Shown here piece by piece: positions 1-43,115 of a stretch of DNA of 43,115 nt. Source of the DNA: Pseudomonas sp. B6002 (GTDB lineage: Bacteria; Pseudomonadota; Gammaproteobacteria; Pseudomonadales; Pseudomonadaceae); NCBI RefSeq assembly GCF_013385985.1, contig NZ_JACAOY010000001.1:1-43115 (forward strand). Reading direction: 5' to 3'. The notes beneath the pieces were generated by a model, which did not search any database, had not been told where the DNA came from, and saw only the letters and a program-made list of their open reading frames with translations. Numbering within the stretch: the first letter of the stretch is position 1; every line of letters begins with the position of its first letter. The translations under genes were made by a program, and so were the position numbers.

Positions 1-32
1 GGTGTGTCTGGCAATGCTGTGCTAGCCAATCC

Positions 33-62
33 ACCGCTATCGCAGGCAAGCCAGCTCCCACA
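33..62. repeat. REP half-site at window edge
   Basis: A single arm of the REP type with GCAGGCAAGCCAGCTCCCACA. Its partner arm is not visible on either side, so it is either a solo REP or cut by the window edge. Confidence 0.7.
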
Positions 63-99
63 TTTTGACCGTGCCGGCTCCTGCAGCGATGTGGGCGGG

Positions 100-975
100 T
101 CAGTCCGGGTTGGCCAGCCGTTGTACTAGCGCCGAGGCGCCTTTGTGCAACGGCTGATGCTTCAACCACACCGCGTTCACCACCATCGCCAGCCCGTTCT
201 CGATGTTCTTGAAGTCCAACCGCCGCAACCGCCCTGCCGCCAGCAATGGCGCCACCGCCGACTGTGGGAAATTGCCCCAACCCAAGCCCGCCTCGACCAT
301 GTCCAGCGCCATGCCCAAGCTGTCGGTACGCCAATAGGATTGCCCCACGAGTGGGCGGCGATCGCTGAGAGGACTGTCCCGGCCCGCCACCAGAATCTGG
401 CGTACCCGCACCAGGTCTTCCAGAAACGGCTCGCCTTGCGCCTGCGGATGGTGCGGGCCGATACAGGCGATCAACTGCTCACTGGCGACAAACTGAAAAC
501 GCTCCAGCACGTTCACGCTCAGCCCTGCAAACACCACGCACACCTGCACGCGCCCGCTGTGCAGCAACTGCAACACGTCATCTTGTGGCGCTGTCAGCAC
601 TTCGATTTCCAACAGTGGAAATTGCTCGCTGATGTCGGCGATGGCCGCGAGCAAACGCCGAGTATTGATATCCACCCCCACACCGATCGACAACTTGCTT
701 TCCAGCCCCTGGGACAGTTGCAACGCATGCACCTGCAACTGCTTGAGCTGTTCGGCCATCAACCGCGCATGGGGGATCAGCGCCAGCGCGAGGTCGGTGG
801 GCACCGGCTCGCGGTGGCTGCGATCAAACAACAGGTAACCCAGTTCGGCCTCAAGGTTGGCAATGCCCATGCTCACCGCCGAAGGCACCTTGCCCAGTGC
901 CCGCGCCGCCGCTGAAAACGAGCCGCCCTCCACCACTGCCAGGAACACTTCAACGCTGTCGCTGGAAAAGCTCAT
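100..975 (-). CDS. LysR-family transcriptional regulator (PACE-linked)
   Basis: A DNA-binding regulator of 291 residues, the usual LysR length. The N-terminal winged helix-turn-helix lies at about residues 5-62 (FLAVVEGGSFSAAARAL, then SAVSMGIANLEAELG), followed by a periplasmic-binding-like effector domain from about residue 90. The frame stays open upstream to 1182, but the start at 975 is preferred: it has AGGTGGCGAG just upstream and puts the helix-turn-helix at the normal distance from the N-terminus. It is divergent from the PACE efflux gene, 110 bases away, the classic arrangement for a LysR protein controlling its neighbour. The effector is unknown. Confidence 0.9.
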   Translation of the reverse strand: MSFSSDSVEVFLAVVEGGSFSAAARALGKVPSAVSMGIANLEAELGYLLFDRSHREPVPTDLALALIPHARLMAEQLKQLQVHALQLSQGLESKLSIGVGVDINTRRLLAAIADISEQFPLLEIEVLTAPQDDVLQLLHSGRVQVCVVFAGLSVNVLERFQFVASEQLIACIGPHHPQAQGEPFLEDLVRVRQILVAGRDSPLSDRRPLVGQSYWRTDSLGMALDMVEAGLGWGNFPQSAVAPLLAAGRLRRLDFKNIENGLAMVVNAVWLKHQPLHKGASALVQRLANPD

Positions 976-1005
976 CTCGCCACCTATCAATAAAACTGAA
1001 AGCTT

Positions 1006-1065
1006 CTGACTTTTTGTGTCAGCCATATTGACGCTATCTTCCGCGCCTAGTGACGTTCCTGTCAC
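1006..1065. promoter_or_regulatory. Candidate operator region between LysR and PACE genes
   Basis: Two short perfect dyads lie in the divergent intergenic region: CTGAC-N7-GTCAG at 1006-1022 and GTGAC-N6-GTCAC at 1050-1065. The first has the T-N11-A style spacing typical of LysR boxes. The second sits just before the PACE ribosome-binding site. That these are operators is inferred from position and symmetry only. Confidence 0.35.
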
Positions 1066-1085
1066 CCGAAAAAAGAGGAAGCGGT

Positions 1086-1520
1086 ATGCAAGGCGTGAAA
1101 CGCAAACTGGTGTATGTGTCGCTCTATGAGCTGATCGGCATGACCTTCTCGGCCCTCGGCCTGGCGCTGCTGTCCGGCACACACCCCTCCAGCACCGGGC
1201 CCCTGGCCGTGGTGATCACCACCGTCGCGGTCACCTGGAACTTCATCTACACCTCGCTGTTCGAGCGTTGGGAAAGCCGCCAGCATGACCGCACGCGCAC
1301 AGTCAAACGGCGCATCGCCCACGCGGTAGGGTTCCAGCTGACGCTGATCGTGTTCCTGATTCCGCTGATCGCCTGGTGGATGAACGTGAATCTGGTGCAG
1401 GCGTTCCTGCTGGACCTGGCGCTGATCCTGTTCATCCCCTGCTACACCTTTGCCTTCAACTGGTTGTTCGACCGCACCTTCGGCTTGCCCGCATCGGCGC
1501 TGCCTGCCACATCGGCGTAG
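1086..1520 (+). CDS. PACE-family efflux transporter (AceI-like)
   Basis: A small inner-membrane protein of 144 residues with four predicted hydrophobic helices and two tandem BTP-type repeats. Known PACE proteins export biocides such as chlorhexidine using the proton gradient. An acidic residue in helix 1 (YELIG, Glu15) matches the glutamate essential in AceI. The repeat signatures WNFIYTSLFERWE and FAFNWLFDRTF are visible at the ends of helices 2 and 4. The start at 1086 is chosen for its AGAGGAAG ribosome-binding site. The frame is open upstream to 1050, but that start has no such site. The neighbouring divergent LysR gene probably controls it. The substrate cannot be told from sequence. 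Confidence 0.9.
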   Translation: MQGVKRKLVYVSLYELIGMTFSALGLALLSGTHPSSTGPLAVVITTVAVTWNFIYTSLFERWESRQHDRTRTVKRRIAHAVGFQLTLIVFLIPLIAWWMNVNLVQAFLLDLALILFIPCYTFAFNWLFDRTFGLPASALPATSA

Positions 1521-1579
1521 CTTCGAGCGTGCACCGCTGCTAGATTCCTTCAGGTCATCTTCAGCGACAGGGAAGCACC

Positions 1580-2212
1580 ATGGGACACTCACTGAAAATC
1601 TTGGGCCGTACGTCCTCTATCAACGTGCGAAAAGTCCTCTGGACCTGCCAGGAACTGGGAATCGACTACCACCGCGAAGACTGGGGCATCGGCTACAGCC
1701 CCACCCAGTCCCCCGAGTTCCTCGCCCTGAACCCCAACGCCCAAGTCCCGGTGCTGATCGACGACCATGGCGTGCTGTGGGAATCCAACACCATATGCCG
1801 TTACCTCGTAGGCCTCTACCAACGCCACGACCTGCTGCCTGCCGAGCCCGCCCCACGGGCCCGGGTGGAGCAATGGATGGACTGGCAAGCCACCGAACTC
1901 AACCCGTCATGGGGCTACGCCTTCCACGCCCTGGTGCGCCAGAACCCGGACTACCAGGACCCGCAACGCATCAGCGCGGGCGTGCAGGCCTGGAATGACA
2001 AGATGGGTCTGCTGGAGCAACAGTTGCTCAAGACGGGCGCCTACGTGGCCGGTGATGAGTTCAGTCTTGCCGATATCCTCGTCGGCCTGTCGGTACATCG
2101 CTGGCGCAACGCGCCGCTGGAGCACCCACCCTACCCGGCGGTCGAGGCGTATTACCAGCGGCTCAGCCAGCGCTCGGGTTTCCAGAAGTTCGCCCTGGAC
2201 GGTCACAACTGA
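1580..2212 (+). CDS. Glutathione S-transferase family protein
   Basis: A cytoplasmic protein of 210 residues with the two-domain GST layout. The thioredoxin-like N-terminal domain (about 4-80) includes NAQVPVLIDD and ESNTICRYLV, the cis-Pro and glutathione gamma-glutamyl contact regions. The all-helical C-terminal domain (about 90-205) includes FSLADILVGLSVHRW. SSINVRKV near the start holds the likely catalytic serine. AGGGAAG precedes the ATG. It lies 59 bases after the PACE gene and may share its transcript. It probably conjugates glutathione to electrophiles; the substrate is unknown. Confidence 0.9.
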   Translation: MGHSLKILGRTSSINVRKVLWTCQELGIDYHREDWGIGYSPTQSPEFLALNPNAQVPVLIDDHGVLWESNTICRYLVGLYQRHDLLPAEPAPRARVEQWMDWQATELNPSWGYAFHALVRQNPDYQDPQRISAGVQAWNDKMGLLEQQLLKTGAYVAGDEFSLADILVGLSVHRWRNAPLEHPPYPAVEAYYQRLSQRSGFQKFALDGHN

Positions 2213-2255
2213 GCCCCGCGCCATAAAACCTGCAAACACAAGGCCTTGGCGCAAT

Positions 2256-2346
2256 AAATCGGTGAATGTGAGGCCAAACACAGGCAACTTCACATGCACC
2301 GATTTCCGTTAGCCAGCTAAGATTCCAGGCCACTGCTCCTGGAATC
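2256..2346 (+). promoter_or_regulatory. Two inverted repeats in the MFS gene leader
   Basis: The first repeat has 16-base arms (2256-2271 and 2290-2305) with a single mismatch and an 18-base loop. The second has perfect 9-base arms, GATTCCAGG (2321-2329) and CCTGGAATC (2338-2346), and ends six bases before the ATG of the MFS gene. The only plausible ribosome-binding sequence (TGGAA) lies inside its right arm. The structures are read directly from sequence; a role as operator, attenuator or translational lock is inference. Confidence 0.45.
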
Positions 2347-2352
2347 TCGCTC

Positions 2353-3768
2353 ATGTCGACACTCACTGCCTCTGCCACGGACGGTATCGACCCGATCCGT
2401 GCCGCCCATATCAGCGCACGCATTGACCGCCTGCCCGCCGTCGCCACCGTCTGGCGCCTGGTGGCGCTGCTATCGATTGGCGGCTTTTTCGAGCTGTATG
2501 ACCTGTTCCAGACGGCCTATATCAGCCCCGGCCTGATCAGCGACGGGCTGTTCCACACCGGCAGCGAGGGCGTGTTCGGCTTCTCGGACCAGGCCGCGTT
2601 CGCCTCGGCCACCTTCCTCGGCCTGTTCCTCGGCGCCAGCCTGCTCAGCCCGATTGCCGACCGTTTCGGGCGCCGCGCCATCTTCACCTTCGCGCTGGTC
2701 TGGTACACCGTCGCCACGGTGTTGATGGGGATCCAGACCTCCGCCCTGGGCATTATCTGCATGCGTTTTCTGGTGGGCATTGGCCTGGGAATCGAACTGG
2801 TGACCATCGATGCCTACCTGTCGGAACTGGTGCCCAAACGCATGCGCAGTTCGGCGTTTGCCTTCGCGTTTTTCGTGCAGTTCCTGTCGGTGCCGGCCGT
2901 GGCGCTGATGTCGTGGTGGCTGGTGCCCCAAGCTCCGTTTGGCATTTCTGGCTGGCGCTGGGTGGTGTTGGCCAGTGCAGTGTTTGCACTGTTTATCTGG
3001 TGGCTGCGCAAACGCCTACCGGAATCACCGCGCTGGCTGGCGCAGAAAGGCCGCTTCGAGGAAGCCAGTGCGATCCTCGACACCCTGGAAGCCCGCTGCC
3101 AGAAGGATCACGGCAAGCCCCTGGATGAACCCGAGCCCGAGGCCGTCAGCGTGCAAGGCAGCGGCCGCTTTGCCGATATCTGGCAACCGCCGTACCGTCG
3201 CCGCGCATTGATGTTGATCGTGTTCCATGTGTTCCAGGCCATCGGTTTCTTCGGCTTCGGCAATTGGTTGCCGGCATTGCTGTCGGGCCAAGGCGTCAGC
3301 GTGACCCACAGCCTGATGTACGCGTTCATCATCACCCTGGCCTACCCGCTGGGGCCGTTGCTGTTCGTGAAGGTGGCCAATCGCTTTGAGAACAAATGGC
3401 AGATTGTCGGCTCAGCCTTGGGCGCGATGATCTTCGGCAGCCTGTTCGCCCTGCAAACCACGGCGGTGGGCCTGGTGATCTGCGGGGTGATGATCACTTT
3501 CTGCAACGCCTGGCTCAGCTTCAGCTATCACTCGTACCAGAGCGAGCTGTTCCCCACCAACATCCGGGCGCGGGCGGTGGGGTTCTGCTATTCGTTCAGC
3601 CGCTTGTCCACGGTGTTCAGCAGCCTGTTGATCGGCTTGATCCTCGACCACCTGGGCACACCCGGCGTACTCGCGTTCATTGCCAGCAGCATGTTGATCG
3701 TGATGATCACCATCAGTGGGTTCGGGCCGCGCACGCGCAACCTGGCTCTGGAGAACATCGCCCACTGA
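2353..3768 (+). CDS. Major facilitator superfamily transporter
   Basis: A polytopic inner-membrane protein of 471 residues with 12 hydrophobic segments in two halves. The loop 2-3 signature appears as DRFGRRAIF (about residue 100), and a second charged loop motif as LPESPRWLAQKGR (about residue 220), which is typical of sugar- and organic-acid-type MFS carriers. The central loop (about 225-270) is hydrophilic. Members are proton-coupled uptake or efflux carriers. The substrate cannot be predicted here and no enzyme gene beside it gives a clue. Its leader holds two hairpins, the second covering the ribosome-binding site. Confidence 0.9.
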   Translation: MSTLTASATDGIDPIRAAHISARIDRLPAVATVWRLVALLSIGGFFELYDLFQTAYISPGLISDGLFHTGSEGVFGFSDQAAFASATFLGLFLGASLLSPIADRFGRRAIFTFALVWYTVATVLMGIQTSALGIICMRFLVGIGLGIELVTIDAYLSELVPKRMRSSAFAFAFFVQFLSVPAVALMSWWLVPQAPFGISGWRWVVLASAVFALFIWWLRKRLPESPRWLAQKGRFEEASAILDTLEARCQKDHGKPLDEPEPEAVSVQGSGRFADIWQPPYRRRALMLIVFHVFQAIGFFGFGNWLPALLSGQGVSVTHSLMYAFIITLAYPLGPLLFVKVANRFENKWQIVGSALGAMIFGSLFALQTTAVGLVICGVMITFCNAWLSFSYHSYQSELFPTNIRARAVGFCYSFSRLSTVFSSLLIGLILDHLGTPGVLAFIASSMLIVMITISGFGPRTRNLALENIAH

Positions 3769-3900
3769 CGGCAAGGATCGGCCGTCGACAGGACAATACT
3801 TGCCGCGACGGCCGCGCCAGCCCCAATAAATACGGGGGCATGGCCCCCGGCACGCTATTTGCTCCACCTGTGGCACCGAACACACCCCAGGTGAGCAATC

Positions 3901-4410
3901 ATGCTGATCAACAACAACACCCAAGCCATTTCCACCGTGCAACAGCTCAAGCGTGCCGACATGGACCCGGCCAACGCCGCCGCCAGCACGCTGTACAGCG
4001 GCGCCCTGCAAGCCGCGCAGCAAAGCGTGACCGTACCGGCCGCGCAAAAGGACCTGGACAAGGCCAACGACCGTATCGACGAGGCCTTCGCCAAGACCCG
4101 CGTGCAGTTGCAGGCCACCACCGCAGCCCCTGCGGCGACCACCGATGTGCCGGCAGCCGGTTCCAGCACCAGCACTGCCCGCGCTGACTTCACCGACTAC
4201 ATGAACAAAACCCCGGCCGAGCGTATCCGTGAGCAACTGCTCAAGGAACAGGGTTTGACCGAGGAAGAAGTGCAGGCCATGCCGCAGGAAAAACAGGACG
4301 CAATCGCCAAGCAAGTGGCTGAGCGCGTGAAGGAGCAGCAGGATCAGCAAGTTGCCGCCAAAGCCACTGACCCGGCACAAGCCGTGAAAGAAACCCTGGC
4401 CGCAATCTGA
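3901..4410 (+). CDS. Hypothetical protein, Ala/Gln-rich
   Basis: A protein of 169 residues that I do not recognise. It has no signal peptide or membrane segment. It is rich in Ala, Gln, Lys and Glu and looks mostly helical, with an Ala/Thr/Pro/Ser-rich linker at about residues 75-98 separating an N-terminal part from a C-terminal charged helical part (ERIREQLLKEQGLTEEEV). AGGTGAG precedes the ATG, and coding character is good. It stands alone between the MFS gene and a REP pair. No function is proposed. Confidence 0.75.
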   Translation: MLINNNTQAISTVQQLKRADMDPANAAASTLYSGALQAAQQSVTVPAAQKDLDKANDRIDEAFAKTRVQLQATTAAPAATTDVPAAGSSTSTARADFTDYMNKTPAERIREQLLKEQGLTEEEVQAMPQEKQDAIAKQVAERVKEQQDQQVAAKATDPAQAVKETLAAI

Positions 4411-4422
4411 CAAACGCCCCCC

Positions 4423-4506
4423 TGTAGGAGCCGGCTTGCCGGCGATGAGGCCCTTGAGTTCGATGTTGATCTCAGGGACGCCATCGCCGGCAAGCCGGCT
4501 CCTACA
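4423..4506. repeat. REP pair (BIME), TGTAGGAGC type
   Basis: Two inverted REP arms, TGTAGGAGCCGGCTTGCCGG and its complement, around a variable centre. It lies between convergent genes and can fold into a long hairpin. Confidence 0.9.
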
Positions 4507-4557
4507 GGTATGGGTTACGCAGTCGCCGGTATGGGTTGTTTCAGTTGCAGAGTGGCG

Positions 4558-5877
4558 TTATTGCAGTTGCAACGTCGAATTGAACTGACTGATCGCATCC
4601 ACCACATGCCGTGACCCTTCCTGAATCTCCAGGATCACCTGCCCCGCCTCATTCGCCAGTTCCACCCCCAGCCCCGTGCGGCTCAAGCTCGACTGCATGC
4701 TCGACACCGCGCTCACGGACAGGTCGTGGTTTTTGCGCACCACATCCACAATCTCCACCGTTGCCTGGCTGGTCCGTGCCGCGAGGCTGCGCACTTCGTC
4801 GGCCACCACCGCAAACCCGCGCCCGTGCTCACCGGCGCGCGCCGCTTCAATCGCCGCGTTAAGCGCGAGCATGTTGGTCTGCTCGGCGATGCTGCGGATG
4901 GTCTGCACGATGGCGCCGATGATGTCCGACTGCTTGCTCACGGCATCGATGCTTTGCGCGGCTTGGTTCAGGTCGTGGGAAATTTCTTCGATGATCTGCA
5001 CCGTTTGCTGCACCACCTCCGAGCCTTTGCGTGCGCAGGCGTCATTTTGTACCGAGGTGGCATGAGCCGAATCCGCCGCGGTGCGCAGGGTGGTGACCTG
5101 ATCGGTGATGTCACTGGCGAACTTCACCACCTTGTACAACCGGCCGTTGGTGTCGAAGATCGGGTTGTAGGACGCTTCCAGGAACAGCGTCTTGCCGTAC
5201 TTGTTTTTGCGCTCGAAACGATGGGAGTGATATTCGCCGCGGTTGAGCGAGGCCCAAAACGCCTTGTACGAAGGCGAATCCACCTCGCTGCGGTGGCAGA
5301 ACATGCTGTGGTGCTGGCCGATGATTTCTTCACGCGAGTACTGCACGGTGCGCAGGAAGTTGTCGTTGGCGTTGATGATCTGGCCCTGGGGGGTGAACTC
5401 GATCACCGCCATGGAGCGACTGATGGCGTCGATCAGGCTCTGGTTTTCGTGTTCATGGTGGACCCGCGCGGAAATATCCGACGCCACCTTGATCACGCTC
5501 TGCACCTGGTTCTGGCTGTCGAGCACCGGCATGTAGCTGGCCTCCAGCCACACCTCCTGGCCACGCTTGTTCAAGCGCATGAAGGTACCGCTTAGCGCTT
5601 CACCCCGCGCCAGGTCGCGCCACAACTTGGCGTAGGCCTCCGTGTGGGCGTAGGCCTCTTCGCAGAAGATCCGATGATGTTTGCCACGAATCTCCTCCAC
5701 GGTGTAGCCCATGGCTTTGCAGAAGTTATCGTTGGCATCGAGAATCACGCCATTGCGGTCAAACTCGATCATCGCCATGGAACGGCTGATGGCGGCGAGT
5801 TTGGCGTTGGCTTCAGTGAGGGCACAGGAGAAACGTTCGATTTCTTGCAGGTCGGATTTGTGATGGCGGTTGAACAT
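4558..5877 (-). CDS. Soluble PAS-PAS methyl-accepting chemotaxis protein, BdlA-like
   Basis: A signalling protein of 439 residues with no membrane segment. It has two similar PAS domains (about 27-138 and 147-260), each with [16 protein letters not shown] and ANDNF signatures, followed by a chemoreceptor signalling domain (about 270-435) with the conserved hairpin tip region [16 protein letters not shown]. The layout matches P. aeruginosa BdlA, a biofilm-dispersal factor, and other cytoplasmic redox-type receptors. The start at 5877 (MFNRHH) is preferred over the longer frame to 5922 because of AAGGGTGA upstream. It stands alone. PAS ligand (haem or FAD) cannot be told by eye. Confidence 0.88.
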
Positions 5878-6044
5878 GTTCAGATCACCCTTGATTCCCG
5901 GCGCCTGGAAGGCGCATTCCATTCATAAGTTGGATAGAGCTGGCAAACCTTTCATGGGGAACAAACCAACCGAATCGCTTTATATGGCAAGCGTCATCAC
6001 GGTTCAGGGTGAGCATAGACAGGGCTTGGCGCTATGCAAGGTCA

Positions 6045-6914
6045 CTAGTCAGCCAGCATTTTTAACAATGCGCTGACCGCAGCGGAGGCCGGGCGGGTTG
6101 GGGAACCGACCAGGGCAAATTCGCGGTGCATCGGCACCGTCAACGGCATGACACGCAGGCCATTTCGCTGGGCCGGCAAGGCCATTTCGGGCACCAGTGT
6201 CACGCCGACGCCTTCGCGCACCAGGCTGAAGGCACTGTTAAACTCACGCACTTCCACACGAATATCACGCAGGCTCAGCCCGGCTGCGGCTCCCAGGCTG
6301 CGCGCGTTGGCGGTGCAACCACCGGTGGCCAGCACGAACGGTTGCTCCAGCAACTCCTCCAGCGACACCGTCGCTTCAGCCGGGCGCTGTGCGAACGCAT
6401 GCTGGGCCGGCAGCACCGCCATCCAGAAATCGCGCCCCAGTACCGTGGCCTTGCGCTCGGGCTTGGGGTTGAGCACCACGCCCAGGTCGATCAGGTCGGC
6501 GTCCAGCAAGGTGTGCACTTCGCTGTCGGTGACATCCAGGGTGGTGACCTCGATACCGGGGTTCAACTGACGGAAGCGCTGCAGCAGCGGTGTCAAAAAT
6601 GTCGCCAGCACCATGGGAAAACTCGCGATACGAATGCTCCCACGCAGCAGCGGGCGGGCTTCGTCGACGGTGGTCCGAATCGCCTGCAAGGCCCCGAGCA
6701 TCACCCGCGCCTGTTCGATCACACTCAAGCCCAGGGCGGTCGGCAAGGTCTTGCGCGGCTCACGGGTAAACAATTGCGCACCCAGAGTCGCCTCCATGCC
6801 GGCCATGGCCTGGCTGGCGGCGGATTGGGTCATGCCCACGTGCTCGGCGGCGGCGGTGATGCTGCCGTGGTCGGCCACGGCCACCAGCAGGCGCCAGTGC
6901 ATCAGGTTCATCAT
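6045..6914 (-). CDS. LysR-family transcriptional regulator (gstA-linked)
   Basis: A regulator of 289 residues with the LysR helix-turn-helix at about residues 5-65 (SITAAAEHVGMTQSAASQAM, then LGAQLFTRE) and a two-lobed effector domain from about residue 90. The start at 6914 gives the normal LysR length and has AAGGA 11 bases upstream; an ATG immediately after it (6911) is possible. The frame continues upstream to 7619, but that part is the antisense of gstA. It is divergent from gstA, 96 bases apart, and likely controls it. The effector is unknown. Confidence 0.9.
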   Translation of the reverse strand: MMNLMHWRLLVAVADHGSITAAAEHVGMTQSAASQAMAGMEATLGAQLFTREPRKTLPTALGLSVIEQARVMLGALQAIRTTVDEARPLLRGSIRIASFPMVLATFLTPLLQRFRQLNPGIEVTTLDVTDSEVHTLLDADLIDLGVVLNPKPERKATVLGRDFWMAVLPAQHAFAQRPAEATVSLEELLEQPFVLATGGCTANARSLGAAAGLSLRDIRVEVREFNSAFSLVREGVGVTLVPEMALPAQRNGLRVMPLTVPMHREFALVGSPTRPASAAVSALLKMLAD

Positions 6915-7010
6915 GGCAGTAGCTGTCCTTATGGCGGGGCTCTGAAGGTTTAATTTTACGCAAGGTGTCATGCCCGTGAGACTGGCGCAAATCCAAAGGA
7001 GTCGCCCTAG

Positions 7011-7613
7011 ATGAAACTGTATTTCTTCCCCCACGCCTGCTCTCTCGCCCCGCATATCGTGCTGCGCGAATTGGCGCTGCCGTTCGAGCTGGTGCGGGTG
7101 GACAACCAGACCAAAACCACCGCCACTGGCGAGAACTTCCTGCAGATCAACCCCAAGGGCTACGTGGCGGCGCTGCAACTGGACAATGGCCAGGTGCTGA
7201 CCGAAGCCAGCGCGATCCTGCAATACCTGGCCGACCAGAAAACCGAAGCGGGCCTGGCCCCGGCCAATGGCAGTTGGGAGCGCGTGCGCTTGCAGGAATG
7301 GCTGAACTTTATCGCCAGCGAAATCCACGGCGGCCTGGCGATCTTCTTCAATGGCGCGATCCAGGGCGACGTGCGCGCCATGTTCCTCGCCACCTTGCAC
7401 AAGCGTTTCGCGATTCTGGTGCAGACGCTTGAGCGCCAGGATTACCTGCTGGAGTCCGGGTATTCGGTGGCGGATGCCTACCTGTTCGTGGTGCTGCGCT
7501 GGGCGGCGTTTCACGATATTGACCTGCAGGAATGGCCGGCGCTGGCGGCGTTTCAACAGCGCATCAGCGAGCGGCCAGCGGTGGTAACCGCATTGGCCAC
7601 CGAAGCCGCCTGA
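7011..7613 (+). CDS. gstA: Glutathione transferase GstA (beta class)
   Basis: A cytoplasmic enzyme of 200 residues close to bacterial beta-class GSTs. The N-terminal MKLYFFPHACSLAPHIVLRE carries the Cys10 that forms mixed disulfides with glutathione in this class. INPKGYVAAL and LTEASAILQYLAD form the glutathione site. The helical C-terminal domain includes YSVADAYLFVVLRW. AAAGGAG precedes the ATG. It is divergent from a LysR gene that is the likely regulator. It conjugates electrophiles or handles oxidised thiols; the physiological substrate is unknown. Confidence 0.92.
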   Translation: MKLYFFPHACSLAPHIVLRELALPFELVRVDNQTKTTATGENFLQINPKGYVAALQLDNGQVLTEASAILQYLADQKTEAGLAPANGSWERVRLQEWLNFIASEIHGGLAIFFNGAIQGDVRAMFLATLHKRFAILVQTLERQDYLLESGYSVADAYLFVVLRWAAFHDIDLQEWPALAAFQQRISERPAVVTALATEAA

Positions 7614-7628
7614 CCTCACCCACCTACC

Positions 7629-7713
7629 TGTAGGAGCCGGCTTGCCGGCGATGGCTTCCCTGAGTTCAACATTGAATTCAAGGGCCTCATCGCCAGCAAG
7701 CCGGGCTCCTACA
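7629..7713. repeat. REP pair (BIME), TGTAGGAGC type, overlapping a stop codon
   Basis: Inverted arms TGTAGGAGCCGGCTTGCC and GGCAAGCC-type complement around a centre with its own short dyad (TTCAACATTGAA). The right arm ends at 7713 and supplies the TAG stop of the minus-strand lyase gene (7709-7711). Confidence 0.9.
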
Positions 7714-9097
7714 AGGGGAAGGGGGTGGTTTGGAGGAAGGCGCTCAGGGCCAGCACGTCCACTGAGCCGGAGCGGTCCTGGTCCAGGTGCGCCACGTGGC
7801 GGCGTACCGCCTCATGGACCTGCCGCACGCCCTGCCCCAGTTGCAGCGGGCCACGCAGGTCGACGGCCTGCGCAGCGACGATCAGCTCGATGCTCGCCAA
7901 CCACAGCACCCGCTCGGTCAAACGGCGGGTCTTGTCGACCACCGCCAGCGCTTGCCCGGCGTAATCTTCCACGCGATCGGCCACTGGCACACTCACCGCC
8001 GGCAACGGGTTGGCCAAGTGCCCGATTTCGGCGACCAGCGCCGAGCTGGTGCGTTGCAAAGCCGCCATCCCGACATGCCCTGGCTGGGTGATCAGAAACC
8101 GTGGCAAGTCGCTGGACGCAGGCGATAACAGCTTGGCGATGCGTTCAGCACTGCACACTGCCACCCGACTCAAGGCTAACCCCAAGCCTTCGGCCGCCAG
8201 CGCCAGATGGGTACTGTCAAAGTTCGCCGTGGCCAGTACCAACGCCTCTTCACTGATCAACGCCGGGTTATCCGCACCGCTGCGCAGTTCCAACTCGACC
8301 AGATCATACAGCTGTTGCAACGCCTGCTGCGCGGCGCCCTGTACCACCGTGGCACAGCGAAAGCTCAACGGGTCCTGCAAGCGGCGTGGGCCATCGGCCA
8401 ACTCACCGCCCGCCAGCAGCTGTAGCAGCGCCGCCGATTGTTCGGCCTGCCCCGGCGCCGCTCGCAAGCGCGACGCCCACGGTTGGAACGGGCTGAGATT
8501 GGCCCGATAGCCTTCGCACGAAAGCGCCAGCGCCGCCAACAACGCATCCAGCACCTGCTGCGCTTCGGCCACCAGCAAGGCGCCCAGGCCGACACTCGCG
8601 GCATTCGCCGACACCAGCGCCAGGCCGTCCTTGCCGGTCAACGGCACCGACAACGCCAGGCTCAGGTGGGCCAGGGGCGCCAGGTCACTCTCGCCCAACG
8701 AGCCGAGCAACGGCACCGCGGGCTCGACCCCGGCATTGAGCAGCGCCAGCAACGCATCCGCTGCCCCAGGTGAAATGCCTGAACGGCCCTGGGCCAACCC
8801 CGCCAAACGCGCGGCTGTGATCGCGCGCACTTCCTGCCGGTTGGCCAGGCGCCCCACGCCCACCGCCCGACCCAGGGGAATATTCGCCTGCACAGGTGCC
8901 ACCGGCGTATCCACCGCCGCGCCGAGGCCGGTGGTCACGCCATAAATCGGCGTGCCTTCGGCGGCCAGTTTCAGCAGCAGTGCGTGGCCTTCCTCGATGC
9001 GCTGACGCGCTCCAGCGCTGAAGTCGGCCGGTGCATCCTGCCGGGCAATCGTCAATAAATCCGCGAGCGCCAGGCCTTGGGGATCCAGCTCAATCAT
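7709..9097 (-). CDS. Histidine/phenylalanine ammonia-lyase homologue lacking the MIO triad
   Basis: A 462-residue member of the aromatic amino acid lyase fold; canonical HAL is about 510. Family landmarks are clear: YGVTTGLG with the catalytic-type Tyr52, SLSPFQ-like and QDPLSFRC (242-249), GADNPALI, ATANFDSTH and VEDYAGQA (377-384). At the site where HAL has GSVGASGDLAPLAH, this protein has GSLGESDLAPLAH (132-144). The Ala-Ser-Gly that cyclises to the MIO electrophile is absent and one residue is missing. The position of the HAL Asn after GLALL is Ser, and Tyr in DPYSLR is Leu. A normal MIO ammonia-lyase reaction is therefore doubtful. Ergothionases, which eliminate trimethylamine, are known MIO-less relatives. 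The start overlaps the upstream OCD-like stop (ATGA), so the two are translationally coupled. Confidence 0.85.
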   Translation of the reverse strand: MIELDPQGLALADLLTIARQDAPADFSAGARQRIEEGHALLLKLAAEGTPIYGVTTGLGAAVDTPVAPVQANIPLGRAVGVGRLANRQEVRAITAARLAGLAQGRSGISPGAADALLALLNAGVEPAVPLLGSLGESDLAPLAHLSLALSVPLTGKDGLALVSANAASVGLGALLVAEAQQVLDALLAALALSCEGYRANLSPFQPWASRLRAAPGQAEQSAALLQLLAGGELADGPRRLQDPLSFRCATVVQGAAQQALQQLYDLVELELRSGADNPALISEEALVLATANFDSTHLALAAEGLGLALSRVAVCSAERIAKLLSPASSDLPRFLITQPGHVGMAALQRTSSALVAEIGHLANPLPAVSVPVADRVEDYAGQALAVVDKTRRLTERVLWLASIELIVAAQAVDLRGPLQLGQGVRQVHEAVRRHVAHLDQDRSGSVDVLALSAFLQTTPFPL

Positions 9098-10098
9098 GCC
9101 CAGCGCAACCGCTGGCCAATCCCCAGGCGCTTGGCTTTTTCCAGCAGGGCGTGGCCCAGGGCGATATCGCTGAGGCTCAGCCCGCGGTGCCAGAACAGGA
9201 TGGTTTCTTCAGGGTTTTCACGGCCATTTTTCAAGCCGGCAACGATCTGCCCCAGCTCGGCATGCAGGGTGTCGGCACTGAGTTTCCCCGCGTCGACATG
9301 CGCACGCAGCGAACCGAAAAGGCCGCCTTTGCACTGGCCCCAATCATCGACCACCAACTTGCTCATGATGTCGGTGAGCGACAGTTCCACTGCGCTCATG
9401 GTGCCGTAAGGCACGACAAACGCGCCGGGCTTGATCCAGTCGGTGCGCAGCAAGGGCTCGGGCTGATCCAGGCGCGAGGCCTCGACCACGATGTCGGCGC
9501 CGCGCACGGTGCTTTCCCAATCCTCGGTGACGATCACCGGTTTGCACAAGTCCTGGCGCAGGCGCTCGGCGAAGGCTTCGCGGCTTTCGCTGCGGCGCGA
9601 ATGCACGCGGATTTCCTCGAAGTCGAACAGGTGATCCAGCAAGCGCACGTTCCAGTACGCGGTGCCCCGGGCGCCGATATGCGCCAGCACTTTGCTGTCG
9701 GGTCGGGCCAGGTATTTGGCACCGATGGCGGTGACCGCACCGGTGCGCATATCGGTGATGGCCGAGGCGTCGAGGATCGCCTTGGGAATGCCGGTGGCCG
9801 GGTCCAGCAGGTTGAGGATCGCCAGTTCCGAGGGCAGGCCCTTGCGGTAGTTGTCGACGAAATCCCCCACCACCTTAACGCCCGCGTAGCCGATGTCGCC
9901 GCCCAGCACACCACGCAGCACGTTGAAGTGGCCGTTGATCTCGCCGCCGGGAATCAGGTGGGTGCGCGGCTCGATCACCGCCTCGCCCCGGCCCTGGATC
10001 GCCAGGCTGGCTTCGATGGCGGTGAGGATTTCGTCGTTGGAGAGGCCCAGTTCATCGATGTCGAGGCCGTTGAGAAAGTCGATGTAGATCGGTTGCAT
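9094..10098 (-). CDS. Ornithine cyclodeaminase / mu-crystallin family protein
   Basis: A 334-residue NAD-dependent enzyme of the OCD/mu-crystallin family. Substrate-side residues EPRTH (Arg45), GVKVVGD (Lys75) and ITDMRTG (Arg118) are in the usual places, and the Rossmann motif reads HIGARGTAYWN (140-150). Family members make proline from ornithine or act as ketimine reductases or amino-acid dehydrogenases, and the real substrate cannot be read from sequence. The start at 10098 is chosen because the upstream frame is REP DNA. The stop overlaps the lyase start, so the two proteins probably act in one pathway. It lies 138 bases after the sulfonate-type binding protein, with a REP between. Confidence 0.87.
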   Translation of the reverse strand: MQPIYIDFLNGLDIDELGLSNDEILTAIEASLAIQGRGEAVIEPRTHLIPGGEINGHFNVLRGVLGGDIGYAGVKVVGDFVDNYRKGLPSELAILNLLDPATGIPKAILDASAITDMRTGAVTAIGAKYLARPDSKVLAHIGARGTAYWNVRLLDHLFDFEEIRVHSRRSESREAFAERLRQDLCKPVIVTEDWESTVRGADIVVEASRLDQPEPLLRTDWIKPGAFVVPYGTMSAVELSLTDIMSKLVVDDWGQCKGGLFGSLRAHVDAGKLSADTLHAELGQIVAGLKNGRENPEETILFWHRGLSLSDIALGHALLEKAKRLGIGQRLRWA

Positions 10099-10140
10099 GG
10101 TCTGCTCACTGATAAAAGAAAACTTCACGCCAACCCCTTC

Positions 10141-10223
10141 TGTAGGAGCCCGGCTTGCCGGCGATGGCGATTTTACGGACGCCATCGCCGCGGTGCGACG
10201 ATTCGACAAGCCGGGCTCCTACA
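10141..10223. repeat. REP pair, TGTAGGAGCCCGG variant
   Basis: Inverted outer arms (TGTAGGAGCCCGGCTTG / CAAGCCGGGCTCCTACA) with an asymmetric right half containing CGGTGCGACGATTCGA. It separates the binding-protein gene from the OCD-like gene and could modulate transcript stability between them. Confidence 0.85.
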
Positions 10224-10236
10224 GGGTTTAGGGAGA

Positions 10237-11163
10237 TCAAGGGGCGTGGAACACGATTTGCTGCACATCGACCTTTTTCGGGATCAGGCCGTTGGCAAAG
10301 AACAGGTCGGCGGTGCGTTGCTGGTTAGCGACGTCGACGGCTTGCAGCGGACGGATCGGCGCCGGCGAGCGGTGTTCGAAGTAGCTGCGCACCACGGCCG
10401 GTGGCAGGCCCAGGGTCTTGGCCATCAGGGCGATGCTGTCGTCGGGCTGGTCCAGGGACAGGCGCTGCGCCTTGGCCAGGGTCTGGATGATGGTGGCAAC
10501 CACCTGCGGGTGCTGTTGTGCAAACGGATGGTTGACCACAAAGAAACTGCCGGCCGGGTTGAGGCCCTGGCCATCGCCCAGCACACGGGCGGAACCGTCG
10601 ACCACGGCGGCCGAGTAGTAAGGGTCCCACACCACCCACGCGTCGACCTTGCCCTGCTCGAACGCGGCGCGCCCATCGGACGGTGACAGGTACACCACGT
10701 TCACGTCTTTCCATTGCAAACCGGCGCGCAGAAGGCTTTTCAAGAACAGGTTGTGGGCACTGGAACCCTTGAGCAGCGCCACGCGCTTGCCCTTGAGTTC
10801 GGCCACGCTCTGGATCGTGCTGGACTTGGGCACCAGCACCGCTTCGGTCTTGCCTTCATTGGGCTCGACGGCGAAGTACTGCAGGTCAATGCCAGCCGCC
10901 TGAGCGAAGATCGGCGGGATGTCGCCGATATTGCCGATGTCCAGGCTGCCGCCGTTCAACGCCTCGATCAGCGGCGGGCCACCGAGAAATTCGATCCACT
11001 GTACCTGGGTGCCGGGCAGCGCGGCTTCAAAGAGCTTGTGCTCACGGGCCAGCACCATGCTCACCGAGCTTTTCTGGTAGCCGATGCGCAAGGTGGCCGG
11101 GTCGGCCGCCAGCACGTGGCCAGCGACCAGCGATAGAACGGCAGCAGCGAGGAATTTAAGCAT
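10237..11163 (-). CDS. Sulfonate/taurine-type ABC substrate-binding protein (SsuA-like)
   Basis: A periplasmic binding protein of 308 residues with a clear signal peptide (MLKFLAAAVLSLVAGHVLA). The SsuA/TauA/NMT1-type core follows: LRIGYQKSSVSMVLAR, FLGGPPLIEALNGGSLDIG, VALLKGSSAHNLF and VWDPYYSAAV. Relatives bind aliphatic sulfonates, taurine or nitrate-like anions for ABC import. Its ATG overlaps the stop of the betaine-type binding protein (TGATG), so the two are coupled. No permease or ATPase gene is present nearby. The ligand is unknown. Confidence 0.88.
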   Translation of the reverse strand: MLKFLAAAVLSLVAGHVLAADPATLRIGYQKSSVSMVLAREHKLFEAALPGTQVQWIEFLGGPPLIEALNGGSLDIGNIGDIPPIFAQAAGIDLQYFAVEPNEGKTEAVLVPKSSTIQSVAELKGKRVALLKGSSAHNLFLKSLLRAGLQWKDVNVVYLSPSDGRAAFEQGKVDAWVVWDPYYSAAVVDGSARVLGDGQGLNPAGSFFVVNHPFAQQHPQVVATIIQTLAKAQRLSLDQPDDSIALMAKTLGLPPAVVRSYFEHRSPAPIRPLQAVDVANQQRTADLFFANGLIPKKVDVQQIVFHAP

Positions 11164-12176
11164 CAGAGCGCCCCCTTGACCTTGGCCGCGACGTCCGCCG
11201 GCACCCACTGTTGCCAGACTTGCGGTTGCTCCTTGAGGAACGTCAACGCCACTTGGCGCGGTTGCTCACGCTTCTCGCTCATCTGTGCGAGGGTGCCGTT
11301 GAGCAGGTCGATCGGCAGGTCGACTTTCTCGAAGAACGTCACCAACTGCGGGTACTGCGCCTTGAACGGCGCCGACACGCCAATCGCCAAATGCGCGGGC
11401 AACGAACGGGTGCCGATGGGGTGCGGATTGTGGGCGTCGGCCAGGGTTTTCCAGGCCTCGGCGTTGAACGGCGGCTCTTCCAGCTTGATCAGCTTGAAGC
11501 GGCCGAGCAGCGGCGTCGGCGACCAGTAGTAGAACAACACCGGCTTGCCGCGACGGATCGACGACGCCACCTCGGCGTCCAGCGCCGCGCCGGAACCGGT
11601 GCGGAAGTTGACGAAGGTGTCGGTCAGGCCATACGCCTTGAGCTTCTGGCTGTTGACGATCTCCGAGGTCCAGCCGGTGGGGCTGTTGAGGAAGCGCCCT
11701 TTGCTGGGGTCTTCGGGGTCACGGAACACGTCTTTGTAGCGCGCCAGGTCGGCCACCGATTTCAGCTCGGGCGCCAGCGGTTTGATACCCCGTTCGGCAT
11801 CGCCCTTGATCACGTACTCGGGCACCCACCAGCCTTCGGTGGCGCCTTTGACCGTGTCGCCCAGGCCGAACACCTTGCCTTCACTTTCGGCCTTGACCCA
11901 CGCCGGACTGCGCCCGGCCCACTCTTCGCCGATCACCTGAATGTCGTCCTTGGCCAGGGCGGCTTCCAGGCTCACGGTGCTGCCGGGCAAGGTGTCGGTG
12001 GGCAGGCCGTAGCCTTTCTCGACGATCACGCGCAGCACTTCGGTGATGAGGCTGCCGCTTTCCCAGGTGATGTCACCGAAGTGGATCGGCTTGACCGCGT
12101 CGGCGGCGGGCGCGTGTTGGGCCACAAGGGCCAGTGCCAGTAGTGAGCCACCGAGCAGATGTTTGATCTTTTTCAT
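11163..12176 (-). CDS. Glycine betaine/proline-type ABC substrate-binding protein (ProX/OpuAC-like)
   Basis: A periplasmic binding protein of 337 residues. The signal peptide MKKIKHLLGGSLLALALVA ends near HAPAADA. The OpuAC fold shows several aromatic candidates for a quaternary-ammonium cage: DITWESG, EEWAGRSPAW, GWWVPEYV and FYYWSPTPLL. GAGG lies at a good distance before the ATG. The gene follows the TonB receptor after 135 bases with a REP pair, and is coupled to the SsuA-like gene. Known relatives bind betaines, carnitine or ergothioneine. The exact ligand is not predictable, and no permease is encoded nearby. Confidence 0.87.
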   Translation of the reverse strand: MKKIKHLLGGSLLALALVAQHAPAADAVKPIHFGDITWESGSLITEVLRVIVEKGYGLPTDTLPGSTVSLEAALAKDDIQVIGEEWAGRSPAWVKAESEGKVFGLGDTVKGATEGWWVPEYVIKGDAERGIKPLAPELKSVADLARYKDVFRDPEDPSKGRFLNSPTGWTSEIVNSQKLKAYGLTDTFVNFRTGSGAALDAEVASSIRRGKPVLFYYWSPTPLLGRFKLIKLEEPPFNAEAWKTLADAHNPHPIGTRSLPAHLAIGVSAPFKAQYPQLVTFFEKVDLPIDLLNGTLAQMSEKREQPRQVALTFLKEQPQVWQQWVPADVAAKVKGAL

Positions 12177-12224
12177 GCAGAACCTCGTGGTGATTCGGAT
12201 GAGTAATACGGTGCATTGGATGAC

Positions 12225-12292
12225 GCCATCGCCGGCAAGCCGGCTCCTACAGATCAACTCAATCCTGTAGGAGCCGGCTTGCCGGCGATGGC
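12225..12292. repeat. REP pair, tail-to-tail orientation
   Basis: Arms in the opposite order to the other pairs: GCCATCGCCGGCAAGCCGG (12225 on) first, then the complement (12266-12292), with a 14-base centre. It lies between the TonB receptor gene and the downstream binding-protein gene. Confidence 0.88.
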
Positions 12293-12311
12293 CTCGACTC
12301 GATCTCAACCC

Positions 12312-14948
12312 TTAAAAGTCATAACTGAGCCGCGTGTAGTAAAACGCCCCCTCCGGCGCGGTCGGCGACAGGTAGCTGTATTGCTGACCGGGCGTCTGGC
12401 GCAGGCGGGTGTTGAAGTCGTCGGGTTTGCTGTCGAACAGGTTGTTCACGCCCACCGAGACGCGCAGTTGCTTGGTGAACGCGTAGTTCACGTCCAGGTC
12501 GGTGGTCCATTGCGCGCTGAAGGTCTGGTCGTATTGGGCATTGGCTTCGGCAGCCGCGTATTTGCGGTATTTGCCGTAGCGGGTTTCGTTGAGGGCAATG
12601 GTCCACTGGTTGATCTTGTGCACCGCGCCGAACACCAGCTTGTCCTCGGGGTAGCCATGCTCGATAAAGCCACGGGCTTCGCGGGTCAGCACTTCGAAGC
12701 CGTTGGGGTTTTCGTGGACCTTCTCGATGGTGGTGCGGGCCTTGGTGTAGCCGGCCGACAGGTTCAGGTCACCGAACTGCGCAAGGTCAATGTTGTACTT
12801 GCCGACGATGTCGACACCCCGGGTGCGGGTGTCGGCGGCGTTGGTCATGAACTGCGCCCAGGAGTACTGGCCGTAGCCGGCATTGTTGAGGATCTGCTCG
12901 GCCAAGGGCCCGGAAATACCGCCGCTGAACAACAGCCGGTCGCGGATCGAGATCTGGTAGGCATCGACGGTCAGGGATGCGTGTTCGGTCGGTCGCAGCA
13001 CCAGGCCCAACGAGTAGTTGGTGGATTTTTCTGGCTTGAGCGCCTGGGCGCCGAGGGCACGGGCGGCCGGGTTGTCGGCCGGCAGCATGCGGGTCAGCAC
13101 CGGGTTGCCGTTGACGTCCAGGTTGGTGGTGGTGGTCCACGACGTGCCGATCTGCCCCAGGCTCGGCGCGTGGTACGCGTTGTTGACCGTCGCGCGCACG
13201 CCCACTTGCGGGGTGAAGTCATAGCGCGCCGACAGCTTGCCCGTGGTGGCCGAGCCGAAATCCGAGTAGTGCTCGGTGCGCCCGGCCACGCCCACTTGCA
13301 GCTTGTCGGTGACCTGGTTTTCCAGGCCGAAATACACCCCGCCCACGTCGCGCTTGAAGGTGCCGGCGTCATCCGGCGTCAGGCCCGAAGCCTGCACCGC
13401 GCCCACTTGCACGTTGTCGATACCGCCATAGGAGTAGGAATCGTAGTCACCCGCCTCCAGGCGATATTGCTCATGCCGGTAGGCCACGCCGGCCGAGACG
13501 GTCAGCGGGTGGCTGGACCAGTTCACGTCCAGGTCCTTGGCGTAGTCGAGGGTGATGTTGGTCTGGTCGTTGATCAGGGTGGCGACGTTGAATTTGGTCG
13601 GGCTGTTGGCACCGTAGCTGGGGTTGACGGTGTTGAAGGCCAGTTCATCGTGCTCGTCGCGACCATAAGTGGCGCTCAGGTCGAAGCGACCGATGCTGTC
13701 ATCCTCATAACGGGTGCCCACGGTGATGGCGCCGTCTTCATAGCGATAGCGGTATTTGGGGATCGTGCCGTTGGGGTAGATCGCCGCCACGTTATTCGGG
13801 CTGCTGGCCAGCAACGGCGGCGTGTTGTTCACCGACGTGTCCTGGCCAAAGGTGGCGAAGCTGTAGAGGCGCCATTGATCGTTCAGGCCGATCTCGGCGT
13901 TGGCCGCCAGGTTGTATTTGTCACGCCCGGCACCGCCCCAGCGCGGGTCTTGCACCTGGCCGTCGGCCACGTACTTGTCGCCGATATCGTCGGGTTTGTT
14001 GTTCAGGGTGTTGAAGCTCAGGGTCAGGAAGCCATCGCCCGGCAGGCCGATGCCGTACCAGCCGTCGGTGGTCTTGCTGAAGCCGTCGCCCTGGGCGTAC
14101 TTGCCCAGTTGCGTGTTGATGCCGCCGCCGCTGTCGCGCTCCTTGAGCACGATGTTGACCACGCCGGCCACTGCGTCGGAGCCGTACTGCGCCGAGGCGC
14201 CATCACGCAGCACTTCGACGTGGTCGATGGCGCTGATGGGGATCATGTCCAGGTCCACCGGCTGGGCACCAATGAACGGCACGCCACCGGAAATATTCAC
14301 CACCGCCGAGGTGTGCCGGCGCTTGCCGTTGATCAGCACCAGGGTCTGGTCCGGTGACAGGCCGCGCAGTGACGCGCCCTTGGGGTCCTGGCCACGGGTG
14401 GCGCTGTTGTTCTGCGGAAAGTTGAACGAGGGCAGCAACTGGAACAGCGCCTGGTTAAGGCTGGTGGCGCCGGTCTGCTTGAGTTCTTCGGCGTTGATCA
14501 CGTCCACCGGGGCGCTGCTGGTCAGAGCCGTGGCGTCACTGCGACGGGTGCCGATGGCGACCACGCGGTCCAGGGTCGGCGCCTGCGCGGCGCTGGTCTG
14601 GGCCTTGACGCTGCTGGTGGCGTTTTTGCTCGCGCCTTCCTTGATGATAAAGGCACCTTCCGGGCTGACCTGCACTTGCAGGCCGGTGCCCTTGAGTGCG
14701 GCGTCGACGGCCTGGTGGGCCGACAGCGAACCGTCCACGCTGGCCGAGGAATACTGGCCCAGTTGCGGCGTGAAGGAGATCACCTGGCCGCTCTGACGGC
14801 TGATGTTCAGCAGCACTTCATCCAACGGGCCAGGGGCGATGTGATAGACCTGACGCGCCTCTTCGGCACTGGCGGCAAATGACAAAAACAGGCTGGCCAA
14901 CGGCACCAGGGCAAAGGTTCGAAGCGGCACACGGTTGAACTGACTCAC
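12312..14948 (-). CDS. TonB-dependent outer-membrane receptor with STN signalling domain
   Basis: An 878-residue FecA-like transducer. It has a signal peptide ending at SFAASAEEA and a Secretin/TonB short N-terminal (STN) signalling domain at about 35-105 (YHIAPGPLDEVLLNISRQSG). A TonB-box-like stretch DRVVAIGTR is followed by the plug (SLRGLSPDQTLVLINGKRR; VEVLRDGASAQYGSDAVAG) and a beta-barrel ending in SYDF. The start is GTG at 14948, after GGGGAG; the longer open frame upstream lacks coding sense. STN domains signal to FecR-type regulators, and fecR/fecI-like genes lie directly upstream. The plug is of the general type rather than a clear siderophore type, so the ligand may not be an iron chelate. 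Confidence 0.9.
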   Translation of the reverse strand: MSQFNRVPLRTFALVPLASLFLSFAASAEEARQVYHIAPGPLDEVLLNISRQSGQVISFTPQLGQYSSASVDGSLSAHQAVDAALKGTGLQVQVSPEGAFIIKEGASKNATSSVKAQTSAAQAPTLDRVVAIGTRRSDATALTSSAPVDVINAEELKQTGATSLNQALFQLLPSFNFPQNNSATRGQDPKGASLRGLSPDQTLVLINGKRRHTSAVVNISGGVPFIGAQPVDLDMIPISAIDHVEVLRDGASAQYGSDAVAGVVNIVLKERDSGGGINTQLGKYAQGDGFSKTTDGWYGIGLPGDGFLTLSFNTLNNKPDDIGDKYVADGQVQDPRWGGAGRDKYNLAANAEIGLNDQWRLYSFATFGQDTSVNNTPPLLASSPNNVAAIYPNGTIPKYRYRYEDGAITVGTRYEDDSIGRFDLSATYGRDEHDELAFNTVNPSYGANSPTKFNVATLINDQTNITLDYAKDLDVNWSSHPLTVSAGVAYRHEQYRLEAGDYDSYSYGGIDNVQVGAVQASGLTPDDAGTFKRDVGGVYFGLENQVTDKLQVGVAGRTEHYSDFGSATTGKLSARYDFTPQVGVRATVNNAYHAPSLGQIGTSWTTTTNLDVNGNPVLTRMLPADNPAARALGAQALKPEKSTNYSLGLVLRPTEHASLTVDAYQISIRDRLLFSGGISGPLAEQILNNAGYGQYSWAQFMTNAADTRTRGVDIVGKYNIDLAQFGDLNLSAGYTKARTTIEKVHENPNGFEVLTREARGFIEHGYPEDKLVFGAVHKINQWTIALNETRYGKYRKYAAAEANAQYDQTFSAQWTTDLDVNYAFTKQLRVSVGVNNLFDSKPDDFNTRLRQTPGQQYSYLSPTAPEGAFYYTRLSYDF

Positions 14949-15027
14949 TTTGGCTCCCCCCAAGGAAACTCGAGAACGCTGCTCCCCGCAGCGCTTACGG
15001 GAGTGATGTGGGACAGCCGGGGGAAAA

Positions 15028-15058
15028 CTTGCAGATCGTTTGGTTATGTCCTTAGAAC
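15028..15058 (-). promoter_or_regulatory. Shared upstream element 1 (TonB receptor), candidate ECF promoter
   Basis: Read on the minus strand this is GTTCTAAG, five bases, then AACCAAACGATCTGCAAG. The same arrangement occurs upstream of the desaturase gene (18506-18536), with 25 of 31 positions identical and no gaps. It lies about 80 bases before the receptor start. Similarity is seen directly; a role as promoter of the neighbouring ECF sigma factor is inference. Confidence 0.55.
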
Positions 15059-15080
15059 CCCCACCGAACAACCGCCGCTC

Positions 15081-15167
15081 TGTAGGAGCTGGCTTGCCAG
15101 CGATGCAGGCGCCTCGGTCTTTGTTTAGGACCGGGTTGATGCCATCGCCGGCAAGCCGGCTCCTACA
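15081..15167. repeat. REP pair, mixed arms
   Basis: Left arm TGTAGGAGCTGGCTTGCCAG, right arm GCCGGCAAGCCGGCTCCTACA. The arms differ by compensating changes within each inner stem. It lies between the fecR-like stop and the receptor promoter. Confidence 0.88.
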
Positions 15168-15171
15168 GAGG

Positions 15172-16110
15172 TCAGGCCGCACTGACGGTCACCCACAGGC
15201 CGGTACGGCGCGTGATGTGGATCGGCAAGGTGCGCGCCAGGGTGTCGAGGATTTGCTGGGGGTTGTCGAGGCGGTACAGGCCGCTTACGCGCAGGCCGGC
15301 GACAGCGGGGTCCAGGCGCAGCACGCCGTTGTGATACGGGCGCAACGCCTCGATCACCTCGGCCAGCGGGCGGTCGCGTACCTGCAGGAAACCATCGACC
15401 CACGCGGTAGCGGCAGAAGAACTGGCCTCAACAGGGCCAAAGCCCGTGGGGTCGTAGTGCACTTCATGGCCGGCCGCCAGTTGCAGGCGCTCGCCGTCCT
15501 GGCGGTCGATCTGCACCGCGCCGCTGAGCGCGACGACCTGGCCCTGCCCTTCCCGCTCACGCACCAAAAAGCGATTGCCATAGGCGTGCAGGCGCGCGTG
15601 GTCAGTCTGGATCAGAAACGGTCGATTGCGGTCGCTGGCAACCTTGGCGAGTAACTCGCCTTCGCGCAGGCGCACCAGGCGCCGTTGCGAATCAAACCGG
15701 ATATCCGCCGCGCTTTGCGCGTTCAACAGTAATTCGCTGCCATCGGCCAGGGTGACGGTGCGGCGCTCGCCGGTGCCGGTGCGGACATCGGCGGTCAGCT
15801 CCGACAAGCCCATGGGCTTGGCCAGCAGCGCTGCGCCGATAGCCACGCCTGCGCCGGCCAACGCGATCTGCAACACCTGGCGCCGACTGGAAGGCGCGTC
15901 CAACGCCTGCTGCAACACTTTGCCGCTCACCCCCTGGGCCTGGGGAATCTGGAACACGCCCAGGCGCGTCTCCAGTTGCTGGCACAGCGCTTCGTGGCGC
16001 GGGTCACTGGCGCGCCACTGGTGATAACGCTGCCAATCCGCCGCCGTGGCCTGACCCGAACGCAACAGCACGTACCAGTGCGTGGCACTGTCGATCAGTT
16101 CGTCGTTCAT
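15172..16110 (-). CDS. FecR-family anti-sigma/sigma regulator
   Basis: A 312-residue inner-membrane regulator. The N-terminal cytosolic part (about 1-72, ATHWYVLLRSGQATAADWQRY) is the sigma-interacting DUF4880-type region. One membrane segment follows at about 78-97 (IALAGAGVAIGAALLAKPMG), then a periplasmic FecR domain with RTGTGERRTVTLADGSELLL and VVALSGAVQI. FecR proteins relay the STN signal of a loaded TonB receptor to the cognate ECF sigma factor. The start overlaps the stop of the sigma gene (ATGA). The receptor gene follows after 223 bases. Confidence 0.92.
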   Translation of the reverse strand: MNDELIDSATHWYVLLRSGQATAADWQRYHQWRASDPRHEALCQQLETRLGVFQIPQAQGVSGKVLQQALDAPSSRRQVLQIALAGAGVAIGAALLAKPMGLSELTADVRTGTGERRTVTLADGSELLLNAQSAADIRFDSQRRLVRLREGELLAKVASDRNRPFLIQTDHARLHAYGNRFLVREREGQGQVVALSGAVQIDRQDGERLQLAAGHEVHYDPTGFGPVEASSSAATAWVDGFLQVRDRPLAEVIEALRPYHNGVLRLDPAVAGLRVSGLYRLDNPQQILDTLARTLPIHITRRTGLWVTVSAA

Positions 16111-16616
16111 TCCAGGCACAGCCGCAGGCAACGGTTGAGGGCGCGGGCCATGTAGTCGCTCACCGAGCGCTGGGATATACCCAGCTCGACCGCGATTTCC
16201 GGGTAGGTCAGGCCATTGAGCTGCGACAACAAAAAGGTCGCCTTGACCTTGGCCGGCAAACCGTCGAGCAAGTGGTCGATGGCCTGCAGGGCTTCGAGCA
16301 TTTGCGCCAGGTCTTCGGGCGAGGGTGCGGTGGAGGTTTCGTCGTTGTCGAGGGCGTCGAGGTAGGCGCGCTCCAGGTCCCGGCGACGCCACAGCTGGTA
16401 CATCAGGCGCTGGGCAATGGTGGTGAGCAAGGCACGGGGTTGCCGGATCGGCATCACACCCGGCGAACTCAAGAGTTGGACAAAGGTGTCGGCGGCGATG
16501 TCTTCGGCGTGCGCACGGGAGTCGAGATGACGGTGCAAACGGCTGCACAGCCAGTCGTAATGACTGCGGAACAATCCGCCCACGTAATCGCTGTGAGAAG
16601 TGTCGGCGCCGGACAT
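16107..16616 (-). CDS. FecI-like ECF RNA polymerase sigma factor
   Basis: A 169-residue ECF sigma factor. Region 2 is at about 20-55 (LCSRLHRHLDSRAHAEDIAADTF) and region 4 at about 115-165 (LPAKVKATFLLSQLNGLTYP, then ELGISQRSVSDYM). It resembles the iron-starvation sigma factors that work with FecR and a TonB transducer, and both partners are adjacent. I see no clear Fur box upstream (16617-16724), so the usual iron control is not evident. Likely targets are the receptor and the desaturase operon, judged from the shared 31-base element. Confidence 0.92.
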   Translation of the reverse strand: MSGADTSHSDYVGGLFRSHYDWLCSRLHRHLDSRAHAEDIAADTFVQLLSSPGVMPIRQPRALLTTIAQRLMYQLWRRRDLERAYLDALDNDETSTAPSPEDLAQMLEALQAIDHLLDGLPAKVKATFLLSQLNGLTYPEIAVELGISQRSVSDYMARALNRCLRLCLE

Positions 16617-16724
16617 AGTGGCTCCATTTGAGTAGGTTGCGCGTTATGTCCGGTGTTCCGGTGGAGCGATCCTAGCAAGGCGACTTATTCTTTAATAATA
16701 TTTAAAAGGTATTTTTATATAACC
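16617..16724. other. AT-rich intergenic stretch upstream of the sigma-factor gene
   Basis: The stretch 16682-16724 is nearly all A and T, in sharp contrast with its surroundings. It lies between the end of the PhnD-like gene and the sigma gene and probably holds the sigma-gene promoter. No convincing Fur box or terminator was found. Confidence 0.4.
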
Positions 16725-17516
16725 TTATTGAAGTACCGAGTAGCCAGCGCTGGCGGCTTGCTGTTGATAGTCCAGCAGCACCTGATAGTCGTCTTCGCTG
16801 GCCGGGAGCACCTCCTGCACGCCCAGGGTTTCAACCACCTGCGGCAAATCCTGCAGCGCCTGGTTCATCGCCTGGCGAATCGTGGCGACCTGTTCATCGC
16901 TCAAACCCAGCGGGCCGATATAAGGCAAGGTCGGGCTGGGCGCGCTACGGGTGATGAGGCGCAGCCCCGCCACGTCCTGCGGGGCGAAACGGGCCAGGTA
17001 GTCGTAGGTCACGCTGTCGATGGCGGCGAGGTCGGCGCGGTTTTCCCGCAGCCAGCGCAGGCTCTCGCGGTGCGCGCCGCTGATGCCGACGCTGGCGAAG
17101 AAGCGGCCATCGCGCTGCAACGGCGCGAGGCGTTCGCGCAGCAGGTTCATGCCGCTGTTGGAATCATGGCCATTGATCACGCCACGGCTGTCGTAGAACT
17201 GCGCCAGGCTGGTACGCGGGTTGTCGTCGCGGGTCAGCAGCAGGCTGCAATGTTCTCCGCCGCTGCTGTGGGGCAACTCGTAGCGCGGGCGGCCGATGAC
17301 GCGGACCCTGCCGCGCAACTGGGTCATCAGCGGGTAGCCGCAGGTTTGTGTGACGAGCAGTTCGGAGGCGAGCCACAGGCCGTGCAGGTCAAGGTGGTCG
17401 GCGTTGCGGCGGCTAAGGCCGAGCCGTTCAAGAATACGTGCCAGCCACTGCTGGTTGGCCTGGTGTATGTGATCCGGCGCGACGTACATCAGCAGCTCGG
17501 CGTAATGCTCACTCAT
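16725..17516 (-). CDS. PhnD-like phosphate/phosphonate-binding-fold protein without signal peptide
   Basis: A 263-residue protein with the type 2 periplasmic-binding fold of PhnD-like proteins. Visible elements are LLVTQTCGYPL, FYDSRGVINGHDSNSGMNLL, VGISGAHRESLRWL and ADLAAIDSVTYDYL. PhnD relatives bind phosphonate or phosphite in the periplasm. This one starts MSEHYAELLMYV with no signal peptide or lipobox, and no alternative upstream start supplies one, so it is probably cytoplasmic. It follows the desaturase gene by nine bases and is almost certainly co-transcribed. Its job is unknown; a sensory or ligand-carrying role is possible. Confidence 0.8.
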   Translation of the reverse strand: MSEHYAELLMYVAPDHIHQANQQWLARILERLGLSRRNADHLDLHGLWLASELLVTQTCGYPLMTQLRGRVRVIGRPRYELPHSSGGEHCSLLLTRDDNPRTSLAQFYDSRGVINGHDSNSGMNLLRERLAPLQRDGRFFASVGISGAHRESLRWLRENRADLAAIDSVTYDYLARFAPQDVAGLRLITRSAPSPTLPYIGPLGLSDEQVATIRQAMNQALQDLPQVVETLGVQEVLPASEDDYQVLLDYQQQAASAGYSVLQ

Positions 17517-17525
17517 GGTTTTGTC

Positions 17526-18455
17526 TCACGCAAAAGGATGCCGGGGGCTGTCGATGGCCTTGAGGCCGTGACGGCTGATCAACTGGCCATAGCCCTGCAC
17601 CAGGAACCCACCGCTGCGGGCCACCCACTGCTCGCGGCGCGCGCGATACACCGCGGGCAGCAAATACCAGGGCAGTTTCGGCAAGTCGTGGTGCACCAGG
17701 TGCAGGTTGTTGTTGAGGAACAACCAGGTCCACGGCCAGGACGCTTCGTTGAGCACGGTGCGCTGTTCCGGTTGCGGGTGTGGGCGGTGTTCATAGTAGG
17801 AACGGATCGACGCCAGCGACAAGGCTGGCACGCTGACCAGCAGCAGGTAGTGCAGCACCGACAAGGCGCTGTAGTGGGCGATGAAGCTGAGCATTAGTAC
17901 GGTGACGGCGCCGTGGCACAGCCACATCGGCCATACCTGCGGCAGGCGTTGCCACTCATGGCGGGCCAGCCGGCCAATCGCCAACGGAGCGGCCAACAGG
18001 AAACGGCCGAGCACGGTCTTGGTCAGCCAATGTACACCACGCTCGAACAATGAGCTGCTGTCCCATTGGGCTTGCTTGAGGTATCGGCTTTCCGGGTCGA
18101 TGCCCGGCAGCGTGAGGTCTTCGTCGTTGTGGTGCAGCAGGTGGCTGTCGCGGTACAGCGTATAGGGGTACCACACGGCAAACGGGGCGTAGCCGAGCAG
18201 TTTGTTCACGAACAGCGAACGGGTGGGATGGCCATGGAGCAGTTCGTGTTGCACCGACAGCCACAGCGTCACCAGCGGGATCAGCAACAAGGTGCTCAGC
18301 CACAGGCCCAGCCAATGGCTGGCGAACATCACGCTGAACCAGCCGGCATAGACGCCGATGATCAGCAGCCAGGTCGGCCATTCGGTGCGTACGGTAAAAC
18401 GTTGCGCCAGGGCTTCGATTTCCCGGCGTTGGGTCAGATCAAGGTAGTTGGCCAT
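17526..18455 (-). CDS. Fatty acid desaturase-family membrane di-iron enzyme
   Basis: A 309-residue integral-membrane protein with the three histidine boxes of acyl desaturases and hydroxylases: HELLHGH (about 71), HLLHHNDED (about 105) and NLHLVHHDLPKLPWY (about 250). Hydrophobic helix pairs lie before box 1 and between boxes 2 and 3. Such enzymes use a di-iron centre and O2 to desaturate or hydroxylate acyl chains or related lipids. It heads an operon with the PhnD-like gene. The upstream 31-base element matches that of the TonB receptor, which links it to the ECF sigma factor. The substrate is not predictable. Confidence 0.9.
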   Translation of the reverse strand: MANYLDLTQRREIEALAQRFTVRTEWPTWLLIIGVYAGWFSVMFASHWLGLWLSTLLLIPLVTLWLSVQHELLHGHPTRSLFVNKLLGYAPFAVWYPYTLYRDSHLLHHNDEDLTLPGIDPESRYLKQAQWDSSSLFERGVHWLTKTVLGRFLLAAPLAIGRLARHEWQRLPQVWPMWLCHGAVTVLMLSFIAHYSALSVLHYLLLVSVPALSLASIRSYYEHRPHPQPEQRTVLNEASWPWTWLFLNNNLHLVHHDLPKLPWYLLPAVYRARREQWVARSGGFLVQGYGQLISRHGLKAIDSPRHPFA

Positions 18456-18505
18456 CGGCAGCTCAGAGCAGGTGTTTCCTGCTCTGTGCAGCGAGGCCGG
18501 AAAAT

Positions 18506-18536
18506 CTTGCAGATCATTTGGTTCTAAGCTTGGAAC
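18506..18536 (-). promoter_or_regulatory. Shared upstream element 2 (desaturase operon), candidate ECF promoter
   Basis: Read on the minus strand this is GTTCCAAG, five bases, then AACCAAATGATCTGCAAG. It aligns without gaps to the element upstream of the TonB receptor (25 of 31 identical). It starts directly after the stop codon of the small lysine-rich gene and lies about 50 bases before the desaturase ATG. Confidence 0.55.
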
Positions 18537-18653
18537 TCAATGGCCGAACAAGCCGGTTTCGGATTTCTTGGCTTTCTTGTCGGCGCGTTTTCCATCGGCG
18601 GTCTTGGCCGGTTTCTTCTTCGCGGCTTTCTTTGAATCCATACCTTTGGCCAT
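18537..18653 (-). CDS. Small lysine-rich protein (38 residues)
   Basis: A 38-residue reading frame beginning MAKGMDSKKAAKKKPAK and ending SETGLFGH. It has GTGGAG eight bases before the ATG. About a third of the residues are lysine, and Ala-Lys repeats recall histone H1-like tails, so nucleic-acid binding is possible but unproven. Codon use is GC-rich and plausible. It lies just upstream of the desaturase promoter element, on the same strand. I do not recognise a named family. Confidence 0.6.
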   Translation of the reverse strand: MAKGMDSKKAAKKKPAKTADGKRADKKAKKSETGLFGH

Positions 18654-18748
18654 GATGCGTACTCCACGTGCAGGGGATGTAGCACTGGGTATACCACCTA
18701 TTGGGCGGCAGAAGGCGCTTATAATCCCCGCCCCTTCACAACGCCTGT

Positions 18749-19222
18749 ATGACCACCATGCCTGAATTGACCCTGGAACTGCTGGCAGAGCCTCTGTGGC
18801 CGCTGCTGAACAAGTTTTATCGCAGCCACGACTCGTCGATGAAAGCCCTCAAGGGCGGGCGTTTGTGGGTGGCGCGGGAAAGCGAGATTGTCGCCGGGCT
18901 GTGCCTGACCCCGGTGGTCGGCGGGCAGTGGCTGACCCCGGTGGTCGGCGGGCAGTGGCTGACCGGTGTGTTCGTGGCCCCCACCTATCGCGGCCAGGGC
19001 CTGGCGGCGCGCTTGATCCGCCAGGCGGTGGCATCGAGTGAAGGCACGGTGTGGCTGCTGTGCCATCCGGACCTTGAGGGGCTTTATCAGCGCATGGGGT
19101 TCAGCCAGCAAACGCTATTGCCTCAATCCTTGAGCGAGCGGCTGGTGCGCTACAAGCGCAACAAGCCGATGATCGCCATGGGCTTAGAACCGTTGGTGAG
19201 GTCGACCTTCGATAATGTGTGA
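18749..19222 (+). CDS. GNAT-family N-acetyltransferase
   Basis: A 157-residue acetyltransferase. The acetyl-CoA motif A reads VFVAPTYRGQGLAARLI (about 74-90), with the R-G-Q-G-L loop that holds the pyrophosphate. Motif B lies around LLCHPDLEGLYQRMGF. The strand just before motif A contains a perfect tandem duplication, LTPVVGGQW twice (53-70), from a 27-bp DNA repeat. The start could be ATG 18749 or 18758; neither has a strong ribosome-binding site. The substrate is unknown. Confidence 0.85.
   Translation: MTTMPELTLELLAEPLWPLLNKFYRSHDSSMKALKGGRLWVARESEIVAGLCLTPVVGGQWLTPVVGGQWLTGVFVAPTYRGQGLAARLIRQAVASSEGTVWLLCHPDLEGLYQRMGFSQQTLLPQSLSERLVRYKRNKPMIAMGLEPLVRSTFDNV
18905..18958 (+). repeat. 27-bp perfect tandem duplication inside the GNAT gene
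   Basis: Unit 1 is 18905-18931 and unit 2 is 18932-18958, identical at every base. A third copy begins (CTGACC) and then diverges. The duplication is in frame and adds nine residues just before the acetyl-CoA-binding strand. Confidence 0.95.
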
Positions 19223-19281
19223 TCAGCCGGTGGAGGGCCCATGCTAGCCTCGACGGCACAGTGGCCCCAAACAGGACGATC

Positions 19282-20100
19282 ATGAACAAGACGCTTGCAG
19301 CCCTCTCCCTCACCGCCCTCCTCGCCCCGGCCATGAGCCACGCAGCCGACGCACCGATCAGCGCCAAGCAATACGCCAGCGTGCTCGCCGGCACCTGGCG
19401 CGACCCGGCCAACAGTGCGCGTGATGTTTATCGCCACCCGCAACAGACCCTGGAATTCTTTGGCCTGGGCGCCAAACAGACGGTGATAGAAATCACCCCG
19501 GGGGGCGGCTGGTACAGCGAAGTGCTGGCGCCGCTGCTCAAGGACCACGGGCATTACATTGCCGCCGTGCAGGCAGCCAGCGTCAGTACCTACGCGCGCA
19601 CGTCCGAAGAGAACCTGAAGAAGAAATTCGCCGCCGCCCCTGCACAGTACGCCAAGGCTCAGGTGGTGGAGTTTGATCCCAAGGCGCCAGTGTTCGGCAA
19701 GCCGGCGTCGGCCGATGCCGTGCTGACCTTTCGTAATGTGCATAACTGGGTAGAAGCCGGCACCGCGCCGGCCACCTTCAGCGCGTTCTATCAGGTGCTG
19801 AAACCGGGTGGCGTGCTGGGTGTGGAAGACCACCGGGCCAAGGACGGGGCGGACCTGGAGGCCATCAAGGACAGCGGCTACCTGACCACCGCCCAGGTGG
19901 TGAAGCTGGCCACCGATGCCGGGTTCAAGTTGGCGGGGCAAAGCGAGGTGAATGCCAACCCGAAGGACACCAAGGACTATGCCGGTGGCGTGTGGACTTT
20001 GCCACCGACGTTGCGATTGGGTGAGCAGGACAAGGCCAGGTATGTGGCGATTGGTGAGTCGGACCGGATGACGTTGCGGTTTGTGAAGCCCGCCCAATAA
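19282..20100 (+). CDS. Exported SAM-dependent methyltransferase-like protein
   Basis: A 272-residue protein with a signal peptide (MNKTLAALSLTALLAPAMSHAADA) followed by a class I methyltransferase fold: VIEITPGGGWYSEVLAPLL as motif I, ADAVLTFRNVHNW as motif IV, and VLKPGGVLGVEDHR as the usual post-IV strand. This matches the COG4798 group of predicted methyltransferases. An exported protein would not have SAM in the periplasm, so either the activity or the location is unusual. The start at 19282 has AGGA upstream and gives the signal peptide; the frame to 19219 adds an unlikely N-terminus. Confidence 0.85.
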   Translation: MNKTLAALSLTALLAPAMSHAADAPISAKQYASVLAGTWRDPANSARDVYRHPQQTLEFFGLGAKQTVIEITPGGGWYSEVLAPLLKDHGHYIAAVQAASVSTYARTSEENLKKKFAAAPAQYAKAQVVEFDPKAPVFGKPASADAVLTFRNVHNWVEAGTAPATFSAFYQVLKPGGVLGVEDHRAKDGADLEAIKDSGYLTTAQVVKLATDAGFKLAGQSEVNANPKDTKDYAGGVWTLPPTLRLGEQDKARYVAIGESDRMTLRFVKPAQ

Positions 20101-20121
20101 GCCGACTGAACACAAAACCAA

Positions 20122-20210
20122 TGTGGGAGCTGGCTTGCCTGCGATAGCGTTCTGACAGTCACCGTTGCAGCGACTGACAGACCGCTATCGCAGGCAAGCC
20201 AGCTCCCACA
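20122..20210. repeat. REP pair, TGTGGGAGC type
   Basis: Inverted arms TGTGGGAGCTGGCTTGCCTG and complement, between convergent genes (methyltransferase-like and def). This is a different REP class from those in the first 15 kb. Confidence 0.9.
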
Positions 20211-20236
20211 GTTTTGATCGGTGTTGTGTCAGAGGG

Positions 20237-20776
20237 TCAGTCGTCGGCACTGGGGTCCATGTCAGGGAACATCACTTCGATAAAGCCGAACTTGCTGAAG
20301 TCGGTGATCCGCGACGGGTACAACCGGCCGATCAGGTGGTCGCATTCATGCTGCACCACCCGCGCATGAAAGCCGTCGGCGATGCGCACAATCGGCTCGC
20401 CCTTGGGGTCGAAGCCTTCGTAGCGAATCTGCTGGTAGCGGTTCACGGCGCCACGCAGGCCCGGCACCGACAGGCAACCTTCGTAACCCTCTTCCAGCAC
20501 CGGGCTCAGCGGCGTGATCAACGGGTTGATCAGGATGGTCTGCGGCACCGGAGGCGCGTCCGGGTAGCGTTCGCTGGCTTCGAAACCAAAGATCACCAGC
20601 TGCAGATCAACGCCGATCTGCGGCGCGGCCAGGCCGACGCCGCCCACGTGTTCCATGGTCTGGAACATGTCATCGATCAATTGCCACAGCTCGGGGCTGT
20701 CGAACATTTCCGGGGGGACCGGTGGCGCAATGCGCAGCAGGCGCTCGTCGCCCATTTTCAGGATTTCACGGATCAT
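20237..20776 (-). CDS. def: Peptide deformylase
   Basis: A 179-residue metalloenzyme that removes the formyl group from the N-terminal methionine of new proteins. All three catalytic motifs are intact: GVGLAAPQ (about 46-53), EGCLSVPG (about 97-104, cysteine metal ligand) and QHECDHL (about 142-148, two histidine ligands and the catalytic Glu). It lies three bases after the YihY gene and shares its transcript. Because it is not beside fmt, the usual partner of the main def, it is probably a second deformylase copy. Confidence 0.95.
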
Positions 20777-20779
20777 CGA

Positions 20780-21730
20780 TCAGACTTCATCGGTAGTGGG
20801 CTTGGAATGGTCACGGCCGAGGCCTGAGACGTGTTGTTTTTCATCCGTGTCGGCGTGCTCATCAAAATCCTTCTCGCCAGGGTCCTTGCCTTCGACCGAC
20901 ATGTGTTCGATCACGGCATTCATCTCCGCGCCGAGCAGCAGCACGGCGGCAGAAATATAGAAGTACAGGAGCAGGACGATGATCGCACCGATACTGCCAT
21001 ACATGGCGTTGTAGTCGGCGAAGGTTTTGACGTAGTAGCCAAAGCCAAGGGAGGCGACGATCCACACCACCACGGCCAGCACCGAGCCCGGAGTGATAAA
21101 GCGGAATTTCTGCTTCACGTCGGGCATCACGTAATACATGAGGGCCACGGCGAACATCAGCAAGATCACAATCAGCGGCCAACGCAGGATGGTCCACAGC
21201 GTGACCACGATATCCTGCATACCGATTTGCCCCGCCAGCCATTCCATCACCTGCGGGCCGAGCACCATCAGCGCGGCGGCGGCCAGCAACATGCCCGCGA
21301 TTCCAACGGTGTAGAACACCGAGAGCGGAAAACGCTTCCAGATCGGCCGGCCCTCGACCACGTCATACGCGGCATTCATTGCGCTCATCATCAGGCGCAC
21401 GCCCGCCGAGGCGGTCCACAGGGCAATCACGATACCCACCGAGAGCAGGCCGCCCTTGGATTGCTGCAACTGGTCGATCACCGGGTTGACCTGCTCCAGG
21501 GCCTGGGGCGGCAGTACCAGCTCCGACTGCATGCGCAGCCAGCTGAAAAAGTCCGGCAGGCGCAGGAAACCGATCAGGGCGATCAAGAACAGCAGGAAGG
21601 GAAACAGGGAGAACAGCATCTGGTAGGCCAGTGCCGAGGCATAGGTGGGCATCTCGTCATCGACGAACTCTTTGACGGTGCGCACCAGCACCTGGTGCAG
21701 CTTGAGGCCTTGCAGTACCGGAAAGATCAT
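20780..21730 (-). CDS. YihY/BrkB-family inner-membrane protein
   Basis: A 316-residue protein with about six membrane helices, typical of the YihY (formerly called ribonuclease BN) family. Signatures are YASALAYQMLFSLFPFLLFL near the start and IVVLLLYFYISAAVLLLGAEMNAV late in the protein. The tail after about residue 275 is long, charged and acidic. AAAGGAG precedes the ATG. The gene runs into def with a three-base gap. The molecular function of the family is not settled. Confidence 0.9.
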   Translation of the reverse strand: MIFPVLQGLKLHQVLVRTVKEFVDDEMPTYASALAYQMLFSLFPFLLFLIALIGFLRLPDFFSWLRMQSELVLPPQALEQVNPVIDQLQQSKGGLLSVGIVIALWTASAGVRLMMSAMNAAYDVVEGRPIWKRFPLSVFYTVGIAGMLLAAAALMVLGPQVMEWLAGQIGMQDIVVTLWTILRWPLIVILLMFAVALMYYVMPDVKQKFRFITPGSVLAVVVWIVASLGFGYYVKTFADYNAMYGSIGAIIVLLLYFYISAAVLLLGAEMNAVIEHMSVEGKDPGEKDFDEHADTDEKQHVSGLGRDHSKPTTDEV

Positions 21731-21856
21731 AGCGTCTCCTTTCGCCGCAAAAAGGTTGAGTTCAGTGGGCGACTCAGGGGCCGTTTTCTACATCAAGGTA
21801 GCCTATTTGGCGACCTTGAAACAATTTCGAAACTTTAGCGGTAACAGATGACATAA

Positions 21857-21882
21857 AAACGGCCATCCGTGGATGGCCGTTT
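21857..21882 (-). terminator. Rho-independent terminator of the CsbD gene
   Basis: Perfect 12-base arms (AAACGGCCATCC / GGATGGCCGTTT) with a 2-base loop, followed by T residues on the minus strand, 20 bases after the CsbD stop codon. Confidence 0.8.
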
Positions 21883-21901
21883 GCACTGCTGGAAAGCACA
21901 C

Positions 21902-22087
21902 TTATTTGGTGGCTTTTTTCACAGCGTCCTTGGTGTCGCCAATCGCTTTTTCGACTTGGCCTTTCTTTTCCTGCACCACGCCTTCAGCGCGCAGTTTGTC
22001 GTTGCCGGTGACTTTGCCGACGCCTTGCTTGATGTTGCCGACGGCTTCGTCTTTCAAACCTTTTGCCTTATCCGCTGTGCTGCCCAT
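21902..22087 (-). CDS. CsbD-family stress protein
   Basis: A 61-residue hydrophilic protein with the CsbD pattern: [38 protein letters not shown], then an Ala/Lys-rich tail. Relatives are abundant stress-induced proteins (general stress or RpoS response) of unknown mechanism. The start MGSTADK at 22087 has GGAGA upstream; the longer open frame adds a poor N-terminus. A strong terminator follows. Confidence 0.9.
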
Positions 22088-22286
22088 GGTATTTCTCCAG
22101 AAGAACAATCAAGGGTTTTGGTCATTACCTAGAGATTGACCCGAGGCCGTTCGGCAGAGTTTCAATTATTTTCACGCGGCATTTCATCGCCGGCCGCAGG
22201 TTTGGCTTTATGTTTTGCAGCCAACCCACGAGAATGCCCGGCACATTCAGGCTATAACGCTGAATAACAGATCCCGTAGGAAGGTT

Positions 22287-22664
22287 ATGAAACTCAATAA
22301 AGCACAGGCCATCGCCCGCAGAAACACCGAACTGGGCGGTGCCGTACTCGGCGTCAACAACTGCCACTTCACCGACCTGGACCGCAAACGCAACATCTGG
22401 TGGTTCGACCTGCCGGTGGGCCGTATCGCGATTGGCCAGTACGAGTGGATCCACCTGTTGATGCACAACGCCGAGACCGACCAGTTGCTGCACCTGAAGG
22501 TGCCGACGGTGTTCCTGCGCGAGAAGCTCGAAGGCCTGGTGGTGCGCAATGCGGGCAAGCGCAAGCCGGAGATCACCCTGGAGCTGAGCGCGGACAAGGA
22601 TTCGTTCCTCAAGGACGTGCGCCCGGCTGGCGCCGGTGTCAGCTTCGCGCAGTTTTCCCTGTAA
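22287..22664 (+). CDS. Hypothetical protein
   Basis: A 125-residue soluble protein that I cannot name. It starts MKLNKAQAIARRNTELGGAV and has a mid-part rich in aromatic and charged residues (RKRNIWWFDLPVGRI, YEWIHLLMHN). It ends FAQFSL, with no signal peptide or membrane helix. TAGGAAGG precedes the ATG closely. Coding character is good and the gene stands alone. An ATG further upstream in frame has no ribosome-binding site. No function is proposed. Confidence 0.75.
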   Translation: MKLNKAQAIARRNTELGGAVLGVNNCHFTDLDRKRNIWWFDLPVGRIAIGQYEWIHLLMHNAETDQLLHLKVPTVFLREKLEGLVVRNAGKRKPEITLELSADKDSFLKDVRPAGAGVSFAQFSL

Positions 22665-22681
22665 AAACTCGGTCAAAAAAC

Positions 22682-22771
22682 TGTGGGAGCTGGCTTGCCT
22701 GCGATAGCGATATTTCAGTCACCTGATGTATCGACTGGCAAACCGCTATCGCAGGCAAGCCAGCTCCCACA
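22682..22771. repeat. REP pair, TGTGGGAGC type
   Basis: Inverted arms TGTGGGAGCTGGCTTGCCTG and complement between convergent genes, directly before a bidirectional terminator. Confidence 0.9.
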
Positions 22772-22803
22772 GGGTATGCATTCCAAATCGGAAAATCAGC
22801 AGG

Positions 22804-22839
22804 CCATAAAAAACCCCGCATCAGCGGGGTTTTTTATGG
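22804..22839. terminator. Bidirectional terminator between the hypothetical gene and fadD1
   Basis: Perfect 16-base arms centred on ATCA: CCATAAAAAACCCCGC and its complement. A tract of six A or T flanks each side of the GC stem, so it can end transcription from both convergent genes. Confidence 0.9.
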
Positions 22840-22840
22840 G

Positions 22841-24532
22841 TTACTTTTTAAGACCGAGCTTCTTCAGCTCTTCATCACGTAACTCACGCCGCAGGATCTT
22901 GCCCACGTTGGTGGTCGGCAACGCATCGCGGAATTCCACGGCCTTCGGCACTTTGTAACCGGTGAGGTTGGCGCGCATGTGCTCCATCACCTGGTCCTTG
23001 GTGAGCGTCGCGCCTGGCTTGACCACGATGAAGATCTTGATGTGTTCCCCGGACTTCTCGTCCGGCACACCGATGGCCGCGCATTGCAGCACGCCCGGCA
23101 GGCCGGCCAGCACGTCTTCCAGTTCGTTGGGGTACACGTTGAAACCGGAGACCAGGATCATGTCCTTCTTGCGGTCGACGATGCGCATGTAGCCGTCTTG
23201 CTGGATGAGCGCGATATCACCGGTCTTCAACCAGCCTTCGCTGTCGAGGATTTCGGCGGTGGCGTCTTCACGCTGCCAGTAACCCTTCATCACCTGCGGG
23301 CCCTTGATGCACAGCTCGCCGATTTCGCCCAGCGGCAACTCGGTGCCGTCGTCGGCAATCACCTTGCACAGGGTCGACGGCACGGGAATGCCGATGGTGC
23401 CGATCTGGGTGTACTGGATCGGGTTGACGGTGGCCACCGGGCTGGTCTCGGTCATGCCGTAACCTTCGCAGATGCCACAACCGGTCACGTCTTTCCAGCG
23501 CTCGGCGGCCGCCAGTTGCAGGGCCATGCCGCCCGACAGGGTGACTTTCAATGCCGAGAAATCCAGCTTGCGGAACGCTTCGTTGTTGCACAGCGCCACG
23601 AACAGCGTGTTCAGACCGACAAAGCCGCTGAACTTCCACTTGGACAATTCCTTGACCATCGCCGGCAGGTCGCGCGGGTTGCTGATCAGGATGTTGTGGT
23701 TGCCGATCAGCATCATCGCCATGCAATGAAAAGTGAACGCATAGATGTGGTACAGCGGCAGCGGCGTGATCAGGATCTCGCAGCCCTCGTTGAGGTTGGA
23801 GCCCATCAGCGCCTTGCACTGCAACATGTTGGCGACGAGGTTGCGATGGGTGAGCATCGCGCCCTTGGCCACGCCGGTGGTGCCACCGGTATATTGCAGC
23901 ACGGCCACATCGCTGCTGGCCGGGTTGGCGTCGCTGACCGGTTGGCCATGCCCCTTGGCCAGCACGTCGTTGAACTTGATCGCCTTCGGCAGGTGGTACG
24001 CCGGGACCATCTTCTTCACGTACTTGATGACGCTGTTGATCAGCAGGCGCTTGAGCGGCGGCAACAGGTCGGCAACTTCGGTCACGATCACGTGCTTGAC
24101 GGAGGTCTTGGGCACGACCTTTTCCGCCAGGTGGGCCATGTTGGCCAGGCACACCAGGGCCTTGGCGCCGGAGTCGTTGAATTGGTGTTCCATTTCCCGC
24201 GCGGTGTACAGCGGGTTGGTGTTGACCACGATCAGGCCGGCGCGGATGGCACCGAACACGGCGACCGGGTATTGCAGGACGTTGGGCAGTTGCACGGCGA
24301 TGCGATCACCGGGCTTCAAATCGGTGTGCTGTTGCAGGTACGCGGCGAACGCGCCGGACAATTCGTACAACTCACCGTAGGTGATGGTCTTGCCCAGGTT
24401 GCTGAAAGCCGGTTTGTTGGCGAAGCGCTGGCAGGACTGCTTCAGTACCGCCTGAATATTCGGATACTCGTCTGGATTGATGTCTGCAGCAATCCCGGCG
24501 GGGTACTTATCCTTCCAAAAGTCTTCGTTCAT
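22841..24532 (-). CDS. fadD1: Long-chain fatty acid-CoA ligase FadD1
   Basis: A 563-residue ATP-dependent acyl-CoA synthetase that activates imported fatty acids for beta-oxidation. The AMP-binding P-loop reads YTGGTTGVAKGAMLTH (about 213-228). GYGMTETSP and the fatty-acid signature region SEGWLKTGDIA (about 430) are intact, and the C-terminal lysine region GKILRRELRDEELKK is complete. GAGGAG precedes the ATG. It lies downstream of a paralogue in the same direction, as in the P. aeruginosa fadD2-fadD1 pair. The 383-base gap to fadD2 suggests its own promoter. Confidence 0.93.
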   Translation of the reverse strand: MNEDFWKDKYPAGIAADINPDEYPNIQAVLKQSCQRFANKPAFSNLGKTITYGELYELSGAFAAYLQQHTDLKPGDRIAVQLPNVLQYPVAVFGAIRAGLIVVNTNPLYTAREMEHQFNDSGAKALVCLANMAHLAEKVVPKTSVKHVIVTEVADLLPPLKRLLINSVIKYVKKMVPAYHLPKAIKFNDVLAKGHGQPVSDANPASSDVAVLQYTGGTTGVAKGAMLTHRNLVANMLQCKALMGSNLNEGCEILITPLPLYHIYAFTFHCMAMMLIGNHNILISNPRDLPAMVKELSKWKFSGFVGLNTLFVALCNNEAFRKLDFSALKVTLSGGMALQLAAAERWKDVTGCGICEGYGMTETSPVATVNPIQYTQIGTIGIPVPSTLCKVIADDGTELPLGEIGELCIKGPQVMKGYWQREDATAEILDSEGWLKTGDIALIQQDGYMRIVDRKKDMILVSGFNVYPNELEDVLAGLPGVLQCAAIGVPDEKSGEHIKIFIVVKPGATLTKDQVMEHMRANLTGYKVPKAVEFRDALPTTNVGKILRRELRDEELKKLGLKK

Positions 24533-24564
24533 GGAAGCCCACTCCTCAGCGACGCGAATTCATC

Positions 24565-24581
24565 ATCGCATTTGATGCGAT
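24565..24581. promoter_or_regulatory. Candidate operator upstream of fadD1
   Basis: The perfect dyad ATCGCAT-TTG-ATGCGAT lies 33 bases before the fadD1 start. Its position suits a repressor site. It does not match the PsrA consensus I know, so the binding protein is unknown. Confidence 0.35.
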
Positions 24582-24806
24582 TATTATTGGTGTATGTTTT
24601 TTTAGGTGAATCTGGCGCTTTCAAGCAGGCCTAGACGTCACAAAGCGCGCCGAGAGTAGCAGCTTTGCCAAGGGCCGCCTAGAGCCAAAGGTGGGCCCCA
24701 CAGTCATAATCACGACTGTCCTACAATATTTGGTCACACTTTAAACCAGGGCAAATTCCCCCAGTAAAAGGCTCTGGAATGGGCCTTTCAGATCAACAAA
24801 TAGCAA

Positions 24807-24896
24807 TGTGGGAGCTGGCTTGCCTGCGATGGCGGTGTATCAGTCAATACATCCTGTGACTGATACACCGCCATCGCAGGCAAGCCAGCTCCCACA
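24807..24896. repeat. REP pair, TGTGGGAGC type with long perfect stem
   Basis: The inverted arms extend through GCGATGGCGGTGTATCAGTC and its complement, giving an unusually long near-perfect hairpin after the fadD2 stop codon. Confidence 0.92.
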
Positions 24897-24915
24897 ATTT
24901 TTACCCTATTTCAAA

Positions 24916-26604
24916 TCAAGCGATGTCGCGAAGCTCACGTCGCAGAATTTTCCCCACCGGCGTCATCGGCAACGACTCGCGCAACACAATGTGTTTAGGC
25001 ACTTTGTACCCCGTGAAGTTGGCCTTGCAGTACGCCTTCAACTCTTCAAGGCTCACCCCTTGGGTGCGCGCCACCACAAACAGTTTGACCGCCTCGCCGG
25101 TGCGCTCATCCGGCACGCCGATCACGGCGCAGTTGGCCACGGCCGGGTGCGCCATCACCACGTCTTCGATCTCGTTGGGGTACACGTTGAAGCCCGAGAC
25201 GATGATCAGGTCTTTCTTGCGGTCGACAATGCTCACAAAGCCATCGGTGTCGATCACCGCGATGTCGCCGGTCTTGAGCCAACCCTCGGCGTCCAGGGTC
25301 TCGGCGGTGGCGACCGGCTGCTGCCAGTAGCCCTTCATCACCTGCGGGCCCTTGATGCACAGCTCGCCCCGCTCGCCCAACGGTAATTCGCGGCCTTCAT
25401 CATCGATGACCTTCATCGCCGTGCCCGGCACCGGAATGCCCACGGTGCCCAGCCGCGACTGGCTGCCATACGGGTTGGTGCTCGCCACCGGCGACGTCTC
25501 CGTGAGGCCGTAGCCTTCGCCGATGGAGCAACCGGTGAGTGCCTTCCAACGCTCGGCCGTGGCCTTGACCAGCGCGGTGCCGCCGGAGTTGGTGATCTTG
25601 AGGTGGGAGAAATCCAGAGTCTTGAAATCCGGGTGGTCCATCAGCGCCACAAACAAAGTGTTCAACCCGAGCAGGCAGGAGAACCGCCACTTCTTCAGTT
25701 CCTTGATAAAGCCGCCGATGTCGCGAGGGTTGGTGATCAGCACGTTGTGGTTGCCGGTCACCATCATGCACATGCAGTTCGCTGTGAATGCATAGATGTG
25801 ATACAGCGGCAGCGGCGCGATCATCACCTCCTGCCCTTCCCGCACCAGCGGCTGGCCGTCATCGGCGACCTGGGACATGCACGCCCGCGCCTGCTGCATG
25901 TTGGCGACGAGGTTGCCATGGGTGAGCATCGCGCCCTTGGCCAGGCCGGTGGTGCCCCCGGTGTATTGCAGCACGGCGATGTCATCCAGTGTCACCGGAT
26001 GACGAGTCACGCCCAGGCCCGCGCCCATGCGCAGCGCACGCTTGAACGACACAGCCCGTGGCAGGCTGTAGGCCGGCACCATCTTCTTCACTTTGTCGAC
26101 CACGGTGTTGATCAACCAGCCTTTGGCGGCGGGCATGAAGTCGCCCATTTTGGCTTCGATAAGGTAGTCGATTTCGGTGTCGGCGCAGACTTCCTGCACC
26201 CGCGAACCGAACAGGTTGAGGTAAACCAGCGCGCGCACGCCGGCGTCCTTGAACTGGTGGCGCATCTCCCGTGGGGTGTACAGCGGGTTGGTGTTGACCA
26301 CGATCAGCCCGGCGCGCAGGGCGCCGAACACGGCAATCGGGTAATGCAGCACGTTGGGCATCTGCACCGCGATGCGCTCGCCGGGCTTGAGGTCGGTGTG
26401 CTGCTGCAGGTAACCGGCGAACGCCGCACTCTGGCGCTCAAGCTCGGCGTAGGTCAGGGTGATGCCCATGTTGCTGAATGCCGGACGGTCGGCAAAGGCC
26501 TTGCAGGAACGCTCGAACACCTCGATCACGGACTTGTAGGTGGTCAGGTCGATGGTGTTGGGAACGCCCGCCGCGCGTTTGTCATTCCAGAAATCAGGTT
26601 GCAT
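24916..26604 (-). CDS. fadD2: Long-chain fatty acid-CoA ligase FadD2
   Basis: A 562-residue paralogue of FadD1 with the same motifs: YTGGTTGLAKGAMLTHG (about 220), GYGLTETSPVAS, AEGWLKTGDIAV and GKILRRELRDI at the C-terminus. The start at 26604 (MQPDFWNDKRAAG) aligns with FadD1; the open frame upstream to 26802 runs through the intergenic region. AGAGGAC is upstream, and AAGAATAA, a Crc/Hfq-type motif, abuts the start. It is divergent from the hydrolase-phaJ1 pair. Confidence 0.93.
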   Translation of the reverse strand: MQPDFWNDKRAAGVPNTIDLTTYKSVIEVFERSCKAFADRPAFSNMGITLTYAELERQSAAFAGYLQQHTDLKPGERIAVQMPNVLHYPIAVFGALRAGLIVVNTNPLYTPREMRHQFKDAGVRALVYLNLFGSRVQEVCADTEIDYLIEAKMGDFMPAAKGWLINTVVDKVKKMVPAYSLPRAVSFKRALRMGAGLGVTRHPVTLDDIAVLQYTGGTTGLAKGAMLTHGNLVANMQQARACMSQVADDGQPLVREGQEVMIAPLPLYHIYAFTANCMCMMVTGNHNVLITNPRDIGGFIKELKKWRFSCLLGLNTLFVALMDHPDFKTLDFSHLKITNSGGTALVKATAERWKALTGCSIGEGYGLTETSPVASTNPYGSQSRLGTVGIPVPGTAMKVIDDEGRELPLGERGELCIKGPQVMKGYWQQPVATAETLDAEGWLKTGDIAVIDTDGFVSIVDRKKDLIIVSGFNVYPNEIEDVVMAHPAVANCAVIGVPDERTGEAVKLFVVARTQGVSLEELKAYCKANFTGYKVPKHIVLRESLPMTPVGKILRRELRDIA

Positions 26605-26825
26605 TATTCTTGTCCTCTTACCTGAGTGTGTCCGACCGCTGCCGCTATAAAAGCAGGCGGCTATAAAAAGCGGAGCTTTGGGGACGTTAGCAGCTATGGC
26701 CAAACAGGCAAATACGCCAAACCGTGTCATTGATTGTATGAATCTTGCCCCTGAGGCGTAGGCTGATACCCAAGTCCCTGGCAGATGAGCTATACACTGC
26801 ATCGAACCTGAGCAAAGGAAGCGCC

Positions 26826-27770
26826 ATGAACCACAGCACCTTCTGGCTGACCGCGAATGACCGCAGCCGCCTGTACGTCAATCAATGGCTGCCGGAGGGC
26901 CCGGCCAAGGCGATGGTCATGCTGTCCCACGGCATGGCCGAGCACAGCGGCCGCTATGGGCGCCTGGCCGAGGCACTGTGTGGCGCGGGCTACGGGTTGT
27001 ACGCACTGGACCAGCGCGGCCATGGCCGCACGGCGGACGAAGGCACGCTGGGGCTGTTCGCCGAGCACGACGGCTGGAACAAGGTGGTGAGTGACCTGGC
27101 CAGCCTGAACCAGCACATTGCGCACCAGCAAACGGGGCTGCCGATCATCCTGCTGGGCCACAGCATGGGCAGCTATATCGCCCAGGCCTACCTGCTGCAC
27201 CACAGCGCCAGCTTGAGTGGCGCGATTCTCAGTGGTTCGAATTTCCAGCCAGTGGCGCTGTACCGTGCGGCGCGGGTGATCGCGCGCATCGAGCGCGCAC
27301 GCCAGGGTTTGCGCGGGCGCAGTGCGCTGATCGACTTCCTGTCGTTCGGCTCCTTCAACAAGGCGTTCAAGCCCAACCGCACAGCCTTCGATTGGCTCAG
27401 CCGCGACCCGGCCGAAGTCGACAAGTACATCAATGACCCGCTGTGTGGTTTTCGTTGCACCAACCAGCTGTGGATCGACCTGCTGGGCGGCTTGCAACAG
27501 ATCAGCAAGGCGTCCAACCTCGCCCAGATCGACCCGGGCCTGCCGATCCTGGTCACGGGCGGCGAATGTGATCCGGTGAGCGAGGGCAAGCGTCTCAACA
27601 GCCTGGCCCACGCCCTGCGTGAGGCCGGCTGCCAAAACCTGCAATTGACGATCTACCCGCAGGCGCGACATGAAGTGTTCAATGAAACCAACCGTGATGA
27701 AGTCACAGCGGATGTGCTGACGTGGCTCGACCAGGCCCTGACGCTGCACAGGCCGGCCCGCTACGAATAA
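26826..27770 (+). CDS. Alpha/beta hydrolase, lysophospholipase/monoacylglycerol lipase type
   Basis: A 314-residue serine hydrolase of the Hydrolase_4 (monoglyceride lipase-like) group. LSHGMAEHSGRY holds the oxyanion-hole region and LGHSMGSYIA the nucleophile serine. GGECDPVSEG holds the likely catalytic Asp and ARHEVFNE the catalytic His. AAAGGAAG precedes the ATG. It probably releases fatty acids from lysolipids or monoglycerides, which the adjacent FadD ligases can activate. The neighbour order equals P. aeruginosa PA3299-PA3302. Confidence 0.9.
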   Translation: MNHSTFWLTANDRSRLYVNQWLPEGPAKAMVMLSHGMAEHSGRYGRLAEALCGAGYGLYALDQRGHGRTADEGTLGLFAEHDGWNKVVSDLASLNQHIAHQQTGLPIILLGHSMGSYIAQAYLLHHSASLSGAILSGSNFQPVALYRAARVIARIERARQGLRGRSALIDFLSFGSFNKAFKPNRTAFDWLSRDPAEVDKYINDPLCGFRCTNQLWIDLLGGLQQISKASNLAQIDPGLPILVTGGECDPVSEGKRLNSLAHALREAGCQNLQLTIYPQARHEVFNETNRDEVTADVLTWLDQALTLHRPARYE

Positions 27771-27824
27771 CTTTCCTTTAAAATCAGCCGATAATCTCCG
27801 ATTAGCCACAGGATGTACCTTTAG

Positions 27825-28295
27825 ATGACTCAGGTTACCAACACCCCGTACGAAGCCCTCGAAGTCGGCCAGACTGCCAGCTTCAGCAAGACCGTCGAGG
27901 AGCGCGATATCCAGCTGTTCGCCGCCATGTCCGGCGACCACAACCCAGTGCACCTGGATGCCGAGTACGCCAAAGCCACCATGTTCAAGGAGCGGATCGC
28001 CCACGGCATGTTCAGTGGCGCCCTGATCAGCGCCGCCGTGGCCTGCGAGTTGCCTGGGCCGGGCACCATCTACATCGGCCAGCAGATGAGCTTCCAGAAG
28101 CCGGTGAAGATCGGCGACACCTTGACCGTGCGCCTGGAAATCCTCGAGAAGCTGCCCAAGTTCCGCGTGCGCATTGCCACCCGCGTGTTCAACCAGCGCG
28201 ATGAGCTGGTGGTGGATGGCGAGGCCGAGATCCTGGCGCCGCGCAAGCAGCAAGTGGTTGAGCTGACTGAGCTGCCACCGATCAGCATTGGCTGA
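27825..28295 (+). CDS. phaJ1: (R)-specific enoyl-CoA hydratase, MaoC family
   Basis: A 156-residue single hot-dog-fold hydratase. The hydratase-2 catalytic pair is visible in FAAMSGDHNPVHLDAEYAK (Asp and His), followed by RIAHGMFSGALISA. PhaJ enzymes hydrate trans-2-enoyl-CoA to (R)-3-hydroxyacyl-CoA, linking beta-oxidation to polyhydroxyalkanoate synthesis. It lies 54 bases after the hydrolase gene on the same strand. Assignment to phaJ1 rests on length, motif and the shared gene order with P. aeruginosa PA3302. Confidence 0.85.
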   Translation: MTQVTNTPYEALEVGQTASFSKTVEERDIQLFAAMSGDHNPVHLDAEYAKATMFKERIAHGMFSGALISAAVACELPGPGTIYIGQQMSFQKPVKIGDTLTVRLEILEKLPKFRVRIATRVFNQRDELVVDGEAEILAPRKQQVVELTELPPISIG

Positions 28296-28324
28296 TATTT
28301 ATCTAACGAACAATGCAAAACAAA

Positions 28325-28413
28325 TGTGAGAGCGGGCTTGCCCGCGAAAGCGGTGGGTCAGTCACTTATCAGTCGACTGACACTCCGTCTTCGCGAGCAA
28401 GCCCGCTCCCACA
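28325..28413. repeat. REP pair, GCGGGCTTGCCCGCG type
   Basis: Inverted arms TGTGAGAGCGGGCTTGCCCG and AAGCCCGCTCCCACA. This is a third REP class, the only complete copy of it in the window. Confidence 0.88.
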
Positions 28414-28441
28414 TGGTTTACAACATAGGGCTTAACAGGGC

Positions 28442-28909
28442 TTACGACTGAGCGCGAGCCTGATTACGCAGGGCTTTCACCTGGTCGTGGTTGCGCTGTG
28501 CGCCGTGGAACTGACGCTCCACCAGGTCACGAATACCCAGCAGGTTGTGCTTGTTGATTTTCTCGATCGCTTCCTTATAAGCCTTCAGTGCGTGGTCTTC
28601 ACCGCGCTCGGCTTCATTCAGCACCGCCTCTTCATCTTTACCGGTGACCAGCGACTTCACGTCGACCCAGCCACGGTGCAGGGCGCCGGCCACACTGCCG
28701 GACTCTTCCGGATCACCACCCAAGGCACGCACTGCAGTTTGCAGCTCGGCGGCGGCGGTTGCGCAGTCGGCAGAGCGCTTGACGAACAACGCCTTGAGCT
28801 CTGGGTGCTTGATGTCTTCAGCGCAGGTCGCGAAACCTTTCTGGCCATCTTTGCTGGTCTCGATCAGGTCGTTGAGTACGGAGATCGATTCTTTGTTGAT
28901 GTCAGTCAT
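28442..28909 (-). CDS. PA2169-family four-helix-bundle protein (DUF2383)
   Basis: A 155-residue all-helical ferritin-like protein of a family common in pseudomonads. ELKALFVKRSADCATAAAEL, ALGGDPEESGSVAGALHRGW and ERGEDHALKAYKEAI are the recurring pattern. AAGGA precedes the ATG. The function is unknown; relatives are often induced under stress or low oxygen. The upstream DNA (28910-29115) is AT-rich and contains its promoter. Confidence 0.88.
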   Translation of the reverse strand: MTDINKESISVLNDLIETSKDGQKGFATCAEDIKHPELKALFVKRSADCATAAAELQTAVRALGGDPEESGSVAGALHRGWVDVKSLVTGKDEEAVLNEAERGEDHALKAYKEAIEKINKHNLLGIRDLVERQFHGAQRNHDQVKALRNQARAQS

Positions 28910-29115
28910 TTTTCAATTCCTTGTGCGGGTTGAGAAGGTTGTCTTAATGATTGCAGCGCCCGTGCCAGGTTTTTGAAAACAATTTTTCCTTTATTTTTCA
29001 ATGATTTAATATTTATTGAACCATCTGTATGTACGTTATTTGCATGATCTGTCAATTGGCCTTCATGCAGAATGCCTGTATTTTCCAAGGCCTCGACTCA
29101 CGCGCCTGAAGCCTT

Positions 29116-29352
29116 ATGAACCCCGAAAAACTTGAACTGCTGATCACCCGCGAAATGCCCTTCGGCAAGTACAAGGGACGGATCATCGCCGACCTGCCCG
29201 GGCCGTACTTGAACTGGTTTGCCCGCGAAGGCTTCCCCCACGGCGAGCTGGGTGGTCTGCTGGCACTCATGCAGGAAATCGACAGCAACGGCCTGTCCGA
29301 ACTGCTGGAGCCGCTGCGCGTAAAACACGGTAAGCCCGCCCCTCGCCATTAA
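29116..29352 (+). CDS. DUF3820-family protein
   Basis: A 78-residue protein with the DUF3820 signature MPFGKYKGRIIADLPGPYLNWF followed by FPHGELGGLLALM. The Pfam family is labelled a putative quorum-sensing-regulated virulence factor, but its biochemical role is not established. It ends ten bases before the aminotransferase-like gene and is probably co-transcribed with it. Confidence 0.88.
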   Translation: MNPEKLELLITREMPFGKYKGRIIADLPGPYLNWFAREGFPHGELGGLLALMQEIDSNGLSELLEPLRVKHGKPAPRH

Positions 29353-29362
29353 GAGCCCCGCC

Positions 29363-30538
29363 ATGCCAAGGAATGCTGATAACGAACACCACTGGCAGAC
29401 CATCGCCGGGAACTACGAACGGGAGCCGGGCCCGATCAACCTGGAAAACGGTTATTTCGGACGCATGAGCCGCGTAGTCCGGGCGCAGTACCTGGAGCAC
29501 GTCGCGTTCATCAACCGCAGCAACTCGCTGCACGTGCGCCAGCGCTTCGAACAGGGCGAAAACGTCGAGATCCGGCGCCAACTGGCCGAGCTGATCAGCG
29601 TCGACCCCGAGTCCGTTGCCTTTACCCGTAACGCCACCGAAGCCTTGCAGTCGCTGATTCGCAACTACAACCGCCTGCAACCGGGCGACCAGGTGTTGAT
29701 CAGCGATCTGGAGTACGACACGGTCAAAGGTGCGATGCGCTGGTTGGCCGGTGTCCGTGGTGTGGAAGTGATCGAACTGTCCCACACACATCCGGCCAGT
29801 TTCGACAGCCTGGTGCAGACCTATCGCCAAGCGTTTGCTGAGTACCCACGCATAAAGCTGATGGCCCTGACCCACGTCACCCATCGCACCGGTTTGGTAA
29901 TGCCGGTTGAAGCCATTGCCAAGGCCGCCCGTGAGCACAGTATCGATGTGATCCTCGACGGCGCCCATGCCCTGGGCCAGATCGAGTTCAACCTGGCAGA
30001 GTTGGGTATCCAGTTCGCCGGTTTCAACCTGCACAAGTGGATCGGCGCGCCGCTGACCCTGGGCTTTCTCTATATCGCCCCGGAGCGCCTGGCCGACATC
30101 GACCCGGACATGGGCGAGTTTCACTACCCGATCACGGATGTGCGCGCGCGAACGTCCTACAGCACACCCAACTTTCCCGCGCTGATGACCTTGCCGTTGG
30201 TGTTTGAAGAACATCGCGCCTTGGGTGGCTCGGCAGCCAAAGGTGCACGGGTGAATTACCTGAGGGACCTGTGGGTGAGCCAGGTGCGGCCGTTGGCGGG
30301 AATTGAAGTGCTGACGTCGGACGATCCTCGGCTTTATTGCGGGATCACGGCCTTCAAGTTTGTCGGCCGGGACCAGCAGGCCATGGCCGACCGCTTGCTC
30401 AAGGACTACAACCTGTTTACCACCACCCGCGTGGGCGCGGCATTTGGGACCTGTATTCGGGTGACGCCAGGGTTGGTCACCTCGGCGGCGGACATCAGTG
30501 TCCTGGTCAATGCCATCACCGAGCTACCCCCCCACTAA
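29363..30538 (+). CDS. Class V aminotransferase-like PLP enzyme
   Basis: A 391-residue fold-type I PLP enzyme of the class V (isopenicillin N epimerase/cysteine desulfurase-like) group. FTRNATEALQSLIR binds the phosphate, THVTHRTGLVMP and ILDGAHALGQIEF (PLP-contacting Asp) follow, and the Schiff-base lysine lies in NLHKWIGAPLTLGF (about 226). It lacks the typical catalytic-cysteine loop of desulfurases as far as I can see, so epimerase, lyase or transaminase activity is possible. It is probably in an operon with the DUF3820 gene. The substrate is unknown. Confidence 0.88.
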   Translation: MPRNADNEHHWQTIAGNYEREPGPINLENGYFGRMSRVVRAQYLEHVAFINRSNSLHVRQRFEQGENVEIRRQLAELISVDPESVAFTRNATEALQSLIRNYNRLQPGDQVLISDLEYDTVKGAMRWLAGVRGVEVIELSHTHPASFDSLVQTYRQAFAEYPRIKLMALTHVTHRTGLVMPVEAIAKAAREHSIDVILDGAHALGQIEFNLAELGIQFAGFNLHKWIGAPLTLGFLYIAPERLADIDPDMGEFHYPITDVRARTSYSTPNFPALMTLPLVFEEHRALGGSAAKGARVNYLRDLWVSQVRPLAGIEVLTSDDPRLYCGITAFKFVGRDQQAMADRLLKDYNLFTTTRVGAAFGTCIRVTPGLVTSAADISVLVNAITELPPH

Positions 30539-30541
30539 ACC

Positions 30542-30630
30542 TGTGGGAGCTGGCTTGCCTGCGATAACGGTACATCAGTCACACTTGTACTTTCTGACCC
30601 ACCGCTATCGCAGGCAAGCCAGCTCCCACA
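30542..30630. repeat. REP pair, TGTGGGAGC type
   Basis: Inverted arms TGTGGGAGCTGGCTTGCCTG and complement, starting three bases after the aminotransferase stop codon. Confidence 0.9.
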
Positions 30631-30664
30631 TTTGAACATCGGAGTGCTTGGTTTTTCTGCGGGC

Positions 30665-30697
30665 AAAAAAAAGCGGTACACCGACCAAGTGCACCGC
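30665..30697 (-). terminator. Terminator of the zwf-pgl-eda operon
   Basis: On the minus strand GCGGTGCAC and GTGTACCGC form a 9-pair stem with one G-T pair and a 7-base loop, followed by eight T residues. It lies about 44 bases after the eda stop codon. Confidence 0.85.
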
Positions 30698-30740
30698 AAA
30701 AATGCCGTCAAGCACAGCAACAACGATTCGATAAATCAGA

Positions 30741-31406
30741 TCAGTCCAGCAGCGCCAGCGCCTGAGCAGTGACTTCCTGGATACGAGCCCAGTCGCCGTT
30801 CTTGACCCACTCCGGGTCCAGCATCCAGCTACCGCCCACGCACATCACGTTTTTCAACGCCATGTAGCTCTTGATATTGGCCGGGCCGACGCCGCCGGTT
30901 GGGCAGAATTTGACTTCGCCGAACGGGCCGCCGAGGGCTTTGATCGCAGCCACGCCGCCGCTGACTTCAGCCGGGAACAGCTTGAAGCGGCGATAACCCA
31001 GGCCATAGCCTTCCATGATGCCCGAGGCATTGCTGATGCCCGGCAGCAGCGGGATCGGGCTGTGTACCGAGGCTTCCAGCAGGTCGCGGGTAATGCCGGG
31101 GGTGACGATAAACTGCGAACCCGCGACTTCAGCGGCTTCGAGCATGTGGCGATCCAGCACGGTGCCAGCACCGGTGCACAGTTCAGGGCGTTGCTCGCGC
31201 AGTACCTGAATGGCCTTGAGGCCGAACTCGGAACGCAGGGTCACTTCCAATGCGGTCAAACCACCGGCTGCCAGGGCATCGGCCAGCGGCAGGATGTCCT
31301 GTTCGCGGGCAATGGTGATCACCGGCAGGATCCGCGCCTTGGCGCAGAGGCTGTCGATCAGGGCAACTTTGTCCGCCATGGACACGGTCGGTTGAGGGCT
31401 GTTCAT
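30741..31406 (-). CDS. eda: 2-dehydro-3-deoxy-phosphogluconate aldolase (KDPG aldolase)
   Basis: A 221-residue enzyme that cleaves 2-keto-3-deoxy-6-phosphogluconate to pyruvate and glyceraldehyde 3-phosphate, the last step of the Entner-Doudoroff pathway. ALEVTLRS carries the catalytic Glu, TGAGTVLD and VTPGITRDLLEA follow, and RFKLFPAE holds the Schiff-base lysine. CPTGGVG binds phosphate. The start at 31406 gives the usual length and has AAGGA upstream; ATG 31427, overlapping the pgl stop, is an alternative. It is third in the zwf-pgl-eda operon. Confidence 0.95.
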   Translation of the reverse strand: MNSPQPTVSMADKVALIDSLCAKARILPVITIAREQDILPLADALAAGGLTALEVTLRSEFGLKAIQVLREQRPELCTGAGTVLDRHMLEAAEVAGSQFIVTPGITRDLLEASVHSPIPLLPGISNASGIMEGYGLGYRRFKLFPAEVSGGVAAIKALGGPFGEVKFCPTGGVGPANIKSYMALKNVMCVGGSWMLDPEWVKNGDWARIQEVTAQALALLD

Positions 31407-31423
31407 AGCGGCTGATCCTTGGC

Positions 31424-32137
31424 TCATGGGCACCAGTAAATCTCTAATGTAGGTTGCAAAAACGCGCGAATCGGCATGGCAGCGACATCGTCACTCGCCA
31501 GCGCGGCGCTCAAGGTGGTCAATTTCGAACTGCCGGAGATCGACAGCACGGTGTAGTTCGCCGTGGCCAGCAGCGCGCGACTCATGGTCAGGCGCTGATG
31601 GGGCACGGTCGGCGCCAGCATCGGCCAGCAACGGCGGGTACCGTTGGGCTGCAGGGCTTCGCTCAGGTTCGGGCTGTTGGGAAACAGCGATGCGGTGTGG
31701 CCGTCATCGCCCATGCCCAGTACCAGCACATCAATGGCTGGCAACTCGCCCAGCAGGCGATCGGCCTGCAAGGCGGCGTCTTCAAGGTTGGCGGCGGCGC
31801 TGTAGAGGCTCAAGAACTTGGCCTTGGCTGCCGGGCCTTTCAACAGGTGCTGCTTCAACAAACCGGCATTGCTGTCGGCGTGCTCCACCGGCACCCAGCG
31901 CTCGTCGGCCAGGGTGATGGTGACCTTGGACCAGTCCAGGTCTTGCTTGGCCAGGTGCTGGAAAAACGCCACCGGGCTGCGGCCACCGGACACCACCAGG
32001 GTCGCTTCGCCTCGGGCACTGAGGGCCGTGCGCAATTGCGCGGCCACATCATTGGCCAGGCCTTCCGCCAGCAGTACCGGCGTGCGGTACTCGTGAGGGG
32101 TGACGCCCTGGGGCAGTTTCAAATCAGATATCGCCAT
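31424..32137 (-). CDS. pgl: 6-phosphogluconolactonase
   Basis: A 237-residue cytoplasmic enzyme of the glucosamine-6-phosphate isomerase/6-PGL family that hydrolyses 6-phosphogluconolactone to 6-phosphogluconate. [25 protein letters not shown] and [15 protein letters not shown] are the family signatures, with the catalytic His in the last. GGGAGG precedes the ATG. It overlaps the end of zwf by 14 bases. Confidence 0.95.
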
Positions 32138-33590
32138 ACCACGACCTCCCATCCCGCGTGATCAGTGCAATGGAGCTCATCGGCCCCCAGGAACCCGCCG
32201 CGTACGGCTTGGGCGCATCACCGGATTTCTTCCACCCGGCGATCAACTGGTCACACCACTTCCACGCGGCTTCGATTTCATCTTTGCGCACAAACAGGTT
32301 CTGGTTGCCGCGCATCACTTCCAACAGCAACCGCTCGTAGGCATCGGGGATGCGCGCGCTGCGGTAGGTGTCGGAGAAATTCAGTTGCAGCGGGCCGCTG
32401 CGCAGTTGCATGCCCTTGTCCAGGCCCTGCTCCTTGGTCATCACGCGCAAGGAAATACCTTCGTCCGGCTGCAGGCGGATGATCAGCTTGTTGCTGATCT
32501 GCAGGCGCTGCTCAGGGGCGAAGATGTAGTGGGACGGTTCCTTGAAGTGGATGACGATCTGCGACAGCTTTTGCGACATGCGCTTGCCGGTCCGCAGGTA
32601 GAACGGCACCCCGGCCCAACGCCAGTTGCGAATATCGGCACGCAGGGCGACGAAGGTTTCGGTGTCGCTCTGGGTGTTGGAATTCTCTTCTTCCAGGTAG
32701 CCCGGCACGGCTTTGCCGGCGCTGTAGCCCGCGATGTACTGGCCGCGCACCACTTGGGTGGTCAGGCCTTCGGGGCTGATCGGCGCCAGGGCCTTGAGCA
32801 CCTTGACCTTCTCGTCACGGATGCTGTCGGCAGACAGGTCAGCCGGCGGGTCCATGGCGATCAGGCAAAGCAACTGCAGCAGGTGGTTCTGGATCATGTC
32901 GCGCAGCTGGCCGGCCTTGTCGAAGTAACCCCAACGGCCTTCGATCCCGACCTGCTCGGCCACGGTGATTTCCACGTGGGAAATGTAATGCTGGTTCCAC
33001 TGGGTTTCGAACAGGCTGTTGGCGAAACGCAGAGCGATCAGGTTCTGGACGGTCTCTTTGCCCAGGTAGTGGTCGATGCGGTAGGTGCGGTTCTCCGGGA
33101 AGAACTGCGCCACGGCGTCGTTGACCTTGCGTGAGGATTCCAGGTCGGAGCCGATCGGCTTTTCCAGGACCACACGGGTGTTTTCCGCCAGGCCAGCCTT
33201 GGCCAGGTTTTCGCAGATGCCGCCGTACACCGCTGCCGGGGTGGCGAAATAGGCGATCAGGCGTTGTTCGCTGCCGACTTTTTCGGCAAGGGCAACGTAA
33301 TCGTCGGCCTTCATGAAATCGACGTGCACATACGCCAGCCGCGCGAGGAAGCGCTTGGCGACGGCTTCGTCCAGCTCCTTGCCAACGTATTTGCGCAGCT
33401 CTTTTTCGATGCGGGCCAGGTGCTGTTGCTCGGTACCGGCTTCACGGGCCAGGGCCAGGATGCGGGTGTCGTCGTGCAAGAGCCCGGCGCCATCGAGTTG
33501 ATAGAGGGCAGGAAATAACTTGCGCAGCGCCAGATCACCCAAGGCGCCAAACAGGGCAAAGGTGCAGGGTTCTACGGTTATCGAAGGCAT
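32124..33590 (-). CDS. zwf: Glucose-6-phosphate 1-dehydrogenase
   Basis: A 488-residue NAD(P)-dependent dehydrogenase and first enzyme of the route from glucose 6-phosphate. The N-terminal nucleotide motif is [17 protein letters not shown] (about 13-29). The active-site signature [14 protein letters not shown] (about 174) is complete, and [15 protein letters not shown] precedes it. It heads the zwf-pgl-eda operon, divergent from hexR. A Crc-type AAGAACAA lies just before the start codon and a HexR-like dyad lies further upstream. Confidence 0.96.
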
Positions 33591-33595
33591 GATGT

Positions 33596-33603
33596 TTGTT
33601 CTT
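33596..33603 (-). promoter_or_regulatory. Candidate Crc/Hfq site at zwf start
   Basis: The minus-strand sequence AAGAACAA matches AANAANAA and lies about six bases before the zwf ATG, where Hfq/Crc binding would block ribosome loading. Confidence 0.5.
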
Positions 33604-33655
33604 TTATCAAGTTAAGCTACAAATACCTTTTTTCAAGGCATCACTCAAGGAAAAA

Positions 33656-33671
33656 TGTAGTAATAACCACA
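33656..33671. promoter_or_regulatory. Candidate HexR operator between zwf and hexR
   Basis: TGTAGTAATAACCACA is a dyad with one mismatched pair, similar to the known HexR pattern of TGTAG/TTACA-like half-sites around an AT centre. It lies in the 210-base divergent region, about 65 bases before zwf and 130 before hexR, as expected for a repressor of zwf. Confidence 0.5.
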
Positions 33672-33800
33672 ACATTTTCCCGAAATACGCATTCCGAGTG
33701 GTGGTGTTCAGCTACGCTCAGTAGGATAGGCCACCTCCAAGGGCCGCTCGTCGATTGGTTGCCGCCCTTAATTTGCATCGTCGCCCGAAGGAAAGACTGA

Positions 33801-34670
33801 ATGGACCGCGTGCGAAATCTTCTGGAACAGATCCAGAACCGCCTCGAAGAATTGAACAAGGCCGAGCGCAAAGTCGCAGAAGTCATCCTGCTCAACCCGC
33901 AGCAGGCCACCCGCTTCTCGATCGCCGCCCTCGCCCAGGCCGCCTCGGTCAGTGAACCGACGGTCAACCGTTTCTGCCGTTCGTTCGGCGTGAGCGGTTA
34001 CCCTGAACTGAAATTGCAGCTGGCGCAAAGCCTGGCCAGTGGCGCCGCGTACGTCAGCCGCGCCGTGGAAGCCGATGATAACCCTGAGGCGTACACGCAG
34101 AAGATCTTTGGCAGCGCCATTGCGTCACTGGACAGCGCCTGCCAGGCCCTGGACCCGGCCCTGATCAGCAAAGCCGTGGACCTGTTGATCCAGGCGCGGC
34201 AGATCCACTTCTTCGGCCTGGGCGCTTCGGCTCCGGTGGCCATGGATGCGCTGCACAAGTTCTTCCGCTTCAACCTCGCCGTGACCGCCCATGCCGACGT
34301 GCTTATGCAGCGCATGATCGCCTCGGTGGCGCATACCGGCGAGCTGTTCGTGATCATTTCCTACACCGGGCGCACCCGTGAACTGGTGGAAGTGGCGCGG
34401 ATTGCCCGCAGCAACGGCGCCTCGGTACTCGGCGTGACCGCCGAGAACTCGCCGCTGGCCAAGGCCAGTACGGTGAGTTTGAACATTCCGCTGCCGGAAG
34501 ACACCGATATCTACATGCCGATGACCTCGCGGATCATCCAGCTGACGGTGCTGGACGTGCTGGCGACCGGCATGACGTTGCGTCGCGGGGTGGATTTCCA
34601 GCCGCATCTGCGCAAGATCAAAGAGAGCTTGAATGACAGCCGGTATCCGGTGGGGGATGAGTTCAACTAG
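33801..34670 (+). CDS. hexR: HexR, RpiR/MurR-family repressor of glucose metabolism
   Basis: A 289-residue regulator. The N-terminal helix-turn-helix domain (about 1-77) includes [15 protein letters not shown] and [19 protein letters not shown] sugar-phosphate domain follows (about 120-260) with [15 protein letters not shown] and [17 protein letters not shown]. Known HexR proteins repress zwf, edd, eda and gap genes and are released by 2-keto-3-deoxy-6-phosphogluconate. It is divergent from zwf, with a dyad in the shared intergenic region. Confidence 0.95.
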
Positions 34671-34697
34671 CAGGAATCTCCGCCAGCCGTACCGACC

Positions 34698-34764
34698 CTA
34701 TCGCAGGCAAGCCAGCTCCCACAGGGGAATGCATTCCAAATGTGGGAGCTGGCTTGCCTGCGAT
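34698..34764. repeat. REP pair, TGTGGGAGC type, tail-to-tail
   Basis: The right-type arm (CTATCGCAGGCAAGCCAGCT, 34698 on) comes first, then TGTGGGAGCTGGCTTGCCTG (34741 on). It lies between the convergent hexR and mutarotase genes. Confidence 0.88.
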
Positions 34765-34783
34765 GGCGCCATCAGCCTCACCG

Positions 34784-35629
34784 CTAAACCCCAGCCCTAG
34801 CCTGCAAACTGAGGTGCGCCCTCTCCCCCGGCGCCAGACTCGCCCCGGCCATCGCCGACTCCACGCACACAAACCCCGACGCCTCGTTGAAGCTCACCCC
34901 CAACAAGGGCCGGCTGCCGGGATGCCACACCACCGTGTCTGCGCTGTCGCCGGTGTCGATGCACAACTCACGCTGCCAGGCGTGGTCCTTGAGCTGCAGT
35001 TCGCCCTCGTGTTGGAACACCCGTTGGCACCCGCCCTCCACCCGCAGCTCGCCTTCCTGCTGACAGACCTGGCGGTTGAGCTGGTCGTAACCTTGCGCAC
35101 CATCGAGCCCAGACAGCGCTATCTCGTCAACGTGACCAATACGCCAATAAGCGTGCAACGCATGGCTCAACTGGCACGGCAACTCGTCCTGATGCTCGGT
35201 GCTCAGGCGCAGCTCCAGGGTTTCGCCCAGGTGCGCGTGCAGGTCGACCTGCCAGTCGCACAGCTGCAATTGCCAGTGCAGGTGTACGCCGTCCTCGTCG
35301 GTGCTGCTGTCGAGCAGTTTCCAGTCGATGAGCCGCGCCCAGCCATGGGACGGCCAGGCGTTTTCGCTCGGGTGGCGGCCATACCAGGGCCAGCACACCG
35401 GCACACCACCACGGATGGCGCCGACTTGGGGCCACTTGGCCGCACACCAGAGCCAGGGCTTCTGGCCCCGCGGCTGAAAATGCAGCAGTTGCGCGCCCTG
35501 GCGGCTGAACACCGCCTGGCACAACGGGTGGTCGATCACCAACACGTCGCGCATCTGAAAGCGTTCCCAGGCGAACACCGGTCGCTCGCGCAGGGATTTG
35601 AAAAAGCGTTGCAGCGGATGCTCATGCAT
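34784..35629 (-). CDS. D-hexose-6-phosphate mutarotase (aldose 1-epimerase family)
   Basis: A 281-residue YeaD-like enzyme that interconverts alpha and beta anomers of glucose 6-phosphate. GAIRGGVPVCWPWYG with nearby HGWAR is the family active-site pattern; SHALHAYWRIGHVDEI and VWHPGSRP follow. The start at 35629 (MHEHPL) is chosen over the longer open frame, which is REP DNA. It lies between oprB and hexR, a common place in pseudomonad glucose clusters, and would feed the beta-anomer to Zwf. Confidence 0.9.
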   Translation of the reverse strand: MHEHPLQRFFKSLRERPVFAWERFQMRDVLVIDHPLCQAVFSRQGAQLLHFQPRGQKPWLWCAAKWPQVGAIRGGVPVCWPWYGRHPSENAWPSHGWARLIDWKLLDSSTDEDGVHLHWQLQLCDWQVDLHAHLGETLELRLSTEHQDELPCQLSHALHAYWRIGHVDEIALSGLDGAQGYDQLNRQVCQQEGELRVEGGCQRVFQHEGELQLKDHAWQRELCIDTGDSADTVVWHPGSRPLLGVSFNEASGFVCVESAMAGASLAPGERAHLSLQARAGV

Positions 35630-35663
35630 GTGCCACGGTCCTGAAATCGTTGTTGCGCGCCCT

Positions 35664-35750
35664 TGTAGGAGCTGGCTTGCCGGCGATGGCATCGCCAAGG
35701 TGTGTCTGATACACCGCGGTGATGCTATCGCCGGCAAGCCGGCTCCTACA
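35664..35750. repeat. REP pair, hybrid arms
   Basis: Left arm TGTAGGAGCTGGCTTGCCGG, right arm GCCGGCAAGCCGGCTCCTACA. The left arm mixes features of two REP classes. Confidence 0.88.
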
Positions 35751-35763
35751 AAGGCCATTTCTC

Positions 35764-35793
35764 AAAAAAAAGCGGGTAGCCATGGCTACCCGC
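35764..35793 (-). terminator. Terminator of oprB
   Basis: A perfect palindrome GCGGGTAGCC / GGCTACCCGC, followed on the minus strand by eight T residues, about 40 bases after the oprB stop codon. Confidence 0.9.
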
Positions 35794-35831
35794 AAAATGC
35801 GCACAGAGAGAAGGAGCTTATCGCAACAGCG

Positions 35832-37178
35832 TTAGAACGTAGACTGAATTTTCAGGCCCGCAACCAACGCGTTGTCGACCTGGTCCACACCGCCTGGGTT
35901 CTTGATGTATTGCAGGTTAGGACGCACGGTCAGCCAGTTGGTAACGTGGAAGCCGTAGTTGAGTTCAACGTTGTACTCAGTGTTACGCAGCGGTGCGTAA
36001 CCCGCCTGGTCGTAATCCGTGAAACCACCGGCGGCATTGAGCAGCTCGGCGTTTTTCTTCACGTCACTGTTGGCGTGGATACGGGAAATACCGATGCCGA
36101 CGTCATCCTTGGTACGCGCGTCGAATGGACCTTTGTAGACCAGCATCAACGACTGGTAGTTGTCGACCAGGTTGGTGTCCTTGTCGTGGAAGGTCACGTT
36201 GGCCGCGATGTTCAGGCCACGGGAAGCATCGCCATTGTGCGTGGTGAGTTGCTGTTGCAGCACACCCCAGTAGCCAGTCTTGCTGCTACGCAGACGGTAG
36301 GCCTGACCGGTGGTGGCCGCATCGTTGCCGTTGACGTCTTCACGTACATCGGCCGCCTCGGCAGTGCTCTTGTAGTAACCCACACGGTATTCGCCCGGCA
36401 GGCCATTGACCTTCGGCGACCAGACCAATTCCACCGGGATCACGGTGCCCTTGGTGCCACTGCCGCTGAGCTTGAAGCCGTTGCCGTGCTCCAGCTGCGA
36501 CGGGTTCTGGTTGTACGCACCGATTTGCGCATACAGCTCTGGCGTGATGTTGTACTTCACGCGGATAGCCGCCTGGCTCACCGGCCAGTTGTACCAGGTG
36601 TTCACGTAGTTACCCACTTGCGAGCCGCAGAACGACAGGTTCTGGAAGTCGCATGGGAAGGTGTTGAAGTCTTCGCCTTCACCGAAGTAACCGAGTTTCA
36701 CATCCAGCTTGTTGTCGAACATCTGGTGCTGGATCCAGAACTGGGTCAGACGCACCATGTGGCCACGGCCATCAACCTCTTGAGACGAACTCAAGGTGCC
36801 GGCACGCGGGTCGCCAATACGGTCATTGGAGATGTTTGCGCCATTACGGTTGGTCAGTTGGATCTTGGCCTGGGTGTTGTCCCAGCCCCATAGCTTTTGC
36901 AGATCCAGTGCTACGCCCAGACCGAACTGGTCAGCGTAACGGGCAGTTTTGTCGTTGTTGTAGCCACCGTGCAGGTTGCCACCGACTTCCCCAACGTAGT
37001 CAGCCTTGATGTCGATACCTTGCTCGATCAGCTTGGTACGCTCACCACCCCAATCGCCGGTCATCCACTTGGAATCGGCGCTGAATGCATCGTCTGCCAT
37101 CGCATTGGCGGACAATACCAGGGCTGCTGCTGCTGACAGTTGGCAGATCAGCCGAGTGTTGTTGTGTTGCTTTTTCAT
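35832..37178 (-). CDS. oprB: Carbohydrate-selective porin OprB
   Basis: A 448-residue outer-membrane porin for glucose and other sugars. The signal peptide (LICQLSAAAALVLSANAMA) is followed by a sequence of short amphipathic strands. WMTGDWGGERTKLIEQGIDI is the OprB start pattern and VRPNLQYIKNPGG lies near the end. The protein ends in LKIQSTF with the terminal Phe of outer-membrane barrels. It is 85 bases downstream of gtsD and may be read with the gts genes. A Crc-type motif sits in its leader. Confidence 0.95.
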   Translation of the reverse strand: MKKQHNNTRLICQLSAAAALVLSANAMADDAFSADSKWMTGDWGGERTKLIEQGIDIKADYVGEVGGNLHGGYNNDKTARYADQFGLGVALDLQKLWGWDNTQAKIQLTNRNGANISNDRIGDPRAGTLSSSQEVDGRGHMVRLTQFWIQHQMFDNKLDVKLGYFGEGEDFNTFPCDFQNLSFCGSQVGNYVNTWYNWPVSQAAIRVKYNITPELYAQIGAYNQNPSQLEHGNGFKLSGSGTKGTVIPVELVWSPKVNGLPGEYRVGYYKSTAEAADVREDVNGNDAATTGQAYRLRSSKTGYWGVLQQQLTTHNGDASRGLNIAANVTFHDKDTNLVDNYQSLMLVYKGPFDARTKDDVGIGISRIHANSDVKKNAELLNAAGGFTDYDQAGYAPLRNTEYNVELNYGFHVTNWLTVRPNLQYIKNPGGVDQVDNALVAGLKIQSTF

Positions 37179-37197
37179 CCCTACATCCTCGTCTTTA

Positions 37198-37205
37198 TTG
37201 TTATT
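37198..37205 (-). promoter_or_regulatory. Candidate Crc/Hfq site in the oprB leader
   Basis: The minus-strand sequence AATAACAA (AANAANAA) lies about 20 bases before the oprB ATG, just ahead of the GAGG ribosome-binding site. Confidence 0.5.
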
Positions 37206-37263
37206 AAACTGTTTTTATCTAACGCGGTTTACTTTTTTTAGCTAAAACAACAAGTTATCTACT

Positions 37264-38424
37264 TCAGCGGCCTTTGAATTGAGCCACATTGTCGGCATGC
37301 CCTTGTGTGGGCGATGAAGAAGCAGTGCCCAGGCGCTCACCGGTCTTGGCGTCAAACAGCAACACTTTGGCCGGGTCAAACTGTAGGGTCAGGGTCTCGC
37401 CCACTTGCGGCGCCACATCCGGCGCCAGGCGGCAGCAGACCTTGGTGTCATTGAGTTGCACGAACACCAGGGTGTCCGGGCCGGTCGGCTCGGTGACCTG
37501 GACTTCGGCGCGAATGCTCGACGAGCCGTTGCCCTCGCCCGCTGCCAGCAAAATCTGCTCAGGGCGCAGGCCGAGGATCACGTCACGGTCTTCGAGGCCC
37601 GCATCGTTCATGTTCAACGCCAGCTCGCAACGGGCCTGGCCGCTGTCGAGCAGGGCCACCAGGCGGCCGTCCTTGCGCTGCAGGCGCACGGGCACGAAGT
37701 TCATCGGCGGTGAACCGATGAAGCTCGCCACGAACTGGTTGGCCGGGTTGTTGTAGATCTCTTTGGGCGTGCCGAACTGCTGGATGATGCCGTCCTTCAT
37801 GACCGCCACCTTGTCGCCCAGGGTCATCGCTTCGATCTGGTCGTGGGTCACGTAGACCGTGGTGGTCTTGAGGCGCTGGTGCATCAGTTTCATTTCGGTA
37901 CGCATCTCGACACGCAGCTTGGCGTCGAGGTTGGACAGCGGTTCGTCGAACAGGTAGATCTTCGGACGACGTGCGAGGGCGCGGCCCATGGCCACACGTT
38001 GCTGCTGGCCACCGGACAGTTGGCCCGGCTTGCGATTGAGCAGGTGCTCGATCTGCAGCAGCTTGGCTACGCGCGCCACTTCGGCGTCGATATCGGCCTG
38101 GGGCATTTTGCGGATCTTGAGGCCGAACTCGATGTTCTCGCGCACGCTCATGGTCGGGTACAACGCGTAGGACTGGAACACCATGGCGATGTCGCGATCC
38201 TTGGGGCTCATGCCGCTCACGTCCTGGTCGCCGATCATGATCGCGCCGCCCGTGATGGTTTCAAGGCCAGCGATGCAGTTCATCAGCGTGGATTTACCGC
38301 AACCCGAAGGGCCGACCAGGATCAGGAATTCGCCTTCCTTGATCGACAGTTCGATGTTCTTCAAGGTGTCGGGCAGGCCGGCGCCATAGGTCTTGTTTAC
38401 ATTGCGAAGTTCAAGCGTAGCCAT
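37264..38424 (-). CDS. gtsD: Glucose ABC transporter ATPase GtsD (MalK/UgpC-like)
   Basis: A 386-residue ABC ATPase. Walker A is [10 protein letters not shown] (about 38-47), the ABC signature [12 protein letters not shown] (about 134), Walker B IYLFDEP, and the switch histidine lies in VYVTHDQ. A C-terminal regulatory TOBE/OB domain follows (about 240-370), as in MalK-type sugar importers. It powers glucose uptake through GtsB/GtsC. It starts two bases after gtsC ends. Confidence 0.94.
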
Positions 38425-38426
38425 GA

Positions 38427-39272
38427 TTACCCCTTGACCGCGCCAGCCGTGAGGCCGCGCACGAAATACTTGCCTGCGATCACATAGACCAGCAGGGTCG
38501 GCAACCCGGCGATCATCGCCGCTGCCATATCCACGTTATATTCCTTGGCCCCAGTGCTGGTGTTGACCAGGTTGTTCAGCGCCACCGTGATGGGCTGCGA
38601 GTCGCCGCTGGAGAACACCACACCGAACAGGAAGTCGTTCCAGATCTGGGTGAACTGCCAGATCAGGCAGACCATGATGATCGGCGTGGACATCGGCAGA
38701 ATGATCTGGCGGAAGATCGTGAAGAAACCCGCACCGTCCAGGCGCGCGGCCTTGATCAGCGCGTCCGGGATGCTCACGTAGTAGTTACGGAAGAACAGCG
38801 TGGTGAACGCCAGGCCGTAGACCACGTGCACAAACACCAGGCCGGTGGTGGTGCTGGCCAGGCCCATCTTGCCGAGGGTGAACGACGCTGGCAGCAGCAC
38901 GGTCTGAAACGGCAGAAAGCAGCCGAACAACAGCAGGCCGAAGAACAGTTGCGAGCCTTTGAAGCGCCAGAACGACAGCACATAGCCGTTCAACGCACCG
39001 ATGGCGGTGGAGATCAGCACAGCCGGAACGGTGATCTTGATCGAGTTCCAGAAGTAGCCATCCACGGTGGCCCAGGCCTTGACCCAGCCGATGCCGGTGA
39101 CCACGGTCGGCCAGCTCAGCAGGTTGCCGGTGCTGATGTCTTCCGGGGTCTTGAAGCTGGTGAGCAACATCACCACCAGCGGCACCAGGTACAGCAACAC
39201 CGCGAGGATCAGCACCGCGTAGATCGCGATGCGGCTCAGGCTGATGGAAGGTTTGGAAACGAGACTAGTCAT
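38427..39272 (-). CDS. gtsC: Glucose ABC transporter permease GtsC
   Basis: A 281-residue inner-membrane permease of the MalG type with six membrane helices. The cytoplasmic EAA loop that contacts the ATPase reads DALIKAARLDGAGFFTIFRQI (about 166-186). It pairs with GtsB. Its start overlaps the end of gtsB by eight bases, and gtsD follows directly. Confidence 0.94.
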   Translation of the reverse strand: MTSLVSKPSISLSRIAIYAVLILAVLLYLVPLVVMLLTSFKTPEDISTGNLLSWPTVVTGIGWVKAWATVDGYFWNSIKITVPAVLISTAIGALNGYVLSFWRFKGSQLFFGLLLFGCFLPFQTVLLPASFTLGKMGLASTTTGLVFVHVVYGLAFTTLFFRNYYVSIPDALIKAARLDGAGFFTIFRQIILPMSTPIIMVCLIWQFTQIWNDFLFGVVFSSGDSQPITVALNNLVNTSTGAKEYNVDMAAAMIAGLPTLLVYVIAGKYFVRGLTAGAVKG

Positions 39273-40173
39273 TACGCTTGGTCCTCAGCTCGGAGTAGAG
39301 GTAAGGCACGATGATCGCGAGGATCGCACCGAGCATCAGGATTGCACTGGCCGAGCCCATGCCCATCTGGCCACGGCTGAAGGTGAACGAGTACATGAAC
39401 ATCGCAGGCAGGTCGGACGAGTAGCCCGGGCCGCCGGCGGTCATGGCCGCCACCAGGTCGAAGCTCTTGATCGCAATGTGCGCCAGGATCATCACCGCAC
39501 TGAAGAACACCGGACGCAGGCTTGGCAGCACCACGCTCCAGTAGATGCGCGGCAGGCTGGCGCCGTCGATCTGGGCGGCGCGGATGATCGATTGGTCCAC
39601 ACCCCGCAGGCCGGCGAGGAACATCGCCATGATGAAGCCGGAGGCTTGCCACACGGCCGCGATCACCAGGCAGTAGACCACGCGATCAGGGTCGATCAGC
39701 CAGTCGAGACGGAAGCCTTCCCAGCCCCAGTCCCGCAGGAGTTTGTCCAGGCCCATGCCCGGGTTGAGCAGCCATTTCCAGGCGGTACCGGTGACGATCA
39801 TGGAGAGCGCCATCGGGTACAGGTAAATGGTGCGGATAAAGCCTTCGCGGCGGATTTTTTGGTCGAGGAAGATCGCCAGTGTCACGCCGATGACCAGGGT
39901 GATGCCGATGAACATCCCGCCGAAAACCGCCAGGTTCTTGCTCGCTACCCACCAGCGGTCGTTGTCGAACAGCCGGGCATATTGCGCAAGGCCGGCCCAT
40001 TTGTAGCTGGGCAGGAAGGTGGAATTGGTGAACGACAGCACGAACGTCCACAGGATGTAGCCGTAAAAGCCCACCAGAACGATGAACATGCTCGGCGCCA
40101 GCACCAGTTTGGGAAGCCAGCGCTGCAGTGCATCGAACGGCGAGGCCTTGCTGAACACAGCAACAGAACTCAT
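39265..40173 (-). CDS. gtsB: Glucose ABC transporter permease GtsB
   Basis: A 302-residue MalF-type inner-membrane permease with about six helices. The EAA-type loop reads QSIIRAAQIDGASLPRIYWS (about 193-212). It forms the channel with GtsC. It overlaps gtsC by eight bases and follows gtsA after 153 bases that contain a REP pair, a common device for making more binding protein than permease. Confidence 0.94.
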   Translation of the reverse strand: MSSVAVFSKASPFDALQRWLPKLVLAPSMFIVLVGFYGYILWTFVLSFTNSTFLPSYKWAGLAQYARLFDNDRWWVASKNLAVFGGMFIGITLVIGVTLAIFLDQKIRREGFIRTIYLYPMALSMIVTGTAWKWLLNPGMGLDKLLRDWGWEGFRLDWLIDPDRVVYCLVIAAVWQASGFIMAMFLAGLRGVDQSIIRAAQIDGASLPRIYWSVVLPSLRPVFFSAVMILAHIAIKSFDLVAAMTAGGPGYSSDLPAMFMYSFTFSRGQMGMGSASAILMLGAILAIIVPYLYSELRTKRND

Positions 40174-40233
40174 GGGAAAATCCAGTACAGGGAAAAAGGG
40201 CTACAGGGTGACTCTCTGCCGGAGCGCGGTTTG

Positions 40234-40320
40234 TGTGGGAGCTGGCTTGCCTGCGATGCAGCCAACTCGGTGTAACCGACACACCGCGTTGTTTGCATCG
40301 CCGGCAAGCCGGCTCCTACA
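40234..40320. repeat. REP pair, hybrid of two REP classes
   Basis: The left arm is the TGTGGGAGCTGGCTTGCCTG class; the right arm is the GCCGGCAAGCCGGCTCCTACA class. It lies between gtsA and gtsB. Confidence 0.9.
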
Positions 40321-40326
40321 AAAGCA

Positions 40327-41613
40327 TCACTTGGCTGACTTGATCGCAGCGCCGAGTTTCTTGGCGGTGTCGGCCGGGTCGGCTTTCGGGTCGTTGATGT
40401 AGTTAGTCACGACATCAAAGAACGCACCTTGTACAGCCAGGGTGGTGGCCATGTTGTGGGCCATGCTTGGCTGCAGGCCGCCGGTCTTGGCGTCTGCCAG
40501 GAAGTCTTTGGCGGCGGTCTGGGCGCAGGAGTCAAAGCCGTAGGAGGCCATTTTCTCCAGCATGTCGGTGCGCACCGGGATCGAACCCTTGTTGATGCTG
40601 AAGACTTTCTGGAAGTTTTCACCCAGCACGACTTTGGCGATGTCCTGCTGACCGGCAGCAGTGCCTTTGTCTTTCTGCTTGAACACCGCCAGGGAGTCGA
40701 TGTTGTAGGTGAAGGCTTTGTCGGTGCCCGGGAAGGCTACGCACTCGTAGTCCTTGCCGGCGACTTTCTTGGCAGCGGTCCATTCAGACTTGGCCCAGTC
40801 ACCCATGATCTGCATGCCGGCCTTGCCGTTGATGACTTTGCCCGCTTCCAGGTTCCAGTCCTGACCTTTGCCGTCGACGTCCATGTAGGTCGCGACTTTC
40901 TTCAGCTCAGTCAGGGCCTTGACCATTTCCGGGCCGGTCAGCGCGGCGTTGTCCAGGTCAACCAGGGCTTTCTTGTAGCCATCTGCACCCATCACCGACA
41001 AAACTACGGCTTCGAATACAGTGCTGTCCTGCCAAGGCTGGCCACCGTGGGCGAGCGGAATGAAGCCCGCCGCTTTGAGCTTGTCGCCGGCTGCGTAGAA
41101 TTCTTCGAGGGTGGTTGGGTTCTTGGTGATCCCGGCTTTCTTGAAGACTTCCGGGTTGATCCACAGCCAGTTCACGCGGTGAATGTTCACCGGTACGGCA
41201 ACGTAGTTGCCTTCGTACTTCACGGTGTCGGAGACTTTTTTGTCGAGCAGCGAGTCCCACTTCTCTTCTTTGGCGACGTCCTTGAGCACGTCGGTGTCGA
41301 GCAGGCCAGTCGACGCCCATTCCTGGATGTCCGGGCCTTTGATCTGGGCAACGCCTGGCGGGTTGCCAGCGACTGCGCGGCTTTTCAGCACGGTCATGGC
41401 GGTAGCACCACCACCGCCGGCGACGGCGCCGTCTTTCCAGGTGAAGCCGTCTTTCTCAACTTGGGCCTTCAGGACATCTACAGCCGCTTTTTCACCACCC
41501 GAGGTCCACCAATGCACAACTTCAACCGTCCCTTTCGAGTCGGCGGCAAATGCACTGAGGGGAAACAACGAGGCAATGGAAATAGCTACGGCGAGGCGAT
41601 TAATCGCGTTCAT
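40327..41613 (-). CDS. gtsA: Glucose ABC transporter substrate-binding protein GtsA
   Basis: A 428-residue periplasmic sugar-binding protein of the extracellular family 1 type. The signal peptide ([20 protein letters not shown]) ends at [25 protein letters not shown] opens the mature protein, and [16 protein letters not shown] and FPGTDKAF are recognisable core segments. It delivers glucose to GtsB/GtsC. The leader carries AACAACAA (Crc-type) and a promoter module nearly identical to that of the upstream epimerase gene. Confidence 0.95.
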
Positions 41614-41627
41614 CTGAGTACCTTTTC

Positions 41628-41635
41628 TTGTTGTT
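41628..41635 (-). promoter_or_regulatory. Candidate Crc/Hfq site in the gtsA leader
   Basis: The minus-strand sequence AACAACAA lies 14 bases before the gtsA ATG, next to the AAAAGG ribosome-binding site. It matches AANAANAA exactly. Confidence 0.6.
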
Positions 41636-41664
41636 ATGCATGCAAGTCTAGAGCTTGCGCTGCA

Positions 41665-41733
41665 CGGAGTTTAAACAGGGATTTTCCAGGCGCAGGTAAC
41701 AAAGGGACGCACAAATGTCACCAGCTCGTGACA
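41665..41733 (-). promoter_or_regulatory. Promoter module B (gtsA)
   Basis: Read on the minus strand: the dyad TGTCAC-N6-GTGACA, then CCCTTTGTTAC, a -35-like CTGCGC, a 16-base spacer, and a -10-like TAAACT. About 48 of 69 positions are identical, without gaps, to the module upstream of the epimerase gene (43009-43077). Its first 16 bases lie inside the epimerase coding end. Confidence 0.6.
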
Positions 41734-42977
41734 TAAGCGCCGCGCCCCAGAGCGCTGGCCATGCTGGGTGCCAAGGGTAACGCAGGCAGCAACACCGCTT
41801 GCCAGGCATGGTACAGGTCGGGTTTGCCGCCCCAGATCTTGCTGCTGGGCAGGTTCTGCGGACTCAGTTCGTGATGCCAACTGCCGTGCAGACGGTCGAT
41901 GAAATGGGTTTCGCAGAACTCCCAGAAGCGTCGGTACCAGGTCTCGTAATGCAGCTCGCCGGTACGCTTGAGCAGCGCTTGCGCGGCGGCGCTGGCCTCG
42001 GCGTGGGTCCAGTGCAGGCGCTCACGCACCACGGGGCGCTGGCTCCAGTCCAGGGTGTAGACGATGCCGGGCGCACCGTCCACGGCCCAGGCGTACTCGC
42101 AGGCGCTGGCGAACAAGCCTTTGGCGTCGGTCACCAGCCAGTCCGGCGTGGCGAGCCCGGCCTGCAGGCGGGCGGCTTCCAGGTGCAGCACCAAGCGCGC
42201 CCATTCAAAACCGTGGCCGGGGGTGATGCCATAGGGGCGAAAGCCGTCGGCGGGGTTGTCTTCGTTGTAACCGAGCACGGGTCGCCAGCGGGCGTCGAAG
42301 TGCTCGATGACCATATGTTGGTTGCCAGCCGCATGGGTGTGGATAACACGCTCGACGATGCGCAACGCACGGTCCAGCCAGCGCGTGTCACCGGTGACAT
42401 CGGCCAGGGCCAGGAAGGCTTCGGTGGCGTGCATGTTGCTGTTGGCGCCACGGTAGGCTTCGATGCCGCTCCAGTCCTGGGCAAAGGACTCGAGCATCAC
42501 GCCCTCCTCCTCGCTCCAGAAGAACTGGTCGATGATATGGATGGCGTCGTTCAACAGATTCTGTGCGCCGGGCGCGCCGGCCACCACCGCCGAGCTGGCG
42601 GCGAGCGCGACGAACGCATGCAGGTAGGCTGCTTTGCCACGGTTGCCATCCCGCGCGTGAGGCGTGGCGAACCAACCACCGTGCTCGCTATCACGCAGGG
42701 GACCACTCAGGGCGGCCACACCGTGCGCTACCAAATCGGCATAACCGGGCAACCCCATGGCGTGGGCCATGGCAAAGCTGTGGGTCATGCGGGCGGTGCT
42801 CATGGTCTCGGCGTGGGCATCGGCGGGCAGTTGGCCATTGTCGTCCAGGTTGCCGAAGCCCTCGGGCAGTCGAGAGGCCTTGGCGAACGACAGCAGGCGC
42901 TGGCCTTCATTGGCGAGCCAGGCGTGATGGGCAGGTGCGTTCAGCCAACTGCTGGCAGGCAGTGGGTGGGTGGTCAT
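41718..42977 (-). CDS. AGE-family sugar epimerase/isomerase
   Basis: A 419-residue cytoplasmic protein of the N-acylglucosamine 2-epimerase family, an (alpha/alpha)6 barrel. Family segments include MTHSFAMAHAMG, GANSNMHATEAFLALADV, ITPGHGFEWARLVLHLE and HWTHAEASAAAQALL, with the catalytic-type histidines present. Relatives include D-mannose isomerase and cellobiose 2-epimerase. Its position just before gtsA, with a shared promoter design, suggests it makes a hexose such as fructose from mannose. The start at 42977 is supported by AAGGGCC and the AANAANAA motif. Its last codons overlap the gtsA regulatory dyad. Confidence 0.88.
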   Translation of the reverse strand: MTTHPLPASSWLNAPAHHAWLANEGQRLLSFAKASRLPEGFGNLDDNGQLPADAHAETMSTARMTHSFAMAHAMGLPGYADLVAHGVAALSGPLRDSEHGGWFATPHARDGNRGKAAYLHAFVALAASSAVVAGAPGAQNLLNDAIHIIDQFFWSEEEGVMLESFAQDWSGIEAYRGANSNMHATEAFLALADVTGDTRWLDRALRIVERVIHTHAAGNQHMVIEHFDARWRPVLGYNEDNPADGFRPYGITPGHGFEWARLVLHLEAARLQAGLATPDWLVTDAKGLFASACEYAWAVDGAPGIVYTLDWSQRPVVRERLHWTHAEASAAAQALLKRTGELHYETWYRRFWEFCETHFIDRLHGSWHHELSPQNLPSSKIWGGKPDLYHAWQAVLLPALPLAPSMASALGRGAYVTSW

Positions 42978-42986
42978 GGGTGGCCC

Positions 42987-42994
42987 TTATTATT
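42987..42994 (-). promoter_or_regulatory. Candidate Crc/Hfq site at the epimerase start
   Basis: The minus-strand sequence AATAATAA (AANAANAA) lies nine bases before the ATG, directly ahead of the ribosome-binding site. Confidence 0.5.
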
Positions 42995-43008
42995 TTTTGT
43001 GGGATGAC

Positions 43009-43077
43009 CGGAGTCTAAACAAGGGCGAGGTGGGGGCAAGTAACGAAGGGCAAGGGAAATGTCACCAGCCAGTGACA
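43009..43077 (-). promoter_or_regulatory. Promoter module A (epimerase)
   Basis: Read on the minus strand: the dyad TGTCAC-N6-GTGACA, then CCCTTCGTTAC, a -35-like TTGCCC, a 16-base spacer, and a -10-like TAGACT. It is the near-duplicate of the gtsA module, at a similar distance from its start codon. Confidence 0.6.
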
Positions 43078-43101
43078 ATCCCAAATAGGAGAGAGGGCAC
43101 T

Positions 43102-43115
43102 TGTAGTGAGCGGGC
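43102..43115. repeat. Start of a REP element cut by the window end
   Basis: TGTAGTGAGCGGGC is how the GCGGGCTTG-type REP of fluorescent pseudomonads begins; the remainder lies beyond the window. Confidence 0.5.

Follow-up and report, generated by a model that had tools for sequence, protein, structure and literature searches.

A Pseudomonas histidine ammonia-lyase-fold protein without the MIO triad belongs to a conserved clade and may act on a modified histidine

Histidine ammonia-lyase (HAL) has an active-site pocket that is built from several subunits and holds the electrophilic MIO group, formed from an Ala-Ser-Gly triad. Ergothionase is active despite the loss of both MIO and the residue equivalent to HAL Tyr280. 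A review presents ergothionase as an enzyme without MIO that has been identified in few organisms (PMC13405746). The same review briefly covers the gut pathway of Feng (2025) (PMC13405746) and cites a catabolic pathway for ergothioneine sulfonate in Agrobacterium radiobacter (Yan, 2022, cited in PMC13405746). A report on an ergothioneine-specific ABC transporter states that hercynine is bound about 10,000-fold less tightly (PMC9732360).

We have analysed a HAL-fold protein that departs from HAL at the MIO site and is encoded in a 43,115-nucleotide stretch of Pseudomonas sp. B6002 (NZ_JACAOY010000001.1, positions 1 to 43,115), referred to here in its entirety as the window. The gene and the positions at which it differs from HAL are as follows.

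7709..9097, minus strand: HAL-fold protein without MIO, 462 residues (PF00221; translation and profile searches)
8666..8704, minus strand: active-site loop GSLGESDLAPLAH, residues 132-144, replacing GSVGASGDLAPLAH (translation, alignments)
8867..8869, minus strand: Arg77, corresponding to HAL His83 (alignment)
8609..8611, minus strand: Ser163, corresponding to HAL Asn195 (alignments)
8366..8368, minus strand: Leu244, corresponding to HAL Tyr280 (alignment)

Codons 8704-8666 of the 7709-9097 minus-strand frame translate exactly to residues 132-144. The protein scores 351 bits with Pfam Lyase_aromatic (cut-off 27.3) and only 291 bits with NCBIfam hutH, below the cut-off of 539 expected of a curated HutH. 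Compared with GSVGASGDLAPLAH of Pseudomonas putida HAL, the window loop is one residue shorter and has Glu-Ser in place of Ala-Ser-Gly, so that MIO cannot form. An earlier note on this DNA had described the triad as gone and one position as deleted, which both the translation and the P. putida alignment confirm. Its further claim, that the usual Asn and Tyr are replaced, holds for Asn195 (Ser163) and Tyr280 (Leu244). Among the residues that it listed as kept, Tyr52, the Arg and the late Glu are present; the numbering needs correction, with Arg248 and Glu378 counting as Arg247 and Glu377. Our alignment with HAL shows Tyr52, Gln241, Arg247, Phe293 and Glu377 to be retained. The positions come from the alignments, and for HAL numbering and residue roles we assume those familiar from the HAL literature. 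Two changes go beyond the earlier note, the replacement of His83 by Arg77 and a 25-residue in-frame deletion after the active-site helix. The AlphaFold model has a mean pLDDT of 68.5 and is poor over the active site. A Foldseek search with this poor model returned HAL-fold enzymes as all of the 50 matches listed, and its ranking intermixes aminomutases, ergothionase and HAL and so does not discriminate between them.

A pattern scan of GTDB genomes, which detects only close kin, found 19 relatives, all from Pseudomonas and 66-95% identical. Every one of the 19 has an open frame, and GS[LI]GESDLAP is kept in all 20 sequences when the window is counted. Among the eight relatives for which pN/pS was computed, the ratio is 0.11-0.13 for the four closest (0.11 for the nearest) and reaches 0.36 in the most distant of them. 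The start of the lyase gene overlaps the stop of the upstream OCD-family gene as ATGA. By these comparisons the MIO-less state is real and is conserved under purifying selection. Motif conservation, open frames and low pN/pS rule out a sequencing error or a pseudogene, and the earlier view of an intact, translationally coupled frame stands. The 25-residue deletion, which follows residue 149, is found in 11 of the 19 relatives as well as in the window, with the stretch intact in the other eight. A 4-residue deletion near residue 66 accompanies it in the same sequences.

In an unrooted tree of 59 rows with less than 80% mutual identity, the window protein falls in a clade of 20 rows (support 99/95). 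A second group (99/95) holds Treponema denticola ergothionase, an ergothionase-type lyase from genome G335, a lyase from genome G765 and a lyase from a Paraburkholderia plasmid (locus L131). The third group (100/100) joins canonical HAL to a GSVGYL-loop paralogue that we take to be HutH2-type, following hut nomenclature. Five long branches were flagged, some of them meeting, and seven rows have unusual composition. Because the tree is unrooted and has these features, it does not fix the number of MIO losses; the loss in HutH2-type proteins is, as the tree stands, on the HAL side and separate from that of the window clade. The earlier note had allowed that the protein might be placed among MIO-bearing enzymes, but the clade lies outside the 100/100 group that contains them. 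The hutH score, the residue changes and the tree position together rule out a canonical HAL. Public records label such genes histidine ammonia-lyase, and an enzyme unable to make MIO is thus annotated with an activity that it probably lacks.

Window-type lyases occur in at least 16 of 250 genomes of the genus and at least nine of 398 genomes of the phylum (E < 1e-149, own genome counted in both). These counts are lower bounds because up to six (genus) or three (phylum) candidates were scored per genome. No match in the genome searches fell between E 1e-149 and about 1e-113. The clade is, on these counts, absent from most genomes sampled.

We compared individual positions across 121 aligned HAL-family rows, which include some repeat fetches of one gene. 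The 71 MIO-less rows among them comprise 16 GSVGYL rows, T. denticola ergothionase, the L131 lyase and 53 window-type rows, a class that excludes the other three and all triad-bearing rows. At the Tyr280 position, every one of the 71 MIO-less rows has Leu, Val or Ile, and every one of the 50 triad-bearing rows has Tyr. At the His83 position, 48 of the 53 window-type rows (repeat fetches included) have Arg, and the remaining five, from genus g217, keep Ser-His. The Asn195 position varies among Ser, Val, Ala and Asn. Ergothionase also has the Glu of the Pseudomonas motif, but the clade's non-Pseudomonas members have Ala there, which excludes a general catalytic role for it; we had considered this Glu as a universal catalytic residue and rejected it on that ground. 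MIO-less copies with His83 were seen in g217 at loci L081-L085, L113, L115, L118 and L120. The L113 copy lies near an aminotransferase and an alcohol dehydrogenase, and the OCD gene was not found in four fetched stretches around the g217 MIO-less lyase.

The joint loss of MIO and Tyr280 raises the question of whether these proteins are lyases at all. They could instead serve as binding, regulatory or structural subunits, and the different MIO-less paralogue (GSVGYL) that neighbours HutH in the hut operon of the same genome fits such a role. We nevertheless consider it quite improbable. Equivalents of Tyr52, Gln241, Arg247, Phe293 and Glu377 are retained across the 53 window-type rows (one row has Tyr for Phe), pN/pS is low, and ergothionase is active with the same losses.

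The lyase is the last gene of an operon-like row that opens with a desaturase-family oxygenase and runs through PhnD-like, ECF sigma, FecR, TonB receptor, ProX/HutX-like, SsuA-like and OCD genes. A glutathione transferase gene and a LysR gene lie beyond it.

6045..6911, minus strand: LysR-family regulator, part of ORF 6045-7619 (Pfam; 17 of 19 loci)
7011..7613, plus strand: glutathione transferase GstA, on the opposite strand and conserved beside the operon (17 of 19 loci)
9094..10098, minus strand: OCD/mu-crystallin-family partner, translationally coupled to the lyase, with Gly-rich loop and Asp position altered
10237..11208, minus strand: SsuA-type (aliphatic sulfonate) substrate-binding protein, start probably near 11163 (ORF)
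11163..12308, minus strand: OpuAC/ProX-type binding protein, start probably near 12176 (ORF)
12312..15182, minus strand: TonB-dependent receptor with a sub-threshold STN signalling domain (18 of 19 loci)
15172..16548, minus strand: FecR-type anti-sigma regulator, matched domains from residue 154 (ORF; 18 of 19 loci)
16107..16643, minus strand: ECF sigma factor (18 of 19 loci)
16725..17516, minus strand: PhnD-like protein with no evident signal peptide (PF12974; 17 of 19 loci)
17526..18455, minus strand: fatty-acid-desaturase-family membrane oxygenase (17 of 19 loci)

Among the 19 Pseudomonas loci, the ProX-like gene is found in 17 and the SsuA and OCD genes in 18 each. The contig of locus L007 stops a short way upstream of the lyase, and L018 is missing several operon genes. 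The OCD gene adjoins the lyase in all 18 Pseudomonas loci whose contig extends that far. The SsuA-type protein scores well over its cut-offs (402 bits against 299 for NF008588; 292 against 163.5 for TIGR01728). The desaturase-family protein has no PDB sequence match at E 0.1, and a homologue 40% identical lies near an Azospirillum cluster. No permease or ATPase accompanies the binding proteins in the Pseudomonas loci, and HutC and HutU were not found there. Elsewhere in the window, two adjacent AMP-binding enzymes are encoded at 22841-26802.

The OCD partner is better conserved than the lyase, with 61-74% identity between the window protein and seven members from other genera; OCD proteins beside clade lyases range from 61 to 99%. 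The GCGTQA loop of alanine dehydrogenase 1omo aligns with GARGTA in the window OCD and with GARGT[SA] or GTRGTS in other members. The Asp of 1omo IGADGPG, presumably the catalytic Asp, is Met (PYGTMSA) in all eight aligned OCD rows. With both the Gly-rich loop and this Asp altered, the chemistry of the OCD partner is uncertain. The altered subfamily (GARGT, Met for Asp) is conserved from Pseudomonas to Rhodobacterales. The PDB matches of the window OCD include 4m54, a 'putative ornithine cyclodeaminase' that we take to be SbnB. PhnD-like proteins without an evident signal peptide, as judged by eye from their N-termini, occur in the window (16725-17516), at L025 (10497-11297) and at L133 (9810-10613). 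Such a protein might be an enzyme or a sensor built on the binding-protein fold.

Our preferred reading, to which we give slightly less than an even chance, is that the window lyase is a MIO-independent C-N lyase that releases a good amine leaving group from an N-alkylated amino acid of histidine type. Tyr52 would serve as the general base and the Arg would hold the alpha-carboxylate within the retained Gln/Phe/Glu shell. The electrophilic MIO group would have been lost together with Tyr280. With the electrophile gone, the leaving amine would have to be good by itself, as it is in ergothionase. A tertiary or trimethylated amine would most likely be removed from a histidine-type betaine by 1,2-elimination, and the product would be a urocanate-like acrylate entering hut-like or CoA-dependent breakdown. 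In Pseudomonas, the operon would add uptake and surface sensing (TonB receptor, sigma/FecR and binding proteins) and would also contribute the membrane oxygenase, the altered OCD and the PhnD-like protein. With histidine-type regulators and betaine-type uptake genes lying near many members, a histidine betaine would be the simplest substrate. We infer the lyase activity, the type of amine, the type of ring and the roles of the partners alike.

The enzyme could, alternatively, be an ordinary ergothionase that converts ergothioneine to thiourocanate and trimethylamine. Its best PDB sequence match is ergothionase 6s7j (1.8e-54), and the two have motif changes in common. However, the window clade stands apart from the ergothionase group, and His83 is replaced by Arg, which implies recognition unlike that of either HAL or ergothionase. 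In addition, neither thiourocanate hydratase nor thiohydantoin desulfurase was found over cut-off in the window genome (NF058530, NF058529), where the one match to the thiourocanate hydratase family is HutU of the hut operon. Among the 12 tested genomes that carry OCD, two (G335 and G765) have both families, and in each they lie in a locus (L147 on G335:C10; L148 on G765:C35) away from the window-type cluster that these genomes also carry. At the G335 locus, the lyase is 34% identical to T. denticola ergothionase and has GSVGEGDI and His83. A far more divergent lyase (GSIGCADI) lies near the G765 locus, where ErtE is also matched above cut-off. Neither OCD nor the PhnD-like gene has a match at E 1e-10 in the 20-kb stretches around either ergothioneine locus. 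When 398 genomes of the phylum were searched with the last 308 residues of the T. denticola enzyme, no match appeared at 1e-50. This empty result carries no information, and G765, from the 398-genome sample drawn in the same way for the clade lyases, does hold an ergothioneine-type locus. Given the tree, the missing pathway families and the separate loci of G335 and G765, we regard a plain ergothionase as disfavoured and very unlikely, and the substrate is probably not ergothioneine itself. The earlier suggestion of a betaine substrate thus survives in part. The likeness to ergothionase and the betaine- or HutX-type transport genes found with many members support a betaine, but the clade, the Arg and the pathway genes speak against ergothioneine.

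Outside Pseudomonas we studied 24 loci, hand-picked from match lists by their lyase or their OCD and thus not a random sample. Their host genera include Rhizobium, Sinorhizobium, Martelella, Azospirillum, Paracoccus, Cupriavidus, Paraburkholderia, Rhodococcus and Streptomyces. BLAST found a MIO-less lyase in 19 of them, 18 of window type and the ergothionase-type one of L131. Three (L128, L133, L146) have only a canonical HAL, L128 with a second lyase cut by the stretch edge so that its loop falls outside, and in the fetched stretches of two (L130, L145) BLAST found no HAL of either kind. A PhnD-like gene was detected by BLAST in 14 of the 24, betaine-type binding protein and permease genes in nine, a HutC-like gene in eight and a PF03601-type exporter in five (Pfam, run on two of these five, was positive for both). 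A Streptomyces plasmid combines a MIO-less lyase (GSIGASDL) with OCD and a betaine-type transporter, and a Rhodococcus locus has canonical HAL, a PhnD-like gene and an OCD match over residues 72-333 only. The OCD and PhnD-like pair occurs with canonical, MIO-bearing HAL (L128, L133, L146) or without HAL in the stretch (L130), so the partners do not need a MIO-less lyase; at L145, OCD is present and neither a PhnD-like gene nor HAL was found in the stretch. OCD was detected at E 1e-125 in 11 of the 398 phylum genomes and is present in all nine that carry a clade lyase, six of which belong to one genus. The adjacency of OCD and lyase varies outside Pseudomonas.

This partner set bears on a reading in which the leaving group is a secondary amine, from an opine-type or otherwise N-substituted histidine such as a histidine-derived metallophore. 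OCD would then act on the second C-N bond or on the amino acid set free, and the TonB receptor, ECF sigma factor and FecR would provide uptake and sensing. Consistent with it, 18 of the 19 Pseudomonas loci carry the TonB, FecR and sigma genes, the OCD family includes alanine dehydrogenase, 4m54 is among the OCD matches, and OCD co-occurs with all nine clade lyases of the 398 genomes. We think it unlikely. At the non-Pseudomonas loci searched with the Pseudomonas genes, the TonB/FecR/sigma set was not seen, apart from a single TonB match at 33% (L123). Transporters there are of betaine, TctC, TRAP or Ssu types, and the OCD partner is altered at its Gly-rich loop and presumed catalytic Asp.

The imidazole character assumed in our preferred reading, an N-alkylated histidine-type substrate, is indicated by HutC and HutU near OCD loci and by a HutX relative in the window. 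All five HutC-like regulators tested exceed the TIGR02018 cut-off (261-299 bits against 220), and none of the five exceeds the stricter NF011575 cut-off (424). HutU lies within the fetched stretch at four of the 24 loci (L058, L128, L131, L146). L058, in genome G130, has HutH2-type and HutU genes inside the 18-kb stretch holding the cluster, and L146 has HutC, HutH, HutU and OCD together. The window ProX-like protein is 47% identical to a protein of its own genome's hut operon, for which we assume the name HutX from that context, and 70% identical to another protein of the same genome. A betaine is not necessarily the ligand of a HutX-type or OpuC-type protein. On the plasmid of Paraburkholderia sp. 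PGU19 (L131), a MIO-less, ergothionase-type lyase (12076-13719; GSMGEADI, His83 kept) lies next to an OCD of the same type and a true HutU, which scores 967 bits against a cut-off of 375. This L131 protein is a candidate urocanate-forming lyase, acting for example on hercynine. The genome's own hut operon holds a second MIO-less HAL paralogue (L149, 7557-9080, contig C4) beside canonical HutH and flanked on the other side by a HutX/permease/ATPase-like set. This paralogue has the GSVGYL loop, Tyr280 replaced by Leu and Phe329 by Pro, in common with its 16 alignment rows (some repeats).

The replacement of His83 by Arg77 suggests a ring with other substituents, perhaps an anionic one, for example that of a ring-oxidised or 2-sulfonated histidine betaine, and the SsuA-type binding protein and the PF03601-type exporter are hints in the same direction. 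The same residue could instead bind the side-chain carboxylate or sulfonate of an acidic amino-acid derivative, and elimination would then follow an aspartase-like aci-carboxylate route, for which MIO is not required. Such a route would agree with the Arg that 48 of 53 window-type rows carry at the side-chain position, with the scores of the SsuA-type protein and with the CoA-transferase, SDR and MaoC genes found upstream of HutC and the lyase at three Rhizobium-type loci (L026, L112, L124). At L026 and L124, which are annotated, these five genes overlap their neighbours by 4 bases each. We hold an acidic substrate to be rather unlikely, since the HutC/HutU associations and the HutX relative favour an imidazole.

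Taken together, the recurring partner genes beside clade lyases point to a breakdown route for a modified histidine that the literature within our reach does not describe. Our literature search, from which subscription papers were largely out of reach, found no description of either the clade or the gene set. It is conceivable, at somewhat less than even chance, that Pseudomonadota and Actinomycetota contain a catabolic module of altered OCD, PhnD-like protein without signal peptide and MIO-free, Arg-for-His83 lyase, directed at a modified histidine other than ergothioneine. If so, two of its three core proteins would lack the textbook catalytic groups of their families. The recurrence of the partners suggests a pathway in soil and plant-associated bacteria.

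Among described systems, the ergothioneine sulfonate pathway of A. radiobacter may involve the same kind of substrate; if so, Arg77, the SsuA-type protein and the PF03601-type exporter would all be accounted for. With HutH, the window lyase has in common the fold and equivalents of Tyr53, Gln277, Arg283, Phe329 and Glu414, and in some lineages this type of OCD has hut genes nearby. In contrast to HutH, its MIO triad, Asn195, Tyr280 and His83 are all replaced. The HutH2-type paralogue likewise has neither the triad nor Tyr280, but it groups with canonical HAL (100/100), has a still shorter loop, keeps His83 and Asn195 and has Pro at Phe329. The closest likeness in detail is to ergothionase (T. 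denticola 6s7j/6s7q; Burkholderia sp. HME13), which also has a HAL fold without MIO. Both proteins have a Glu in a loop that is one residue shorter (SSIGEGDI in ergothionase, GSLGESDL in the window), Ser for Asn195, Leu for Tyr280 and the sequence LQDPLSFRC. Unlike the window lyase with its Arg77, the T. denticola, G335 (L147), G765 (L148) and L131 rows have His at the His83 position, and the T. denticola ergothionase group and the window lyase occupy separate branches of the unrooted tree (99/95 each). The clade would offer a further natural case, besides ergothionase, of possible amine elimination by the HAL fold without an electrophile.
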